DNA of 64,000 nucleotides from Ailanthus altissimus. Its lineage: Eukaryota > Streptophyta > Magnoliopsida > Sapindales > Simaroubaceae. The DNA is taken from NCBI GenBank assembly GCA_946807835.1, contig OX327684.1, positions 15,214,501 through 15,278,500 of the forward strand, given 5' to 3'. Below the pieces are notes generated by a model that made no database searches, was not told the DNA's origin, and saw only the letters and a program-made list of their open reading frames with translations. This document shows, in pieces, positions 1 to 64,000 of this stretch. The position numbers and the translations under genes are program-made. How positions within the stretch are numbered: position 1 is the stretch's first letter; the number at the start of each line of letters is the position of its first letter.

Positions 1-94
1 ACAAGCAAATTCATGCCACTCTTATGCAACTATGTATTCATTCTCAATATACATCAAGTCTCTTCAAAATAAAAACCCAATATATATAACTAAT

Positions 95-375
95 AATCAG
101 CCAAAACATAAACATTAAATAAATATACACATCAAACACCAACAACATTGCAATATCAAATATTCGACCAAAACATATACATTAAACATTAGTTTCAACA
201 ACAGTGCAATATCAAATTTTTTACTAAAACATACACATTAAACATCAGGTCCAAAAATAGTGCAATATCATTTTTCTTTTACCAAAACAACCCACATTTA
301 GTTCCAACACTACATTTAGTTTTAACAACATTACAATCTTAAATATACGACCAAAAACATAAACATTAAAGACCA
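95..375. repeat. Degenerate tandem repeat, units of about 55-68 bp
   Basis: Four to five diverged copies follow one another. Each contains a variant of CCAAAACATA-ACATTAAA followed by AACA-(A/T)TGCAATATCAAA; units begin near 102, 169, 228, 284 and 351. No coding potential is seen. It may be the edge of a larger repeat lying outside the window. Confidence 0.55.
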
Positions 376-1836
376 TTGAAGATTAAATTATAAAAATCCT
401 CATACCAATACTCGAAACAAATGAACAAAACAAGCATGCATCTAATGAATCAAAAAATTTCATTAAAGACTAATGTTCACATACAAATAAACATGCATAC
501 ATGGAAAATCCATTTCAATGGAAAAAGATAAATGTTTTTCGAACACCCATTAACTAAAAGGTTAGAAAAAAAAAAGGCTCTAAAAATAAAAATGAATATA
601 ATAAACCCTAACTCCAATATAGAAAATAGTTTAATATAACTGAAATTTTTTTTAATTAAAAAATATTAATAGTTATAGACATCAAAATCAAAAGCCCTCT
701 TTCGAAGCAAGAAAATTTATTTTTTCGAGTAATCGAATTTTACTTGTAATTTGTTGTATAATTGTCGTCGTTGTATGATGTATATAAGGATTTTTGAATT
801 GTTGAGCTGACTTGGGTTTTTCATGTTTTTGTCTGACGATGTTGTAGTATGCAGAGCCTATAAGACAAGAAGACAATCTCTTCTCTTTTTATTCTTAGCG
901 AAAAAACCAGTCAGTCAATTAACGATTATCATTTGGTGTTGACAAGATACCAAAAATAATAAAACAAATGTCCCTAATTGGCCCACTTTTTATTTGTAAT
1001 TGAAAAAATAAGTTTGCTTTTTTTTTTGTTAAATTAGATGGATTTCGTCTTTTAATAAAAAAAATTTATGATTCTTTTGAAACTTTAAGAATTTACCTAT
1101 CACTTTTTATAAATTTTGAGTTTCGATGTCCTTTTTTTCAAATGTAAATTGATATTTTTAAAGACATTAGAATTATTTATTTATTTTATTATTCTTATTT
1201 TCTAGGATTGTGGCTCTCACGTATTGATTGTGAGGGTTTTGAACTTCACGCTAGACATCAGTAGCAACCCGTTCTCTTTCAAGAGGGAACGGTTTAATAT
1301 TTTCTTTTTTTTAGTTTAAGGTATTTTATGGATTTTCAGCTACTGTTAATTTAACCTATATGCATATGAATGAATATAAAATGTTATGGGATTTGGGTAG
1401 GAAGAATCTCTATTCATTTAACCAATAACTTACATTTCACTGGTTGCATGCAATTGTCATACTGACGTTATAACCAACTCACATACTCAATTCTTTTTTA
1501 GAGAACTTGCGTTCTCGGTTCACAATCATAAGAAGAGAACAACAATTTTTACTCAACAAGAATTTCAATGCTGTTCATTTTTCTCAGGTAAACTCAAACC
1601 TAACATCATCGGGCAATGGGATCAAAAAGCCAGAGGTGAACCGAGAATGCGGAGGAACATAAAAGCAAGCAATAATGTAACAAGCTGTATTTAACTGTGC
1701 TTTGCATGAAGAAAATGAAACACTACATAAAGCAAATACAAGGCAAAAAGCTTTCTTGCAACTGAAAAATATCGGTTGATATGCTTTGTAATCCTGTACA
1801 ATATATGTGAAAGAACTGTCGAGACTCTTGGATCCA
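376..1836. other. AT-rich spacer downstream of the receptor-kinase pseudogene
   Basis: No convincing gene. It is AT-rich with many homopolymer runs. A short hairpin lies at 1269-1292 (CCGTTC...GAACGG, small loop). An inverted 15-16-base pair (GCGTTCTCGGTTCAC near 1507 and its complement near 1636) lies just 3' of the pseudogene and would fall in its 3' UTR or flank. Confidence 0.5.
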
Positions 1837-2669
1837 TTACATCTCCCTCGTATCCTCTCTCACCATTTGGGCAAAAACTTTACTCATTGAAACACCAGTA
1901 AGATCACCTACACTTGCCATGCTAAATTGCGTGGTTGATATGCTGGTTTGCGATTGCAAGCTATTGGCAGGATCAACTGATGAAGATATATCACCTTTAG
2001 GACTGGATTTTTCTTCATTTCCTTGGAGTTGAAGTGCATACTCCAAATTCCATAAGACATCTCCCACTGAAGGACGGTTAATACCACATTCTGCCAAGCA
2101 TTTCTCTGCTATCTCGCCAAACTTCTTTAACGAGTCTGGTTTTATTTGACCGATAAGAGTAGGATCTACAATGTCTTCTATTCGCCCACTCTTCTTGGAC
2201 TTCATTGCGCATTCAATTAAATTCACCTTTTCTCGCGGAAGTGATGGATCAATAACAGGTCTCCCGCAGAGGACTTCAAACATAACTACTCCAAAGGAGT
2301 ACACATCTGATTTCTCGGTTAGTTGTTACCTTGTCAAGTACTCTGGTTCAAGATACCCGAAGCTGCCCTTCACCGCTGTGCTGACATGAGTCTTATCAAG
2401 GTCAGGACCTGTTTTCGAAAGTCCAAAGTCAGCAACCTTGGCCATGAGATTTTCATCTAACAGTAAGTTAGCGGACTTGACATCACGGTGAATGATTGCC
2501 TTTGCAGAGCCAGTGTGAAGATAGTGAAGTCCTTTGACTGCCCCAACGCATATCTCAAGCCTTTTTCTCCGAGTTAAGCTGGGAAATTTTAAGCCATACA
2601 GATGATTCTTGAGAGTACCATTTTGTACTCATAAATTATGATCATCTCATTACGTTCATTACAGTACTT
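1837..2669 (-). pseudogene. CrRLK1L receptor-kinase pseudogene, 3' part (rest of kinase domain)
   Basis: This is the C-terminal piece of the gene whose 5' part lies at 5875-7578. Read leftward from 2669 it continues the kinase after the HRHLV motif. It gives an [10 protein letters not shown] strand, GTLKNHLYG, the catalytic loop [14 protein letters not shown], the activation segment [13 protein letters not shown] and SDVYSFGVV. It ends in the typical CrRLK1L tail GVSMSKVFAQMV before the stop at 1837-1839. Two lesions are visible: a small deletion and frameshift between YEY and NGTL (about 2610), and an in-frame TAA at 2326-2328 where the family has Gln after LTR. The closest resemblance is to HERK1/At5g59700-type kinases, which are plasma-membrane receptors in cell elongation and wall sensing. 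The active-site motifs themselves look intact, so decay was probably recent or followed the insertion. Confidence 0.9.
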
Positions 2670-2674
2670 AATTT

Positions 2675-3688
2675 ATTGAGGGTATCACGCCATTCACTTT
2701 AATTTGACATTGTTATGACATCAATTAAGTCACAATTTTGATATTTTATGCGCAGCAAAAAATCATAACTTACACCATAAGTAAGAACACAAAAGATTAA
2801 CACACCAATAAAGATAAAAAAAAACAAACCAATCACAAGACACAAGATATACGTGATTCGGTCCAAATTGCCTACGTTTACGGAGAATCTATGATCCAGC
2901 TTCTTCCCATTGAAATAGATCACAAAGTATCTTTTTACATCATCAATGATCCCACAAGACCCCTTAGTATCTCTCATAGAGAATTCTAAGTATCTACCAT
3001 TGATCATTATGACTCTCTACGACCTCTTTGTATCTCCTCATAAGAGATTTTTACAAGAAACACAAGAATAGCCTGAGCATCTAAGCCAAAAGGATCTATG
3101 GTGTTTCTCTTTTATTCACTCAAAGAACCTAAAGAAGAAAACACTCCCAAAGGTTACACCCTAGTGCATCATGCACTTAGTGCCTACCTAACTCCTCTAT
3201 TCTAGCTCCTCTATTCTCTCTTATGGTTACATCTTGAAACCTTAGATGCTTAATCTTAAACAAGGATTTACAGGTGTTTATATAGGGTGTATTTCGTGCC
3301 TACAAACCCTATTCCTTGTTGGAGTAAGAGTCAACTTATTTTGGAAGTTCAAAACTTTCCAAAACTTGAAATCCCGAGCCAAAACGGACTTTTCTACGCG
3401 TTCTGGCGCTGCGATACTCATCCCTGAGCGCCGCGGCGCTGGCCCTTCTCGCGTCCAGCGCTGCGGCGCTGGTCTTCTGTGTTGAGCGCCGCGGTGCTGG
3501 TCAGCTCCTCGCGATTCCTTCTTTTTCTTTGCGTCTTTGAGTCCTATTTTACTTCCCTTTTCGTGTCCTACACGTCCTAGACTTCTCCATACATGTCCCA
3601 CACGTTCTTGACTTCTTGTGACTATCCACTTTGGTATTCATCCCAATTCTTGTCTAACCAAGATTGTTAAATCACCAATTTTCCAACA
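2675..3688 (-). repeat. 3' LTR of the LARD-like element
   Basis: A 1014-bp direct repeat of 4880-5869, beginning TATTGAGG on the plus strand (the partner has TGTTGAGG) and ending CCAACA. It carries a GC-rich array at about 3405-3500 made of AGCGCYGCGGCGCT-like near-palindromes. Confidence 0.9.
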
Positions 3689-4720
3689 AACCCTCTTCTA
3701 GATTCAAAATCTCTTCTCATAAAGCTAATCACCGTCACCCATCCTTGACCAATGCTCACTAGCATGGTCTATAAGTCAAGTCCCCGACTTAACTAAAGCT
3801 CTTGCGACTATGGTCTCCAAAGATTCCTGAATGTTGATGTCTAGAGTAGTTCAATGTTATGATCTTCTATGTCCCGAAGACACCATGACCATAACCCTTA
3901 ATAGTGAAAACTCATTCTCGTCATTGCTACTCTTCCCACACATTCTCTTTCGACCCCTGCCACAAAGTGATATATCAAAAGCTTCTTTATGGTCTGTTTC
4001 AAATCAACCCCTATATTGATCCCATTCTAAGCACTTTCCTACAAGCACATAGCCTCCCTCTGTGCTTTATCACTCCCTCGATCCTTTTGTTTTCCCATTT
4101 AGTATTCCTTTTGTATGCCTTTCATGAATCTCCCTATTTCGATCTAGCAGTCCCGAGTCCTCTAGGTCTTTATGAGATGAGGAATAAAATCTCATACTTA
4201 GTCCCTCCCTTGTCTTTTTTACTATGTAGTCTCAATCTTATCCTACCAATCCCCTGTGACTTACCATAAGCCATATTACTCCAATTAGTAAATAACGATT
4301 CTCCATGACTGATATGAAAACACTACTCTAGATCCCAAAAATAGTTCGTTCATTAGACACTGATTCCTCCAGAAGCTCTCATGCGATCAAGGTCTTTGTC
4401 TAGTCATCCAATTGACTTGCAAATCCACCTTTCTTCTATCTTTGTCTTCCTCTTAGGACTATCCCCTTGAGTGCCCTAGACACATTTTGGATCTGCCCTT
4501 CAATCTTGATTGTTATTCTTTTTCCATCTTTATTTTGTGTCCAATCTGAATGATTCTTCTAACTAGGACCTAGATGACACCATCTTCTTGAAAGTCTTCT
4601 TCAAGAGTGATCTCTACTTCAAAACTCTCCAGTAAGGCCATCATCTTTTCCTGTTTCAGATAATCATCTTCCTTATTGTTCTTCTCTTATATTTGTGAGT
4701 CTCCATGGTTGACAACCTTT

Positions 4721-4880
4721 GCTCTGTAATCTGACTCTGCCGCCTATGCTCTGCAATTTGGACTTCAACCCATGGCTCTAATATCAATTTGGATTTCAAC
4801 TCAAGCTTTGACATCAGTTTGTACTTCACCATACGCTCTGATAGCAGTTTGTAGCTTTAATCTAGCTTTGATACCAGTTT
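4721..4880 (-). repeat. Tandem array of primer-binding-site-like units beside the 5' LTR
   Basis: Six units start at 4721, 4748, 4775, 4805, 4835 and 4865, with spacings of 27, 27, 30, 30 and 30 bp. Each opens with GCTCT or GCTTT followed by a variant of (G/A)ATA-CA and TTTG. The last unit, GCTTTGATACCA, is the real primer-binding site (complement of the plus strand) two to three bases from the LTR. The others resemble decayed copies of the same tRNA-iMet 3'-end match. Confidence 0.75.
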
Positions 4881-5869
4881 GTTGAGGATATCACGTCATG
4901 CACTTCAATTTGACACCCATATGGCATCAACTAAGCCACAACCTTGATACCCTATGTGCAGCGAAAAATCATAACTCACATCATAAGCAAGAACACATAA
5001 GATTAACACACCAATAAAAATAAAGAAAACAAACCAATCACAAGACACAAGATATACGTGGTTCGGCCCAAATTACCTACGTCCACGGAGGATCCATGAT
5101 CCAGCTTCTTCCCATTAAAATAGATCACAAAGTATCTTCTTACATTATAAATGATCTCATAAGACCCCTTAGTATCTCCCATAGAGACCTCTAAGTATCT
5201 ACCCTTGATCATTATGACTCCCTAAGACCTCTCCGTATCTCCTCATAAGAGATTTTTACAAGAAACACAAGAATAGCCCAAGCATCTAAGCCAAAAGGAT
5301 CTATGGTATTTCTCTTTTATTCACTCAAAGAACCTAAAGAAGAAAACACCCTCAAAGGTTACACCCTAGTGCACCATGCACTTAGTGCCTACCTAGCTCC
5401 TCTATTCTCTCTTATGATTACATCTTGAAACCTTAGATGCTTAATCTTAAACAAGGGTTTACAAGTGTTTATATAAGGTGTATTTCGTGACTACAAACCA
5501 TATTCCTTGTTGGAGTAAGAATCAACTTGTTTTGGAAGTCCAAAACTTAAAATCTCGAGCCAAAACGGACTTTTCCACACGTTCTGGTGCCGCGGCGCTA
5601 GCTCGTCCCTGAGTGTCGCGGCGCTGGCCCTTCTCACGTCTAGCGCTGCAGCGTTGGTCTATGTTGAGCGTCGCGGCGCTGGTCAGCTCCCCGCGATTTC
5701 TTCTTTTTTTTGCGTCTTTGAGTCCCATTTTATTTTCCCTTTCGTGTCCCATATGTCCTAGACTTCTCTATATGTGTCTCACACATTCTTGACTTCTTGT
5801 GACTCTCCATTTTAATATTCATTTCAATTCTTATTCAACTAAAATTGTTGAATCACCAATTTTTCAACA
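4880..5869 (-). repeat. 5' LTR of the LARD-like element
   Basis: A 990-bp partner of 2675-3688, running TGTTGAGG...TTTTTCAACA on the plus strand. The GC-rich near-palindrome array recurs at about 5586-5682 with CpG-to-TpG type differences. Confidence 0.9.
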
Positions 5870-5874
5870 TAATT

Positions 5875-7578
5875 AAAAATACCAAATGACGGTGACAAAA
5901 TTGAGATAGCATTTCAATTTCTGTCCTGAATTCTGAGAGACCCTGATGTGATTGAGAGCCACTGCCACCCTTGTCATATCTCTCAGAACTTGTCCTGAAT
6001 TCTGAGAGACCCTGATGTGATTGAGAGCCACTGCCACCCTTGTCATATCTCTCAGAACTCCCTTGTAAACCTTCCCAAAAACACATAACCAAACTTTCAC
6101 TAAAATTATCAGTAGCCTCTTGAATTGCCACAAAAGGGAAACGATACCCAATTTTTGAGCTGGAAAATATGGCAGTTCCATTGGAGTACTTGCCAGTTCC
6201 ATTGAAGTATTTGCTTCCTATTGCATTAATATTACCTCCTCCATTCATAGCAAAGGCTTCCTCTCCCTTCAAGGGACCAACATGAGCTAGCTTATTTCTT
6301 CTTCTGCACCACACGAACAGAATCCAAACCAAAATAACACTGATGGAAAGGCCAACAGCCAAGCCCACTATAAGACCGACTTTCTTCTTGTTCTTGGAAC
6401 TTTTTGAGGAAATAGTGTCTGAGACGTCAAAGCTCCCCCTAGAATTGTTTATCTTCATAATCTCCAACCCATTAAGAATGGCATTGGGGTAAAGTTCAAA
6501 CAAACCAGAAGGACCAATGCTAACCATTAGTGTAGGGCCGTCATTTACTCTTGCAATGAAATCCATATAATAAAGGTTGCCTGCAGTATTTGAAGGAATC
6601 TTATGAAGATCCAACTCTCGTTGAGCAAACCATGAATTGATATAAACATTGAATACGAGCTGTGGAACATGCTTCAATATATCACAGAAGTGAAACCGGA
6701 CTAAATACTCAAAACCAGGATCCACGCTAAAAGTCCATGTTACATTGGCATTGGTACTAGGATTGGGTTCTGAGTTCAAAATGGTGGCAGTGCCATAAAC
6801 ATCACGGGGAGCAATATTCTCGGTTACCCCTTCAGTGAAATTGACAACTGTAGTATTCGACACAAACTTTACTAGACCATTGTGCTTCAGATATTCATAA
6901 TCAGAAACCCAAAGCCGCCACAAAAGATCATTTTGATGAGACACGGTTTCACCACCCATATTTACCCTTGCAACAGCCTCCAAGACCTGTCTCTGCAGAC
7001 TTTGGTAACTATCTTGGGGGACAATGGTTTTAGCAGTTTCGGGAATGAGGTCATCAGGAAGTGAGAAAACTTCTAAAGCATTAATGAAGGCAAATGAATT
7101 TTCAAAAGGTGTAAAAGTGAGAACAAGCCTATCAGAAGTTATTTTCAAGGAGTACTCCTTAACCAAAGAACCATTATGTGGTTTGTATTCTTTGATAAGG
7201 GTAAAGCCTTGACTTGAAACAGAGAAATTTGCAGAGCGCATATCATAGGTTTCATGATCAAAAGGTAAGAAATGAAGGCGAAAAAAGTGCCTCCCCTTTT
7301 TTTTTGATTAAAAACGAGTAACTGGAGAATCCAGTGAATATTCTAGCAGTGATATACAAACGTGAATCATTGGTCGATGAGATAGAATTCAAGCTAGTAT
7401 TGATCGAAATGTTTTGTGGAGTTGACAGATCATTGAAAGTAGAAGTATCAGCAACAAATCCACAGTCTATCAGATAACTGTCTGTAGGATTAAACGCTAA
7501 TGAAACAGATACTACACAAAGAACAGATGAAATCCATAAATGCAGCTCAAAATCCTTAACATTTATCATGAACAACAC
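5875..7578 (-). pseudogene. CrRLK1L receptor-kinase pseudogene, 5' part (signal peptide, malectin-like region, TM, kinase start)
   Basis: The ATG at 7578 opens a signal-peptide-like stretch (hydrophobic core WISSVLCVVSVSLAF) followed by FNPTDSYLIDCG, the standard start of the malectin-like ectodomain. Frame is lost in an A-run near 7305, about 90 codons in. The second frame then runs from 7257 to 5853 without a stop: malectin-like segments, a membrane span (VGLIVGLAVGLSISVILVW) followed by basic residues, and the juxtamembrane motif FPFVAIQEATDNFSE. At about 6060-6100 the glycine loop is disrupted: FGKVYKGVLRDM is in another frame. A deletion after VAV removes the segment carrying the ATP-binding Lys. 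A 69-bp unit is then duplicated in frame. The kinase sequence reaches HRHLV and stops at the TSD of the LTR insertion. Family members are intronless proteins of about 830 residues, which matches the two parts together. Confidence 0.92.
5922..6059 (-). repeat. In-frame 69-bp tandem duplication inside the pseudogene
   Basis: Copies at 5922-5990 and 5991-6059 appear identical. On the minus strand each codes 23 residues ending GLSEFRT. A functional CrRLK1L kinase has this segment once, so the duplication is a lesion in the kinase N-lobe. The identity of the copies implies a recent event. Confidence 0.9.
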
Positions 7579-8444
7579 CCTAGAAAGAGAGGACTTGAAG
7601 TGGCAAATGTTGATGGGTATTATATAATAAAGTGAGTCTATATATATTAATTAATTGTATATTATTAATTATTTATTTTGTTATTTTTTAAAAGTGATCA
7701 AATAAAATTTATTTATTATTAAGTTTTTAGGGCATTACGTATGATATGGGCTTTAATGTGTAGAGACCCAGTTATTTTATTTTATTTTATAATGGGTCAA
7801 AATAAAATAAAATATTATAAATAATAGGTTGAGGTCCACAGTCTGAATCCTAATGTATTATTCATTCACATCCTATCAGTGAGTGATGACAGTTTTTTTT
7901 TTATAAAAAAAGGGTTTAGACGTGGAAGACTTCAACCCTAATTTTTTTGCGTCTCTATAGATTCAGGTACGCTTCTGATTTTATTCTTTTTAATAATTTA
8001 ACATGAAATTCTAATTATGATAATTTTTTAACCAATTAAAGATTTTTATCTAATAAATATTATCAGAACAATCTTATGTTGAATCATTGAGACTAAATTC
8101 TAATATATGAATTATGCATTAATTGAATTATAATTAAGATTATAATTACATGTGTAATTATTATTTTTTTTTAAATTTATGCCGCATGAAATATTAGTTC
8201 TCCGTGTAGCATATGTATAAAAAAAAATTGAAAGAAGCAAATTCAATTCAATCTGCACACGGTGTTGTTTGCATTAATATATAATATTATCTATATGCTT
8301 TAACTTATGTAAAGAATTGAATTTGTCTTCTGTATGAATATGAGCCAAATTGATTGCATTCTGATATATATTTTTTAATTACCCATTCAATTTTTAGAAA
8401 TAAACAAATTGATTGCATTCTGAAAATAAATAAATATTAGAAAA

Positions 8445-9367
8445 GTGGGTACCAACAAGAGTTCAAATGTCTTAGAATTAATTCATACTGATATTTGTGA
8501 TCCATTCCCTACAGCTTCCTCGAATGGTCAACAATATGTTATTACTTTCATAGACGATTGTTCTCGTTATGGGTATATATACTTGATTCATGAGAAGTCT
8601 CAATTATTGGATGTTTTCAAAGTCTATAAAGCTGAAGTTAAAAATCAGCTTAGTAAGAAAATTAAAGCCGTTAAATCTGATCGTGGTGGTGAGTTCTATG
8701 GCAGATATGATGGATCAGGTGAACAACATCCAGGCTTTTTTGCGAGATATTTGCAAGAATGTGGCATCATTCCTCAATACACCATACCGGGGACTCCAAG
8801 TCAAAATGGTGTAGCTGAGAGACAAAATCGACCATAAATGATATCGTTAGAAGTATGATAAATCATTATTCTTTACTAGAATCTCTTTGGGGTGAAGCCT
8901 TAAATACTGTAGTATATATCCTTAATCGAGTTTCAAGTAAAGCAGTACCTAAAACCCCATATGAGTTATGGACTGGAAAGAAGCCTAGTATTAGGCATTT
9001 GTATGTCTGGGGTTGTCCAGCTGAGGTTAGGCCATACAAGCCTAATGAAAGAAAGTGGAATTCAAGAACAGTAAGCTACTACTTTGTTGGATACTCGGAG
9101 AGATCGAGGGGTTTCAAGTTTTATGATCCCTCGAGCAAATCCTTTTTCGAGATAGGAAATGCTAAGTTTATTGAGGATGTTGAATATAGTGGGAGTGCTA
9201 AACTCAGGAACATTGTCTTTGAAGAGGAATATGTAACTATTCTTAATATTACAATTGATAATGACCAGGTAATTGCACATGTCATTATGCTGAATGCAAA
9301 TACAAATAATCAAGACGTTCTGAGATACCTCTCGCTAATATTGAAGAACCCGCTCTTACTCATGTAG
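8445..9367 (+). pseudogene. Copia integrase remnant
   Basis: The first segment (8445-8837) contains ELIHTDICDPFP and FIDDCSRYGYIYL, then KSDRGGEFYG and NGVAERQNR, so the three acidic DDE positions are visible. A one-base-scale frame change near 8840 leads into 8855-9367, which holds the C-terminal integrase signature ([38 protein letters not shown], the FVGY-like YFVGYSERS). The zinc-binding N-terminus is absent. It is a non-functional fragment of the element at 7611-11972. Confidence 0.88.
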
Positions 9368-9535
9368 AGGAGCAACAACAACAACCTCAATTAGAAGTGC
9401 CATTAAGGAGATCCATAAGAAAGAGGATATCAATGATTTCAAATGATTATGTCGTGTATCTCTAAGAACATGAGTTTGATATAGGACTGGAAGATGATCC
9501 AATAACTTTTAGTCAAGTCAAATAAAGTGTGAACT

Positions 9536-10308
9536 TTCAAAAATAGATAGATGCCATGAAAGATAAGATGAAATCAATGCAAGACAATGACGTTTGGGAT
9601 TTTATCGAATTATCTAAAGGAGCGGAACCAATTAGTTGTAAATGGATTTTCAAAACCAAATAGGATTCGAAAGTTAACGTCGAAAGATATAAGGTACGTC
9701 TAGTCGCAAGAGGTTTCACTCAAAAGGAAGGCATTGATTATAAAGAAACTTTCTCTCCGATTTCATCGAAAGACTCTTTTAGAATTATTATGGCACTTGT
9801 AGCTCATTATGACTTAGAGCTGCATCAGATGGACATAAAGACTGCGTTTCTCAATGACGACATTGAAGAAACCATATACATGTTACAACAAGAGAACTTT
9901 GAATCCAAAGATTCAAAATATTTGGTGTGTAAATTAAAGAAGTCCATATATGGTTTAAAGCAAGCATCCCGTCAATGGTATCGAAAATTTTATCAAGTGA
10001 TTACCTCTTTTGGTGTTAAGAAAAATACTGTTGATCAATGCATTTATCACAAGATCAGTGGGAGCAAATTTATTCTTCTTGTCTTATATATGGATGACAT
10101 TCTACTAGCAAGTAGTGATATAGGTTTGTTGCATGAAATCAAGATATTTCTTTCAAATAAATTTGAAATGAAAGATCTTGGAAATGCCTCTTTTGTGTTG
10201 GGCATACAGATTCACCGAGATCGATCTCTTGGCATACTTGGCTTATCACAAAAGGCATATATCGATAAGGTGCTTAGTAGATTTGACATGAAGAATTATG
10301 CATTATGA
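9536..10308 (+). pseudogene. Copia reverse-transcriptase remnant
   Basis: The sequence starts with AMKDKMKSMQ-type residues and passes through WDFIELSKG and SCKWIFKTK, an in-frame stop at about 9661, GFTQKEGIDYKETFSP, then an open frame 9790-10308. That frame carries DIKTAFLNDDIEETIYM, KKSIYGLKQASRQWY and the catalytic LYMDDILLA. The YMDD centre is intact, but stops and frame changes elsewhere kill the polyprotein. Confidence 0.88.
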
Positions 10309-10380
10309 GACACACCTATTGCTAAAGGTGATAAATTTAGTCTGCTTCAATGCCCAAGAAATGAGATTGAGAAGAAAGAG

Positions 10381-11079
10381 ATGGAGAATATCCCTTATGC
10401 ATCAGCAGTAGAGAGTCTCATGTATGCTCAAGTTTGTACACGTCCAGATATAGTGTATGTAGTTGGCATGCTTGGCAAATATCTAAGTAATCCAAGAATG
10501 GATCACTGGAGAGCCGTTAAAAAGGTTATGCGGTATCTACAGAGAACAAAAGATTACATGTTCATATATCGGAGATCAGATCATTTAAAGATCATTCGGT
10601 ATTCAAACTCCGATTTTGCTGGTTGTCTCGATAGTAGAAGATCCACTTTCAGGTTATGTCTTCCCAATGGCTGAGGGAGCTGTGTCATGAAAAAGTGTCA
10701 AGCAGACACTCGTAACTTCATCCACCATAGAAGCAGAATTTGTAGCTTGCTATGGGCATTAAATCAAGCAATATGGCTGCGAAATTTTATCACTGGGCTA
10801 CAAATTGTCGATGGTATTGAGAGACCATTGAGAATAAATTGTGATAATAAAGCCACTGAGTTATATTCTAAGAACAACAGAAGCTCGTCAAAATCGAAGC
10901 ACATTGACATCAAGTTTCTTGTTGTTAAAGAGAAGGTTCAGAGTCTTCAAGTGTCTATTGAACATATTAGTACAAACCTAATGATTGCGGATCCGCTTAC
11001 CAAGGGTGTACCACTTAAGGTGTTTCATGAGCATGTGACTCGTATGGGTGTGGTTTATCCTGATGATATGCTTCTATAG
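10381..11079 (+). pseudogene. Copia RNase H remnant and polyprotein end
   Basis: The frame 10381-10674 carries IPYASAVESLMYAQVCTRPD and GMLGKYLSNPRMDHW, the RT-RNase H connection, and DFAGCLDSRRST. After a frame change, 10687-11079 gives the RNase H end (ALNQAIWLRNF, NCDNKAT, KSKHIDIKFL, VSIEHISTNLMIADPLTKG). A normal copia polyprotein terminates shortly after this motif, as here at 11079. Confidence 0.87.
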
Positions 11080-11977
11080 TAAGAGTTTGTTTCTTGATGT
11101 TCAATTACAATTGACATATTTTCTGATCAGCCTAAAGTATTATTTTTGCTTATTTATTGAAAACTCTGAAATAAAGTTATATTCTTTCAATTGCAGTTTT
11201 ATATAAAGTTTTGAAAGTATATTGTTGAACTCTTATGAGTTATAAAGTAGAACCAATTGAAAATAGGCATGTTAAAGGATCACATTGCATGAAATTTTCA
11301 TGCTACACATCCATACTTGATCTATATCATTGATTATATTGATGTATGTGACCATTGATAGGTCTAGTTATAAGAAAGATAACGAAGACCGCTTTGACCC
11401 TATATTAGTATAATTGATGGACCAGATTGTTAAGAGATGTCTTTTATTAAAATAACAAATATTGAGCTCATAAAGTTATTTAGTAATGTAAAATTGTAAA
11501 GTGACATATATGGCTCAAGTGAGAGATTGTTGGGTATTATATAATAAGGTGAGCCTACATATATCAATTAATTGTACATTATTGGCTATCTATTTTGTTA
11601 CCCGTTAAAAGTGATCAAATAAAGTTTATTTATTATTGGACTTTTAGGACATCACGTATGACATTAGCTTTAATATGTAGAGACCCAATTATTTTATTTA
11701 TTTTATGATGGGTCAAAATAAAATAAAATACTATAAATAATAGGTTGAGGTCTCCAATTTAAATCATAACGTATTATTCATTTACATCCCATCAGTGAGT
11801 GACAGTAATTTTTTTTTTTATAAAAAAAAAATTTTAACGTGAAATGTTTTAATCTTAATTTTTTTGTGTCTCTATAAATTTAAGTATATTTTTAATTTTA
11901 TTCTTTTTATTAATTTAACATAAGATTCTGCCTATAATAATTCTTTCACTAATTAAATATTTTTATCTAACAAATGT

Positions 11978-13708
11978 CAAATTGTAACAAGAACTTCGAG
12001 AAGAAATGAGAATCTAAGATTTGGACAGGCAGTTGAAAATCAAAATTATAAAAATATATTCAATAGATTTGAGCAACAAAATGTCAAAAAAACAAATGCT
12101 TTATATCTTCGCCAGAGCCGCTAGACATCAGCAACACAACTGATAATATCAAGAAAAAAATGAATAAACAAAAGTGTCACCTGAATATCAATGAAGAAGA
12201 AGAACCCAAATGGCAAAAGCTACCAACACTTACAGAAACTCAAAAGACTCGTTAAGCAGTCTCAACTTGTTCTTGTGGGTTGTTTCAAAGCAAATGAGTA
12301 CAATTATAATAACAGCAGTCTCAACTTGTTCTTGTGGGTTGTTTCAAAGCAAATGAGTACAATTATGATAACAGCAGTCTCAACTTGTTCTTGTGGGTTG
12401 TTTCAAAGCAAATGAGTACAATTATAATAACAGCAGTCTCAGCACTTGTTGCTGCATTAACTAAACTGAAAAGGTCCAATAGATTGCTTTTGTCTTGAGC
12501 GCAAATGTTTTGCTTTGACAAGTTCATTGGAATAGAAAATAAATTATAAAAAAAATACAAAAAGAAAAGAACAAAGAGAGAAATGAGAAGACTGTAACAA
12601 AGGGAAAGCAGATAAGAGATATTTGGAGTAGATTGATGGCTGAAAGCTTCTTTATGTGAAAGCTCAATAAGTTTATTTACGTTACGTAAAACAAATTAAA
12701 CGGGCACAAGTGCTTTTTCTGTGGTGATAAATATTTTTTTTCATTTTACTATAAGAACTTTTAAATGCATTTTTAAAAAAATCAAATGCATCTTAACGTT
12801 AAATGCGTTATTATACAAAATTAAATGCAACCTTAAAACTCAATAACATCAATTTTTTTTGGTTAAAAAACGTTGAAGTTTTTTAAAAGAAATACATGAT
12901 AATTTTTTCTCCAAAAACAAATCGTGTTAGTTACTTTTTTGCAAAAGATTTCTATTCATGAATCCTTTTTAAAAATAATTATGGATATTTTGAAGGTATA
13001 AATAATTTTTTTTTAGCGAAGTTAACATTAGTTGCAATTAACACAATTATTTCTTTTAAATCAATTATTTGAGAAACTTCGTGCAATGGTTCGTATAGAA
13101 TATTTGGCGGCAGACAAATGAGCACGAGCTAATCAAAGATAATTCTTTGTGTCAGATTCTTTCTATTCTTAATACGCGTTTTCCCCACCGACCATCCCTT
13201 CTGCGCAAATGACGGGGAGGGCCGTTATCTCCTACGGCTAAAATATTTTCTGTTTTTTCTCTTCCACTTATCGTAACTTGCCACGGCACACGGTCAGATT
13301 GAGTTGGGCTTGCAAATGGGTTTAGTTGGTCTACAAATACTTTTGCTTGCATATTCAAAACCACCTAATTTATGTACTTAATAAATCTCTCAAATTTTGT
13401 GTTAAGTTGAAATGTTTCAATTCAAACTTTTAGTTTAAAAAACAAAAACTGCAATTTCTATCTTAATTTGTGAAATTTATTATGGTTAGGAATTAGTAGT
13501 CTTTTTTCTAGTGCTCATGTTTGTTTATTTTTAAATAGAGTAGAATTTACATCATGTTGCTTAGCTTAAAATAATGTCATATTTTAGTTTTACAATAACT
13601 AGACTTATTTAAGTGAGATTTTATTTTGAAAATATGTTGATATTTATATTTAAAATTTTAATTAATTGAATATCTCTTATAATAATGTCCGATCGTATTA
13701 TACAATGT
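11978..13708. other. Former upstream region of the receptor-kinase gene
   Basis: No gene seen apart from a 3 x 59-bp tandem repeat (12258-12442). Before the copia element inserted, this stretch abutted the pseudogene start, so it likely holds the old promoter for leftward transcription. A modestly GC-richer block at about 13160-13330 carries only a short open frame without recognisable motifs. The rest is AT-rich. Confidence 0.5.
12258..12442. repeat. Tandem repeat, 59 bp x 3 plus 8 bp
   Basis: Copies start at 12258, 12317 and 12376 with AGTCTCAACTTGTTCTTGTG and end in AATAACAGC. They differ by one visible substitution (AATTATAATAA versus AATTATGATAA). A partial fourth copy begins at 12435. 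Confidence 0.95.
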
Positions 13709-14313
13709 TGTAAAGATTATTGATCAAAAAGTAAATAGAAAGTTTTTCAAATAAAGATTAAGTAATTTTCTTCTTTCTTGCAAGAAACAAATTAAATTTT
13801 TTTTTTTATAAGATAAATTTAAATCTAACTTAAGGTTGGATAGCCAAAAGGGACTTAAAAAAATCCTATATAAAAATATTAAGTATAAGGTCTTTGATTA
13901 TCAATTCTTCTATTCTATTCAGGTAAAAGAAAAGAGATGTAGAAGGGAAATTCAATTCTTCTTCATTCTCTTTAAATAGAAAGATAGAGAAATATAGAAA
14001 GGATCCCAATACCTCTCTATTCTATTTAAGTAGAAAAAGAGACATAGAGAGAGAAAAAAATAGTAGTTTAGAGAGAGAAACTGTACTAAAGAGAAAAAGT
14101 ATTGAAACATCTCTATAATTCTATTTTCTATATAATTTTGAGTTATAGTATAATATGAGACATGTTATTTAACTCAAGAAAGTGGATGTAGGTTCATAAT
14201 AACCGAATCACTATAGATCTCTAGCGTTCTTTTGCAGTTTTATTTTCTTTATTGTCTGTTGGTTTTAATTTTATGATTATTTGAGTTTTGAGTTAGACTA
14301 CGAATTTTCAACA
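13709..14313 (+). repeat. 5' LTR of the host copia element
   Basis: 605 bp, paired with 26829-27399 by shared blocks such as AAGGTTGGATAGCCAAAA and a run of TCTCT/GAGAGA-rich sequence. It ends TTTTCAACA directly before the primer site. Confidence 0.85.
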
Positions 14314-14373
14314 GTGATATCAAAACCAAAAATTTGAAGGATTATAAGAAGACAAAAAAAAAAAATTACCAAG

Positions 14374-14458
14374 AATGGTGACCACCAAGTTGGAGTTTGA
14401 GAAATTTAATAATAGAGAGACTTTTAGTTTATGGTAAAAAAAAAAAAAGTCTTGCTTG
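14374..14458 (+). pseudogene. Copia gag, N-terminal fragment
   Basis: The ATG at 14374 reads MVTTKLEFEKFNNRETFSLW, a classic copia Gag start, then a TAA where the family has an Arg/Lys codon. Coding similarity continues through an A-run to VLLV at the border of the inserted L-family LTR. Gag resumes at about 24196 with the codons that complete LLVQ. Confidence 0.85.
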
Positions 14459-15762
14459 TGTTTGAGATGGTGCTTATGTGTCATTCCAATATTGTATTAA
14501 TATTAATTATTTAATATTTATACAATAAACATTTCTAATAATATTGTTAATATTAATTATTTATGGTAACATGCTTATAACATTTCAGACATTGTATTGA
14601 TTTGAAAGAGTTCAGATCAAGTTTTAAGGAGTTTAGACCAGAGCTAAGAGTTAGCAACATTGAAAGTTATAAATGCTAAGTGTTAGCACTGCTAAGAGTT
14701 AGTATGTTATAAAAGTCGACAAAATCTAAAGAGTTAAATCATTGTCTAACATGGGACAAAGACCTACGAATATACTAATAATAACATAGTTATACAGAAT
14801 TATAAGCATTGTTAGGAAATATCATTGTGCAAGTATATTCTTGAATTAAATGTTCCTGATTTATTTCCACCGATACTAGGTATGTCGGGAGGAACCTTAT
14901 TAGATATAGATCAATGTATGTCCAGATGGTTAATCTTAGCAGAATACGAGTTTAGTGGAAGTTCGTATAGACTGAACAGACTCAACGAAAATCTCGAATA
15001 GATATCCCATAAATTCGTTAGTGGATAGTTTTCTCGAGTTGAGTAGTATTCGTGATCCTTTAACCTAAGCACCATGGTGAGCTTGTGAGTAATCCACTAT
15101 ACTTAGGTTCCACGCATGTCAGAGACCCTTCATGGTCTCACTGTTGCGTATCGTTGGGTATGGTCCGATGCTCATGAAGTCTGATGTGTGTAGATATAGA
15201 ATACATCAGCTCGTGTGGGTGAGTTGAATATCCTGATACTCCAAGATTGTATTAGAGAAATTCTTATGGCTATAAGTATAAATACACAGAAAAGAGTTTC
15301 CCGAGTGATAAACAATATCGTAAAAGTATTTGCGGATATTATTTATTTGAATATGAATCGAGGAGATAAGTTTATAGTTGAGCAATAGGAGACTTGACAG
15401 TGTTGATCTATGTCTCCGCTCTTTCAGGATATAAATAACGAAAAAATGATACGAATATGTATTAACCTCAACTTGTATGGTTCACCGCGCCATTTTGTTT
15501 ATTCATAACGTGTGTGTGTGGGGCATCGGTTATGGACTTACGAAAAAGTTCCATAAGACAAAATGTGTGTGAACTTAGTGAGTCTTACTATATGAAGTGT
15601 ACAAATTGAGCACTAGGGTAGCGCACCAAATCGAATTATTCAATCTGAGAGGTTCTCAGTGTTACGCCTCAGACCCAAAAGATCTGAAACATGACATAAC
15701 TTACACTCATTCAATAATGTGCACTTATAATTAATATTGCATAAAATTTCAAACTTAAATTC

Positions 15763-18700
15763 TGTTAGGGTCGGTGCTTACTTGCCATCCCTGAATGTAC
15801 ATATACTTGTGTATTTATACAAGTGTACATTCCCATTAAATCGCTAATATCAATTTATATGGTATTATGCATGTAACATTATAGATATTATAGATCTGAA
15901 GGAGTTCGGATCAAATCTAAAGAGTTTAGATAAGGGCTCATAGTCAGCCACCCTGAGACATATAATTGTTAAATGTTAGCACAGCTAAGTGTTAGCTGGT
16001 TATAATACTCAGTAGATTCAAGAATTGGAGCCTTGTCTGTAATGGGACATAGACTTGGGAATATACTAGTAACTGCATAGTTGCAAGAGTTACAATCGGG
16101 TGCCAGAAAATGTAAGTTGCGCAAGTATGTTCTCGAATAATAGTCCCTGATCTATTTCTACCGATGAGGGTCTATCAGTGGATACCTTTATATATAGATT
16201 AGCATATGTCATATCTATCGGGTATAGATGGTCGTTCCTGACTGACCATGAGCTTGGAGCTCGTATTGACATATGGGTATCCAGTTAGGACTAAATATGG
16301 GACAGACTCACGAGGGCTTCCGATAGACATTTAATGTAAGCCGTTAACGGAGGGTTCTCTCGAGTTGAGTAGTATACGTGGTCCTTTGACCTGAGTGCCA
16401 CGGTGGGCTTGTAAGTGATCCACCATACTTTGGTTCCACACATGTCACAGACATTTTATAATGTGATCATTGGGTATCGCTGGGTATGGTCCGATGCTTA
16501 TGGAGTCCGGTGCGTACAGATATAGAATCCGTCAGCTCCTATATGAAGTTTGATATCCAGATGCTTCGAGATTGTATCTCAGAAAGTTTTGTGGCCACAA
16601 GCAATCATCCCAAGAAAGAGTTTCGCTAGGGTGGAACAATATGGCTAAGGAGTTTGCGCATATTGTTCATTGAGATACAAATCTGGAGATAAGACATGGA
16701 TGAGCACAAGGGGATTTGACGGTGATAATCTATATCCCCGCACATCCAGGATATCATGATGGAAGGACTATATGTATGCGTTGTAAGCTCAGCTTGCATA
16801 ATTCAACACGCTGATTTGTATATCCGTGACGTGTGCATGGGGCATTGCTCACGGACTCATAGAATAGTGCCATTTGACGAATCAGGTGTAGGACCTAGGG
16901 AGTCCTACGATATGGAGTGTACTCGTTGTGCACTGGGGCAGCGTGTCAGATTAAATTATTTAATCTAGCAATATTCAGTGATTCCACAGGAATGCGTTAT
17001 GTCTGTATTTAAGTGTTAAATACAATAATTAGTTAATAATTGTTATTTACTAATTGTATACGGACATGTAGCGTATTGTGGACCCTAAATTAAGTTTACC
17101 TAAGTGTGAGATTTGGTAGGATCCACTAGGAGGTAAAGTTGGTAACTATTTATGAGGGGCAAAATAGTCATGATACACTATGATTATTTAATTGTTAAAT
17201 AATCATTCTCTCTCTCTCTCTCCTTTTTATATTATATTATATAATATATATGATTATATATTATTATATTATATATATTATATTATATATGTAGTAACCA
17301 GTATCCACAACTGGTAAGAATATGTATTTATATCTATATATAAATATATATATTTTATTTGTATGTGGGTGATCCTTGATTTATATATTGTTATTAGTAG
17401 TGTTTTTATAGGTTAAGGATATACTATTAGTATTGGGTTTATATGCAAGACTTTAAATTTATTTTAGGGACTAAATTGTTATACTTTGAAAGTTTTGAGG
17501 GTAAATTCGTAAATACTAAAGAATTAGCCTCTTAGTATAAAAATACACTTTTGAACCCTAATTTACCCATTTTTGGGTTGAGCTATCCCTTTAGAGAGAG
17601 AGAAGAGAGAAATAGAGGGGAGAGAAAGAGAAGAAGAAGAAGAAAAAGAAGAAGAAATTAAAATTTTGGATCTTAAGTGGTATATCACAACTATTTCTCA
17701 ATTTATTTGTGTTAATTAAGTTAATTCCTTCAAGTTTTGATTTCTAGAAATATGTATAATTGAGTATTTGATGTGTATTTCGTAAGATATTGTGAGAATT
17801 GATGATGATCTATAAGATAGCTTAATAAATCATGATGAATTGTGAAATTTCTGCTTGACAGTCTCTTGATCCAGTAATTTTATAAATTGTTGTGATTCGA
17901 TTCTGGTTTTAATTTTTAGTATATGAAATTAGACATGTTCAGAATCATCTGAGACTTTGAATCGATTGAAAATTCCAGAAATTGAATTTGTAGTAAATTT
18001 ACCAAAATAACCCTAAAATTCTAGAAATTTCTTGTGTTAACAGTATGATACAGTGACAAACAATTTTTTACATGCTGAATGATCTTTAAAAATTACAAAT
18101 TTATGAAATATGATAATTTTATATGTCTAATATGATATATTCGGAATTGAGAATTTAGATCAATGTGGTTGAAGTGTTATGATTTTCTAAAGTGTATCAG
18201 CTCATTGCAATATTTGATTAACAAAATTTTAAAGTTATGGAATACAATAGTTTTAAAATACTTTTTGGCAGTAATTTGGAAGTAAAATATTTATCATAGA
18301 TTATGATATGTGTTAAGAGTAATTATGTGATAGTTTTATAATTTTTGAGTTAGTATATGATTTTATAAAATTAGAGATTGAATACTGTTCAGTAAGTATC
18401 TTGATCCTGTCAGGTTAGTAGTTTGGATTCGATGGTGTGTATGGAATGGATTGTGTAAGAATTTTGATATAATATTCATATATAAGAAGGATATATGAGT
18501 CAAGAATGGTATATTCAGATTTTGGAGTAATTGGACATCATTTGATGTATTAGAAAATTTTATTAAGTGTAAGTGGTCAGAATAACAGGTTTTGAGAAAC
18601 TAAATAATTAGACCAATTCGATATGATAAGTGCAATATGTGTAATTTTATAATCTATTTAAAGTATTTTGTATAAATGTTGAGGCACATGAAAGAATTAG

Positions 18701-20567
18701 TATCCATTGATAGGTTAAGGAGATTTAAGCCTTATAGCTGAAAGTGCTAAAAGGTAAGTACACTAGACTTTTGACTGAAATCACAATAAGCATAGTAACT
18801 GTCTATGTATGATTTTGTAAATGTGCTTAGAAATATATTTATGTTATGCCAAAGTGTATTTGATATGAAATGTGAAAGACATATGTTTATGAATGTGAGC
18901 ATTGACATTGAGCATTAACATGCATGTGATTTTGAAAGTGAGCTTTCAAAATGAAATGTGTTTAATAAAGAAAGCTTTGAAGTGTCATATATCCATGAGA
19001 AACATTCTGTGTTTTGAGGATGCTTAAACTCACTGTTGACTTAGTAGGCATCTTATGTGATTTTTAGAGCCTTTATGTGTGGCTTGTTCTTCGAGATTGG
19101 TATATGTTATGTGTTCCGTATGTATGGAGGATCCTATTGGTACCTAAAAGAAGATTGAGTCATCACATTCGTGTAGTGGTATATTGGTGCATGTGAGAAG
19201 ACTCACCGATGATCAGGGTGAGGGTTTGGCTCTTACCTTCTGGCTTGAGCATTATATATGTGTAATTTAAACCTTACTTATACTATTCCTCTCATACGGT
19301 ATATTATCTACGAGTGACATTTGGCTCATTATGTTATATGTGATGTGTAAGTCCTACTAAGTAGTAGTTGAGTGATGGTATTCCTATTATATATTTTGAA
19401 AGAATGTGTAAGCGCTTACATGACATGTGATTTGATAAGATTATGATTTTGATTTATCACAACATATCATACACATGCATTGTGTACATTATGTACTTGT
19501 ATTTTGATATATGAAAAACTAGTATGCTTACTGAGTTTTATACTCATTATAGTTTACGGTGATTTCAGGTAAATAAGGTACATGTGTGCTTACCGGATTT
19601 GGTAAGGCTTCTGCTGTTCCTTGGGTTCCCTAAGTTGCTAGGTTGCTGAGTGTTTCATTTGGGGACACGTGGGATAAGATATTTGATTTGTCCCTATTGA
19701 ATAAATACTTATGTATTATTTTATTGTGTGTGGTTGGATTTAGTTTAAGTTTCACCAAGTGTGGTTATGGATTGATTTTAAGTAAGAATTTGCAATGAAT
19801 ATATTCTGGGCTTCCGGTAACAAAATTACTACTAGTGACGTAGTAGAGTGTTAATCTCTGAGAAAACTCTGCGTATCTCCGGTTTACTAATTGTCCCAGT
19901 CATAATTTAATTACTATAATTCTGAAAGAAATTAAAATGAATATTTAAATATTATTGAATGAGTGTAAGTTATGTCATGTATCAGATCTTTTGGGTCTGG
20001 GGCGTGACAATATATATATATATATATATATAAAGAAGCAAAAGAAAGAAAGAGAAGCAAGAATTGTCCATTGGTCGAGAGGGAGGGAGAAGAGAAATGG
20101 AGAAGAAAAAAAAGAGAAAGAAGGAAGGAAGAAAGAAGAAGAAAAGAAAAAAAAAAGAGGAAAAATGATATTGTTTCATTTTTCCCTCTGCTTCTAATTG
20201 GAGAAATTATGAATTGCTCAAAGTTCTTCATTTCTTATCCTTTTAGAGAAAAGCATGTAAATTCACTCTCGGCCATTTTGGGGATTAAGAGTTAATCCCA
20301 GGCTGAATATGGAGCTGTTGTTTTAGCTCACCAAGCTCACCGAGTTGGTGACTAGAACTGTACGCGAGTTGGTCTCCATGCAGACTCCAGGAAAATTACG
20401 TGTATAACGTTACACATTTGGTAAGTTCTCTAACCTTTTTAATATATTAATGTGATTAATATATTTATTTATTGTATTTATTGTAAAATTTATATTTTTG
20501 CTGCGTTAGGCAATAGACACAAATGCACATGCATGCACCCACGTGCCTAGATCCTGCTGCGCCAACA
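15763..20567 (+). mobile_element. L-family solo LTR, copy B (interrupted by E1)
   Basis: It starts TGTTAGGGTCGGTGC at 15763 and ends CTGCGCCAACA at 20567, with exact TSDs AATTC at 15758-15762 and 20568-20572. Its own sequence is 15763-17289 plus 20015-20567, about 2.1 kb. The first 1.4 kb matches copy A and the copy at 53150. The last part includes (CT)n, (TA)n and a purine-rich block and does not resemble the ends of the other copies. Confidence 0.88.
17290..20009 (+). mobile_element. E-family solo LTR, copy E1 (innermost)
   Basis: 2720 bp, starting TGTAGTAACCAG and ending GGGGCGTGACA. The flanks ATATA lie at 17285-17289 and 20010-20014, exact but in a low-complexity TA tract. It is interior-free and uninterrupted. 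It is the inverted partner of E2: for example, its 19490-19780 block recurs reversed at about 20620-20900. Confidence 0.85.
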
Positions 20568-23500
20568 AATTCAACAAAAGAATCCTTAGCAAGTTGTTAG
20601 TAAGTTCAACACAAAGTTTTACTCATGACCATACTTGGTGAAACATAAATCAAATACAACCACACCTAATAAAATAATACATAAGTATTTATTTAATAAA
20701 GACAAATAAAATATCTTAAACTACGTGTCCACAAATGAAACACTTAGTAACCTAGTAACTTCGAGAACCCAAGGGACAGCAGAAGCCTTGCCAAATTCGC
20801 TAAGTATACATGTACTTTATTTACCCAAAATCACCATAAACTATAATGAGTATCAAACTCAGTAAGCATACTAGTTTTTCATATATCAAAATATAAATAC
20901 ATATATGTACACAATGCATGTATATGATATGCTGTGATAAATCAAAATCATAATCTTATCAAATCACATGTCAAGTAAGTGCTTACACATTCTTTTAAAA
21001 TTTATAATAGGAATATCATCACTCAACTACTACTTAGTAGGACTTTCATATCACATATCACATAATGAGCCAAATGTCACTCGTAAGTGACATACCGTAT
21101 GAAATGAATAATACAAGTGAGGTTTAAATTACACATATATAATGCTCATACCCGAAGGTAAAAGCCAAACCCTCACCCTGATCATTGGTGAGTCATCTCA
21201 CATGCATCAATACGTCACCACATGAATGTGATGACTCAATCTTCCTTTAGGTACCAATAGGATCCTCCTTACATACAAAACACATAACATATACTAATCC
21301 CGAAAGAAATACCACACATAAGGGCCCCACAAATCACATAAGGTGCCTACTAAGTAAATAGTGAGTTCAAGCATTCTCAAAATATAAAACGTATTTCATG
21401 GACATTTTTCACTTCAAAAGCTTTCTTTGTTATACACATTTTATTTTGAAAGCTCACTTTCATAAACACATGTATGTCTATGCTCAATGTCAATGCTCAC
21501 ATTTATAAACATATGTCTTTTACATTTCATATCAAATATACTTCAGCATAACATAAATATATTTTTAAGCACATTTACCAAATCATACATAGACAATTAC
21601 TATGCTCATTGTGATTTCAGTAAAAGTCTAGTATACTTACCTCTTAGCACTTTCGGTTACAAGGCTTAATTTTCCTTAACCTATCAATGGAGATTAATCC
21701 TTTCATAAGCCTATTCACACAAAACACTTTAAATAGCTTACAAAATTACATATATTGCACTTATCATATCGAATTGGTCTAATTACTTGGTTTCTCAAAA
21801 CTTGTCATTCTGACCATTTACACTTAACAAAATTTTCTTATACATCAAATAATGTCCAATTACTCCAAAATTAGTATATATCATTCTTGACTTATATATA
21901 CTTCTTATACATGAATATTATATCATAATTCCTACACAATCCATTCTATAAATACCATCAAATCCAAACTATTATCCTGACAGGATCAAGATATTTACTG
22001 AACAGTATTCAATCTCCTAATTTTATAAAATCATATACTAACTCAAAAATTATAAAAATATCATAGAATTACTCTTAACACATATCTTAATCGATGATAA
22101 ATATTTTACTTTAAAATCACTGCCGAAAGTATTTTAAAACTATTTTATTCTATAACTCTAAAAATATTTTAATCAAATACTGCAATGAGCTGACACTCTT
22201 TAGAAAATCATAACAATTTAACAACATTGATCTAAATTCTCAATTATGAGTATATCATATTAGACATATAAACTTATCATATTTCATAAATTCGTAATTT
22301 ATTAAGATCATTCAACAGATCAAAAATTATGTCACTGTATCATACTGTTAACACAGAAAATTTTTAGAATTTTAGGGTCATTTTGGTAAATTCACTACAA
22401 ATTTAATTTCTAGAATTTTTAATCGATTCAAAGTCTCAAATAATTCTAAACATGTCTAATTTCATATACTTAAAATCTAAAACTAGAATCAAAGTACAAC
22501 AATTTATAAAAATTTTAAATTAAGAGACTATCAAGAAGAAATTCTGTAATTTATCATGATTTATCAAGTTATCTACATAATCATCATCAATTCTCACAAT
22601 ATCTTACAAAATCCACATCAAATCCTCAATTGTATATATTTCAGAAATTAAAACTTAAAGGAATTAACTAAATTAACACCAAGAAACTAAGAAAGAGTTA
22701 TAATATACCTCTTAAAGCTTAAATTCTAACTTTCTTCTTCTTTTTCTTCTTCTTCTCTTTCTCTCCCCTCTCTTTCTCTCTTTTCACACTCTAAAAGAGG
22801 TAGCTTGACCAAAATGAGTGAATTAGAATTTCAAATATGTATTTTTATACTAAGAGGCTAACTTTTAGTATTTATAAATTAACTCTAAAACTTTTAAAGT
22901 ATTATAAGTTAGTCCCTAAAATAAATCTAAAGTCTTGCAAATAAACTCAATACTAATTGTAGGTCCTTAATCTATACAAACACTACTAGTAACAATACAT
23001 AAATCAAGTATAACTCACATACAAATAAAATATGAATATTATACAAGTACAAATATTTATTCTTTTCAGTTGTGGATAAGTGGTTACTACACTCAGAAAA
23101 TATAAATTTATTTTAGGGCCTCTCAGGGAGTAGTTAAGATTTAAGTGTTAAACCTAAGATTGTGCCAAGTGAGATTTGACACTTTTATTTACCTAGTATA
23201 TACCTCAAATTGTGCCAATAATTTGTATAGATACTAAATTTGACATTAGTGGATATAGCTACCATTTAAATGAAACAATTATTATTTTATTTAAATTAAA
23301 TATTTTGACCATTCATTTATTTCACGGTCTCTTAAGAAGTAGTTATAGTTTAACTGTCAAACCTAAAATTATATCAAGTGAAACTTAACACATCAATTTA
23401 TTAAATTTATACCACATATTATGCCAATAATTTATAATGACACAACAAGTGACAATACAATTTATATTGTTTTATTTGTGAATTTTTTTTTCTTTTTTTA

Positions 23501-24195
23501 AATGAATTGATTCTTTTTGTTAAAGAATTTGATTCATTTGTCATCATCGCTTATTTAAATTCAATTGGATAAACAAAAACTATTGGCATTTTGTTAATTT
23601 CTTATTGGCCAAATTAAGACAATTGAAATTAATAGCATGAGGTACCTTTTACATTGCCACTAACTGTTTAAAGAAATAGCCAACGCATTCAAATGAATTG
23701 ACTAAGCATTTTTGTATGCTTTGTCATGCTTGCCTATTGTGGCAAAGAATTGTAATCTCATTGGCTCAAGGTAGTGGCAATGTCCACTATATGTAAGTGG
23801 CCAAGTTTGAGCTGAACATATTTGCTTTAAGTAGATAAGTGGTGAAGAATAAGTGAATTTATTTTGAAGCTTTTATGAATTGTTAAAGAGTTAACAAAGT
23901 AAACAAAAAGTAACTTAAGGCAAATAGCTTTTCGAGAGTAGAATAGTTTTTATACAATTTAGTATTTTTTTTCGAGAAAAAGAAAATTACTATTCTAGCT
24001 TAAGGAAACCTACCACATTCCTAATTAGAATTGTTAAAGCAAGCTTTAATGGTGAGTCTCTTAATCTCATTAGAATAATGAGATTATGATTTGTATATTT
24101 ATTATGCTGTTCGATATTACATGTGTGACATGTAATAAAATAAAAATTAAAAAAATACACATACTCACCCGATGCACAGTACACCAACATAATAA

Positions 24196-24680
24196 CTTGT
24201 GCAGTAGAAGGTTGCTAAACTATTACTGGAGCCGAAGAAGGAAGAAGGAACTGTAGTAAGTGATGAAATAATGGAAAAGATAGATAAAATTGCATTCTGC
24301 ACCATCATCTTACAATTATCTGACACCGTACTCTGGCAAGTCAATAAAAAGACCACAATAAAGGGACTTTGGAGTAAGCTTGAAAGCTTGTGTATTTCTA
24401 AATCTTTATTCAGTAATATCCTATTGAAAGAAATATTATTTGACTTTCGAATAGATCCTTCAAAAGGTTTAGAAGAGAATATTGATAAATTCAAGAGGAT
24501 CTATATAGACTTGGCAAATACTGGTGAAGTAATCAATGATGAGAATTAGACTATTATTCTCTTAAACTCATTGCTAAATTTCTACAATGAAGTAAAATTA
24601 GCAATTAAATATAACAAAGAAAGTCTTACCTTAGAGGATTATTTGACTACCTTAAGACTAAGAAATAAGAAATAAAATAT
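24196..24680 (+). pseudogene. Copia gag, main fragment (UBN2-like)
   Basis: It resumes the Gag frame interrupted at 14458: an in-frame TAG after LLVQ, then LLLEPKKEEGTVVSDE and the open stretch 24271-24549 with IAFCTIILQLSDTVLWQV, GLWSKLESLCISKSL and DKFKRIYIDLANTGE. These are typical of copia Gag (UBN2 family). Downstream, LLNSLLNFYNEVK and SLTLEDYLTTLRLRNKK follow in the same sense. A degenerate, Lys-rich stretch stands where the zinc knuckle is expected. Confidence 0.85.
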
Positions 24681-24929
24681 AAAAAAAAAGATAATTGGGG
24701 GAAACTTATTTGTCAAAGAAAGATCAAAGAAAAATATAGAGGAAAATCTAGGTCTAAGTCAAAGACTAGTGGAAGAAAGTGCTTTTTTCTATTGAAAAGA
24801 ATAGCACTTGAAGAGAAACTACTATGACATGATTGAGAAATTAAAAAAAAAATAGTTTAGATCATGCAAATATAGCGGTAGCATCTAATAGGTATAACAA
24901 TTTAGAAATCTTTACAGTATTAGTTGAGG

Positions 24930-25625
24930 AATATCTAAAAGATTTAGTCCTGAATTCCAAATATACTTATTATATGAGTCATAACAAGGATTGTTTTGAT
25001 TCATATAAAAAATATGAAGAGAGTGGGGTACTAATAGGGAATAATCATTCATGCAAAGTGATTAGGATATATACAATTACAATAAAGTTGCATGATAGAA
25101 AAAATTCTGAAAGATGTGAGGCATATTCCTAAATTGAAAAAAAAAAACCTAATATCTTTAGGGGTTCTAAATGAATCAGGATATACTTATAAAATTGAAA
25201 CTGAACAACTGAAGAAAAGTAAGGGTTTTATGCTTACAATGAAGGGAATTAAACAAGTTGGTATGTATATTTTACAATGAATCACTATCACTAGATATAT
25301 TGCTACTGTTGTATATGGAAGGTACAATGAAACTAAGTTGTAGCACAAAAGGTTGAGCCACACAGAAAAACCAGGTTTATTACAACAGGGAAAATAGAGT
25401 CTTATTAAGAATGAAAAGTTGGTTGGGCATTGTACATTAGGAAAATAGTGTAGAGTTAGTTTTAACACCAATACTTATAAGGCATATAGAATATATCCAT
25501 ACTGACATGTGGGAACCAATAAATATAACAACACGTAGTAATAATAGATATTTTTCATCCTTAGTTAACGACTATAAAATGAAGGATCATATGGAAATAA
25601 ATGAGTTAATGAGAACTCACTTTTT
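24930..25625 (+). pseudogene. Copia protease-region, GAG-pre-integrase and integrase-start fragment
   Basis: Reading frames with several breaks give YTYYMSHNKDCFDSY (the sequence after the protease active site), VLKDVRHIPKLKKKNLISLG-like residues, ESGYTYKIE and HKRLSHTEKPGLL, with a stop where the conserved Trp should be. IEYIHTDMWEPI then marks the integrase start with its first Asp. Similarity ends near 25600, just before the plastid DNA. Confidence 0.75.
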
Positions 25626-25821
25626 TAAGGTGGAGTTATAGCCCCAAACTCCTCTTAGGGATAAAGGTCTAAGATAGAAGCTCGAAACAAATATCCAAAA
25701 TAGAGGCCCAAAACAGAGATTCAAGACAGAGACTAGTAGATGGGAAGGATGAATCGCTCCCGAAAAGGAATCCGTTGATTCTCTCCCAATTGGTTGGACC
25801 GTAGGTGCGATGATTTACTTC

Positions 25822-25858
25822 ACGGGCGAGGTCTCTGGTTCAAATCCAGGATGGCCCA
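25822..25858 (+). pseudogene. trnI-GAU: Plastid trnI-GAU 3' exon fragment
   Basis: It contains the T-arm GGTTCAAATCCAGGAT and the acceptor end GGATGGCCCA; the plastid gene has GGTTCAAGTCC. Only the 3' exon is present, so no functional tRNA results. Confidence 0.85.
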
Positions 25859-25928
25859 GCTGCGCCAAGGAAAAGAAAAAGAAGATAAGAAGCATCGGCC
25901 TCTTTCATGCATGCTCCACTTGGCTCGG

Positions 25929-25966
25929 AGGGATATAGCTCAGTTGGTAGAGCTCCGCTCTTGCAA
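25929..25966 (+). pseudogene. trnA-UGC: Plastid trnA-UGC 5' exon fragment
   Basis: GGGATATAGCTCAGTTGG and CTCTTGCAA (anticodon TGC) match the plastid trnA 5' exon with one change at its first base. The group II intron start follows (GGGTCGTTGCGATTACGG). The 3' exon is absent. Confidence 0.87.
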
Positions 25967-26174
25967 TTGGGTCGTTGCGATTACGGGTTGGATGTCTAAT
26001 TGTCCAGGCGGTAATGATAGTATCTTGTACCTGAACCGGTGGCTCACTTTTTTTAAGTAATGGGGAAGAGGACCGAAACATGCCACTGAAAGACTCTACT
26101 GAGACAAAGATGGGCTGTCAAGAACGTAGAAGAGGTAGGATGGGCGGTTGGTCAGATCTAGTATGGATCGTACA

Positions 26175-26526
26175 TGGTCTTAGTCTAGGTAAAGTCCATC
26201 TTGTTGTAATCGGAATGAACAAGAACAAATAAGTTTTAGCTAATGTAATAAAGATACCAATTGTTGTTCCAAAGATTCCATCCGCTTTGTTTATTTCCAA
26301 TAGCTCAGGAACTAATATGTATGGAATGGAAAGATTCCAACCGCCCAAGTAAAGAACTGTTACAAATAATGAGGAAACTAATAGATTTAGATAAGAAGCA
26401 ACGTAAAATAAACCAAATTTGATTCCAGAATATTCGGTTTGATAACCTGCTACTAATTCTTCTTCGGCTTCTGGTAAATCAAAAGGTAATCTCTCGCATT
26501 CCGCTAATGGTTGTATGGATTAGTTC
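26175..26526 (-). pseudogene. ndhA: Plastid ndhA fragment
   Basis: On the minus strand it reads [20 protein letters not shown], the following membrane helix region, [37 protein letters not shown] and [11 protein letters not shown]. This is the C-terminal half of NADH dehydrogenase subunit A of the thylakoid NDH complex. Both ends are cut, with no start and no plastid promoter, so it is not functional in the nucleus. Confidence 0.9.
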
Positions 26527-26603
26527 AAAAACTTAAACTGGATAAATCAGTAGTAATAGTATTTTTAGGTAATAAATAAACTATTCAACTTTGTAAAAAT
26601 TAG

Positions 26604-26760
26604 GGATTCAGAGAGTTAGTTTCTAGTGAAAAAGTGAAGTTAGAGAAGATAAGCATTAGGAAAAATCCTATTGATCTTGAAACTAAGGTTCCGTTAGTAA
26701 ATAAATTAAGGTTATGCTTAAGGCTGCTCCATATAGATAAAAGTAAGCAACAAAAATAAA
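26604..26760 (+). pseudogene. Copia RNase H/polyprotein C-terminal fragment
   Basis: The frame gives SSEKVKLEKISIRKNPIDL then KLRLCLRLL, matching the usual copia ending (V.LEKI.T..NPADM.TK...KF..CL.L). It belongs to the element at 13709-27399 and marks the end of its coding region before the 3' LTR at 26829. Confidence 0.7.
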
Positions 26761-26828
26761 ATATGAGCTGAAGAAGAAGAATTGCACTAAATATAAGGAT
26801 TAAACTGAATTATGACCAAAGGTGGATA

Positions 26829-27399
26829 TGTAAAGAATATTGTTCCAAAAATAATTAAGAAGTTTCCTAAATAATGATTAAATAATTTTTCTCTTTCTTG
26901 CAAAAAAAATTAAAATATTTTTTTTATAAGCTAAATTCAATTTCAACTCAAGGTTGGATAGCCAAAAAATAAAGCTTAAAGCAAACTCTATATAAAGACC
27001 TTAGGTACAAAGTCCTTAATTCTTAATTCTTCTCTATTCTTTTTAAGTAAACAGAGAGAAAAATATAGAAAGAGTATCTAATTTCTCTCCATTCACTTCA
27101 AGTAAAAAGAGAGAGAAATAATAGCAGATAAAAATAATTCTAGAGAGAGAAACTATTACAAAGAAAAAATATTATCTATAAAAAAAATGCTAGAACATCT
27201 CTGTAATTCTATTCTGTGTATGATTTTTGAGTTATAATGCAATGCTGAGCAAATTATTTAGCTAAAAAAAGTGGATGTAGATTCATAAGAATCAAATTAT
27301 TATAATTTGTAATGTTATTTTTTAGTTTTATTTTTTCACTGCTTATTAATTTTAAATTCTTAATTATTTAAGTCTTGATTAAATAGTGACTTTTCAACA
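26829..27399 (+). repeat. 3' LTR of the host copia element
   Basis: 571-bp partner of 13709-14313, starting TGTAAAGAATATTG after GGTGGATA and ending TTTTCAACA. Confidence 0.85.
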
Positions 27400-27404
27400 A
27401 ATTT

Positions 27405-28270
27405 TTTTTTACACGAAAACTTTAGCTACCATAAGTAAAATAAAAAGAATAAACAAATTTAATAGCTATTAATGGATTGAAACTAATAGAATTGTGAAAT
27501 ATATTCCTGAGTTGTTAATTTGCATACTCACAACTCACCAAAATCATAATTTTGATTTGAAGAATTTTATACCCAAATAGATATTAATTTAGTATGCAGA
27601 GGAGATTAGGATTGAGGAGCTTCTGCTATCAATGAAAGTCAGAATTAGGTAGGTGATTTCACCAGGTCGAGTCTTCAAATGGGGCTAGGTAAACGTTATG
27701 TTAACATCGGGATCCATAGCTTTCACATTAATATAGGTAACAACAATGCTTTTGCTTAATTAATTGGTTATAATTAATCTTAATTAAATAATATCCTCTT
27801 TTTTTTTTAACAAAATAAAGTAAAATCAAGAATGGTGTAGTCTAAGAATTTTAAGAACGCCAAATGGTCAAGATTATAAACCGGAGATAGAATGGTAGGA
27901 CTAGGAGAATGGAGATGGTGCATAAATATTGTATATGTGTTTGTTGATTTTCATAATTAATAGGTTAATTAATACACATAATTTGTATTCAATGAAAGAA
28001 GTATACAGTAATGGCCTATTTACTTACTAGAAATAGAGAATGGAATCATTCACATTCATCGTTCTTTTGTTATTAACCCCAGTTCATATAGAGAATGAGA
28101 GTCTACTACGACACTTATACAGGGTTCACACTAAATATAAAGTGGAAAATAGAATTAGACCATTCGTTTTGAAAGATAAAATTACAAAAGTGCCCTCTAA
28201 TTGCACTTATTTAATTTTTAAAATTAAAATATTAAATATAATAATAATTATTACATTTAACAATATAATT
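27405..28270. other. AT-rich spacer between two retrotransposons
   Basis: No gene or repeat is recognised. A slightly GC-richer block at about 27595-27720 has no long open frame. Confidence 0.5.
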
Positions 28271-28275
28271 ATAAT

Positions 28276-29301
28276 TATTCCCTCTAGAAATCTCCATAAA
28301 TGCCTAAATACTAGAAGCTCAAGATACCAATCTTTTAAGATAATCTTTTATGGGCCAACCTCGAAGGCCCAAGTACAAAGCAAGAAGGATCATCAGCGCA
28401 TGACGAAACCAGACTTCAGGGTAAACTCCAAGCATAAAACTTGCTCGATCGCTTGGACTAGTTTTAGTGTGAACTGCATGTACACCAGCCCATCACACTT
28501 ACGCCCGAGCTGACTAGAGTCATAAACTTCCGTACAACCAAGACATATAGAACACAAAGGAAATTGGCTTGGTAACAATAACAAATTCGCTTAGAAGCGA
28601 GCAACGTACATTCCGATTAGGTACTAACACAAAGACAAAACACAGCCATCTACTCGGTTCATAGAAACAAGACTTAGTCCAGCTAAAATCAAGTGAATTA
28701 TTAGAAAGACTAGCTCGATGAGAAATGTCAAACTGCTCTAGTAACACAAATAGTCAAACCAAGCAGAAGCTATCATTCTTGATATAGAAAAAAATTTAAA
28801 AGAGAAAACCAACATTATAAAGGAATTAGAATTGTATGAGGAGAAGAATTATGGTACCTTTAGAAAATAATCCTACAAACCATGCCAAGAGATTAGAGAA
28901 TAACCCAAAATAATCAAGACTTACCCAAAATAACCATAACACCGGTAAAGATATCCATAAAGAATATTCCCAAAAGGCCGATGCTATAAATAGATGAGAA
29001 AATTATACAGAAGAGACAACTTTCGATATTCAAGTTCTATTTGCTTCTTTTTAAAGATTTGTTCTTTTTTTTTCCCTCAAATCTCACCAAAAGAGCCATA
29101 TTTGACTTAAGCATTAGAGAGTTTTCGTCGAAACCCACATTGACAAGGTCTTAACAATAATTTTAGTATTTTGCAAGTGTTCTGTCATTATAGCAAATTT
29201 TGGAGTTTTAGGCCCAGCTAGACGAAGCTCAACGTGCTAATTCTTATGACAAAACAAATTTATAGCCCATTAGCCCGAGAAACTATTTTTTTGAGTCAAC
29301 A
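28276..29301 (+). repeat. 5' LTR of the Tat-like element
   Basis: Starts TATTCCCTCTAGAAATC (partner TGTTCCCCTATAAAAATC) and ends GAGTCAACA. It pairs with 42789-43811 throughout, e.g. AAGATAATCTTTT.TGGGCC and AACTCCAAGCAT.AAAC. Confidence 0.9.
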
Positions 29302-29819
29302 ATTTTTGGCACCGTCTGTGGGAATCAGGACAAAAAACTTGGTCAAAGATACATCACAGCACAATGGCAGAATAATCATCCACCTGCTGAAATCCACTTA
29401 CAGGAGCACAAGCTGTAAATATCGATAAGAATGGAGCCCGTAGAGCACAACTGACAAATCAGCTAGAAAGTTCATTACCGGTAAAGGTTCATGAGGAACT
29501 AAGAATAATGAGGAAGGAAAAAGAGGAATTGAGGCAGCCCATGATAGAATTGATCAGGAATAAAGGAAGAGAATGAGAAGCAAGAAACGGTGGCTGAAGA
29601 GAATCTCAAGCTGTGAAAGTTCAAATTCAGGAACAGCTAGAACGAAGAGACAGATAAAAAACCCTCACACAACTTGGTCGGGGTAGCAGGAAAAAATCAG
29701 ATGCCTCTTGAAAATAAAAGCATTATAAGTTTGTAATTTGGAAGAAATGAGGAAGAGTTAAAAGAAAATGAGAAGAATGAGTAGCCTCCCCTAAAGAAGA
29801 CTGAAAGGAAAAAGAGATC

Positions 29820-30240
29820 CCCATTGACAGATGAGCTGAGGGACATAGAGATCCCAAACGGGTTTAGATTGCCAAGCCTCCCAATTTATCAGGGAGTTAC
29901 CGACCCCAAATATTATGTAGACTAGGCAACCGACCTGCTCTCAATTGTAGAACTAAGGCATGACTAGATGTGTAGACTTTTTCACATGAAGATGAAAGGA
30001 CCTGCCGTTCTTTGGTATAGAGGATTGAAGCAGAAGAACATCTCATCTTACCATAAGCTAACCAAAAATATTTTTTAGCACTTTCAGGATTCTTGTGAAG
30101 TGGCTAAAGACCCGAGGCAACTGAAACAAATTAAATAAGGTCCTAACAAAAGTTTAAAGGACTTTATCTGAAGATTTCACAAAGAAGTGATATCACTAGG
30201 AGCATTTGACCAGTCCATCACTTTAAAGGTAACATTCTTA
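29820..30240 (+). pseudogene. Gypsy gag remnant
   Basis: The frame gives FRLPSLPIYQGVTDPKYYVD, then LLSIVELRHD, CRLFHMKMKGPAVLWYRGL, SSYHKLTKNIF and SLKDFI-RFHKEV. This is a Retrotrans_gag-type core with at least four in-frame stops. Conserved residues F-LP, Y-G-TDP and A-WY are present. A further stretch near 30600-30780 (PLEDVYRVVKDRG, RECLELRKQVDALMRN) follows the family's second Gag region. Confidence 0.8.
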
Positions 30241-30989
30241 ACTACACAATAGTGTTAACAGGGCATTAATGTACATTGTTATAGAAAAAGAAAATGACGT
30301 AAAGAGATTAATCGTTAATCCTCTTCGAGGGTAGATCCGACCAAGGTAAAATAAGAGATATAAAAGAAATAAGAGACTCTCATCCCCTCTTCAAAAATAT
30401 TAGGGGGTAAATAATGATTATCGACCTCAACAAAAGGAAAAATTCACAAATTGGCGTAATGCGCCCAACACCTAGAAAAATAGTAGGCAGAATAGGTCTT
30501 GTCCCCATCATTACCCTGAGCAGCCCAGAAGTCCCAAGAATCCCAATAAGCACCTAGCAGAAGAAATGAGGGGGTAGCTTAAGTAAAAAAATTTCTTCCT
30601 TTAACCATACCACTAGAGGATGTCTATAGGGTAGTTAAAGATAGGGGTTTGTTCAGTAAGAACTTCAAAGGTAAAGGGATAGAACAACGAAAAAATTCAA
30701 AAAACTGATGTGACCTACGCAGAAAAATATGATACACTATAAGGGAATGTTTGGAGTTGAGAAAACAAGTGGATGCTTTAATGAGGAATATATATCTAGG
30801 AGAATTTTGAGCAGAGAAATAGTGCGTGATCTATTAATTGCCACAACGAGTCAAATTCTAATACCGCTATGATTATATCCTATAGACCCATGCTAGCTAA
30901 AGATTTCAACAGATAAAGGAAAAATTATTTCAAGTATTCGATGGTAGCACATTAGGTCATATGCAACACACTTATGACTAAAAAGTTGA

Positions 30990-31200
30990 GATTACAGGAA
31001 GAAGTGTCAATCATGTTTATCGAAGAAAATGCTCAATGGGTAAGCTATCCTTATAATGACACACTGATAATAGAAGTATGAGTAGCTGGTGAGAAAATAA
31101 ATCAAGTGTTCATTGACCCAAGCAGTTCAGTCGACATCATTTGTAAAGATACCCTAGATGAGCTAAAAAAAACCTGTACATAGAAAGAACCCAAATGCCA
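30990..31200 (+). pseudogene. Gypsy aspartic protease remnant
   Basis: SFIEENAQWVSYPYNDTLII then GEKINQVFIDPSSSVDIICKDTL. In active enzymes the catalytic motif is D(S/T)G; here it reads DPS, so the Gly and Ser/Thr are changed. A stop lies between the two strands. Confidence 0.7.
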
Positions 31201-31779
31201 TTGCAGGGGTTCGGAGAAGGATGTGTAGTACCGATTAGGGTAATGGCCTTTCCTCTGACTATATGGTAGAAGTCATACGAGAAAACAGTGATGACCAGGT
31301 TTGTAGTGCTCGATCAACCCTTCCCATACAGAAATCCTCTTCGAGTGACCTTTTTTAGGGAATACAAAAGCAGCTTTTCCCATCAATTATTTAAAACTCA
31401 AGTTTTTAGCCGGAGAAGGGATAGGAGTGGTATCTGGAGATTAGAAAATGGCAAGAAGCTGTTATATCTACAAAGAAAGTCTTTTGCATTTCCACTGTTG
31501 ATCCAAGTGAAAAAGAAACCGAGTCACCTGAACCAGTGGAAGAGCTGCAACCAGTACAAGTAAAAACTGGGGAGCTAGAAAAGACAGTTAAATTAGGTCC
31601 CAGTTAGAGCCTGATGTTAGAGAAGAATTGATCAACCTGGTCTGGAAATTTTTAAATATCTTTGCTTAATCCTATAAAGATATGCCTGGAATAGATCCTG
31701 CCTTAGCCTCTCATACGTTAGCCATAAACCCTACCTTTTGCCCAATCAAAAAAAAAAAGAATATTCAATCAAGAGCAGA

Positions 31780-32492
31780 ACGAGGCTGTAGCAGACGAAG
31801 TTGAAAAGTTATTAACAACAGATTTTATCAGAGAAGTCCATTATCCTGACTGGTTAGCAAATGTGGTAATTGTGAAAAAGGCTAATGAAAAATAGAGAAT
31901 GTGTATGGATTTTACTGACTTGAACAAGGCATACCCGAATGACATCTTCTCGCTTGCTAAGATCGACCAGCTTGTTAACATTACAGCTTGTTAATGAAAG
32001 ATGTTTGCTAAGAGAAAACATCTTTCATTACTAACAAGAGATATATTGCTATAAAGTAGTATCGTTCAGGCTGAAGAATGCAGGGGCTACCTACTAGAGG
32101 TTAGTGAATAGACTTTTTAAAAACTTGATCGGCAGAAATATAAAAGTGTGTATTGATGACATAATAACAAAATCCATGAAAGTTGAGAACCATAGGCAAG
32201 ACTTAAGAGAGGTCTTTAAAATATTGAAGAAGAACAGAATGAAGCTAAACCTAGATAAATGTGTTTTGGGGGTAAAATCAAAGAAATGCTTGGGTTTCAT
32301 GGTCAGTAAAAATGGAATAAAAGCTAATCTAGACAAAGTCCGAGCCATTCTAGAGATGAAATCCCCTAGCACGGTTAAAGAGATTCAACAATTTACGGGA
32401 AGAGCTGTTGGTCTAAACAGGTTTATCTCCCGAGCAACAGATAAGTGCTTCAATTTCTTCCAAGCAATAAAAAGAAAAGAAAAGAATCGATG
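31780..32492 (+). pseudogene. Gypsy reverse-transcriptase remnant
   Basis: TTDFIREVHYPDWLANVVIV and RMCMDFTDLNKAYPND give the first RT motifs. Then 32104-32493 is open with NRLFKNLIGRNIKVCIDDII (catalytic YVDD-type box as CIDD), LDKCVLGVKSKKCLGFMVS, and the connection ATVKEIQQFTGR-like SPSTVKEIQQFTGRAVGLN. The stretch between 31990 and 32080 is shortened and rearranged. Sequence after 32500 moves into the RNase H start and breaks at the nested element at 32851. Confidence 0.83.
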
Positions 32493-32850
32493 AACCACAG
32501 AATGCGAGCAGGTCTTTCAATAACCTAAGACTTATCTCTTTGAGCCGGTTAATCTTGCTGTTCCAACCTAAGGTGATGAACTTATGCTCTATTTAGGAGT
32601 TTTCAACAGAGTAGTAAACTCTGCATTGGTCAAAGAAAGGGATGAGCTTAGTGACCGATATTAGTCAACAAGGCTTTTACCAACCCGAAGAACAGGTATC
32701 CCTTTTTTTTGAGAATTTGGCTTTAGCCTTAATAATATCAGGGATGAAGCTACAACCTTACTTACAAGCCCACATAATCATTGTTTTTACAAACCAACCG
32801 TTAAGGTAAATTTTACACAAACTAGATTTATCTGGTTAGTCGGTCTAGTG

Positions 32851-35739
32851 TGATGAGAATTGGGTTGCCAAAATATCACAAAGCCCATTGAACATCCATA
32901 TATGATAGGGAACAATAGCACAACAACTCATGTGAATAACCTATGTGATTTGAAGTCTCAATATTGGTAGTTGTTGGTAGTTAATAGTTATAAGTTACTA
33001 TTAATTATTGTAATAAGTACTAGAATTCCAAGTGCCTAACTTATTAGTAATAGTTGGTAATTAGTAATTGTAAGTTTTCCTTAATTGTTGTAATAAGTGC
33101 TAGAATTTCAAGTGCCTAAATTATTGGTAGTAGTTGGTAGTTAGTAGTTTTAAGTTGTTATTAGTTGTCGTAATAAATGCTAGACATCTTAAGAGGTCTC
33201 TATAAATATATGAGAGATGAGGGACAACGGAAATAGAATGAATAATATTAATTTTGAGAGTTTTTTCTTAAGTTCTTCAAAGAACTTTTATTAGAACTTA
33301 TCAAGATTTCATCTTGTGGCGTTCTTTCAGACTTATCACTCACAACTTCTCATCTATCTTGAGTGTAGCGTCTACTATCTTCTTATACCTCTGGTTCTTA
33401 TCTTTGATAGATAACGGGTCAAGGTTCTTATTTTTGTTATTATAAAAATCTGAATTAGAACGATCCTTAGCAAAGAAACCTCATTAAGCGTAGGGTCTCA
33501 CTTTTGTTTTGTAAGGTTCACATCATTTGGTATCAAAGCTTAGGCTTTAATCAAGTTTGAACTATCCTTTCAATTTTCATTGATTGTTCTTTCTTTTAAA
33601 TCAACAACTTTATTTTAGTCTCTAAAAAAATCTGTAGCCTATATCAATTTTCTTGTTTCTTCTTGTCTGTTATTTAATCTAATTCTTCAAGTTCTATTAT
33701 TACATATAAATAAATAAAAAGAGACCAAAAAAAATCCAGATTCCATTGATTCTAAATTTACTTATCTAAAATTTAAAAAAAAAACACGAGTGAAAGTTGA
33801 GTGAATCATTCTTTGAGTGAAACACCCGAGGGAGTGTGCAAGGTTCTTTTTACTTTTCTAACTTTGTTTTGCAACAAACATGTTAAACAACAAGGACAAA
33901 AATACTTTCGAAGTTGCATTAAAAAATGTTAATTCAAAGTTTCTCATGAAAGCTTTAATAGGTGAGATAAGAAAAATGTTGAAAGTAGAGATGAAGCAAG
34001 TTCATAAACGGATGGATAAATTTGAATCTAGTACACAAATGACATATACACCTAAAGTTTCTAATGTACGAATTCAAGATAGGCGTGCTACCATGAATGA
34101 AGATGCTTGTGATTGATTGTTGAATATGGCAAAGGAGGTAGACAAACAACTAAGTAGGAAGAGTTCCACAGGATATGGCCAAAACTCTAGCTCCACATCA
34201 TATTTGAAACTAGATTGGAGTAAAAAAGATGAGCAAGCTGATTCCAATTTTAAAGCAGAACCAGTTAAGAGCCAAAACGTGAGAGGCAACTAAGGTTATA
34301 TTGCACCTCAATGTCCAAATCAAAGTACATTGATTCTAAGCGATAACCATGTCATTGAAACTGAAAGCAAGAAGTCAGATAATGAACCTATGCCACAATT
34401 GAAAGATGCAAGTGATGGAATGAAGTACCCAGTATATGGTAAGCTGATGGTTACTAAGTGTACATTAAGTTTACAAATCGAAGAGGATGAAAAGAAATTT
34501 GTTGATGTGTTTTCCAAAGAGAGACATAATGATTTACCACTAATAAAGGGAATCGAGCATCAGAACAACTTTATACCTAGAGCATTAATTTCAAATATTA
34601 CAGCTTATAAAAGTAATCCCAATCAAACAAAGAAACTTCAAAGATAGATTTATGAGCTCATAAAGAAGAGGTACATGTGTAAAAGCATGAATCATATTAC
34701 CATTCTAGTATTGCTTGTGCCTAATAATGATAGATTGTGGAAGATGCATGTTAATTGCTACATTATAAAAAATATCACTTCAAAGTTCAAGAAAGTTGTA
34801 TTTGAGCCCGGTAAAGATTTGAGGACAAATCATTTTCAAGAGAGAGGAAATGATGCGAACTAGGTTGCCAAAGCATCATAAGGCCCATTAAACATCCATG
34901 TGTGATGGGGGAACAACAGCACAGTAGCTCATTTGAATAACCTATGTTATTTGAAGTCTCAATATTGGTAGTTGTTGGTAGTTAATAGTTATAAGTTACT
35001 ATTAATTGTTGTAATAAGTACTAGTATTCCAAGTGCCTAACTTATTAGTAATAGTTGGTAATTAGTAATTGTAAGTTTTCCTTAATTGTTGTAATAAGTG
35101 CTAGAATTTCAAGTGCCTAAATTATTGGTAGTAGTTGGTAGTTAGTAGTTTTAAGTTGTTATTAGTTGTCGTAATAAATGCTAGACATCTTAAGAGGTCT
35201 CTATAAATATATGAGAGATGAGGGACAACGGAAATAGAATGAATAATATTAATTTTGAGAGTTTTTTCTTAAGTTCTTCAAAGAACTTTTATTAGAACTT
35301 ATCAAGATTTCATCTTGTGGCGTTCTTTCAGACTTATCACTCACAACTTCTCATCTATCTTGAGTGTAGCGTCTACTATCTTCTTATACCTCTGGTTCTT
35401 ATCTTTGATAGATAACGGGTCAAGGTTCTTATTTTTGTTATTATAAAAATCTGAATTAGAACGATCCTTAGCAAAGAAACCTCATTAAGCGTAGGGTCTC
35501 ACTTTTGTTTTGTAAGGTTCACATCATTTGGTATCAAAGCTTAGGCTTTAATCAAGTTTGAACTATCCTTTCAATTTTCATTGATTGTTCTTTCTTTTAA
35601 ATCAACAACTTTATTTTAGTCTCTAAAAAAATCTGTAGCCTATATCAATTTTCTTGTTTCTTCTTGTCTGTTATTTAATCTAATTCTTCAAGTTCTATTA
35701 TTACATATAAATAAATAAAAAGAGACCAAAAAAAATCCA
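32851..35739 (+). mobile_element. Internally deleted gypsy element nested in the Tat-like element
   Basis: LTRs of about 888 bp lie at 32851-33738 and 34851-35739 (TGATG-GAA...AATCCA). The interior is only 1112 bp. It has a tRNA-like start region, a short gag-like ORF (33880-34116), a pol-like stretch and the purine tract GAGAGAGGAAA just before the right LTR. No matching TSD was found (TAGTG left, GAATA right), and host RNase H sequence is missing at the site. A deletion spanning a flank, or recombination between two copies, would explain both. Confidence 0.85.
34270..34856 (+). pseudogene. Gag-pol remnant of the nested gypsy element
   Basis: The frame 34330-34647 includes ILSDNHVIETESKK, EEDEKKFVDVF, LIKGIEHQNNFIPRA and YKSNPNQTKKLQR. 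After a stop comes YELIKKRYMCKSMNHITI-LVLLVP, LWKMHVNC and IIKNITSKF, the start of a Ty3/gypsy RT (consensus [23 protein letters not shown]). It then jumps straight to FEPGKDLRTNHFQERGND, the usual residues before the 3' LTR. Most of RT, RNase H and all of integrase are therefore deleted. Confidence 0.8.
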
Positions 35740-35744
35740 GAATA

Positions 35745-36490
35745 CGAAACTCTTTTCACCGGATTAAGAGTGGCTCGAACACTGGCAATAAAGGAAGTAT
35801 TGTTAAGAAGCGACTCTCAGCTGATAGTGAATCAAGTAAATGGAACAGAGGCACTGGCTCACAAAGTATTTTAAATAGGATACTACTGGCCGACCACTCT
35901 TCATAATGCTAAAAACCTGGTCAAATACTGCGATGCCTACTAAAGATTAGCTGATAATATTCAAGCACTAGCTGAAGAGCTAACTATTATGATCGAACCC
36001 TGATTATTCTCTTAATGGGGACTTGACTTGATAAGACCCTTGCTTCAAAGAAATGGATCTTGCAAATATGTAGTTGTGATCGTAGACTACTTTACAAAAT
36101 TGATTGAAGTTGAACTGTTGTCTAAAATAACCGAGAAGAGTGTGCTAGATTTTATTTGGAGGAATGTGATGTGCAGGTATAGGATCCCTCGCACCATCAT
36201 TACTGATCATAGAAAGTAGTTTAATAATAGTAACTTCAAAAACTTCTACAAACAATTAGGAGTACAGCTATTATTTGCATCATTGGCCCATCCTAAGATA
36301 AATGACCAGGTAGAGTCTTCCAATAAACCAATTAATAAACTACTCAAGAAAAAGTTGATCGACAGAAAGGAAGGATAAGTAAAAGAGCTTCCAGAAGTAC
36401 TCTGGGCACTACGGACAATGAGCAAAATTGCAATCGGTGAAACTCAATTCTCACTGCTATCGACTGTGAAGTAGTAATTCCCGCCAAAAT
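35745..36490 (+). pseudogene. Gypsy RNase H end and integrase remnant (Tat-like element)
   Basis: Just right of the nested element the frame gives YETLFTGLRVARTLAI and LLRSDSQLIVNQVNG (RNase H), then GYYWPTTLHNAKNLVKYCD (integrase zinc-finger end). WGLDLIRPL (first Asp), VVVIVDYFTKLIEVELL, RIPRTIITDH (second Asp), LGVQLLFASLAHPKINDQVE (Glu) and LPEVLWALRT follow. The DDE residues are visible but at least five stops interrupt the frame. Confidence 0.85.
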
Positions 36491-36599
36491 TAGAATTCCT
36501 ACCTATAGAGTACTCCACTTCTCTAAAATAGCTAATAACAAATTGATCAAATGATAACTAGATTCAATCAAACAGTTTAAAGAAAAGGCCCAAATTAGA

Positions 36600-36850
36600 G
36601 TAATGCCCTACCAACAGAATATCGTCAGATATTACAACAAGATGGTTAAAGCCAGAGAATTAAGAGAAGGTGACGTAGTACTAAGAAGAGTCGTGCTTAA
36701 ACACAAACAAATCAGCAGATGGAGTCCTCAGGCTAACCTGGGAGGCCTATACAATGTTAACAAACGTATCAAAAGAGCTTATGAACTTAAAGGAGCAGAT
36801 GGACGAGCTGTGAAAAAACTAATGGAACGCCGAGCTGTTGAAGAAATATT
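36600..36850 (+). pseudogene. Gypsy integrase C-terminal fragment
   Basis: QNIVRYYNKMVKARELREGD, VVLRRV and WSPQANLGGLYNVNKRIKRA match the C-terminal integrase region (Y-N--V--R-F--GD-VLR, W-GP-V). Polyprotein similarity ends near 36830, before the tandem array. Confidence 0.75.
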
Positions 36851-36942
36851 ATTTTTAGTTTTTCTTATATTCATTATGTACCCGTTATGTAATGATGTCA
36901 TCTTTTAATAAAATCGTTACTTCCTTACATATACCTCTACAC

Positions 36943-38790
36943 GAATAGCTGTTTGAAATCTGGGCTAAACAATTATCAGCACTCACAAATTAAACATCGA
37001 TAACGCCTTAAGAATAACATGCCACAAGGGGGCGGTATTCATGAGGTTACCCACAGACCATTGGATTGGGTAAACCCTCTATAAATTATACCCTATAGAC
37101 GTCCAACGTATACTTTGTAAGGGGTGGCACTCATAACGTTGCTAACAAATCACCGAATAGGGTAATGCTCTATTAGGTAAACCCTATAAAGGCACTTGAA
37201 GATTAACACGCCATAGGAGGCGTCACTCAAGAGGTTACCCACAAACTACCGGACCAGGTAAACGCTTTATAAGGTGTACCCTATGGACGTCTAACATATA
37301 CTTTATAAGGGTCAGAACTCATGAGATTACTCACAGACCACTGGATAGGGTAACACTTTATAAGATGAACTCTACGAAGATATAGGTATGAAGACACTCA
37401 AAGATTAACACATCATAAAATGGCGCCACTCATGAGGTTACCCAGAGACCACCAGACCGGGTAAATAATCTATAAGGTGTACTCTATATACGTGCAGCAT
37501 ATACTTCGAGGAGGCAGCACTCATAAGGTTACTAATAGACCACTAGACAGGGTAACACTACATGAGATGAACCCTATGAAGATACAGCTATGAAGACATT
37601 TAAAGATTAACACACATAAAAGGTGGCACTCATGAGATTACCTACAAACCACCGAACTGGGTAAATGCTCTATGAGGTGTACCTTATAGACGTGCAGCGT
37701 AGACTTTGTAGGGGAGCGACACTAATGAGGTTACCCACAGACCACCAAAAAGGGTAACGTTACATGAGGTGGACCTTACGAAGATACAGCTATGAAGACA
37801 CTTAAAGATTAACACATTTCATCGAATAGCTATTCGAAATCTAGGCTAAAACATTATCAACACTCGTAAATTAAACATCGATAATACCTTAAGAATAACA
37901 TGCCACAAAGGGGCAGTATTCATGAGGTTACCCACAAACCATTGAATTAGGTAAACCCTCTATGTGGTATACCTTATAGACATCTAACGTATACTATGTA
38001 GGGGGCAGCACTCATAAGGTTATCCACAGATCATCGGATAGGGTAATGCTCTATGGGGTGAACCCTACGAAGATATAACTATGAAGACACTCAAAAATTA
38101 ACATGCCATAGAAGGCATCACTCAAGAGGTTACCCATAGACCACCGGACCAGGTAACGCTCTATGAGGTGTACCCTATAGACGTCTAACGTATACTTTGT
38201 AAGGGTCAGAACTCATGAGATTACCCACAGACCACCAGATAGGGTAACACTTTATAAGATGAACCCTGCGAAGATATAGGTATGAAGACACTCAAAGATT
38301 AACACATCATAGAGGGGCGCCACTCATGAGGTTACCCACTGACCACCGAACCAGGTAAATAATCTATAAGGTGTACTCTATATACGTGCAGCATATACTT
38401 TGAGAAGGCAGTACTCATAAGGTTACTAATAGACCACTAGACAGGGTAACACTACATGAGATGAACCCTATGAAGATACAGCTATGAAGACACTTAAAGA
38501 TTAACACGCATAAAGGGTGGCACTCATGAGATTACCTACAAACCATCAAACTAGGTAAATGCTCTATAAGGTGTACCCTATAGACGTGCAGCATATACTT
38601 CGTAAGCTATCGACACTCATGAGGTTACCTACAGACCATTGGACAATGTAATGCTACATGAGGTGAACCTTACGAAGATACAGCTATAAAGACACTTAAA
38701 GATTAACACGCCATAGGGGACCGCACTCTTGAGGTTACCCACAAACCATCAGATAGGGTAACGCTCTATAAAGTGAACCCTATGGATGTG
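36943..38790 (+). repeat. Tandem array of about 200-bp units with 881-bp higher-order period
   Basis: Basic units of about 196-206 bp, each made of two related halves, carry AAGATTAACAC, GAGGTTACCCACAGACCACC, GGGTAA-GCTCTAT-AGGTG and CCCTAT-GACGT. A distinct header (GAATAGCT.TT.GAAATCT, then AAACATCGATAA) occurs at 36943 and again at 37824. So a four-unit block of 881 bp is repeated almost twice, followed by a partial unit to 38790. The array lies between pol and the antisense ORF of the Tat-like element. Similar 3'-UTR arrays in Tat elements are known seeds of plant satellites. Confidence 0.92.
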
Positions 38791-39299
38791 CAATACTCGA
38801 AATGAGCTAGCCAAAATTATTACAAAATGACCAAGTATTTTTAAAAGGATTCAAAATTCAAGTATTAATAAAATGTTTCGCTGGTTAGCTTAGAAAACAG
38901 TCTCGTTGGTATAGCTTTACATTAAAATTTCATTTTTGCCACTTCAACTCATTTTGATGATTCATTACTCACACAATGATCTCTTCTATTCAACTTTGAT
39001 AAATTAGCACAGCATAAAGAGATTGTTATCAAATATGACTAACACAGTTCGATCCAAGATTGGAAATATTTTTCAAGCTGGCCACCTACATCGTATCTTA
39101 TTAAAACCCAAATAGGTACTCATTTTTTATGTTATGAAAGAGCATGTCAGTGTCAACATTCACTGAGGTGTGAAAATAAAAGAAGTTCGCACAAAAATCC
39201 CAAGCTAAGTTATTAGAAATTGTACTTGTATTCATTGATAAAAAGATTACAAAGTCCAAAAAAAAAGGAAGAAAGACATTAACTCAAGCAGCCAGAGCC

Positions 39300-41720
39300 G
39301 TGTCAATAGACTTCAAGTCAATGACGTGTGGCTACTCCAAGATTAAAGCCGATAGTAGAAGGATTAACTTAGATCAGAGGATTAGCTAGAGCGGCCTCTG
39401 CTGATCCCGAAAGCTAAACAGAAGCAGCATCAGATGAGACTTAGGTTTAATTGATCAAATGAGCACCTATTTGGACCTTGGTTGGAGGAGCAGCAAGCTC
39501 AGCAGTATAAGGCATAACATCAACAGGATCAGGTTAAGCCGCCTCAACTATGTTAGAGATGTGAGATGTCTCCCATTCTAAAGGTTGCCTTCGGTGGCCA
39601 TGTCCTACATCTATTAAAGGTTGATGTCTGAATAATTTTCTTCAAAGCCGACCGACCTCCAAAAACCCTCCACTGTACCTTGGCAGAAGCCTTCATAAGG
39701 ACCAACAAACCAGGAACTTCACCGATCTTCTATTTGAGTTGCCAAATTATTCCTGATCTGCTCGACCAGCTCCATCTCCCTTTGCACTACTGTAAGCCTT
39801 TTCTCCAGTTCATCATTCTGATTCATGAGCCTAGTAGCATGGCTCTCAGCCATTGCTAAGGAATTGGCAAAATCTTGCTCAGCCAACCTCTACTAGTACT
39901 TCAGCTTGAAGACTTTACTCTCGGCCATAGCTTGACCAATTTTTAAACTATCGATATGAATAAATAATTCATGTGCCTGCCTTTTCTCATGATCGACCTC
40001 TCTTCTAACCTGCACAGGCTCTTACCTTACCTATGCTAGGCTCTCATCTCCTCAGTGGAACTGAACCATCATCTCTAAAATCTCGATCCAGAACCAAGAA
40101 AAAAGGTATACATATCGAAGAATTGAAAGAGTTAGAATTCAAAAAAATGAAGATACATCATAAAAACATAGAGAGATAGAGAGACAAAAAAAAAACTTAC
40201 ATCCATGATAGATCCCAAAGCAGTATGGAACCCAGTGACAAGGTCCAGAGAAGCAACCTGATCCACCCAAGTCAGGTTCATGTATCTCTCTATCTCTCTC
40301 AACATAAGCAGTAAGAAGCCTAGGTCCTTTATCCTCTCCAGAATCAAAATAGATGAAGAGACTAGCAAATGGGATCTTTCCCCTAATAAAGTATTCTCTC
40401 TTCCCTTAGAACTTGATGTTCCCACAGACTGGGCAGAGGAGGTGTCTGCACTAGAGAACCTTGCCCCCTGCCCTACACTTGAGAAGATTAAACTTACGCT
40501 TGAGAAAGATGCAAAGAGCGTGCTTGTCTCCTCCCTTGGGAACCAGCTAGGACTTTGCCCCTTATCCTGAGCAGTGGGGCTTGTGACTCTCTCTCTTTGG
40601 GGACTCAATTGGCCCATGCCTCCTTGCACAATGACCCATGCCCATGAACGGAGCCCATACCATGGCCTCTTCTATCAGGGATGAATAGAAGCCCGTTAAC
40701 ATTATCAAGGTTAATATCATCCCGACCTCTGAAAGATGTATTAGAACCATCCGTGCGAAACCTCTTTCTTCTCTCACTACCTCATTGTTCAAACATTCCT
40801 GCATGAACCACATAAATTAATAAAGAAAGAGGAATAAAAAGAGTAAACCTGAGAAAAATATTACTCACTATAAATACGAGGCTCTCAAGGAACAAAAATA
40901 AACCATACCTAATTGAGTAAGGGAAACTGTAATCTGAGCACGTTTACTCTCGAAAACGTTAAAGTAAATGGCCCAAGTTACTGCAATACACCAAGTAATT
41001 AGAACAGAAGAACATAAAAGAAAGAGAGAGTAAAGTACAGAGGAACAAAAAGAAAACTTGCACTAAAAGAGAAGTCAGTGGGAACAACCCTGTTCTCCCA
41101 TCTCCTATTGGGTACTACTTGACCTCAATATCCCTCAACAAATAACCATTCCCCTTTCCAATCCTCAATTGGAGGCCGTGGAAGAAGAGATAATAGTAGC
41201 CCTTCTGACTTCTAGCATTACTCTTAAAGTGGTACAGATGGCACAACTATTAAAAATGTGGAGAAGATAGTCATACCCTTACCCAAAGGACGAACAAAAT
41301 AGTTAAAAACCCACAAAGAGTTACGGCTCAGTTGGGAAAGAGCTACACCTAAGCAAGGTAGCATCCTAGAAAAATATTGCTGCATAGGAAGTCTGAGGCC
41401 CAACCTCAAAAACTCTACATGGATGGCCACCTCCTCTTTTATAGAGCTGCTCAGAAATTTATCTAAAAAAGGCAACTAAAGGGTAACAAATTCGAGGATA
41501 TTATAGATAGACCTAATGGATTCCAAATTGGTTTTACTTAAACTGGACATTAGTTATCTAACATCTAACTCAAACTCTACGGGTCCTCAGAGTCCCATTC
41601 ACTGCCAATAACCCTACTAGTCATTTTAACAAGTAGAACCTTAAGGCTAACATCTTTTTCTTCTTTAGCCATTTTAATATGGAGAAGTCCTAAATTTAAG
41701 TCTCTTCTACAAGAAGCCAT
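39300..41720 (-). pseudogene. Antisense extra ORF of the Tat-like element (Transposase_28-like), decayed
   Basis: Coding-like sequence runs against the element. From about 41717 it reads MASCRRDLNLG and KVLLVKMTSRVIGSEWD. The 41475-41224 frame gives LRLGLRLPMQQYFSRML, CLGVALSQLSRNSLWVFNYF and VRPLGK, resembling the plant 'putative gypsy-type transposon' domain (Transposase_28). Later frames (40813-40562, 40629-40132) are Ser-rich. At about 40000-39700 a heptad-like EKRLTVVQREMELVEQIR segment suggests a coiled coil. Stops and possible introns separate the pieces. Role unknown; such ORFs occur in Tat elements on either strand. Confidence 0.6.
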
Positions 41721-42788
41721 CAGAAAGAATGTTTTCTTAAAACTAAAGATGACACGTAAAGGCAAGGACAAGGCAATCATACCCAAGAAAAGAAGAACAA
41801 AAAACACAAAAACACCATAAACACCATAAACATGCCAGAAAAGAAATAAAAGCAGCAATAAGAATATAGAAACAACATCATCACCACACATATGCTAATA
41901 AAGTACACACAATAAGCATAAAATTAACCCAGAAAGAAGGAATGAGAAGAAAACTTATCGGATGGAATCGCAAAAATTAAAATAGAAACACAAAACGACG
42001 ATCACTGAGGGATGCTTGAAGGACACTCACACAAAAAGACTAAACCAAAAGAAATAAAATGCAAATGCAAAGTAAATAAATAAATAAAAGACATCCTTTT
42101 ATAGTCATCAAGGTGAAAAGCCACAACCGTTAAGATAAAATATACGGATGAGATCATTAGGGAAAACTAAATGATGCTCTTTTAACAGAACAACACGACC
42201 TCTCAAGTTCCCAAAGCATTTAATGCACACCTCTTCAAAGGCTTTAATCTGGCCCGTTTAAATTTAAAATTTTAACTGACTAGATCATCTTAATTGTCCA
42301 AACGTCATTCAAAAACAAAAAAGACTTGATGTTTTGGTTTCAAATTACCCTTAACCATACGATCAAATGAAAGATCAACGGCTATAATCAATTCCTGGGC
42401 CTAAGATATCATTTCAAATGGATCGAGGATGATGTTTTAAAATTCTTATCATCATTACCTGACAAAATTGAAATACGATGAAGTACCTCCAATAGTACAA
42501 GCCTTAAACGTAACCGCCGACTCAGAATTATAATACAAGCAACTACAACAGTAATAAACCAAGCGGCTCAGTATAGTACCATTATTAAAATCAAAGCAGT
42601 TATAAAAAGAAAACCTATTCGATTCTGCTCATTCAACATCTTAGGATAGAGAAATTTCAAGTTGAAAATTTCGAGCAGATGTTCAAACAAAAAAATTAAG
42701 TAAGTATGAGAATGAATATTTGGAGCAGGTATAACAAAAATAAAGTTTTTAGTTTTGAATAAATCAAAACTAGAAATTGGTGGACCCT

Positions 42789-43811
42789 TGTTCCCCTATA
42801 AAAATCTCTATAAATGCCCAACTTTTAGAGGCTCAAGAGACCAACCCTTCAAGATAATCTTTTGTGGGCCAACCTCAAAGGCCCCTGCCCAAGGCAAGAA
42901 GGATCACCAGGGCATAACTAAACCATACCTTAGGGCAAACTCCAAGCATGAAACCTGCTCGATTGCTCAAATTTGGTTTAGTCAAACTGCTTGTACACCA
43001 GCCCGACACACTCACAATTGAGCTGACCAGAGTCATAAACTTTCACACGACCAAGACAAACAGAATGTAAAAGAAATCAGCTCGATAATAGTAACAGATC
43101 CGCCCAAAACTGAGCAATGTATATTCTGATTAGGCACTAATGCAAGAACAGGACACAACCATTTGCTTGGTCAATAGAAACAAAACTTAGTCTAGCTAAA
43201 ATCAAGCGCATTATTAGAAGGACTAGTTCAATAAGAAACATTGAACTACTCTCGCAACACAAATAGCCAAGTCAAGCAAAAGCTATCAGTCATAATATAG
43301 AAAATACTTAAAAGAAGAAACCAATGTTATAAAGGAAATAGAATTGTATGAGGAAAAGAATTATGGTACCTTTAGAAAAGAATCCTGCAAACGACGTCAA
43401 GAGATCAGAGGATAACCAAAAACAATCAAGACTTACCTAAAACAACCACAACACCGGTACAGATAAGCATAAAGAATATTTTTAGAATGTCGGTGCTATA
43501 AATAGGTGATAAAACTACATTAAATAGACAGCTTTCGATATTTAAGTTCTTTCTGCTTCTTTTTTAAGATTTGTTCTTTTTATCCCCTTAAACCTTACCA
43601 AAATAGCTCTATCTAACTTAAGTATCGAAGAGTTTTCACCAGAACTCACCCCAACAAGGTCTTAATGGCAGTTTCAATGTTTTACAGGTGTTTTATCATT
43701 ATAGCAAAGTTCGGAGTTTCAGGCCTAGTTAGACGAAACTCAACGTGCTGATTCTTGCGATAAAATAAATTTAAAGCTCATTAGCCCAGAAAATTATTTT
43801 TTCAGTCAATA
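42789..43811 (+). repeat. 3' LTR of the Tat-like element
   Basis: 1023 bp, TGTTCCCCTATAAAAATC to TTCAGTCAATA, paired with 28276-29301 and followed by the TSD ATAAT. It includes a TATA-type motif near its start. Confidence 0.9.
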
Positions 43812-43816
43812 ATAAT

Positions 43817-45165
43817 TATTAGTAATATTATTATTATGTTATATCCCATTGACTCATTAAGCTCGAAAGTTCAAAAGTTTGAAATTTTATGAATTTATCT
43901 CATTATCTTTTAATACTTAGCGAATTTGTATGGAGAGCATCATCCTCTTAAAAAAAAACTCACTCTAACACTTAAGTTAATAATTTTTTGAGAAAGAGAG
44001 TATTATGTATATGGACTGTTTCAACAAAAACAGGATGTTATGCTCTAAATACTTGAATGCTCTATATTTTCAATATGAATCCGTAAAGACAAAATCAATC
44101 AAATATATTTTTAGTACAAATTCTTAAATTACCTTAAATTATGCACAAGCAAATAAAATGTGATTAATTTGTGCCTAATTAGAGATCAAGTTTATATGCA
44201 ATTTATAATGCAACTATTAAAAAGAAAAATTTAAGTGAAAATCATTCATTCATGTGAGAAATCATTCTCTATACAAAATTACACTTAATTTAATCTCAAT
44301 TTAAATAAAATAATAATTTCAATCATTTTCGATTCATCATATTATATATGGCCCAATTTTAAGATTCGTAACTTATAGGTCGGGTTTTTTTTTTCTAATC
44401 CTAATATCTACATTGGTTTGATTTTAAGCTAAAATCTTTTTTTATTATTATTAAAATCAGGCTTATATACTGTCATGAACTCCTCTACAAACACAAAGTG
44501 GAGAAATTGTTAGCTCATTATTAATAGATCGAACAAAGCCCTTTGCATTTAGGTATTAATCAAAATTGAGAGTTCAATCGTTCAACTGATTTAAACTTTT
44601 CATTTGATTGCTATATTATAATAATCAAATTTCATAACCTCGTATTAAAATAAAGGTATGTTTGAAGCATTTTAAAAAATAAACATTTTCCTAATCATTA
44701 AAGCATTTCTTTATTTATGTTCCATTACTAAATCAATAATATTTTAAGAGCTTAGTCACAAGAAATTTTTTACTTTTTAAATGATATTTTAATTTTTTTT
44801 ATTTAAATAATATATTAAATAATTATTGAGAATTGAAATAATATAATTTTTAAAATTATTTATTATATTATTTTATTATTTAATAATTATTTAATATATT
44901 ATTTAAAATAAAAAATTAAAATAATATTTAAACAATATAATATTATTAAGTTACTTATAATAGTAGCATAATCTGAATAATCAAAATGAACAAGATGAAC
45001 GGAGATGATTCTGCTTGCCGCTGGTCGCATTGTTCCCGTGGGCCAGTTCAAGAACAACACTTTTAAAACACTTCCATTCTGCTGACCATCGGTGGCAGTG
45101 TGGACAAATTTTCAGGGCCAGTGGGATGTTAATAGTAGGACCCACGACCCTGACGGGGTACAATG
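43817..45165. other. AT-rich spacer
   Basis: Nothing recognisable. 44760-44960 is almost pure A/T with short inverted repeats (TATTATTTAAATAATA-like). The block 44985-45165 is GC-richer and looks like the 3' flank or UTR of the gene fragment at 45166-45567. Confidence 0.5.
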
Positions 45166-45567
45166 TTACCTTACCACCTTGCATTTGTTGAATTCAGTTG
45201 CCACCGTGTACTTTTTCTCACCGTTGACGTAAATATCGATGATCCACGTATCGTTTGATGAAGGTCGAGTTACCTGTTCCGCGAAGTAGAATATGAAGTG
45301 CGTCGCACCTTTTACCCCCATCCTGTTATATTTTTTTTCCGAGAGAATGCCTGCCACTGTTTTGTAGTTAATGTCTTCGCTTAATTCGTTCACAGTAAAT
45401 GATATACGACAAGTCTAATTTGCTGCAGAAATAGAACTGCATACATGAGAATTTAAAGATGAAAAATGAAATGGTTGATTGAATTGCAGAACAAGAGCTT
45501 ACTCTGAGCAGAAGTTGTAAAAAAATTGAAATGCTAGGAGAAGTATCCATATTACTTTGTTCATTTT
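45166..45567 (-). CDS. Possible small secreted protein gene, two exons, unrecognised family
   Basis: On the minus strand an ATG at 45567 reads MNKVIWILLLAFQFFYNFCS, a good signal-peptide candidate, ending at a consensus donor (GA/GTAAGC) near 45506. An exon-like open stretch follows (about 45410-45166): ISFTVNELSEDINYKTVAG, then AEQVTRPSSNDTWIIDIYVN and YTVATEFNKCKVVR before TAA at 45166. The layout (leader, intron of about 90 bp, beta-rich domain of about 80 residues) looks like a small secreted protein. The spacing of beta-strand-like segments is loosely cystatin-like, but no Q-V-G motif is present. I could not find an acceptor that joins the two parts in frame, so it may be a pseudogene or mis-modelled. 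Confidence 0.35.
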
Positions 45568-45599
45568 TACGTAAATGAAGGAAGAGAGAGGGGCTCAAA

Positions 45600-46085
45600 C
45601 AAGGTGATATTCAAGAACTGTTTAAAAATATAGCTCAGTTTTCTAATTTTCATACTCATAATAATAGGAAAAAGAAACTCGTTCATTACTACTTGGTTTT
45701 GTTAAGAATAATGGACACCAAATCATTGTAAGAATCAACCTTTCTGAGCATCGTATTATTAAAGAATCATTGTAATAATGACATTCCCATTAGCAATTAC
45801 CAAAATTTTAGTACATCTTAATTTTAATTTTAAACCAGAAAAAGCCGGTACATTCAAACAAGCAAAATACAGGGCAGCTTTGATCAAGAGCTGAAACAAC
45901 ATTCATAAAGTAACTCAGAATTTGGCAGCTCTGGCAAACAGAGCATTTATTTTGTAATTATGTGTACATTCTATTTGACAAACAGCACTCGAATGGAATC
46001 CCATGGATAGTACTCAAACATAGAAATATATGAACACACACACTGAGATTATATTTATATATCCCTGCCTCCATTGCCTTCCCAT
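45600..46085. other. Spacer between the small secreted-protein candidate and chalcone isomerase
   Basis: No open frame of note. The part nearest 46085 should include the chalcone isomerase 3' UTR (minus strand). Confidence 0.5.
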
Positions 46086-48247
46086 TCAATTCACCTGTTT
46101 CTCTTCTTTGGCAAATTTCTCGACGACTTCTGGTTTGCCTTCTCCATTCATAACCTTACCATTAGTTTCATTCAACCATTTTGATAATCTTGCAACCAAG
46201 CTCTTCTTTGTGGCGGGAGAAACGCCATGCTTTCCGATCATTGACTCCAGTATTGCCTCCGATAGCAGCTTATTCTCTATCACTGCATGCCTAACTTCCG
46301 GTATGGAACCATCTTTCGAGAAGCTAATCTGTTAAAGGAAAGAAAAAGGATTATGTGCTTACTATATGTGAACGGGCGCATGGCATTTTTGAATTGTTCC
46401 TTTGTACTTACACTCAGTGATCCATCTGGTGATTGTGTGAAGAGAATAGAAGTCCCGGGCGGGAAAGTTTCATCCTTGAAGATTTGAATGAACTTCTCAA
46501 TGGCTTTGGCTTCAGCATCAGTGTAAATTCCAACGGATTTCCAGAAGGCGACGCAGTTTTCCGAGACCTTCTCCGAGTATTGTTGTCCCGTTAATGGCAA
46601 GATCATAGTCACCTTCATGAATTTCTCATAGGGACCTACAGAATTAAAACAATCCAACTTCACAAATTTGGATTAGATATATGGACTAATCTTAATCATA
46701 TATTAGTAACAGCTAATCATAATTCTAAATTTTATTTTTATTTTTCAACCATCAAGGAATGACCAGATAATAACAGCCCGGCTATGCACAGAATGTGCGA
46801 TCATTCCCTTACAAACGTGATGTGAAAACAGGGTGGCCTAGCAATAGAGGAATAATGCTATAATCTACTTTTTTTTATTTTCTAAATAATGTATCAAATA
46901 ATCATTTGATAGTAAAATAATTTAATGAATGATTTTAAAATTTATACTATTTTAATTATTTAATATATTACTTTGAAATAAAAAATTTATAATACTATTT
47001 AAAATGTATAACATTATTTAAAAAAAATTAAAGAATAGAGTAAAAATGAATAATAATACACTTTCGATATTGTATTCAAATTTTTTTCTTTTCAAATATT
47101 TTATCAAATAATCATTAAATAATAAAATAATATAATAAATAATTTTAAAATATACATTATTTTATCACATAATACTACTTGACACCTTAATTTGAGATTT
47201 AAAATTTGAAATATTATTTAGTAAGTGTAATATACTCATATAAAAATAAAGAGGGAGCATATTAAAAGGGGGAGCTAACCAGGTTGCCCACAGTTTAGCT
47301 AGATTTGCTTTGTCGGTGTTTGACGAGCGGGTATGGTTAGACGGGTATCTTCCTTCCCTTCATCATGTAATTGAGGCAGACTTTTCTGCTTCTTATTCTT
47401 AGTTTATAAATGTCTATTTTATTTATTAAATAAATAAATCAATCAACTTAGTCTAATCTCTTTTGAAGCAACAATTATCCCTATTCTTTCTCAAAAAAAA
47501 AAAAAAAAAAAAATATCCCTATTCAAAATCTACGGCAAATAAATGATCACCAAAACAGGATCACTCTGCATTGATGGTAGCTTATCTATTTCCCGTGCAA
47601 AATCATCTATTATTATTATTATTATTATTTTAGTTTGGGGACATGGATTTAAATTAATTTATGAAGTACAAACTTTCCCTTGCGTTGTAACTTCAAATCT
47701 CTGTGATGATAGTTGCACAAATACAGAAACTTTGTCCTGGCATTAATGTTTTCTTCATCTTAAAAAATAGTCAACGCCATCTAAAACAAAATTAAAACTA
47801 AGCTGCAAAGGTAAAAAAAAAAAAAAACAGCCGTCGGGTAGCAAAAATTTGTTACCCGTAACTATGTCTCTGAAGAACTCAACGGATTCCGTCAACTCCT
47901 CAGCCGTCTTCCCCTTCCACTTGCCGGCCAATGACGGCACAGCATTATCTTCTAAGTAAACCCCTATCGCCGTGAACTTAACGAACTTACCTTGAATCTC
48001 TAAACCTCTCTCCCCTGCAAGCGCACGTCAGCGCCACGAAACGAGAGTCAAAATTAGAATAACAAACCGCAAAAGGAAAAGAAATAAATTATACATGTAT
48101 AAAAAATAATAGAATGTGCCAGCGGCGCGTAGATTACTAACCTGCCCCACCGAGGAAGAGAGTTTTGGTGGAGCCAGGAGGCTTAACGGTCGGCGAGAAG
48201 GTGATGGACTCGACCTGGAGTTCGGTGACGGACTGCGATGGATTCAT
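46086..48247 (-). CDS. CHI: Chalcone isomerase (chalcone-flavanone isomerase), four exons
   Basis: Chalcone isomerase (EC 5.5.1.6) cyclises naringenin chalcone to (2S)-naringenin in flavonoid synthesis, in the cytosol and at the ER face. Exons on the minus strand: 48247-48142, 48014-47856, 46635-46412 and 46328-46086. All introns have GT-AG ends and phases join; the total of 732 bp codes 243 residues. Motifs in order are [65 protein letters not shown], and [20 protein letters not shown]. Arg38, Thr50, Tyr108, Asn115 and Ser192 correspond to active-site residues Arg36, Thr48, Tyr106, Asn113 and 190 of the alfalfa enzyme. Ser at 190 fits the type I (6'-hydroxychalcone) class. It is about 20 residues longer than usual, with a Lys/Glu-rich C-terminus. 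Intron 2 (47855-46636) is long and carries retroposed fragments. The protein resembles the Citrus enzyme. Confidence 0.95.
47264..47400 (+). pseudogene. LINE RNase H C-terminal fragment in chalcone isomerase intron 2
   Basis: The plus strand at about 47266-47391 reads [20 protein letters not shown], then [20 protein letters not shown] and a stop. This is the common C-terminal end of plant non-LTR retrotransposon RNase H domains (NxxAHxLA...W....P). It is antisense to chalcone isomerase and 5'-truncated. An AT-rich 3' tail with ATTTATTAAATAAATAAATC follows to about 47440. Confidence 0.72.
47476..47524 (+). mobile_element. Minute poly(A) insertion with 11-bp target duplication
   Basis: TATCCCTATTC occurs at 47476-47486 and again at 47514-47524. 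Between the copies lie only TTTCTC and 21 A residues. This has the form of an extremely 5'-truncated target-primed retroposition product. Confidence 0.65.
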
Positions 48248-48330
48248 TTGTGACCGACAGGCGGACGGTTATATGCTTCTTAGCGATTGATTAATTTTGC
48301 TTGCTGTAGAGTCTGAGGATATGTGCTGTG

Positions 48331-48342
48331 CATTTATTTAAA
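48331..48342 (-). promoter_or_regulatory. TATA-like box of chalcone isomerase
   Basis: On the minus strand TTTAAATAAATG lies about 85-95 bp upstream of the start codon at 48247, a plausible TATA position given a short 5' UTR. Confidence 0.5.
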
Positions 48343-48357
48343 GGAAATGGGAGGGGT

Positions 48358-48364
48358 GGTAGGT
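48358..48364 (-). promoter_or_regulatory. AC element (MYB site) in the chalcone isomerase promoter
   Basis: ACCTACC on the minus strand, just upstream of the TATA-like box. It is the core AC element bound by R2R3-MYB activators of phenylpropanoid and flavonoid genes. A second CCTACC lies near 48382-48388. Confidence 0.6.
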
Positions 48365-48412
48365 TTAGTGAATGGGAGTGAAGGTAGGGGAAGGAGTAGT
48401 AGATGGGGCCTG

Positions 48413-48443
48413 CACGTGCGTTGTTGATTGAAGAGGTCACGTG
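48413..48443 (-). promoter_or_regulatory. Two G-boxes in the chalcone isomerase promoter
   Basis: CACGTG at 48413-48418 and at 48438-48443, 25 bp apart and about 165-195 bp upstream of the start codon. G-boxes bind bHLH and bZIP (HY5-type) factors. With the nearby AC element this is the expected light- and MYB-bHLH-responsive layout of a flavonoid gene. Confidence 0.65.
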
Positions 48444-48499
48444 GATTAAGGATTTACCGGAGATTTATGAACGTTAGGTGGAGTCGTTGACCAAAGGTT

Positions 48500-50180
48500 A
48501 CTTGGGATTGGGAATTCTGTGTCTGTTTTTTCCGTGGCCGGAAAACACCTAGATGCTTAATGACAATACATACGTTATGGGGGGACGTTTTAACAATACG
48601 TGATTAATTTGACACAACACCATAAGAAATTAGTGCGTTTAAATTGACTTAATATCATCTTCGTTTATATCTCTCCCGCCATTTAATGATCGCGTTAGTT
48701 TCAATTTTAAAGTTTGTTTTTTAAGCTATGTTTTAGGATCAGGTTTATAATTATGGAAACGTAAATGTCTATTTAGTTAAACTTTTTAAATTAAATTTTT
48801 TTTTAAAAATTTATTGATCGATTATTAATTAAAAAATTAATTATTATATCATTTAATTAAATATTATTAAAAAAATAATATTATATATTTTAAATTATAT
48901 AACAAATTTTGAATTCTAAACGAAGTGTTAAACAATTATTTAATGAAAAAATTGTGTAATGAATAATTTTAAATATTATAAAAATTAACCATCCAATAAT
49001 TGTTTGACACTTTATTTAAATTTAAAATTTGAATGTATAATATTGTTGTTATTAAAAGTTTTTATATATTATTAAATTATAAAGAATGACACTTAATAAA
49101 TATCAAATAAATTTATTTATTTTAATTTTAAATAAATTAAAATATAATTAAATTTATTATGTATTTCATCAAATCTAATCTCTTAAAACACAATAATTTA
49201 AATAAAATTAATATATAAAAATTAACAAATAAAATATATTATAATTTTGATACAAAAATTAAAAATAAAACAAATTATACTTACTAATGACAAAAGAGTT
49301 TTGATAAAGAGTTTTATATAAACATGATAGTTATAGAGATACGATGATTTTTAAAAAAATATTAAAATATATTAATTCAATATGATTATTTTTTTAAAGA
49401 TACACCATAAAATTAAATTAATATTATTATGGTACATGTAATATTATACAAATATTAAAAAAAATTACTCTAAAAAAACTTAAGCTTCTACAAATAAAAG
49501 CAAAATAGTTTTTTTTTAATTTTCATAAGCTCTTTTTTAATTATAATTAAATATTATCAAAAAAAATTTAGCGTTAAAAAATCTTTTTGAGTAATGGTGT
49601 TGTCCAAACAAACAAGAATTTATTCAAAAGAAGAATAAATAATTTTTTTAGAGATTGTATAATATTATAATTATTAACAACACATGGCAGTATTTTATAA
49701 TATATTGTAAAATATATAAAAATTATAAAAAATTATAAATTTACTAAATAGCGACATGTTATAATATTGTTCATCATATAGTGAACTATGTAGCTCACTA
49801 AATTAACTATATATATATAGAATTGATCTAGTGGACTACGTAGAACATCATATGATGAGCAACACTGTTATATGTTATTATTTAATAAATTTACAATTTT
49901 TTATAATTTTTTTCATAACTTACAATATGTTACAGAATACTATCACGTATTTAGGAACTTATCATGTGGTGAACTATGTAACCCACTAGATCTATTATAT
50001 ATATAAGGCATAAAAAAAGAAATTATGTAAAGGAAAATGCTTTGTTAGTCCCTCGTAAATAATCCATTACCAATTTAGTCCCTAACACAGTAACGTTAAG
50101 ATAATAACACCAAAATTTGAATTTTGAAGTGTAAAAAAGTACTTTAATTATTATTTTTCTAGTTTTTAAATTAGAAAGTG
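48500..50180. other. AT-rich spacer upstream of chalcone isomerase
   Basis: Very AT-rich with short inverted repeats. Apart from the foldback element at 49681-49949 nothing is recognised. An open frame at 50188-50382 lacks family features. Confidence 0.5.
49681..49949. mobile_element. Foldback MITE-like element
   Basis: Two arms of about 125-135 bp pair as an inverted repeat around position 49815: CATGGCAGTATT..., TGTTATAATATTGTTCATCATA on the left match ...TGATGAGCAACACTGTTATA and AATACTATCACGT on the right in reverse complement. Divergence between arms is moderate. No clear TSD was fixed. Length and structure suggest a MITE. Confidence 0.7.
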
Positions 50181-50454
50181 AACGTACTTGTCTGCAAATA
50201 CAATTACCATCCCTCTCTCCTCAGTTTCAGCCAACACCACCTTTCTTTATCATCATCAGACCCTTACAAAATCCTTGACTCAATTAACCTTGTCTTCCGT
50301 CTTCGATGTCCACCACCTCAAAATGAGAACCAAAACCAATAAGACTTTTGATACTTCTTTTGTAAAAAAAGAAAAAATGTGATACTTCTCTTTTCAAAAC
50401 CCTTTTTTTTATGCATATCTGGTAGATTTCAGTCGTTGCCAACCGCTGTAAGTA

Positions 50455-50717
50455 AGGGTTAATATTCACAGATTGGATCTTCTTGTGATGGAAACGGCAA
50501 CGAGGAAGCCCCTTTATTAGATGATGAAGATGACGAGGATGATTTTAATAGTGAAGATAGCAATGATAAAAGAATGGGTAGAATAGCAAAAGAATTTGTG
50601 GTAAGAAGATATGGTTGGCTAGTATTTGTGGATAAAATGCTAAAGAGAAAGAGAAAAGGCTAAAGGAAGCAATCAAAAGTGATCAGACAATTATAAGTTC
50701 TTCACAATTATAGATGG
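50455..50717 (+). pseudogene. Acidic, coding-like fragment cut by the copia insertion
   Basis: The frame from about 50490 reads GNGNEEAPLLDDEDDEDDFN then KRMGRIAKEFVVRRYGWLVF and VDKMLK. A stop follows (KRKRKG*), but a shift in the AAGAGAAAGAG run continues as EKEKRLKEAIKSDQTIISSS. Composition is more protein-like than the surroundings. The copia TSD (GATGG) follows directly. I do not recognise the family; it may be an exon of a broken host gene. Confidence 0.4.
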
Positions 50718-51051
50718 TGTTAGGATATTGAGGTGTGATGTAAGGTCGCAGTTAAAGTGAAATTGAAAAAATAAAAAAAAATAAAAAAAAGACAAAATAC
50801 ATGTTATAGTATTTTAGCCTTACAACCAAAAACTCCAATACACCAAATTCTCTCAAATCACTCAAAAATATATACAAACTTTTTGAAACTTTCTTTAAAT
50901 TGAATGAGGAATGAATTGCTAAACTCTCCATTTTATAGGGAGAGTTGAGCTAGTGGACAGCCTTTTCAAGGCTGTCTACCATAACAATTTTGCTGGCATC
51001 GTGTGCCAACAAAATTATTATGTAGCTGGTACACGGTGCCAGCTGTTAATA
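50718..51051 (-). repeat. 3' LTR of the minus-strand copia element
   Basis: Starts TGTTAGGATATTGAGG on the plus strand. It is shorter than the 5' LTR (404 bp) and differs by indels: the block between the A-rich stretch and TAGTATTTTA..CCTTACAA is missing. Confidence 0.8.
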
Positions 51052-51169
51052 ATTATCCCACTTAGAGATTTGATTAAGAACCAATCAAGTATCCACACCA
51101 TTCTTTCTTCATCGCCAAAGTCATATTGCCTACGTGTCTGCTAGGCCATGTAAGGATCTACATCATATA

Positions 51170-52640
51170 AACTTATTGGTATTGATGGGCTTGGTCAACA
51201 CATCTGCTAGGTTATCATCTGTATGAATTTTTTTCATATCCACACTTTCATCTTTTACCACTTCTCGAACAAAGTGGTATTGAACACCTATGTGCTTCGT
51301 TCTTAAATAAAAATCTGGATTCTTTACAATGTGTAAGGCACTCTGACTGTCACAAAATAATTAAACTTTCTCTTGCTTGTGCCCGAGCTCCTCCAGTAAT
51401 CTTTATATTCAAATTGCTTCATTGCAAGCTTGTGTAACTGTCATGTATTCTGCTTCTGTAATAGATAATGCCACAATAATTTACAGTTTCGAAACCCAGC
51501 TTACAACTCCTCCTGCAAGTTTAAACACATAGCCAGTAGTGAATTTTCTTTTATCAAGGTCTCCTGCAAAATTTGAATCCACATAACCCTTAACAATAAA
51601 ATCTGATCCTTCGTAACATAAAGCAACATCTGAGGTACCCTTAATGTATCTAAGGATCCTTCTAACATAACCCTAATACTCTGTACCAGGATTTGCCATG
51701 TATCTACTAACTGCTCCCACTGCTTGTGCAATGTCTGGTCTGGTACAAATATAGCGAACATTAAACTTTCCACTGCTGATGCATACGGTACTCGAGACAT
51801 CTCATTCCTCTCTGCTTCTTTGCTAAGACATATTTTATCAGATAACTTGAAATTAACAGGGAGTGGGGTACTAATTAGCTTATAATCTTGCATGTTGAAG
51901 TGCCACAAGATTTTCTTTAAGTAGTTCTTCTGAGAAAGCCAAATCTTCATGTTATTTCTATCTCGGTAAATTTGCATCCCTAGAATCTTATTTGCTAGTT
52001 CTAAGTCCTTTATATCAAATTTCCTAGCCAACTGTGCCTTCAATTCTTGGACTCGATCTTTATTGAGGCCTGCCACCAACATGTCATCCACATATAACAG
52101 TAAAATAATGAAATCATTATTATCTTCAAATCTTTTGTAGTATGTACAATAGTCTGAACTAAGTCTGTTGTATCCAAGGCTGATGATATAGGAATCAAAT
52201 CTCTTGTACCAACATCTTGGCATCTGTTTAAGACCGTACAGAGATTTGTTTAACCTGCAAACCAAGTTCTCTTTTCCTTCTTCTTTAAAACCTTCTACTT
52301 TGAGCATATAAATTTTTTCTTCAAGTTCTCCATGAAGAAAAGCTGTCTTCACATCTAACTGCTATAGATGTAAGTCAAATGTAACACACATTACTAGAAC
52401 TATTCTAACTGTCGTGAGTTAAACCACAGGGGAAAATATCTCATTAAAGTCAATACATTCTTTCTGAGTATAACCTTTCACCACCAATCTCGCACGATAC
52501 CGCTCTACTTGGTCATTGCCATCTCGTTTGATCTTGTAGACCCATTTGTTACCAATGACTTTTCTTTCACGTGGTAGTGTAACCAGCTCCCATGTTTTGT
52601 TCTTATGCAAGGCTTCAATTTCTTCTTGTATTGCTGTCAT
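51170..52640 (-). pseudogene. Copia reverse transcriptase and RNase H
   Basis: From 52640: EEIEALHKNKTWELVTLP, NKWVYKIKRDGND, RLVVKGYTQKECIDFNEIFS. Then the 283-codon frame 52352-51501 with MKTAFLHGELEEKIYM, NKSLYGLKQMPRCWYKRF and the intact catalytic LLLYVDDMLVAG. It continues with PYASAVESLMFAI, and RNase H pieces (CDSQSALHIVKNPDF, TKHIGVQYHFVREVV) lie in broken frames down to about 51170. Stops at the segment joins prevent a full polyprotein. Confidence 0.88.
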
Positions 52641-52814
52641 CCATAGAGAAACATCTTGACTTTTAGAAGTCTCCTGGAAAGTTGTTGGCTCTCTATCCTC
52701 TGTTAGAAGGCAGTATGCAACATGAGCCTCCGTGACATACTCCGAGTGCCACGCTGGTGGTCATCTCTCACGAGTTGATCGACGATCATCTGTAGCCTCA
52801 GACTCTGTTGGTTC

Positions 52815-53149
52815 TTATTCTTCGTGCTCCGATGCTGCTTTAGAAAAATCTGAATGTTCTTGTACTTGATTATTTTTCATTTGTAACGTTGTAGTCTCTG
52901 GATTTTCCTTCACTGTGCTATCATCTTCATCATTCCTTTGCAGTTTATCTTCTGCAAATATCACATTTCTACTGATGATGACTTTGTGGGTAGTAGGATC
53001 CCATAAGCGATATCCCTTGACTCCATCAATATATCCCAAGAAAAGGCATTTTTTAGATTTTGGATCTAGCTTCATTGTTTCTTAGAAATTGTACATCGCG
53101 TACATAGGACTTCTAAATGTATGAAGACGAGAATAATCAACTGGTTTCC
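52815..53149 (-). pseudogene. Copia integrase C-terminal fragment
   Basis: KLDPKSKKCLFLGYIDGVKG, YRLWDPTTHKVIISRNVIF and an acidic spacer. This is the FLGY-type end of copia integrase, directly left of the solo LTR that splits the domain. Confidence 0.82.
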
Positions 53150-55338
53150 TGTTGGAGCTGGTGCTCACGTGCCATTCCAATATTGTATGAATATTAATTG
53201 TTAATATTTATACAATAAACATTTCGAATAAAGATTGTTAATATCATATTAATATGGTATAATGCTTGTAACATTACAGACATTGTTTGATCTGAAAGAG
53301 TTCAGATCTGGTCTAAAGGAGTTTAGATCAGAACTAATAGTTAGCAAAGCTGAGAGTTATAAATGCTAAAAGTTAGCACTGTTAAGAGTTAGCAGGTTAT
53401 AAGAGTCAGCGAGGTCTAAAGAGTTAGAACCTTGTCTATAATGGGACAAAGACCTGAGAGTATACTTATAATGATATAGTTGCAAAGAGTTGCAATAGGT
53501 GTTAAGAAATATCATTATGTAAGTATGTCTCAAAGATAATGTTCCTGATCTATAATCACTAATGCGGGTCTATCGGTGATTCACTGTATATAGATTAGTG
53601 TATGTCTATATCTGACTGGTTCAGATGGTTGTTCTTAGCTGACCATGAGCTTAGAGCTTGTATAGGCATGCGGTTATCCAGTCAGGACTGGATACTGAAC
53701 AGACTTATGAGGACCCCAATAGATATCCTATGACACCGTCAAAGGAAGGTCCTCTCGAGTTGAGTAGTATTCGTGGTCCTTTGACCTGAGCGCCACGGTG
53801 GTCTTGTGAGTGATCCATCATGCTTTGGTTCCACATATGTCAGAGACCTTTCATGGTCTGACCGCTATGTGTCGCTGGGTATGGTCCGATGCTCATGGAG
53901 TCCGGTGTGCGTAGATACGGGATCCGTCAGCTTACGTAGGTAAGTTGTATATCCGATGCTCCGAGATTGTATTTCATAAAGTCTTGTGGCCACAAGCATA
54001 AACCCGGGAAAAGAGTTTCCCACAGGGTTAAACAATATAGCAAAATTGTTTGCGTATATTGTTTATCGAGATACGAATCTGGAGATAAGATTATGGATGA
54101 GCAAATAGGGATTTGACGGTGCTGATCTATATCCCTGCACATCCAGGATATAAATGATGGAAGGATTATACGTATACGTTATGACCTCAACTTGTATGGT
54201 CTGACACGCTGATTTGTAATATTCGTAACGTGTGCGTGGGGCATCGATTACGGATTAATGGAACAGTTCCATTTGACAAATCGGGTGTAGACCTAGTGAG
54301 TCCCAATATGAAATGTACTATTTGAGCACTTGGGCAGTGTACCGTATTGAATTGTTCAATACAGTATAATTCAGCAATTACTAAGGTTACGTTAACTAAA
54401 GTATGTGGTTAAATTGGTGGGACCCACTTTAGGTTAACTTGGTAACCGAGTAAGGATATAATAGTAATTTCACTTTATGATTATTTAATTGTTAAATAAT
54501 TAAAATAAATATTTATTTATTTAATTGTTAAATAAATTAATTTAACATAACTAAGGTTAAAAGTTAACCAAGTGGTTAAGTTAAGTTAACCTTACTTAAA
54601 GGTTAAGTAAAGGTTAACCTAACCATGGTTAAGTTAGTTAACTATGGTTAAATTAATTAAATATTTATTAACTTAAAGGTTAAGTTAAAATAATCTAACT
54701 AAGGTTAAATGTTAACTAAGGTTAGGTTAAGCCAAATGAAATGCAAATGAAATTCAAATTAGTTTGGAATTAATTCATTTGTATATAAAGTGAAATGAAA
54801 TTGAAAATGAAAATGGATTTAGTTTTTTAGGTTTTGCATTTTGGGAGCCAATTCAATTTGAGAAATTGAAATTGTTTGTTTTGTGTTTTAAATGTTAGAA
54901 CAACAAAACAAATTGAATTAATGGTTACTAAATGTAATAACTAAAAACAAGATTTGTTTTATTTATTCAAGAGTTGAATAAAAGGAAAAACAAATTTAAT
55001 TAAGTTAAATGGTTTAACTTTGTAAAATGTTTAAGAGTTAAACACATATGCTGGATTAAGATGCTGCCATTCTAGACAATCAAACCCACCCTTGTTGATT
55101 GCTAGAATTGATCAAAGATTCATTTCATGGTGGACTTCAAAGAAAATTAATCCAAAGGCTTCATTGGTGATATTTCTCAATCTCGAATTTCAGATTAATC
55201 AAATGTTATTTTCTGTGTTCATTGTACATAATCTTCCGCTGTGCATATGTATGTATGAGATATGTATATTGTTTGTATGATGAACACAACCCACATGCAA
55301 GAACCCTAAGTAAATTCGCCCAACCATATAACCCAACA
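53150..55338 (+). mobile_element. L-family solo LTR, copy C
   Basis: 2189 bp, TGTTGGAGCTGGTGC to TATAACCCAACA, with exact TSDs TTTCC at 53145-53149 and 55339-55343. It has no interior and is uninterrupted. Its first 1.3 kb matches copies A, B and D (e.g. GAGTTGAGTAGTATTCGTGG, TGACCTGAGCGCCACGGTGG). The region after about 54390 is different and rich in GGTTAA/TTAACC. TTCCGCTGTGCATATG near the end is like the polyadenylation/U5 region of long copia (SIRE-type) LTRs; that assignment is a guess. Confidence 0.92.
54390..54740. repeat. GGTTAA-rich degenerate repeat within L-family copy C
   Basis: At least 13 occurrences of GGTTAA or TTAACC in about 350 bp, often as AAGGTTAAGTTAA or the palindrome AGGTTAACCT. 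Not found in the L-family copies A, B or D. Confidence 0.75.
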
Positions 55339-55760
55339 TTTCCCAGTCCACATCTCCATCGATGTCTTCAACTCGATTGCTGTTGATGGTGACTGATTTA
55401 CCACATAACAGACGGTTTTAACTACTTTTGCCCAAAATGCCTTGGCTAAACTTGCAGTTCTCAACATAGCTCTTATTATCTCTAACAAGGTTCTGTTCAT
55501 CCACTTTGTTACTCCATTCTGTTGAGGCGTGTAAACTGTGCTAAATTGTCGCTTAGTTCCTTCTTGTTGACAGAATCCAATAAAATCCTCACCAGTATAT
55601 TCTCCTCCATTATCTATCCTTAAACACTTTATCTTTTTTTCTGATCAAGTTCTATACGCGCTCTAAATATTCTGAAAGCTTTAAATATATATGACTTCTT
55701 CTTGATTAGATACACCCAACATCTCATGATACAAAATATCTCGCTCCCCCTAAGGACATC
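55306..55760 (-). pseudogene. Copia integrase core fragment
   Basis: Right of the solo LTR the minus strand reads MNRTLLEIIRAMLRTASLAK, AFWAKVVKTVCYVVNQSPS and ELKTSMEMWTGK (integrase end). Upstream, FCQQEGTKRQFSTVYTPQQN-type and RIDNGGEYTGEDFI-like residues appear in broken frames up to about 55650. It joins with 52815-53149 once the LTR is removed. Confidence 0.8.
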
Positions 55761-56242
55761 ACTGGTGCTTATCAAACATCAGAGTGTATTAATTCTAGAA
55801 TTTATTTACTTCTAGAATTGGATGTGCTAACTTTAATCTGTGCTACTTACTTGTGACACAGTGCTCACAGAAAGGTAAATGAACCAATTTGAGCCTAAGA
55901 AGTAAATTTTGATCAGAGAATCTTCAAACCTCGTTCTGATATATGGCCCAGTTTGCAATGCCACATCATCGTTGACTCTTCTGCTGAACTAGTTGATGCA
56001 ACATATGAATCTCATTCCTGCAGTGTTTCTCCATTAAGCATGTACAAATTTGCAGCAACCTTTTCTGCCTTCATTACTACAAGTGCACCTTTGAGAATTT
56101 TCATGGTCCCATTTTCAATTTGGGTCTTACACCCAGTGTTATCTAATTATCCCAATGACAAAAGATTCTTCTTGAGGCTTTTCATATGTCACACCTCCTA
56201 GATAATACGAATAATACCATCGTACATCTTCATTTTAATGGA

Positions 56243-57110
56243 TCATATTCCAGTGATTTTTAAAGCATGATCGTTCCTCATATATACAAATCCTCCAGAG
56301 GTGGGTTCATATTGATGGAACCATTCTCTTTTAGAGGTCATGTGCCATGTAGCTCCAAAATCCATGAGCCATACATCAGAGAACCGTTTTTTGATTTCAA
56401 CAACTGTTGCTGCCTCGCTGTATAAAGTTTCACCATCATCTGAAGTGCTTGCAATAATCCCTTGAGGTTTGTCCTCTGCACTTTTCTTCAATCCCCAGCA
56501 ATCCTTCTTTAGATGGTCTTTCTTGCCACAATGGTAGCACTTGACGTTCTTCTTACTTCTAGATTTTGGCCTACCATGATTTTGACTCCCACTGAGGCCA
56601 CGTTCTGTTGATCTACCTCTCATCATTATCAAAGCTTTTGCTTGCTGCGAACATTCCTGTTTGTCTTCTTTATTTTTTTTTGTCTTTGTTCTTCTCCCAG
56701 TACAGCAATTGTAACATTATCGAAGACTATGAAGTCTGTTAGAATGTTATTTGTCAAGTTAATGATGAGTTGATCATACGAATTAGGTAGGCTTTGAAGT
56801 AAAATCTTCGCACATTCACCTGCCTCTATTTTATGTCCCAAAGAAGTGAGTTGGGAAAATATGGTATTTAATGTGTTAATGTGCTATGTCACTGAAGTGG
56901 ATTTTGCCATTCGAAGGGTGTACAATCTCATTTTTAAGAAGATCTTGTTGTGCAGAGATTTGGCCTTATACAATTTTATGATAGTATCCCAGATCTTTTT
57001 TGCTGTCTTCTTTTCCGCCACACTGAATAGCACATTATCAGCAACTGCTAGATGCAGATCGGCAATTGCATTACTGTCAATCTCATTCCACTTGATACAT
57101 CAATAATACC
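56243..57110 (-). pseudogene. Copia gag and protease
   Basis: The distal part (57110-56850) is degraded. 56841-56629 gives AGECAKILLQSLPNSYDQLI and the Lys-rich linker. 56632-56243 holds the zinc knuckle CYHCGKKDHLKKDC (CX2CX4HX4C intact) and the protease motif WLMDFGATWHMTS. In active copia proteases that motif is D(S/T)GA; Phe here replaces the catalytic Ser/Thr. Confidence 0.86.
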
Positions 57111-57378
57111 AGCGGGTCTTTCATTAATTGCTTTTAAGCACTTATTTTTCCTTAAAATTACCTTTATTTTTATTTTTTACAATATACAATTACCTCAATT
57201 GAACTTCTCAACTTTGTATTTGCTATCATTGCTTTTTCACTACGGACTGCTTTCTGCTAGAATCGACTCCCACTGTTTTATGTGAATAGTAATAATACGT
57301 ATAAACAGTACCTGTATATATGAATAGTAATTGTATGTGTAAATAGTAATCTCCTTCAATCAGAAGCTCTAATACCAT

Positions 57379-57782
57379 TATTAGGATATTAATGAGTGAT
57401 GTAGGGTCGCAATTAAAGTGAAATTAAAAAAATAATAAAAAATAAAAATAAGACAAAACATAAGAGTTTACATGATTCGGCTTTTAGTTTACGTCTACGG
57501 ACGAAAACAGAAGAATCTTTTACTATTAAAAATAAAGAATACAAATATTGTAGTATTTTAACCTTACAATTCAAAACCCCAATACACTCAATTCTCTCAA
57601 ATCACTCAAAAATATACACAAAATTTTTGAAACTCTCTCTAAATTGAATGATAAATGAATTGTTTAACTCTTTTTTTTATAAGGAGAGTAACTCCTTTTA
57701 CAGAGAGAGTTGAGTTAGTGAATAACCTTGAAAAAATTGTCTACAATTGTTATACAAAATTGTTATGCAGCTGGCACTAACA
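57379..57782 (-). repeat. 5' LTR of the minus-strand copia element
   Basis: 404 bp, TATTAGGATATT to GGCACTAACA on the plus strand, with the primer-site complement GCTCTAATACCA at 57366-57377. Confidence 0.85.
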
Positions 57783-57787
57783 GATGA

Positions 57788-60700
57788 AATTCATATTTTC
57801 TTTTGTCGTGCTCTAAAATATCAATTTCATGTTAATGGATTCTGAATGTGTGGAGAAAGTTGAGTTGCAAGAACGAAGAAAGAATTCTCAAATAGAAAAA
57901 GTAGCTACACAGGATTGGAATGACAATGAGACCAAGTTAGAGTGGGGAGGCTTTTCTGTACTCGCTTTATTTTTTATTTAATGTCTTGCTCTTCGTTCTA
58001 TTTCTCAAAAAATGTATATAAAACAAAGCGAAAATGAAAAAAAAACATTTCTCATATTTTATAAGAATTTATTAATATTAATTTATATGTATAAATTTTA
58101 ACAATTATTTTTTAAAATTAGAATAATGTAACAATATCTTATAATAATGTAAATAATAATTAATAAATAATTTAAAAAAATTAAATAAAAAAAGAATAAA
58201 AATTTAAATAATATTTTAATGCTTAGCATCATTATTTTTTTTAGTTAATAATTTTATATTCTCATTAAAGTGTTGCCTACAAAAATGGAAGATTTTTTTT
58301 TGTCATTTATAATAAGAGAAAAAAAGTAAGTTTTTAGGAGTTTTTAATTATATATATTTTTATTAATAAAATATATTATTAAAGCATATCCTATTTAAAT
58401 ATAAATTATAAATTAATAATTATAAAATAATTTACATCTAATATATTTATAAAAAAATTGGGTAGAGAGACTTAATCTCATTCCTGCCCCGTTAATACTT
58501 AAAAGAATAATCTTTCCCCACATCTCATTCCATCTTCACAAAAAATATCTCATTCTCGCCCTATTCAAGATGGAGTCTTACAGATCTCTATTCAGGTAGG
58601 TATTTTGTCATCCCTCGTATGGGTAACTAAAACCAAAGTACTCAAAGTATTTTAATATTAAAAATTGATAAGGTCTAAATGAAAGTATTTTAATATTAAA
58701 GATATATTTAATTTTTTTATCTTATTCATTCAATTAAGAGTATTTATGTAATTTGATATTTTTTTATTTTGTTCTATTTAATTATTTGAGAGTATTTGAG
58801 TACATATACTTTAATTTAATTTAATTTTAATTAATTAAGAGTATTTTTATAATTTTATATTAGAACATTTTTAAAAATAGCCCCAATATTTTATAAATAT
58901 ACTATTTTAACCACATTTGAATTTGGTATTTTTTAGTAGTCAAAAATATAAAATTCAAACTCTTATACCCTTAAACAAAAAAAAAAAACTCTCTCTATTT
59001 GAGATTTTCATTCTCTCAATTTAAAATTCTCTTAACAAAAATTTAATTGAATCAAAGATTTAGAAGTTTTTATTGTATATATTAAATATTGCACAATATA
59101 TTTTTTACTTTAAACTTTGAAAATGGTCGATTTTCAGTAACTTTTATTAAAAAAATTTTAAAAAATTAATATTTGTTAAAAATGAAATAAGAATTGCTTT
59201 GAGCTAGAAACAGGTGAGTTTAAATCAGATAAAAAAAAATTTTATTTAGAGTTATTTATCAAACCTAAACGTTGGCCGAAGCGGCGGTTATTTATTTATT
59301 AAGCATGGAATTGTTGGACTATTGTGGTGCCTTTTTACCATCAATTTCTTAGTAAATTATTGTAGCTCGTACACAGTATATACGTATCAGCATCCAAAAG
59401 CAAAAGGTTTTTTATGTTTTGAATTCGGGATAAAGAACTAGTTGAAAGGAGGGGGAACAACATATTCATGACCGAATTGATCTATACAGATGCACCCTGC
59501 CGCCCCACCCTTATTGGACCCAACTTTTGTCGTCAAATTCAATAAATTACTTTGCAACTCAAAAATCTAACCAAATAAATAAAGAAACAGTGTATTTAAC
59601 AATAAATCATCACATCCACTTGAGAAATTTCTTTGACTATCTGTAAATCGACGAAAGATGTCTCACTTTCGTAAGATGAGATTCAGAGAGAAGATGGAGA
59701 GCAAGTTAGAGAGAGACAGATAGAGATAGAGATGAGGTAAGCAAAGAAAAGCAACTGCAGAAAAAAAGAAGACTGGGATTTTGATTTTTTTTTTGTAAAG
59801 GATAGGGTGATGAAGAAGTTGCAATTTTGTTTTTTAAAAAAAAATTGAAGATACGGTGACAATTGTTTTAAATAAAAAATTGACTACGAAGTGGTAAGTT
59901 TTATGTTTTCTATTTTTTTTTTTAAATTTCACGTGGATCGCATGTGTGCGACACTTGAATGCTCAGCTCAAGTGATACACCTTTTTAGTCGAGAGGTTAG
60001 GCCCGTTAGGGTACGTTACGACAGGGGAGTAAATTCTATCTTTTGTGCAGGTCTATCTCCATTGTATGAGGTGTTTGTTTGAACATTTAGTACAGTAGTA
60101 ATGTATTTTTTTTTTATTGTGAGGTCTACCTCTACTATATGAGACGTTCATCTTGTGTGTATTTTAATATAATAATTATTAAAATTATTTATTTAAAATT
60201 AAAGATAAAATTTAATTTTGAGTTAAAAATTAATAAAGAGTTAGTTAAGAATGTAATGAATAAATGAAAAAGAGATTAAAATAAAAAGACGAATATAATG
60301 AGAGGCGCGAAAGGATAAGAGAAGACCTGCGCAAGCAGATTCACCGCAGCGTCGAAAACTCAGTGTCGCGGCACCAAAAATAGTAATCACAGTGCATGGT
60401 TCTTCTTGCCACGACGTTGAGATGAAACTGCGTATCTACCGTGAGAGCCTTATTTTGCTACAATGGTACCTATTTGAAATTTGATGATTTTAGCTCGAAT
60501 TGAATTCATTGAGTTGGATTTAGAATTCTACATGTATGCATTTTTATTCAAACAAAAAATAAAATTTTTAGGACATTTTAAACACTATATAAACCCTTAT
60601 AATTTTTTAGAATTCATTAAACATCAACAAGAGAAATAATAGAGAACTTAAATTATACTTGAGTGATTTGAGTGTACAAAATAATGTGGTATAGATCGTT

Positions 60701-60960
60701 GGAAGCTCTAGGGTATTGAGTATTCATTATAATCTTTTGTGGGAGTTTTTTTTATCTATAAAAGAACTAAATAAAAGAAGTTAAGTTTCTAAAATCCACC
60801 ATGAGAGTTATTTTGTGAGAGCTCTTTATATGTGATTTTTTTATCTTTTGATTGTATGATTTTTTTTTCTTTTTATTTTTGTTTACTTATGATTAAAAGT
60901 CTTTCACAAAATGTTCAAAAAGTTTTTAAAGTGCGCTTTAAAAACTCCAACAATAATAAT
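57788..60960. other. AT-rich spacer
   Basis: No supported gene. A 48-codon open frame at about 57835-57982 (MDSECVEKVELQERRKNSQI...) directly follows the copia TSD and is only weakly protein-like. 58060-58470 and 58650-59180 are low-complexity A/T. A stretch at 59930-60160 (TGCGACACTTGAATGCTCAG, then two related AGGTCTA.CTC.A..GTATGAG blocks) and 60590-60930 look like decayed repeat sequence without assignable ends. Confidence 0.5.
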
Positions 60961-60965
60961 ATTAT

Positions 60966-61400
60966 TGTCATGGCACTGCTTTATTGACATGATATTATTT
61001 TCTTTGAGCCCTCACGATTTTATTCTAAGGTGCTCATACACCTTAAAAGGCATCATACCAATAAAGGTAGCCTACCCCTTATAAACCCAGCATCTCTTTC
61101 GTGCTTTGCCGATGTGGGATTTTTCTAAGGGTGTATTCACCCCCCCCCCCCCTTTTTTAGACTCAATGTCCTCACTGAGGCACATACTGAGGTTTGCTCC
61201 ACCACCACTCAAGTGGACACGCGGAGCCACTTTGATACCATCTATCATGACACTGCTCTACTGGCAGGATATATTCCTCTATAAGCCTCACTGAGCCCTT
61301 ACGATTTTGTTCTTGGGGTGCCCATACACCCCAAAAGGTCTCGTACCAATAAAGGTAGCCTACCCCTTATAAATCCACTATCTCTCAATCGCGCAATATC
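60966..61400 (-). mobile_element. TRIM-like miniature LTR element
   Basis: Two direct repeats start at 60966 (TGTCATGGCACTGCT) and 61243 (TATCATGACACTGCT) and share ACGATTTT.TTCT..GGTGC and ACCAATAAAGGTAGCCTACC. The left LTR is 174 bp (60966-61139) and the interior only 103 bp. On the minus strand TGGTATCAAAG (complement of 61230-61240) lies two bases from the 5' LTR as primer site. The 3' LTR is preceded by A6 G14, an extreme polypurine tract (plus-strand C14 at about 61140-61153). The right LTR is cut off near 61395. No coding capacity. Confidence 0.8.
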
Positions 61401-61485
61401 TGGCTAATTTTACCGAATAAGTGCTTCAAATTGCTGATTAGATTCTTTGAATCCGAGCAGGTTCTTCATTGTCCAGCCTTGTTAA

Positions 61486-63479
61486 TGTTGGTGCTATGTG
61501 CATTTGTATTGTACTACAGGTGAATATATGCATTTTAAACAATTTAAATATTGTATGTCTCACATGCAATGCAGTAAAAATATAATACACATTAAAATAA
61601 ATCTCATTACATTAATGAAATTATAGAACTCACCCTCAAAGTTTGCTTTGAACAATTCTAATTGGGGATATGGTGGGCTTCCTCAAGTTAGAATGATAAC
61701 TTTCTTTTCTCACTAAAATATTTAACTTGAAGCAACACTTACTTTTTATATCTCTCTCGACCTTATATGCAATATATGCTCACAATTCACTTAACTTACT
61801 TTTATATATTTTTCTTGGTCTAAAGACTAACTTTTAGTCTTTAATTTGAAGAAATGATTTACTCCTTCAAAAACTTCTATCCAACAATTGAAAAGGTTCC
61901 ATATTTATAGTGTTTATTGCCATTGAATTTGCCAATCAAAATAATAAAGGTGATTATCAACTTAAAGCATGCGATGTGGTCTTTTCCTTTTATCTTTTTA
62001 TTACAAAAGCAAATAATTCAAAAAAACTCACAATAATTTGATTAGTGGCCATTCTTTTATCTTTTTATTACAAAAGCAAATAATTCAAAAAAACTCACAA
62101 TAATTTGATTAGTGGCCATTCAATGTGTTGGCCAAATGAAGGACTTGATCAGTGGTTATACACATTTCATTTTGCTTTTAATAGAAACCACGTGCTTTAA
62201 TCAAACAGCTCACAATTGTAAGTTTCCTATTGTCTTTTACAAACATATATAATGAACTTATTAGTCAAATGAATGGCCAAATAAATGAAGCAAAAGTGAA
62301 TCAATAAAAATTCAATTCGTTTGTTTAAATTTTTTAAAAATAATTTTATCTATTAATACTTAAATTAGTACACATACAAATTATTAATATAATTTAAAAT
62401 ATTTCTTAAGTAGATAAAAATATAAAGTCTCACTTGATATAATTTTGAGTTTAACACTTAAATTTTAATTACTCTTCGAGAGATCTTAAAATAAATAAGT
62501 GAATAATTAATTTAATTTAAATAAAATAATAATTATTTTATTTAAATGGTAGCTTTATCTACTAATGCTCAATTTAGTACCCATACAAATTATTGACATA
62601 ATTTGAGACATACCCTAGATAGATAAAAGTGTCAAGTCTCATTTGACACAATTTTAGGTTTAACACTTAAATCTTAGCTACTCCTTGAGAGACCTTAAAG
62701 TAAATTTATATTTTTTAAAAATTTTCCCGATTGAACAATTTGATTCAGTGCGCTATCCACGTGCTCAACGCATACACTTTATATAGTGAGACTCCTTAGG
62801 TTCACACCAATTTTATCTCATGAAATATTTCTGTAAGTCCATAACCGATGCCCCCCCCACATATATTATAGATAATACAAAATGACGAGTTAAACCATAC
62901 AAGTTGTGGTTAATTCATATTCGTACAATCCCTCCATCATTAATATCCTAGAAGAGTTAAGGCATAGATCAACAGCGTCAAGTCTCCTATTACTCAACCA
63001 TAAACTTATCTCATTTGATTCGTATTCTAATAAATAATATACGTAAATTTCTTTGTAATATTATCTCTTCCACTAAGCTCATGGTTTGCTAAGATTAACC
63101 ATCTGGATTATCTAGATATAGACATAAACTGATCTATATTAATTGGTTCCATTCGATAGACCCTGCATTGGTGAAAATAAATTATGAATATTTAATTTGA
63201 GAACATATTTACACAATGATATTTGTTAGCAACGCTTACAACTATTTGTAACTATGTCATTGCAAATATATTCTCAGGTATTTGTCCAATTTCAAACAAG
63301 ATTCTAACTCTTTAGACATGATCTAAACTCTTCCAGATCAATACAATGTCCAAAATGTTACAAGCATCTTACCTTAATAAAAATAATTAGCGATTTAATG
63401 AAATATTTATTTATTACATAAGTATGAAAATACAATATTCATACAAAATTAGAATGACACATGAGCACAAATCTCAACA
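61486..63479 (-). mobile_element. L-family solo LTR, copy D
   Basis: 1994 bp, on the plus strand TGTTGGTGCTATGTGC to TGAGCACAAATCTCAACA. The flanks GTTAA (61481-61485) and ATTAA (63480-63484) match at 4 of 5. Read on the minus strand it aligns with copy A across both of A's separated parts, including A-rich ..ATATAAATTTA.TTTA and TCTCAAGGAGTAGCTAAG. It therefore serves as the uninterrupted reference for A. It contains a 67-bp tandem duplication. Confidence 0.88.
61987..62120. repeat. 67-bp tandem duplication in L-family copy D
   Basis: Copies at 61987-62053 and 62054-62120, beginning CTTTTATCTTTTTATTAC and ending TTAGTGGCCATT, appear identical. Confidence 0.93.
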
Positions 63480-63484
63480 ATTAA

Positions 63485-64000
63485 GACCTGGCCTAATAGT
63501 TGTCACTATAGGCCTGCTTGCAGAGTGAACTATCCCGCAAAGAGTGTGGGCTCTGAAAAGAACTGTCTTTTAGGAAGACCTCCAACTAGACCCCCAAAGA
63601 CTAGCTTCTTTTAGGCCTAAAAATTTTGAACCCAAAGATATTTTTCTGGAGGGAATAAATATATTATTTACATAGTTATAATTATTGGTTGGTAAATAAA
63701 AAATTTCTGTTTATAAAAATAAACGCAGCGGAAGTCAGATTGTCTTGTTCATAATTACATGTATAGGGATAGAAGATTACCTCAATTCTTTATTATAGCA
63801 GATATTGAATTGAATGACTGTAATCTTCTCTATTATCCTTAATCTTCAAACTCAACGCGTGTGAGTGTGTGGATCTTTCTTAATCTCTAAAACCACTAAT
63901 ATTCAAATCTAAGAGAATGGTATTAATTAAATTCTTTTTTCAAGTAAGAATACGTAAAAGAATTTTTCTCTTTATGGTTATATTCATATTTTTTTCTTAT
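63485..64000. other. Unassigned sequence right of copy D, possibly a further LTR
   Basis: No open frame. AACGCAGCGGAAGTCAG near 63722 is the complement of the CTTCCGCTGCG motif common at the 3' end of long copia LTRs, so an LTR in minus orientation may continue beyond the window. Confidence 0.3.

Follow-up and report, generated by a model that had tools for sequence, protein, structure and literature searches.

How five LTR retrotransposons came to lie one inside another between positions 13709 and 27399 of the window (the whole stretch of 64,000 nucleotides of Ailanthus altissimus DNA analysed here), and whether the alternation of two families of solo LTRs within this nest calls for a special explanation, are the questions raised by this locus. 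We consider it almost certain that the locus is an ordinary nested stack of plant LTR retrotransposons, built by five insertions in one chain. The history copia > A > E2 > B > E1 is supported, and A, B, E2 and E1 are all solo LTRs; A and B belong to L, a Ty1/copia-type family, and E1 and E2 to E, a Ty3/gypsy-type family. Five-layer pile-ups of this kind are ordinary for plant genomes, and the example here is clean. Its parts are the following (window coordinates; TSD, target site duplication):

13709..14313, forward: copia left LTR, a 70% BLAST repeat of 26829–27399; its TG is possibly at 13706
14314..14458, forward: copia leader and the beginning of gag, up to A (from sequence and translation)
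14459..15659, forward: A, left piece of a solo LTR, L family; aligns to copies D and C and to genomic copies
15660..15762, reverse: E2, 3′-terminal piece, including TSD AATTC at 15758–15762; TSD CTCAG at 15655–15659
15763..17289, forward: B, left piece of a solo LTR, L family, B subfamily (from genomic B-type copies)
17290..20009, forward: E1, complete solo LTR, E family, in the TA tract of B; 87% identical to E2; TSD ATATA
20010..20567, forward: B, right piece, ending CGCCAACA; right TSD AATTC at 20568–20572
20568..23091, reverse: E2, main piece, including TSD AATTC at 20568–20572; TSD CTCAG at 23092–23096
23097..24194, forward: A, right piece; right TSD copy ACTTG at 24195–24199
24195..25640, forward: copia gag resumed, Pol_BBD region (Pfam) and integrase start (by eye); decayed
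26829..27399, forward: copia right LTR, repeat of the left LTR

The five layers and four joints proposed in the earlier note were all found at these positions. The outermost element possesses two LTRs with 74% identity in a global alignment (K2P 0.333), and no clean TSD of its own was seen. A decayed stretch after the left LTR is presumably its primer-binding site, judging by eye from its resemblance to the consensus. In the copia sequence right of A, Pfam detects Retrotran_gag_2 at 24208–24546 (1.1e-12) and Pol_BBD (1.4e-07), with no match for 25441–25638. The gag gene had been described as split by A at 14458/24195, in agreement with our finding that A ends at 24194 and that the gag domain resumes behind it. 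As for the accompanying claim that gag reads through LLVQ across A, LLV|Q can be seen in the two separate pieces, the left side by translation and the right side by eye, with a stop codon after Q.

The right end of A was placed with the help of other family members. L copies in the genome show termini like CACCAATGCAACA or CACCAACATAACA, that of A being CACCAACATAATA. These copies ruled out an end at the first CAACA (24189), a candidate whose TSD failed, and the end at 24194 gives the TSD GCTTG/ACTTG, matching at four of five positions. The TA terminus of A is decayed relative to the CA of the family copies.

At each joint, both pieces of the broken layer were aligned separately to unbroken copies from the same 939-Mb genome. 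The pieces of A are joined across the E2 site in 33 of 38 genomic rows (one other is a base off, and four have no readable junction), and copy D carries A's sequence unbroken, base to base over that site, as previously claimed; together with the TSD CTCAG (5/5), the genomic rows bear out that E2 splits A. The main piece of E2 is 87% identical to E1 over 2489 columns, and its terminal piece matches the end of E1 (96% over 55 bases) and E3, a genomic E copy in L068 (92% over 103 bases). Within the window, E1 offers no alignment for about 100 bases of E2 flanking the insertion site of B, and the resulting impression that E2 fails to heal across B was overturned by E3, which carries this segment unbroken; the two E2 pieces overlap there by 5 bases, the TSD length. 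Continuity of E2 over the B site thus comes from one fetched unbroken copy, and with the TSD AATTC (5/5) it upholds the claim that B splits E2. The left and right pieces of B are joined in all 19 fetched genomic B-type copies, with 81–92% identity of the aligned pieces; in one of them (L061), the match within the left piece is confined to B positions 1012–1516. This continuity sustains the proposed split of B by E1, but not the use of its TSD as evidence: because E1 lies in a TA microsatellite, ATATA alone proves nothing. Alignment to unbroken family copies, here piece by piece and along the lines of the check suggested in the earlier note, finds A, B and E2 each continuous.

TG..CA ends are present in B, E1 and E2, with the terminal CA of A now TA, and TSDs of 4–6 bp were found for E2, B and E1 (5/5 each, that of E1 in the TA tract) and for A (4/5). 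Since CTCAG and AATTC are perfect, lie outside simple sequence and sit exactly at TG..CA ends, and since homology is back in register at the joints, the nest joints are beyond chance. The same exactness bears on the suspicion that repeats were chimerically assembled into a nest. The inner layers are all high-copy repeats, and one plastid-like segment is identical to another contig, as such an artefact might produce; however, each joint is precise to the single base, and every layer is distinct, differing by 3–21% from its best-scoring relative (40 candidates scored per search). We regard the probability of an assembly artefact as close to negligible.

Under the preferred reading of an ordinary nested stack, a Ty1/copia element inserted first, and an L-family element with LTRs of about 2.0–2.3 kb then entered its gag. 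The LTR of this first L was entered by an element of the E family, whose LTRs measure about 2.7 kb; a second L element entered the LTR of the first E, and a second E element the LTR of the second L. Each inner layer lost its internal region and one LTR, most likely via recombination between its own two long LTRs.

The types of both families are drawn from two-LTR relatives found elsewhere in the genome, where first-look searches with L and E gave 20147, 6066, 2785 and 4894 candidates (loose counts). Two-LTR copies of L on contigs C14 and C5 have a primer-binding site behind the 5′ LTR and a common stretch ahead of the 3′ LTR. In these A-subfamily copies, L009 and L011, the interior shows integrase or reverse transcriptase similarity to copia proteins: in tblastn searches, the integrase and reverse transcriptase pieces of the window copia matched the L009 interior (1.4e-14 and 2.9e-09), and the integrase piece matched that of L011 (4.9e-12), with no match of the reverse transcriptase to L011 or of either piece to five other stretches, mostly LTR and flank. 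The two-LTR E copy L069, on contig C2, contains a primer-binding site, a purine tract and the domain order gag-PR-RT-RH-IN, and its LTR is 91% identical to E1. Of three pieces of its reading frame, the first gave gag with protease, the second RVT_1 with RNase H and the third Integrase_H2C2, rve itself scoring below its cut-off. The C-terminal Chromo match of the E polyprotein, the feature that would place E in the chromovirus clade of Ty3/gypsy, is weak (9.4e-4; 19.5 bits against a Pfam cut-off of 25.1). Two further L copies lie in the window:

53151..55341, forward: copy C, solo L LTR, TSD TTTCC (5/5), within another copia element (repeats 50786–50945 and 57528–57689)
61486..63479, reverse: copy D, unbroken L LTR, the reference of the earlier note, TSD TTAAT/TTAAC (4/5)

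Comparison of the right halves of the window L copies is weak: the score was reached by 0 of 200 shuffles for B–C, 3 for B–D, 8 for C–D, 15 for C–A and 38 for B–A.

Why should four consecutive insertions all be solo? Unusually high LTR–LTR recombination at this site had been suggested, and within the window all six L and E copies are solo and three copia elements retain both LTRs (Fisher p 0.012). However, this contrast also fits LTR length, which has been cited as a correlate of the solo-to-complete ratio (PMC7251063), and a solo LTR whose family lacks a reference would escape notice. Solo L LTRs also occur at unrelated places: 37 genomic L rows comprise 7 with a 5/5 TSD, 7 with 3′-LTR marks, 5 with 5′-LTR marks and 18 unassigned, that is, at least 7 of 37 solo by strict marks against 12 marked as two-LTR, and L024 and L044 look solo by eye as well. 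No local recombination hot spot is therefore needed, and we consider one very unlikely.

The alternation of families had prompted a second suggestion, that L and E integrases favour each other's LTRs. Both window E copies do lie in L LTRs, one of the four window L copies lies in E, and elsewhere a B-type L splits E3 and an E copy sits within an L LTR (L041); the weak chromodomain match would suit such a preference. However, window copies A and C lie in copia elements, and L041 is the sole one of the 37 genomic L rows to hold an E. Among 19 B-type L copies elsewhere, 4 adjoin L, 1 adjoins E and 14 adjoin nothing from a 14-entry library, which, in this small sample, speaks against E as a special target of L. 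By simple counting with two equal families, four events alternate by chance 1 time in 8, and L and E are both abundant. Mutual targeting thus appears extremely improbable. A further conjecture, in our view highly unlikely, is that L and E read one chromatin state on each other's LTRs, giving reciprocal nesting above expectation in stacks that also attract plastid-filler repair.

Known systems resemble the locus closely. A survey of 12 plant genomes describes 1491 nested LTR-retrotransposon pairs, mostly without family preference and some within their own family (PMC6911290); as here, LTR retrotransposons lie within older ones, mostly with 5-bp TSDs. Unlike those pairs, the present locus forms a single chain of five layers, four of them solo LTRs. 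LTRs are also described in that survey as uncommon targets, and yet three of the insertions at this locus are found within LTRs, the part that is left of the elements concerned. Like solo LTRs attributed to LTR recombination (PMC7251063, PMC10373317), ours consist of one LTR with TG..CA ends, a TSD, no internal region and two-LTR relatives, and we see no difference in kind.

Decay agrees with the insertion order. E1 has C/G where E2 has T/A at 127 sites, against 73 in reverse (p 0.00016); private changes number 82 in E2 and 59 in E1 (p 0.064), including 47 and 28 C-to-T changes (p 0.037). CpG counts alone (9 vs 4) were too few to serve as a measure. The best-scoring non-self genomic identities (40 candidates scored) are 79% for copia (24195–24900), 81% for A, 94% for E2, 92% for B (right piece) and 97% for E1, whose last 510 bases are 96–97% identical to other full-length scored matches; this series, from short segments of different families, is no clock, and E2 stands above B. 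The identities are thus not strictly monotone, and a solo LTR lacks the partner LTR that dating in years would call for. One survey found nested elements with LTR divergence above that of their host in 1042 of 4126 pairs (PMC7251063). The nest reveals no new mechanism. What it offers is a cleanly preserved series of five insertions at one plant locus, with joints confirmed in unbroken genomic copies, and its known internal order can calibrate decay measures such as C-to-T bias and subfamily identity.

A plastid-like insert at 25741–26506 inside copia, absent from the earlier note, consists of two segments:

25741..26177, forward: segment 1, trnI-trnA region by eye; scattered genomic pieces at 71–100% identity
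26178..26506, reverse: segment 2, part of ndhA exon 2 (contig C37, NdhA, Pfam)

Segment 1 we take, by eye, to be the trnI-trnA region and of plastid origin. Neither a tRNA scan nor an Rfam search at gathering score returned anything for it, a permissive Rfam scan gave five matches, all under the family gathering score, and contig C37 is absent among its genomic matches listed. Over 329 bases, segment 2 and C37, a contig of 135,000 bases, are 100% identical; further matches of segment 2 are chloroplast NdhA (9grx, 2e-64) and Pfam NADHdh (2.3e-34). A plasmid collection searched with the plastid-like segment gave no match. Unlike the nuclear plastid DNA (NUPT) described as break-repair filler (PMC7037861), this insert lies within copia, the nest's oldest layer, and segment 1 is assigned to the plastid by eye; as in such filler, pieces resembling different organelle regions are joined in nuclear DNA. 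The insert probably originated in break repair, with two non-contiguous plastid-like pieces captured as filler in the copia pol region.

The window (G000:C2:15214501–15278500, part of a genome of 939 Mb in 37 contigs) contains matches to copia gag and reverse transcriptase and has the character of plant DNA. Self-comparison, exact borders and TSD repeats confirm, with corrections, the layered nest whose borders the earlier note had proposed. Self-comparison detects four L-family copies (A, B, C and D) and two E-family copies (E1 and E2) in opposite orientations. The features are as follows:

13709–14313 and 26829–27399: copia LTR pair (window self-comparison)
14459: start of A (exact border)
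15660–23091: E2, flanked by CTCAG repeats
15763–20567: B, flanked by AATTC repeats
17290–20009: E1, flanked by ATATA repeats
53151–55341: L-family copy C (window self-comparison)
61486–63479: L-family copy D (window self-comparison)

The ordered history copia > A > E2 > B > E1 proved right when the joints were checked in unbroken genomic copies. Aligned separately rather than joined, A's two pieces land directly next to each other on copy D, which thus carries A's sequence unbroken across E2, as claimed. Querying the genome with 743 bases of A's left part returned 47 matches with scores, self and short ones among them; the sample for this joint comprises 38 rows, 37 of them distinct (L016 and L045 are the same place). 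L sequence is continuous at the E2 site with zero extra bases in 33/38 rows, one (L046) is shifted by one base, and four (L013, L019, L041 and L042) have no readable junction; an E copy interrupts L041. Copies L012, L013, L014 and L017 terminate in AATGCAACA, with a perfect TSD at this end in L014 (TTAGG) and L017 (CAACG) and a 4/5 TSD in L013, while L029 terminates in CACCAACATAACA (TSD ATGAG). The corresponding sequence in A is CACCAACATAATA, which places its end at 24194, between the flanks GCTTG and ACTTG. The earlier statement that gag resumes at 24195 is consistent with this end, and Pfam Retrotran_gag_2 is matched by gag's right-hand piece (1.1e-12).

Within the window, a stretch of ~100 bases of E2 adjoining B fails to align to E1. 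Both E2 pieces are present in E3, the E copy in L068 elsewhere in the genome, where they meet with a 5-base overlap, equal to TSD length, bearing out the splitting of E2 by B. E3 is also interrupted: close to E position 2090 it holds another L of the B type. This E copy in L068 (G000:C13:8812000–8821900) is independent, and a purine tract in its flank marks it as a 3′ LTR; with an L-like stretch 0.7 kb off, the split copy partly recalls the nest in the window.

A query with the right part of B yielded 42 matches with scores, the best-scoring one other than self at 92%. In 19/19 fetched copies (window excluded), B's two parts run on into each other across a TA tract, overlapping directly in 16 and separated by 1, 21 or 47 unaligned bases in three. 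In L067 a second L copy distorts the computed gap, and the B pieces of L067 itself do overlap; the match of L061 to B's left part starts only at B position 1012. This continuity indicates that E1 split B inside the TA tract, so the split stands, and the ATATA repeat, put forward as its TSD, is uninformative by itself.

L represents LTRs of an ordinary Ty1/copia-type family and E those of an ordinary Ty3/gypsy-type family, as judged from two-LTR copies with pol domains. L009 and L011 each have two same-orientation L LTRs enclosing 4.6–4.8 kb, with matches to copia integrase and reverse transcriptase in L009 and to copia integrase only in L011. A word 1–2 mismatches from the plant primer-binding site follows the LTR in 5/37 genomic L rows, and AAGCAAGTGAGAGTT, or a form ≤3 mismatches away, precedes it in 7/37. 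L069 comprises an E LTR tail, TGGTATCAGAGC, an ORF and, after a purine tract, an E LTR of 2720 bases; the domains that pieces of the ORF match are, in Ty3 order, gag, protease, RVT_1, RNase H and integrase zinc-binding, and a chromodomain match falls under the curated cut-off.

Most decay measures agree with the order fixed by nesting. K2P is 0.333 between the copia LTRs and 0.133 between E1 and E2. C/G in E1 faces T/A in E2 at 127 sites, compared with 73 sites of the opposite pattern (p 0.00016). Among four E copies, private changes number 82 in E2, 59 in E1 (p 0.064 for E2 against E1), 64 in the L069 copy and 129 in the more distant E3; private C-to-T changes number 47 in E2 vs 28 in E1 (p 0.037). 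Best-scoring non-self genomic identities (copia 79%, A 81%, E2 94%, B 92%, E1 97%) increase from the outer to the inner layers, with E2 above B as the one exception, and are only indicative because of this exception and because different segments and families are compared.

The alternation of L and E needs no special cause, but the counts are too small to disprove a modest preference. When 37 genomic L rows, a sample weighted to relatives of A, were classed by one script, 7 had a 5/5 TSD ≤2 bases from the end, 7 resembled 3′ LTRs, 5 resembled 5′ LTRs and 18 fell in none of these classes; by eye, L024 and L044 too appear solo. The right flanks of 19 B-type copies, compared with a 14-entry library, start in L in four (L054, L059, L066 and L067), in E in one (L058), and match nothing in the library at their start in 14; L sequence lies about 300–440 bases off in L051 and L065, and L062 has a distant copia match. 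With solo L copies elsewhere and flanks of 4 L vs 1 E, the causes suggested earlier, a recombination hot spot or mutual targeting, are unsupported. A survey of 12 plant genomes describes no family preference in most nested elements and own-family preference in some (PMC6911290); another survey cites a correlation of the solo to complete ratio with LTR length (PMC7251063). Among the L loci, L010 (G000:C26:8583500–8593000) has L pieces densely piled on both strands, and in L016 (G000:C3:13428200–13432200) an A-type L holds a B-type L inside.

The copia pol region contains a chimeric plastid-like insert (25741–26506) of a trnI-trnA-like part and an ndhA exon 2 segment, joined at 26177/26178. The first part (25741–26177), which by eye we take to resemble the plastid trnI-trnA region, matches scattered genomic pieces at 71–100%, none in contig C37 among the matches listed. 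The second (26178–26506) is identical to C37 (135,000 bases) across 329 bases and, provided that its plastid source is C37, entered the oldest layer recently. Positions 26121–26519 (minus strand) code for part of NdhA; chloroplast chain 9grx matches this piece at 2e-64, and among chains named NADH-ubiquinone oxidoreductase chain 1 the best, 7ar7, matches at 5.6e-15. By eye, what is presumably copia integrase sequence ends before the insert and sequence resembling copia's RNase H end follows it, hence pol was lost there; a Pfam search of the integrase piece gave no match.

Elsewhere in the window, we take 1837–7307 (minus strand), by eye, to hold receptor-kinase-like gene pieces, within which lies a 1-kb direct duplication (2672–3688 vs 4878–5869, 87% alike). 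A pair of ~1-kb repeats at 28280–43813, 80% alike and 14.5 kb apart, are perhaps the LTRs of a large element; they enclose a 2.9-kb unit (32851–35741) with 890-base ends 98% alike and a tandem array (36942–38709). Self-complementary stretches of about 180–370 bases occur at 44764–44944, 48787–49156 and 49689–49941.
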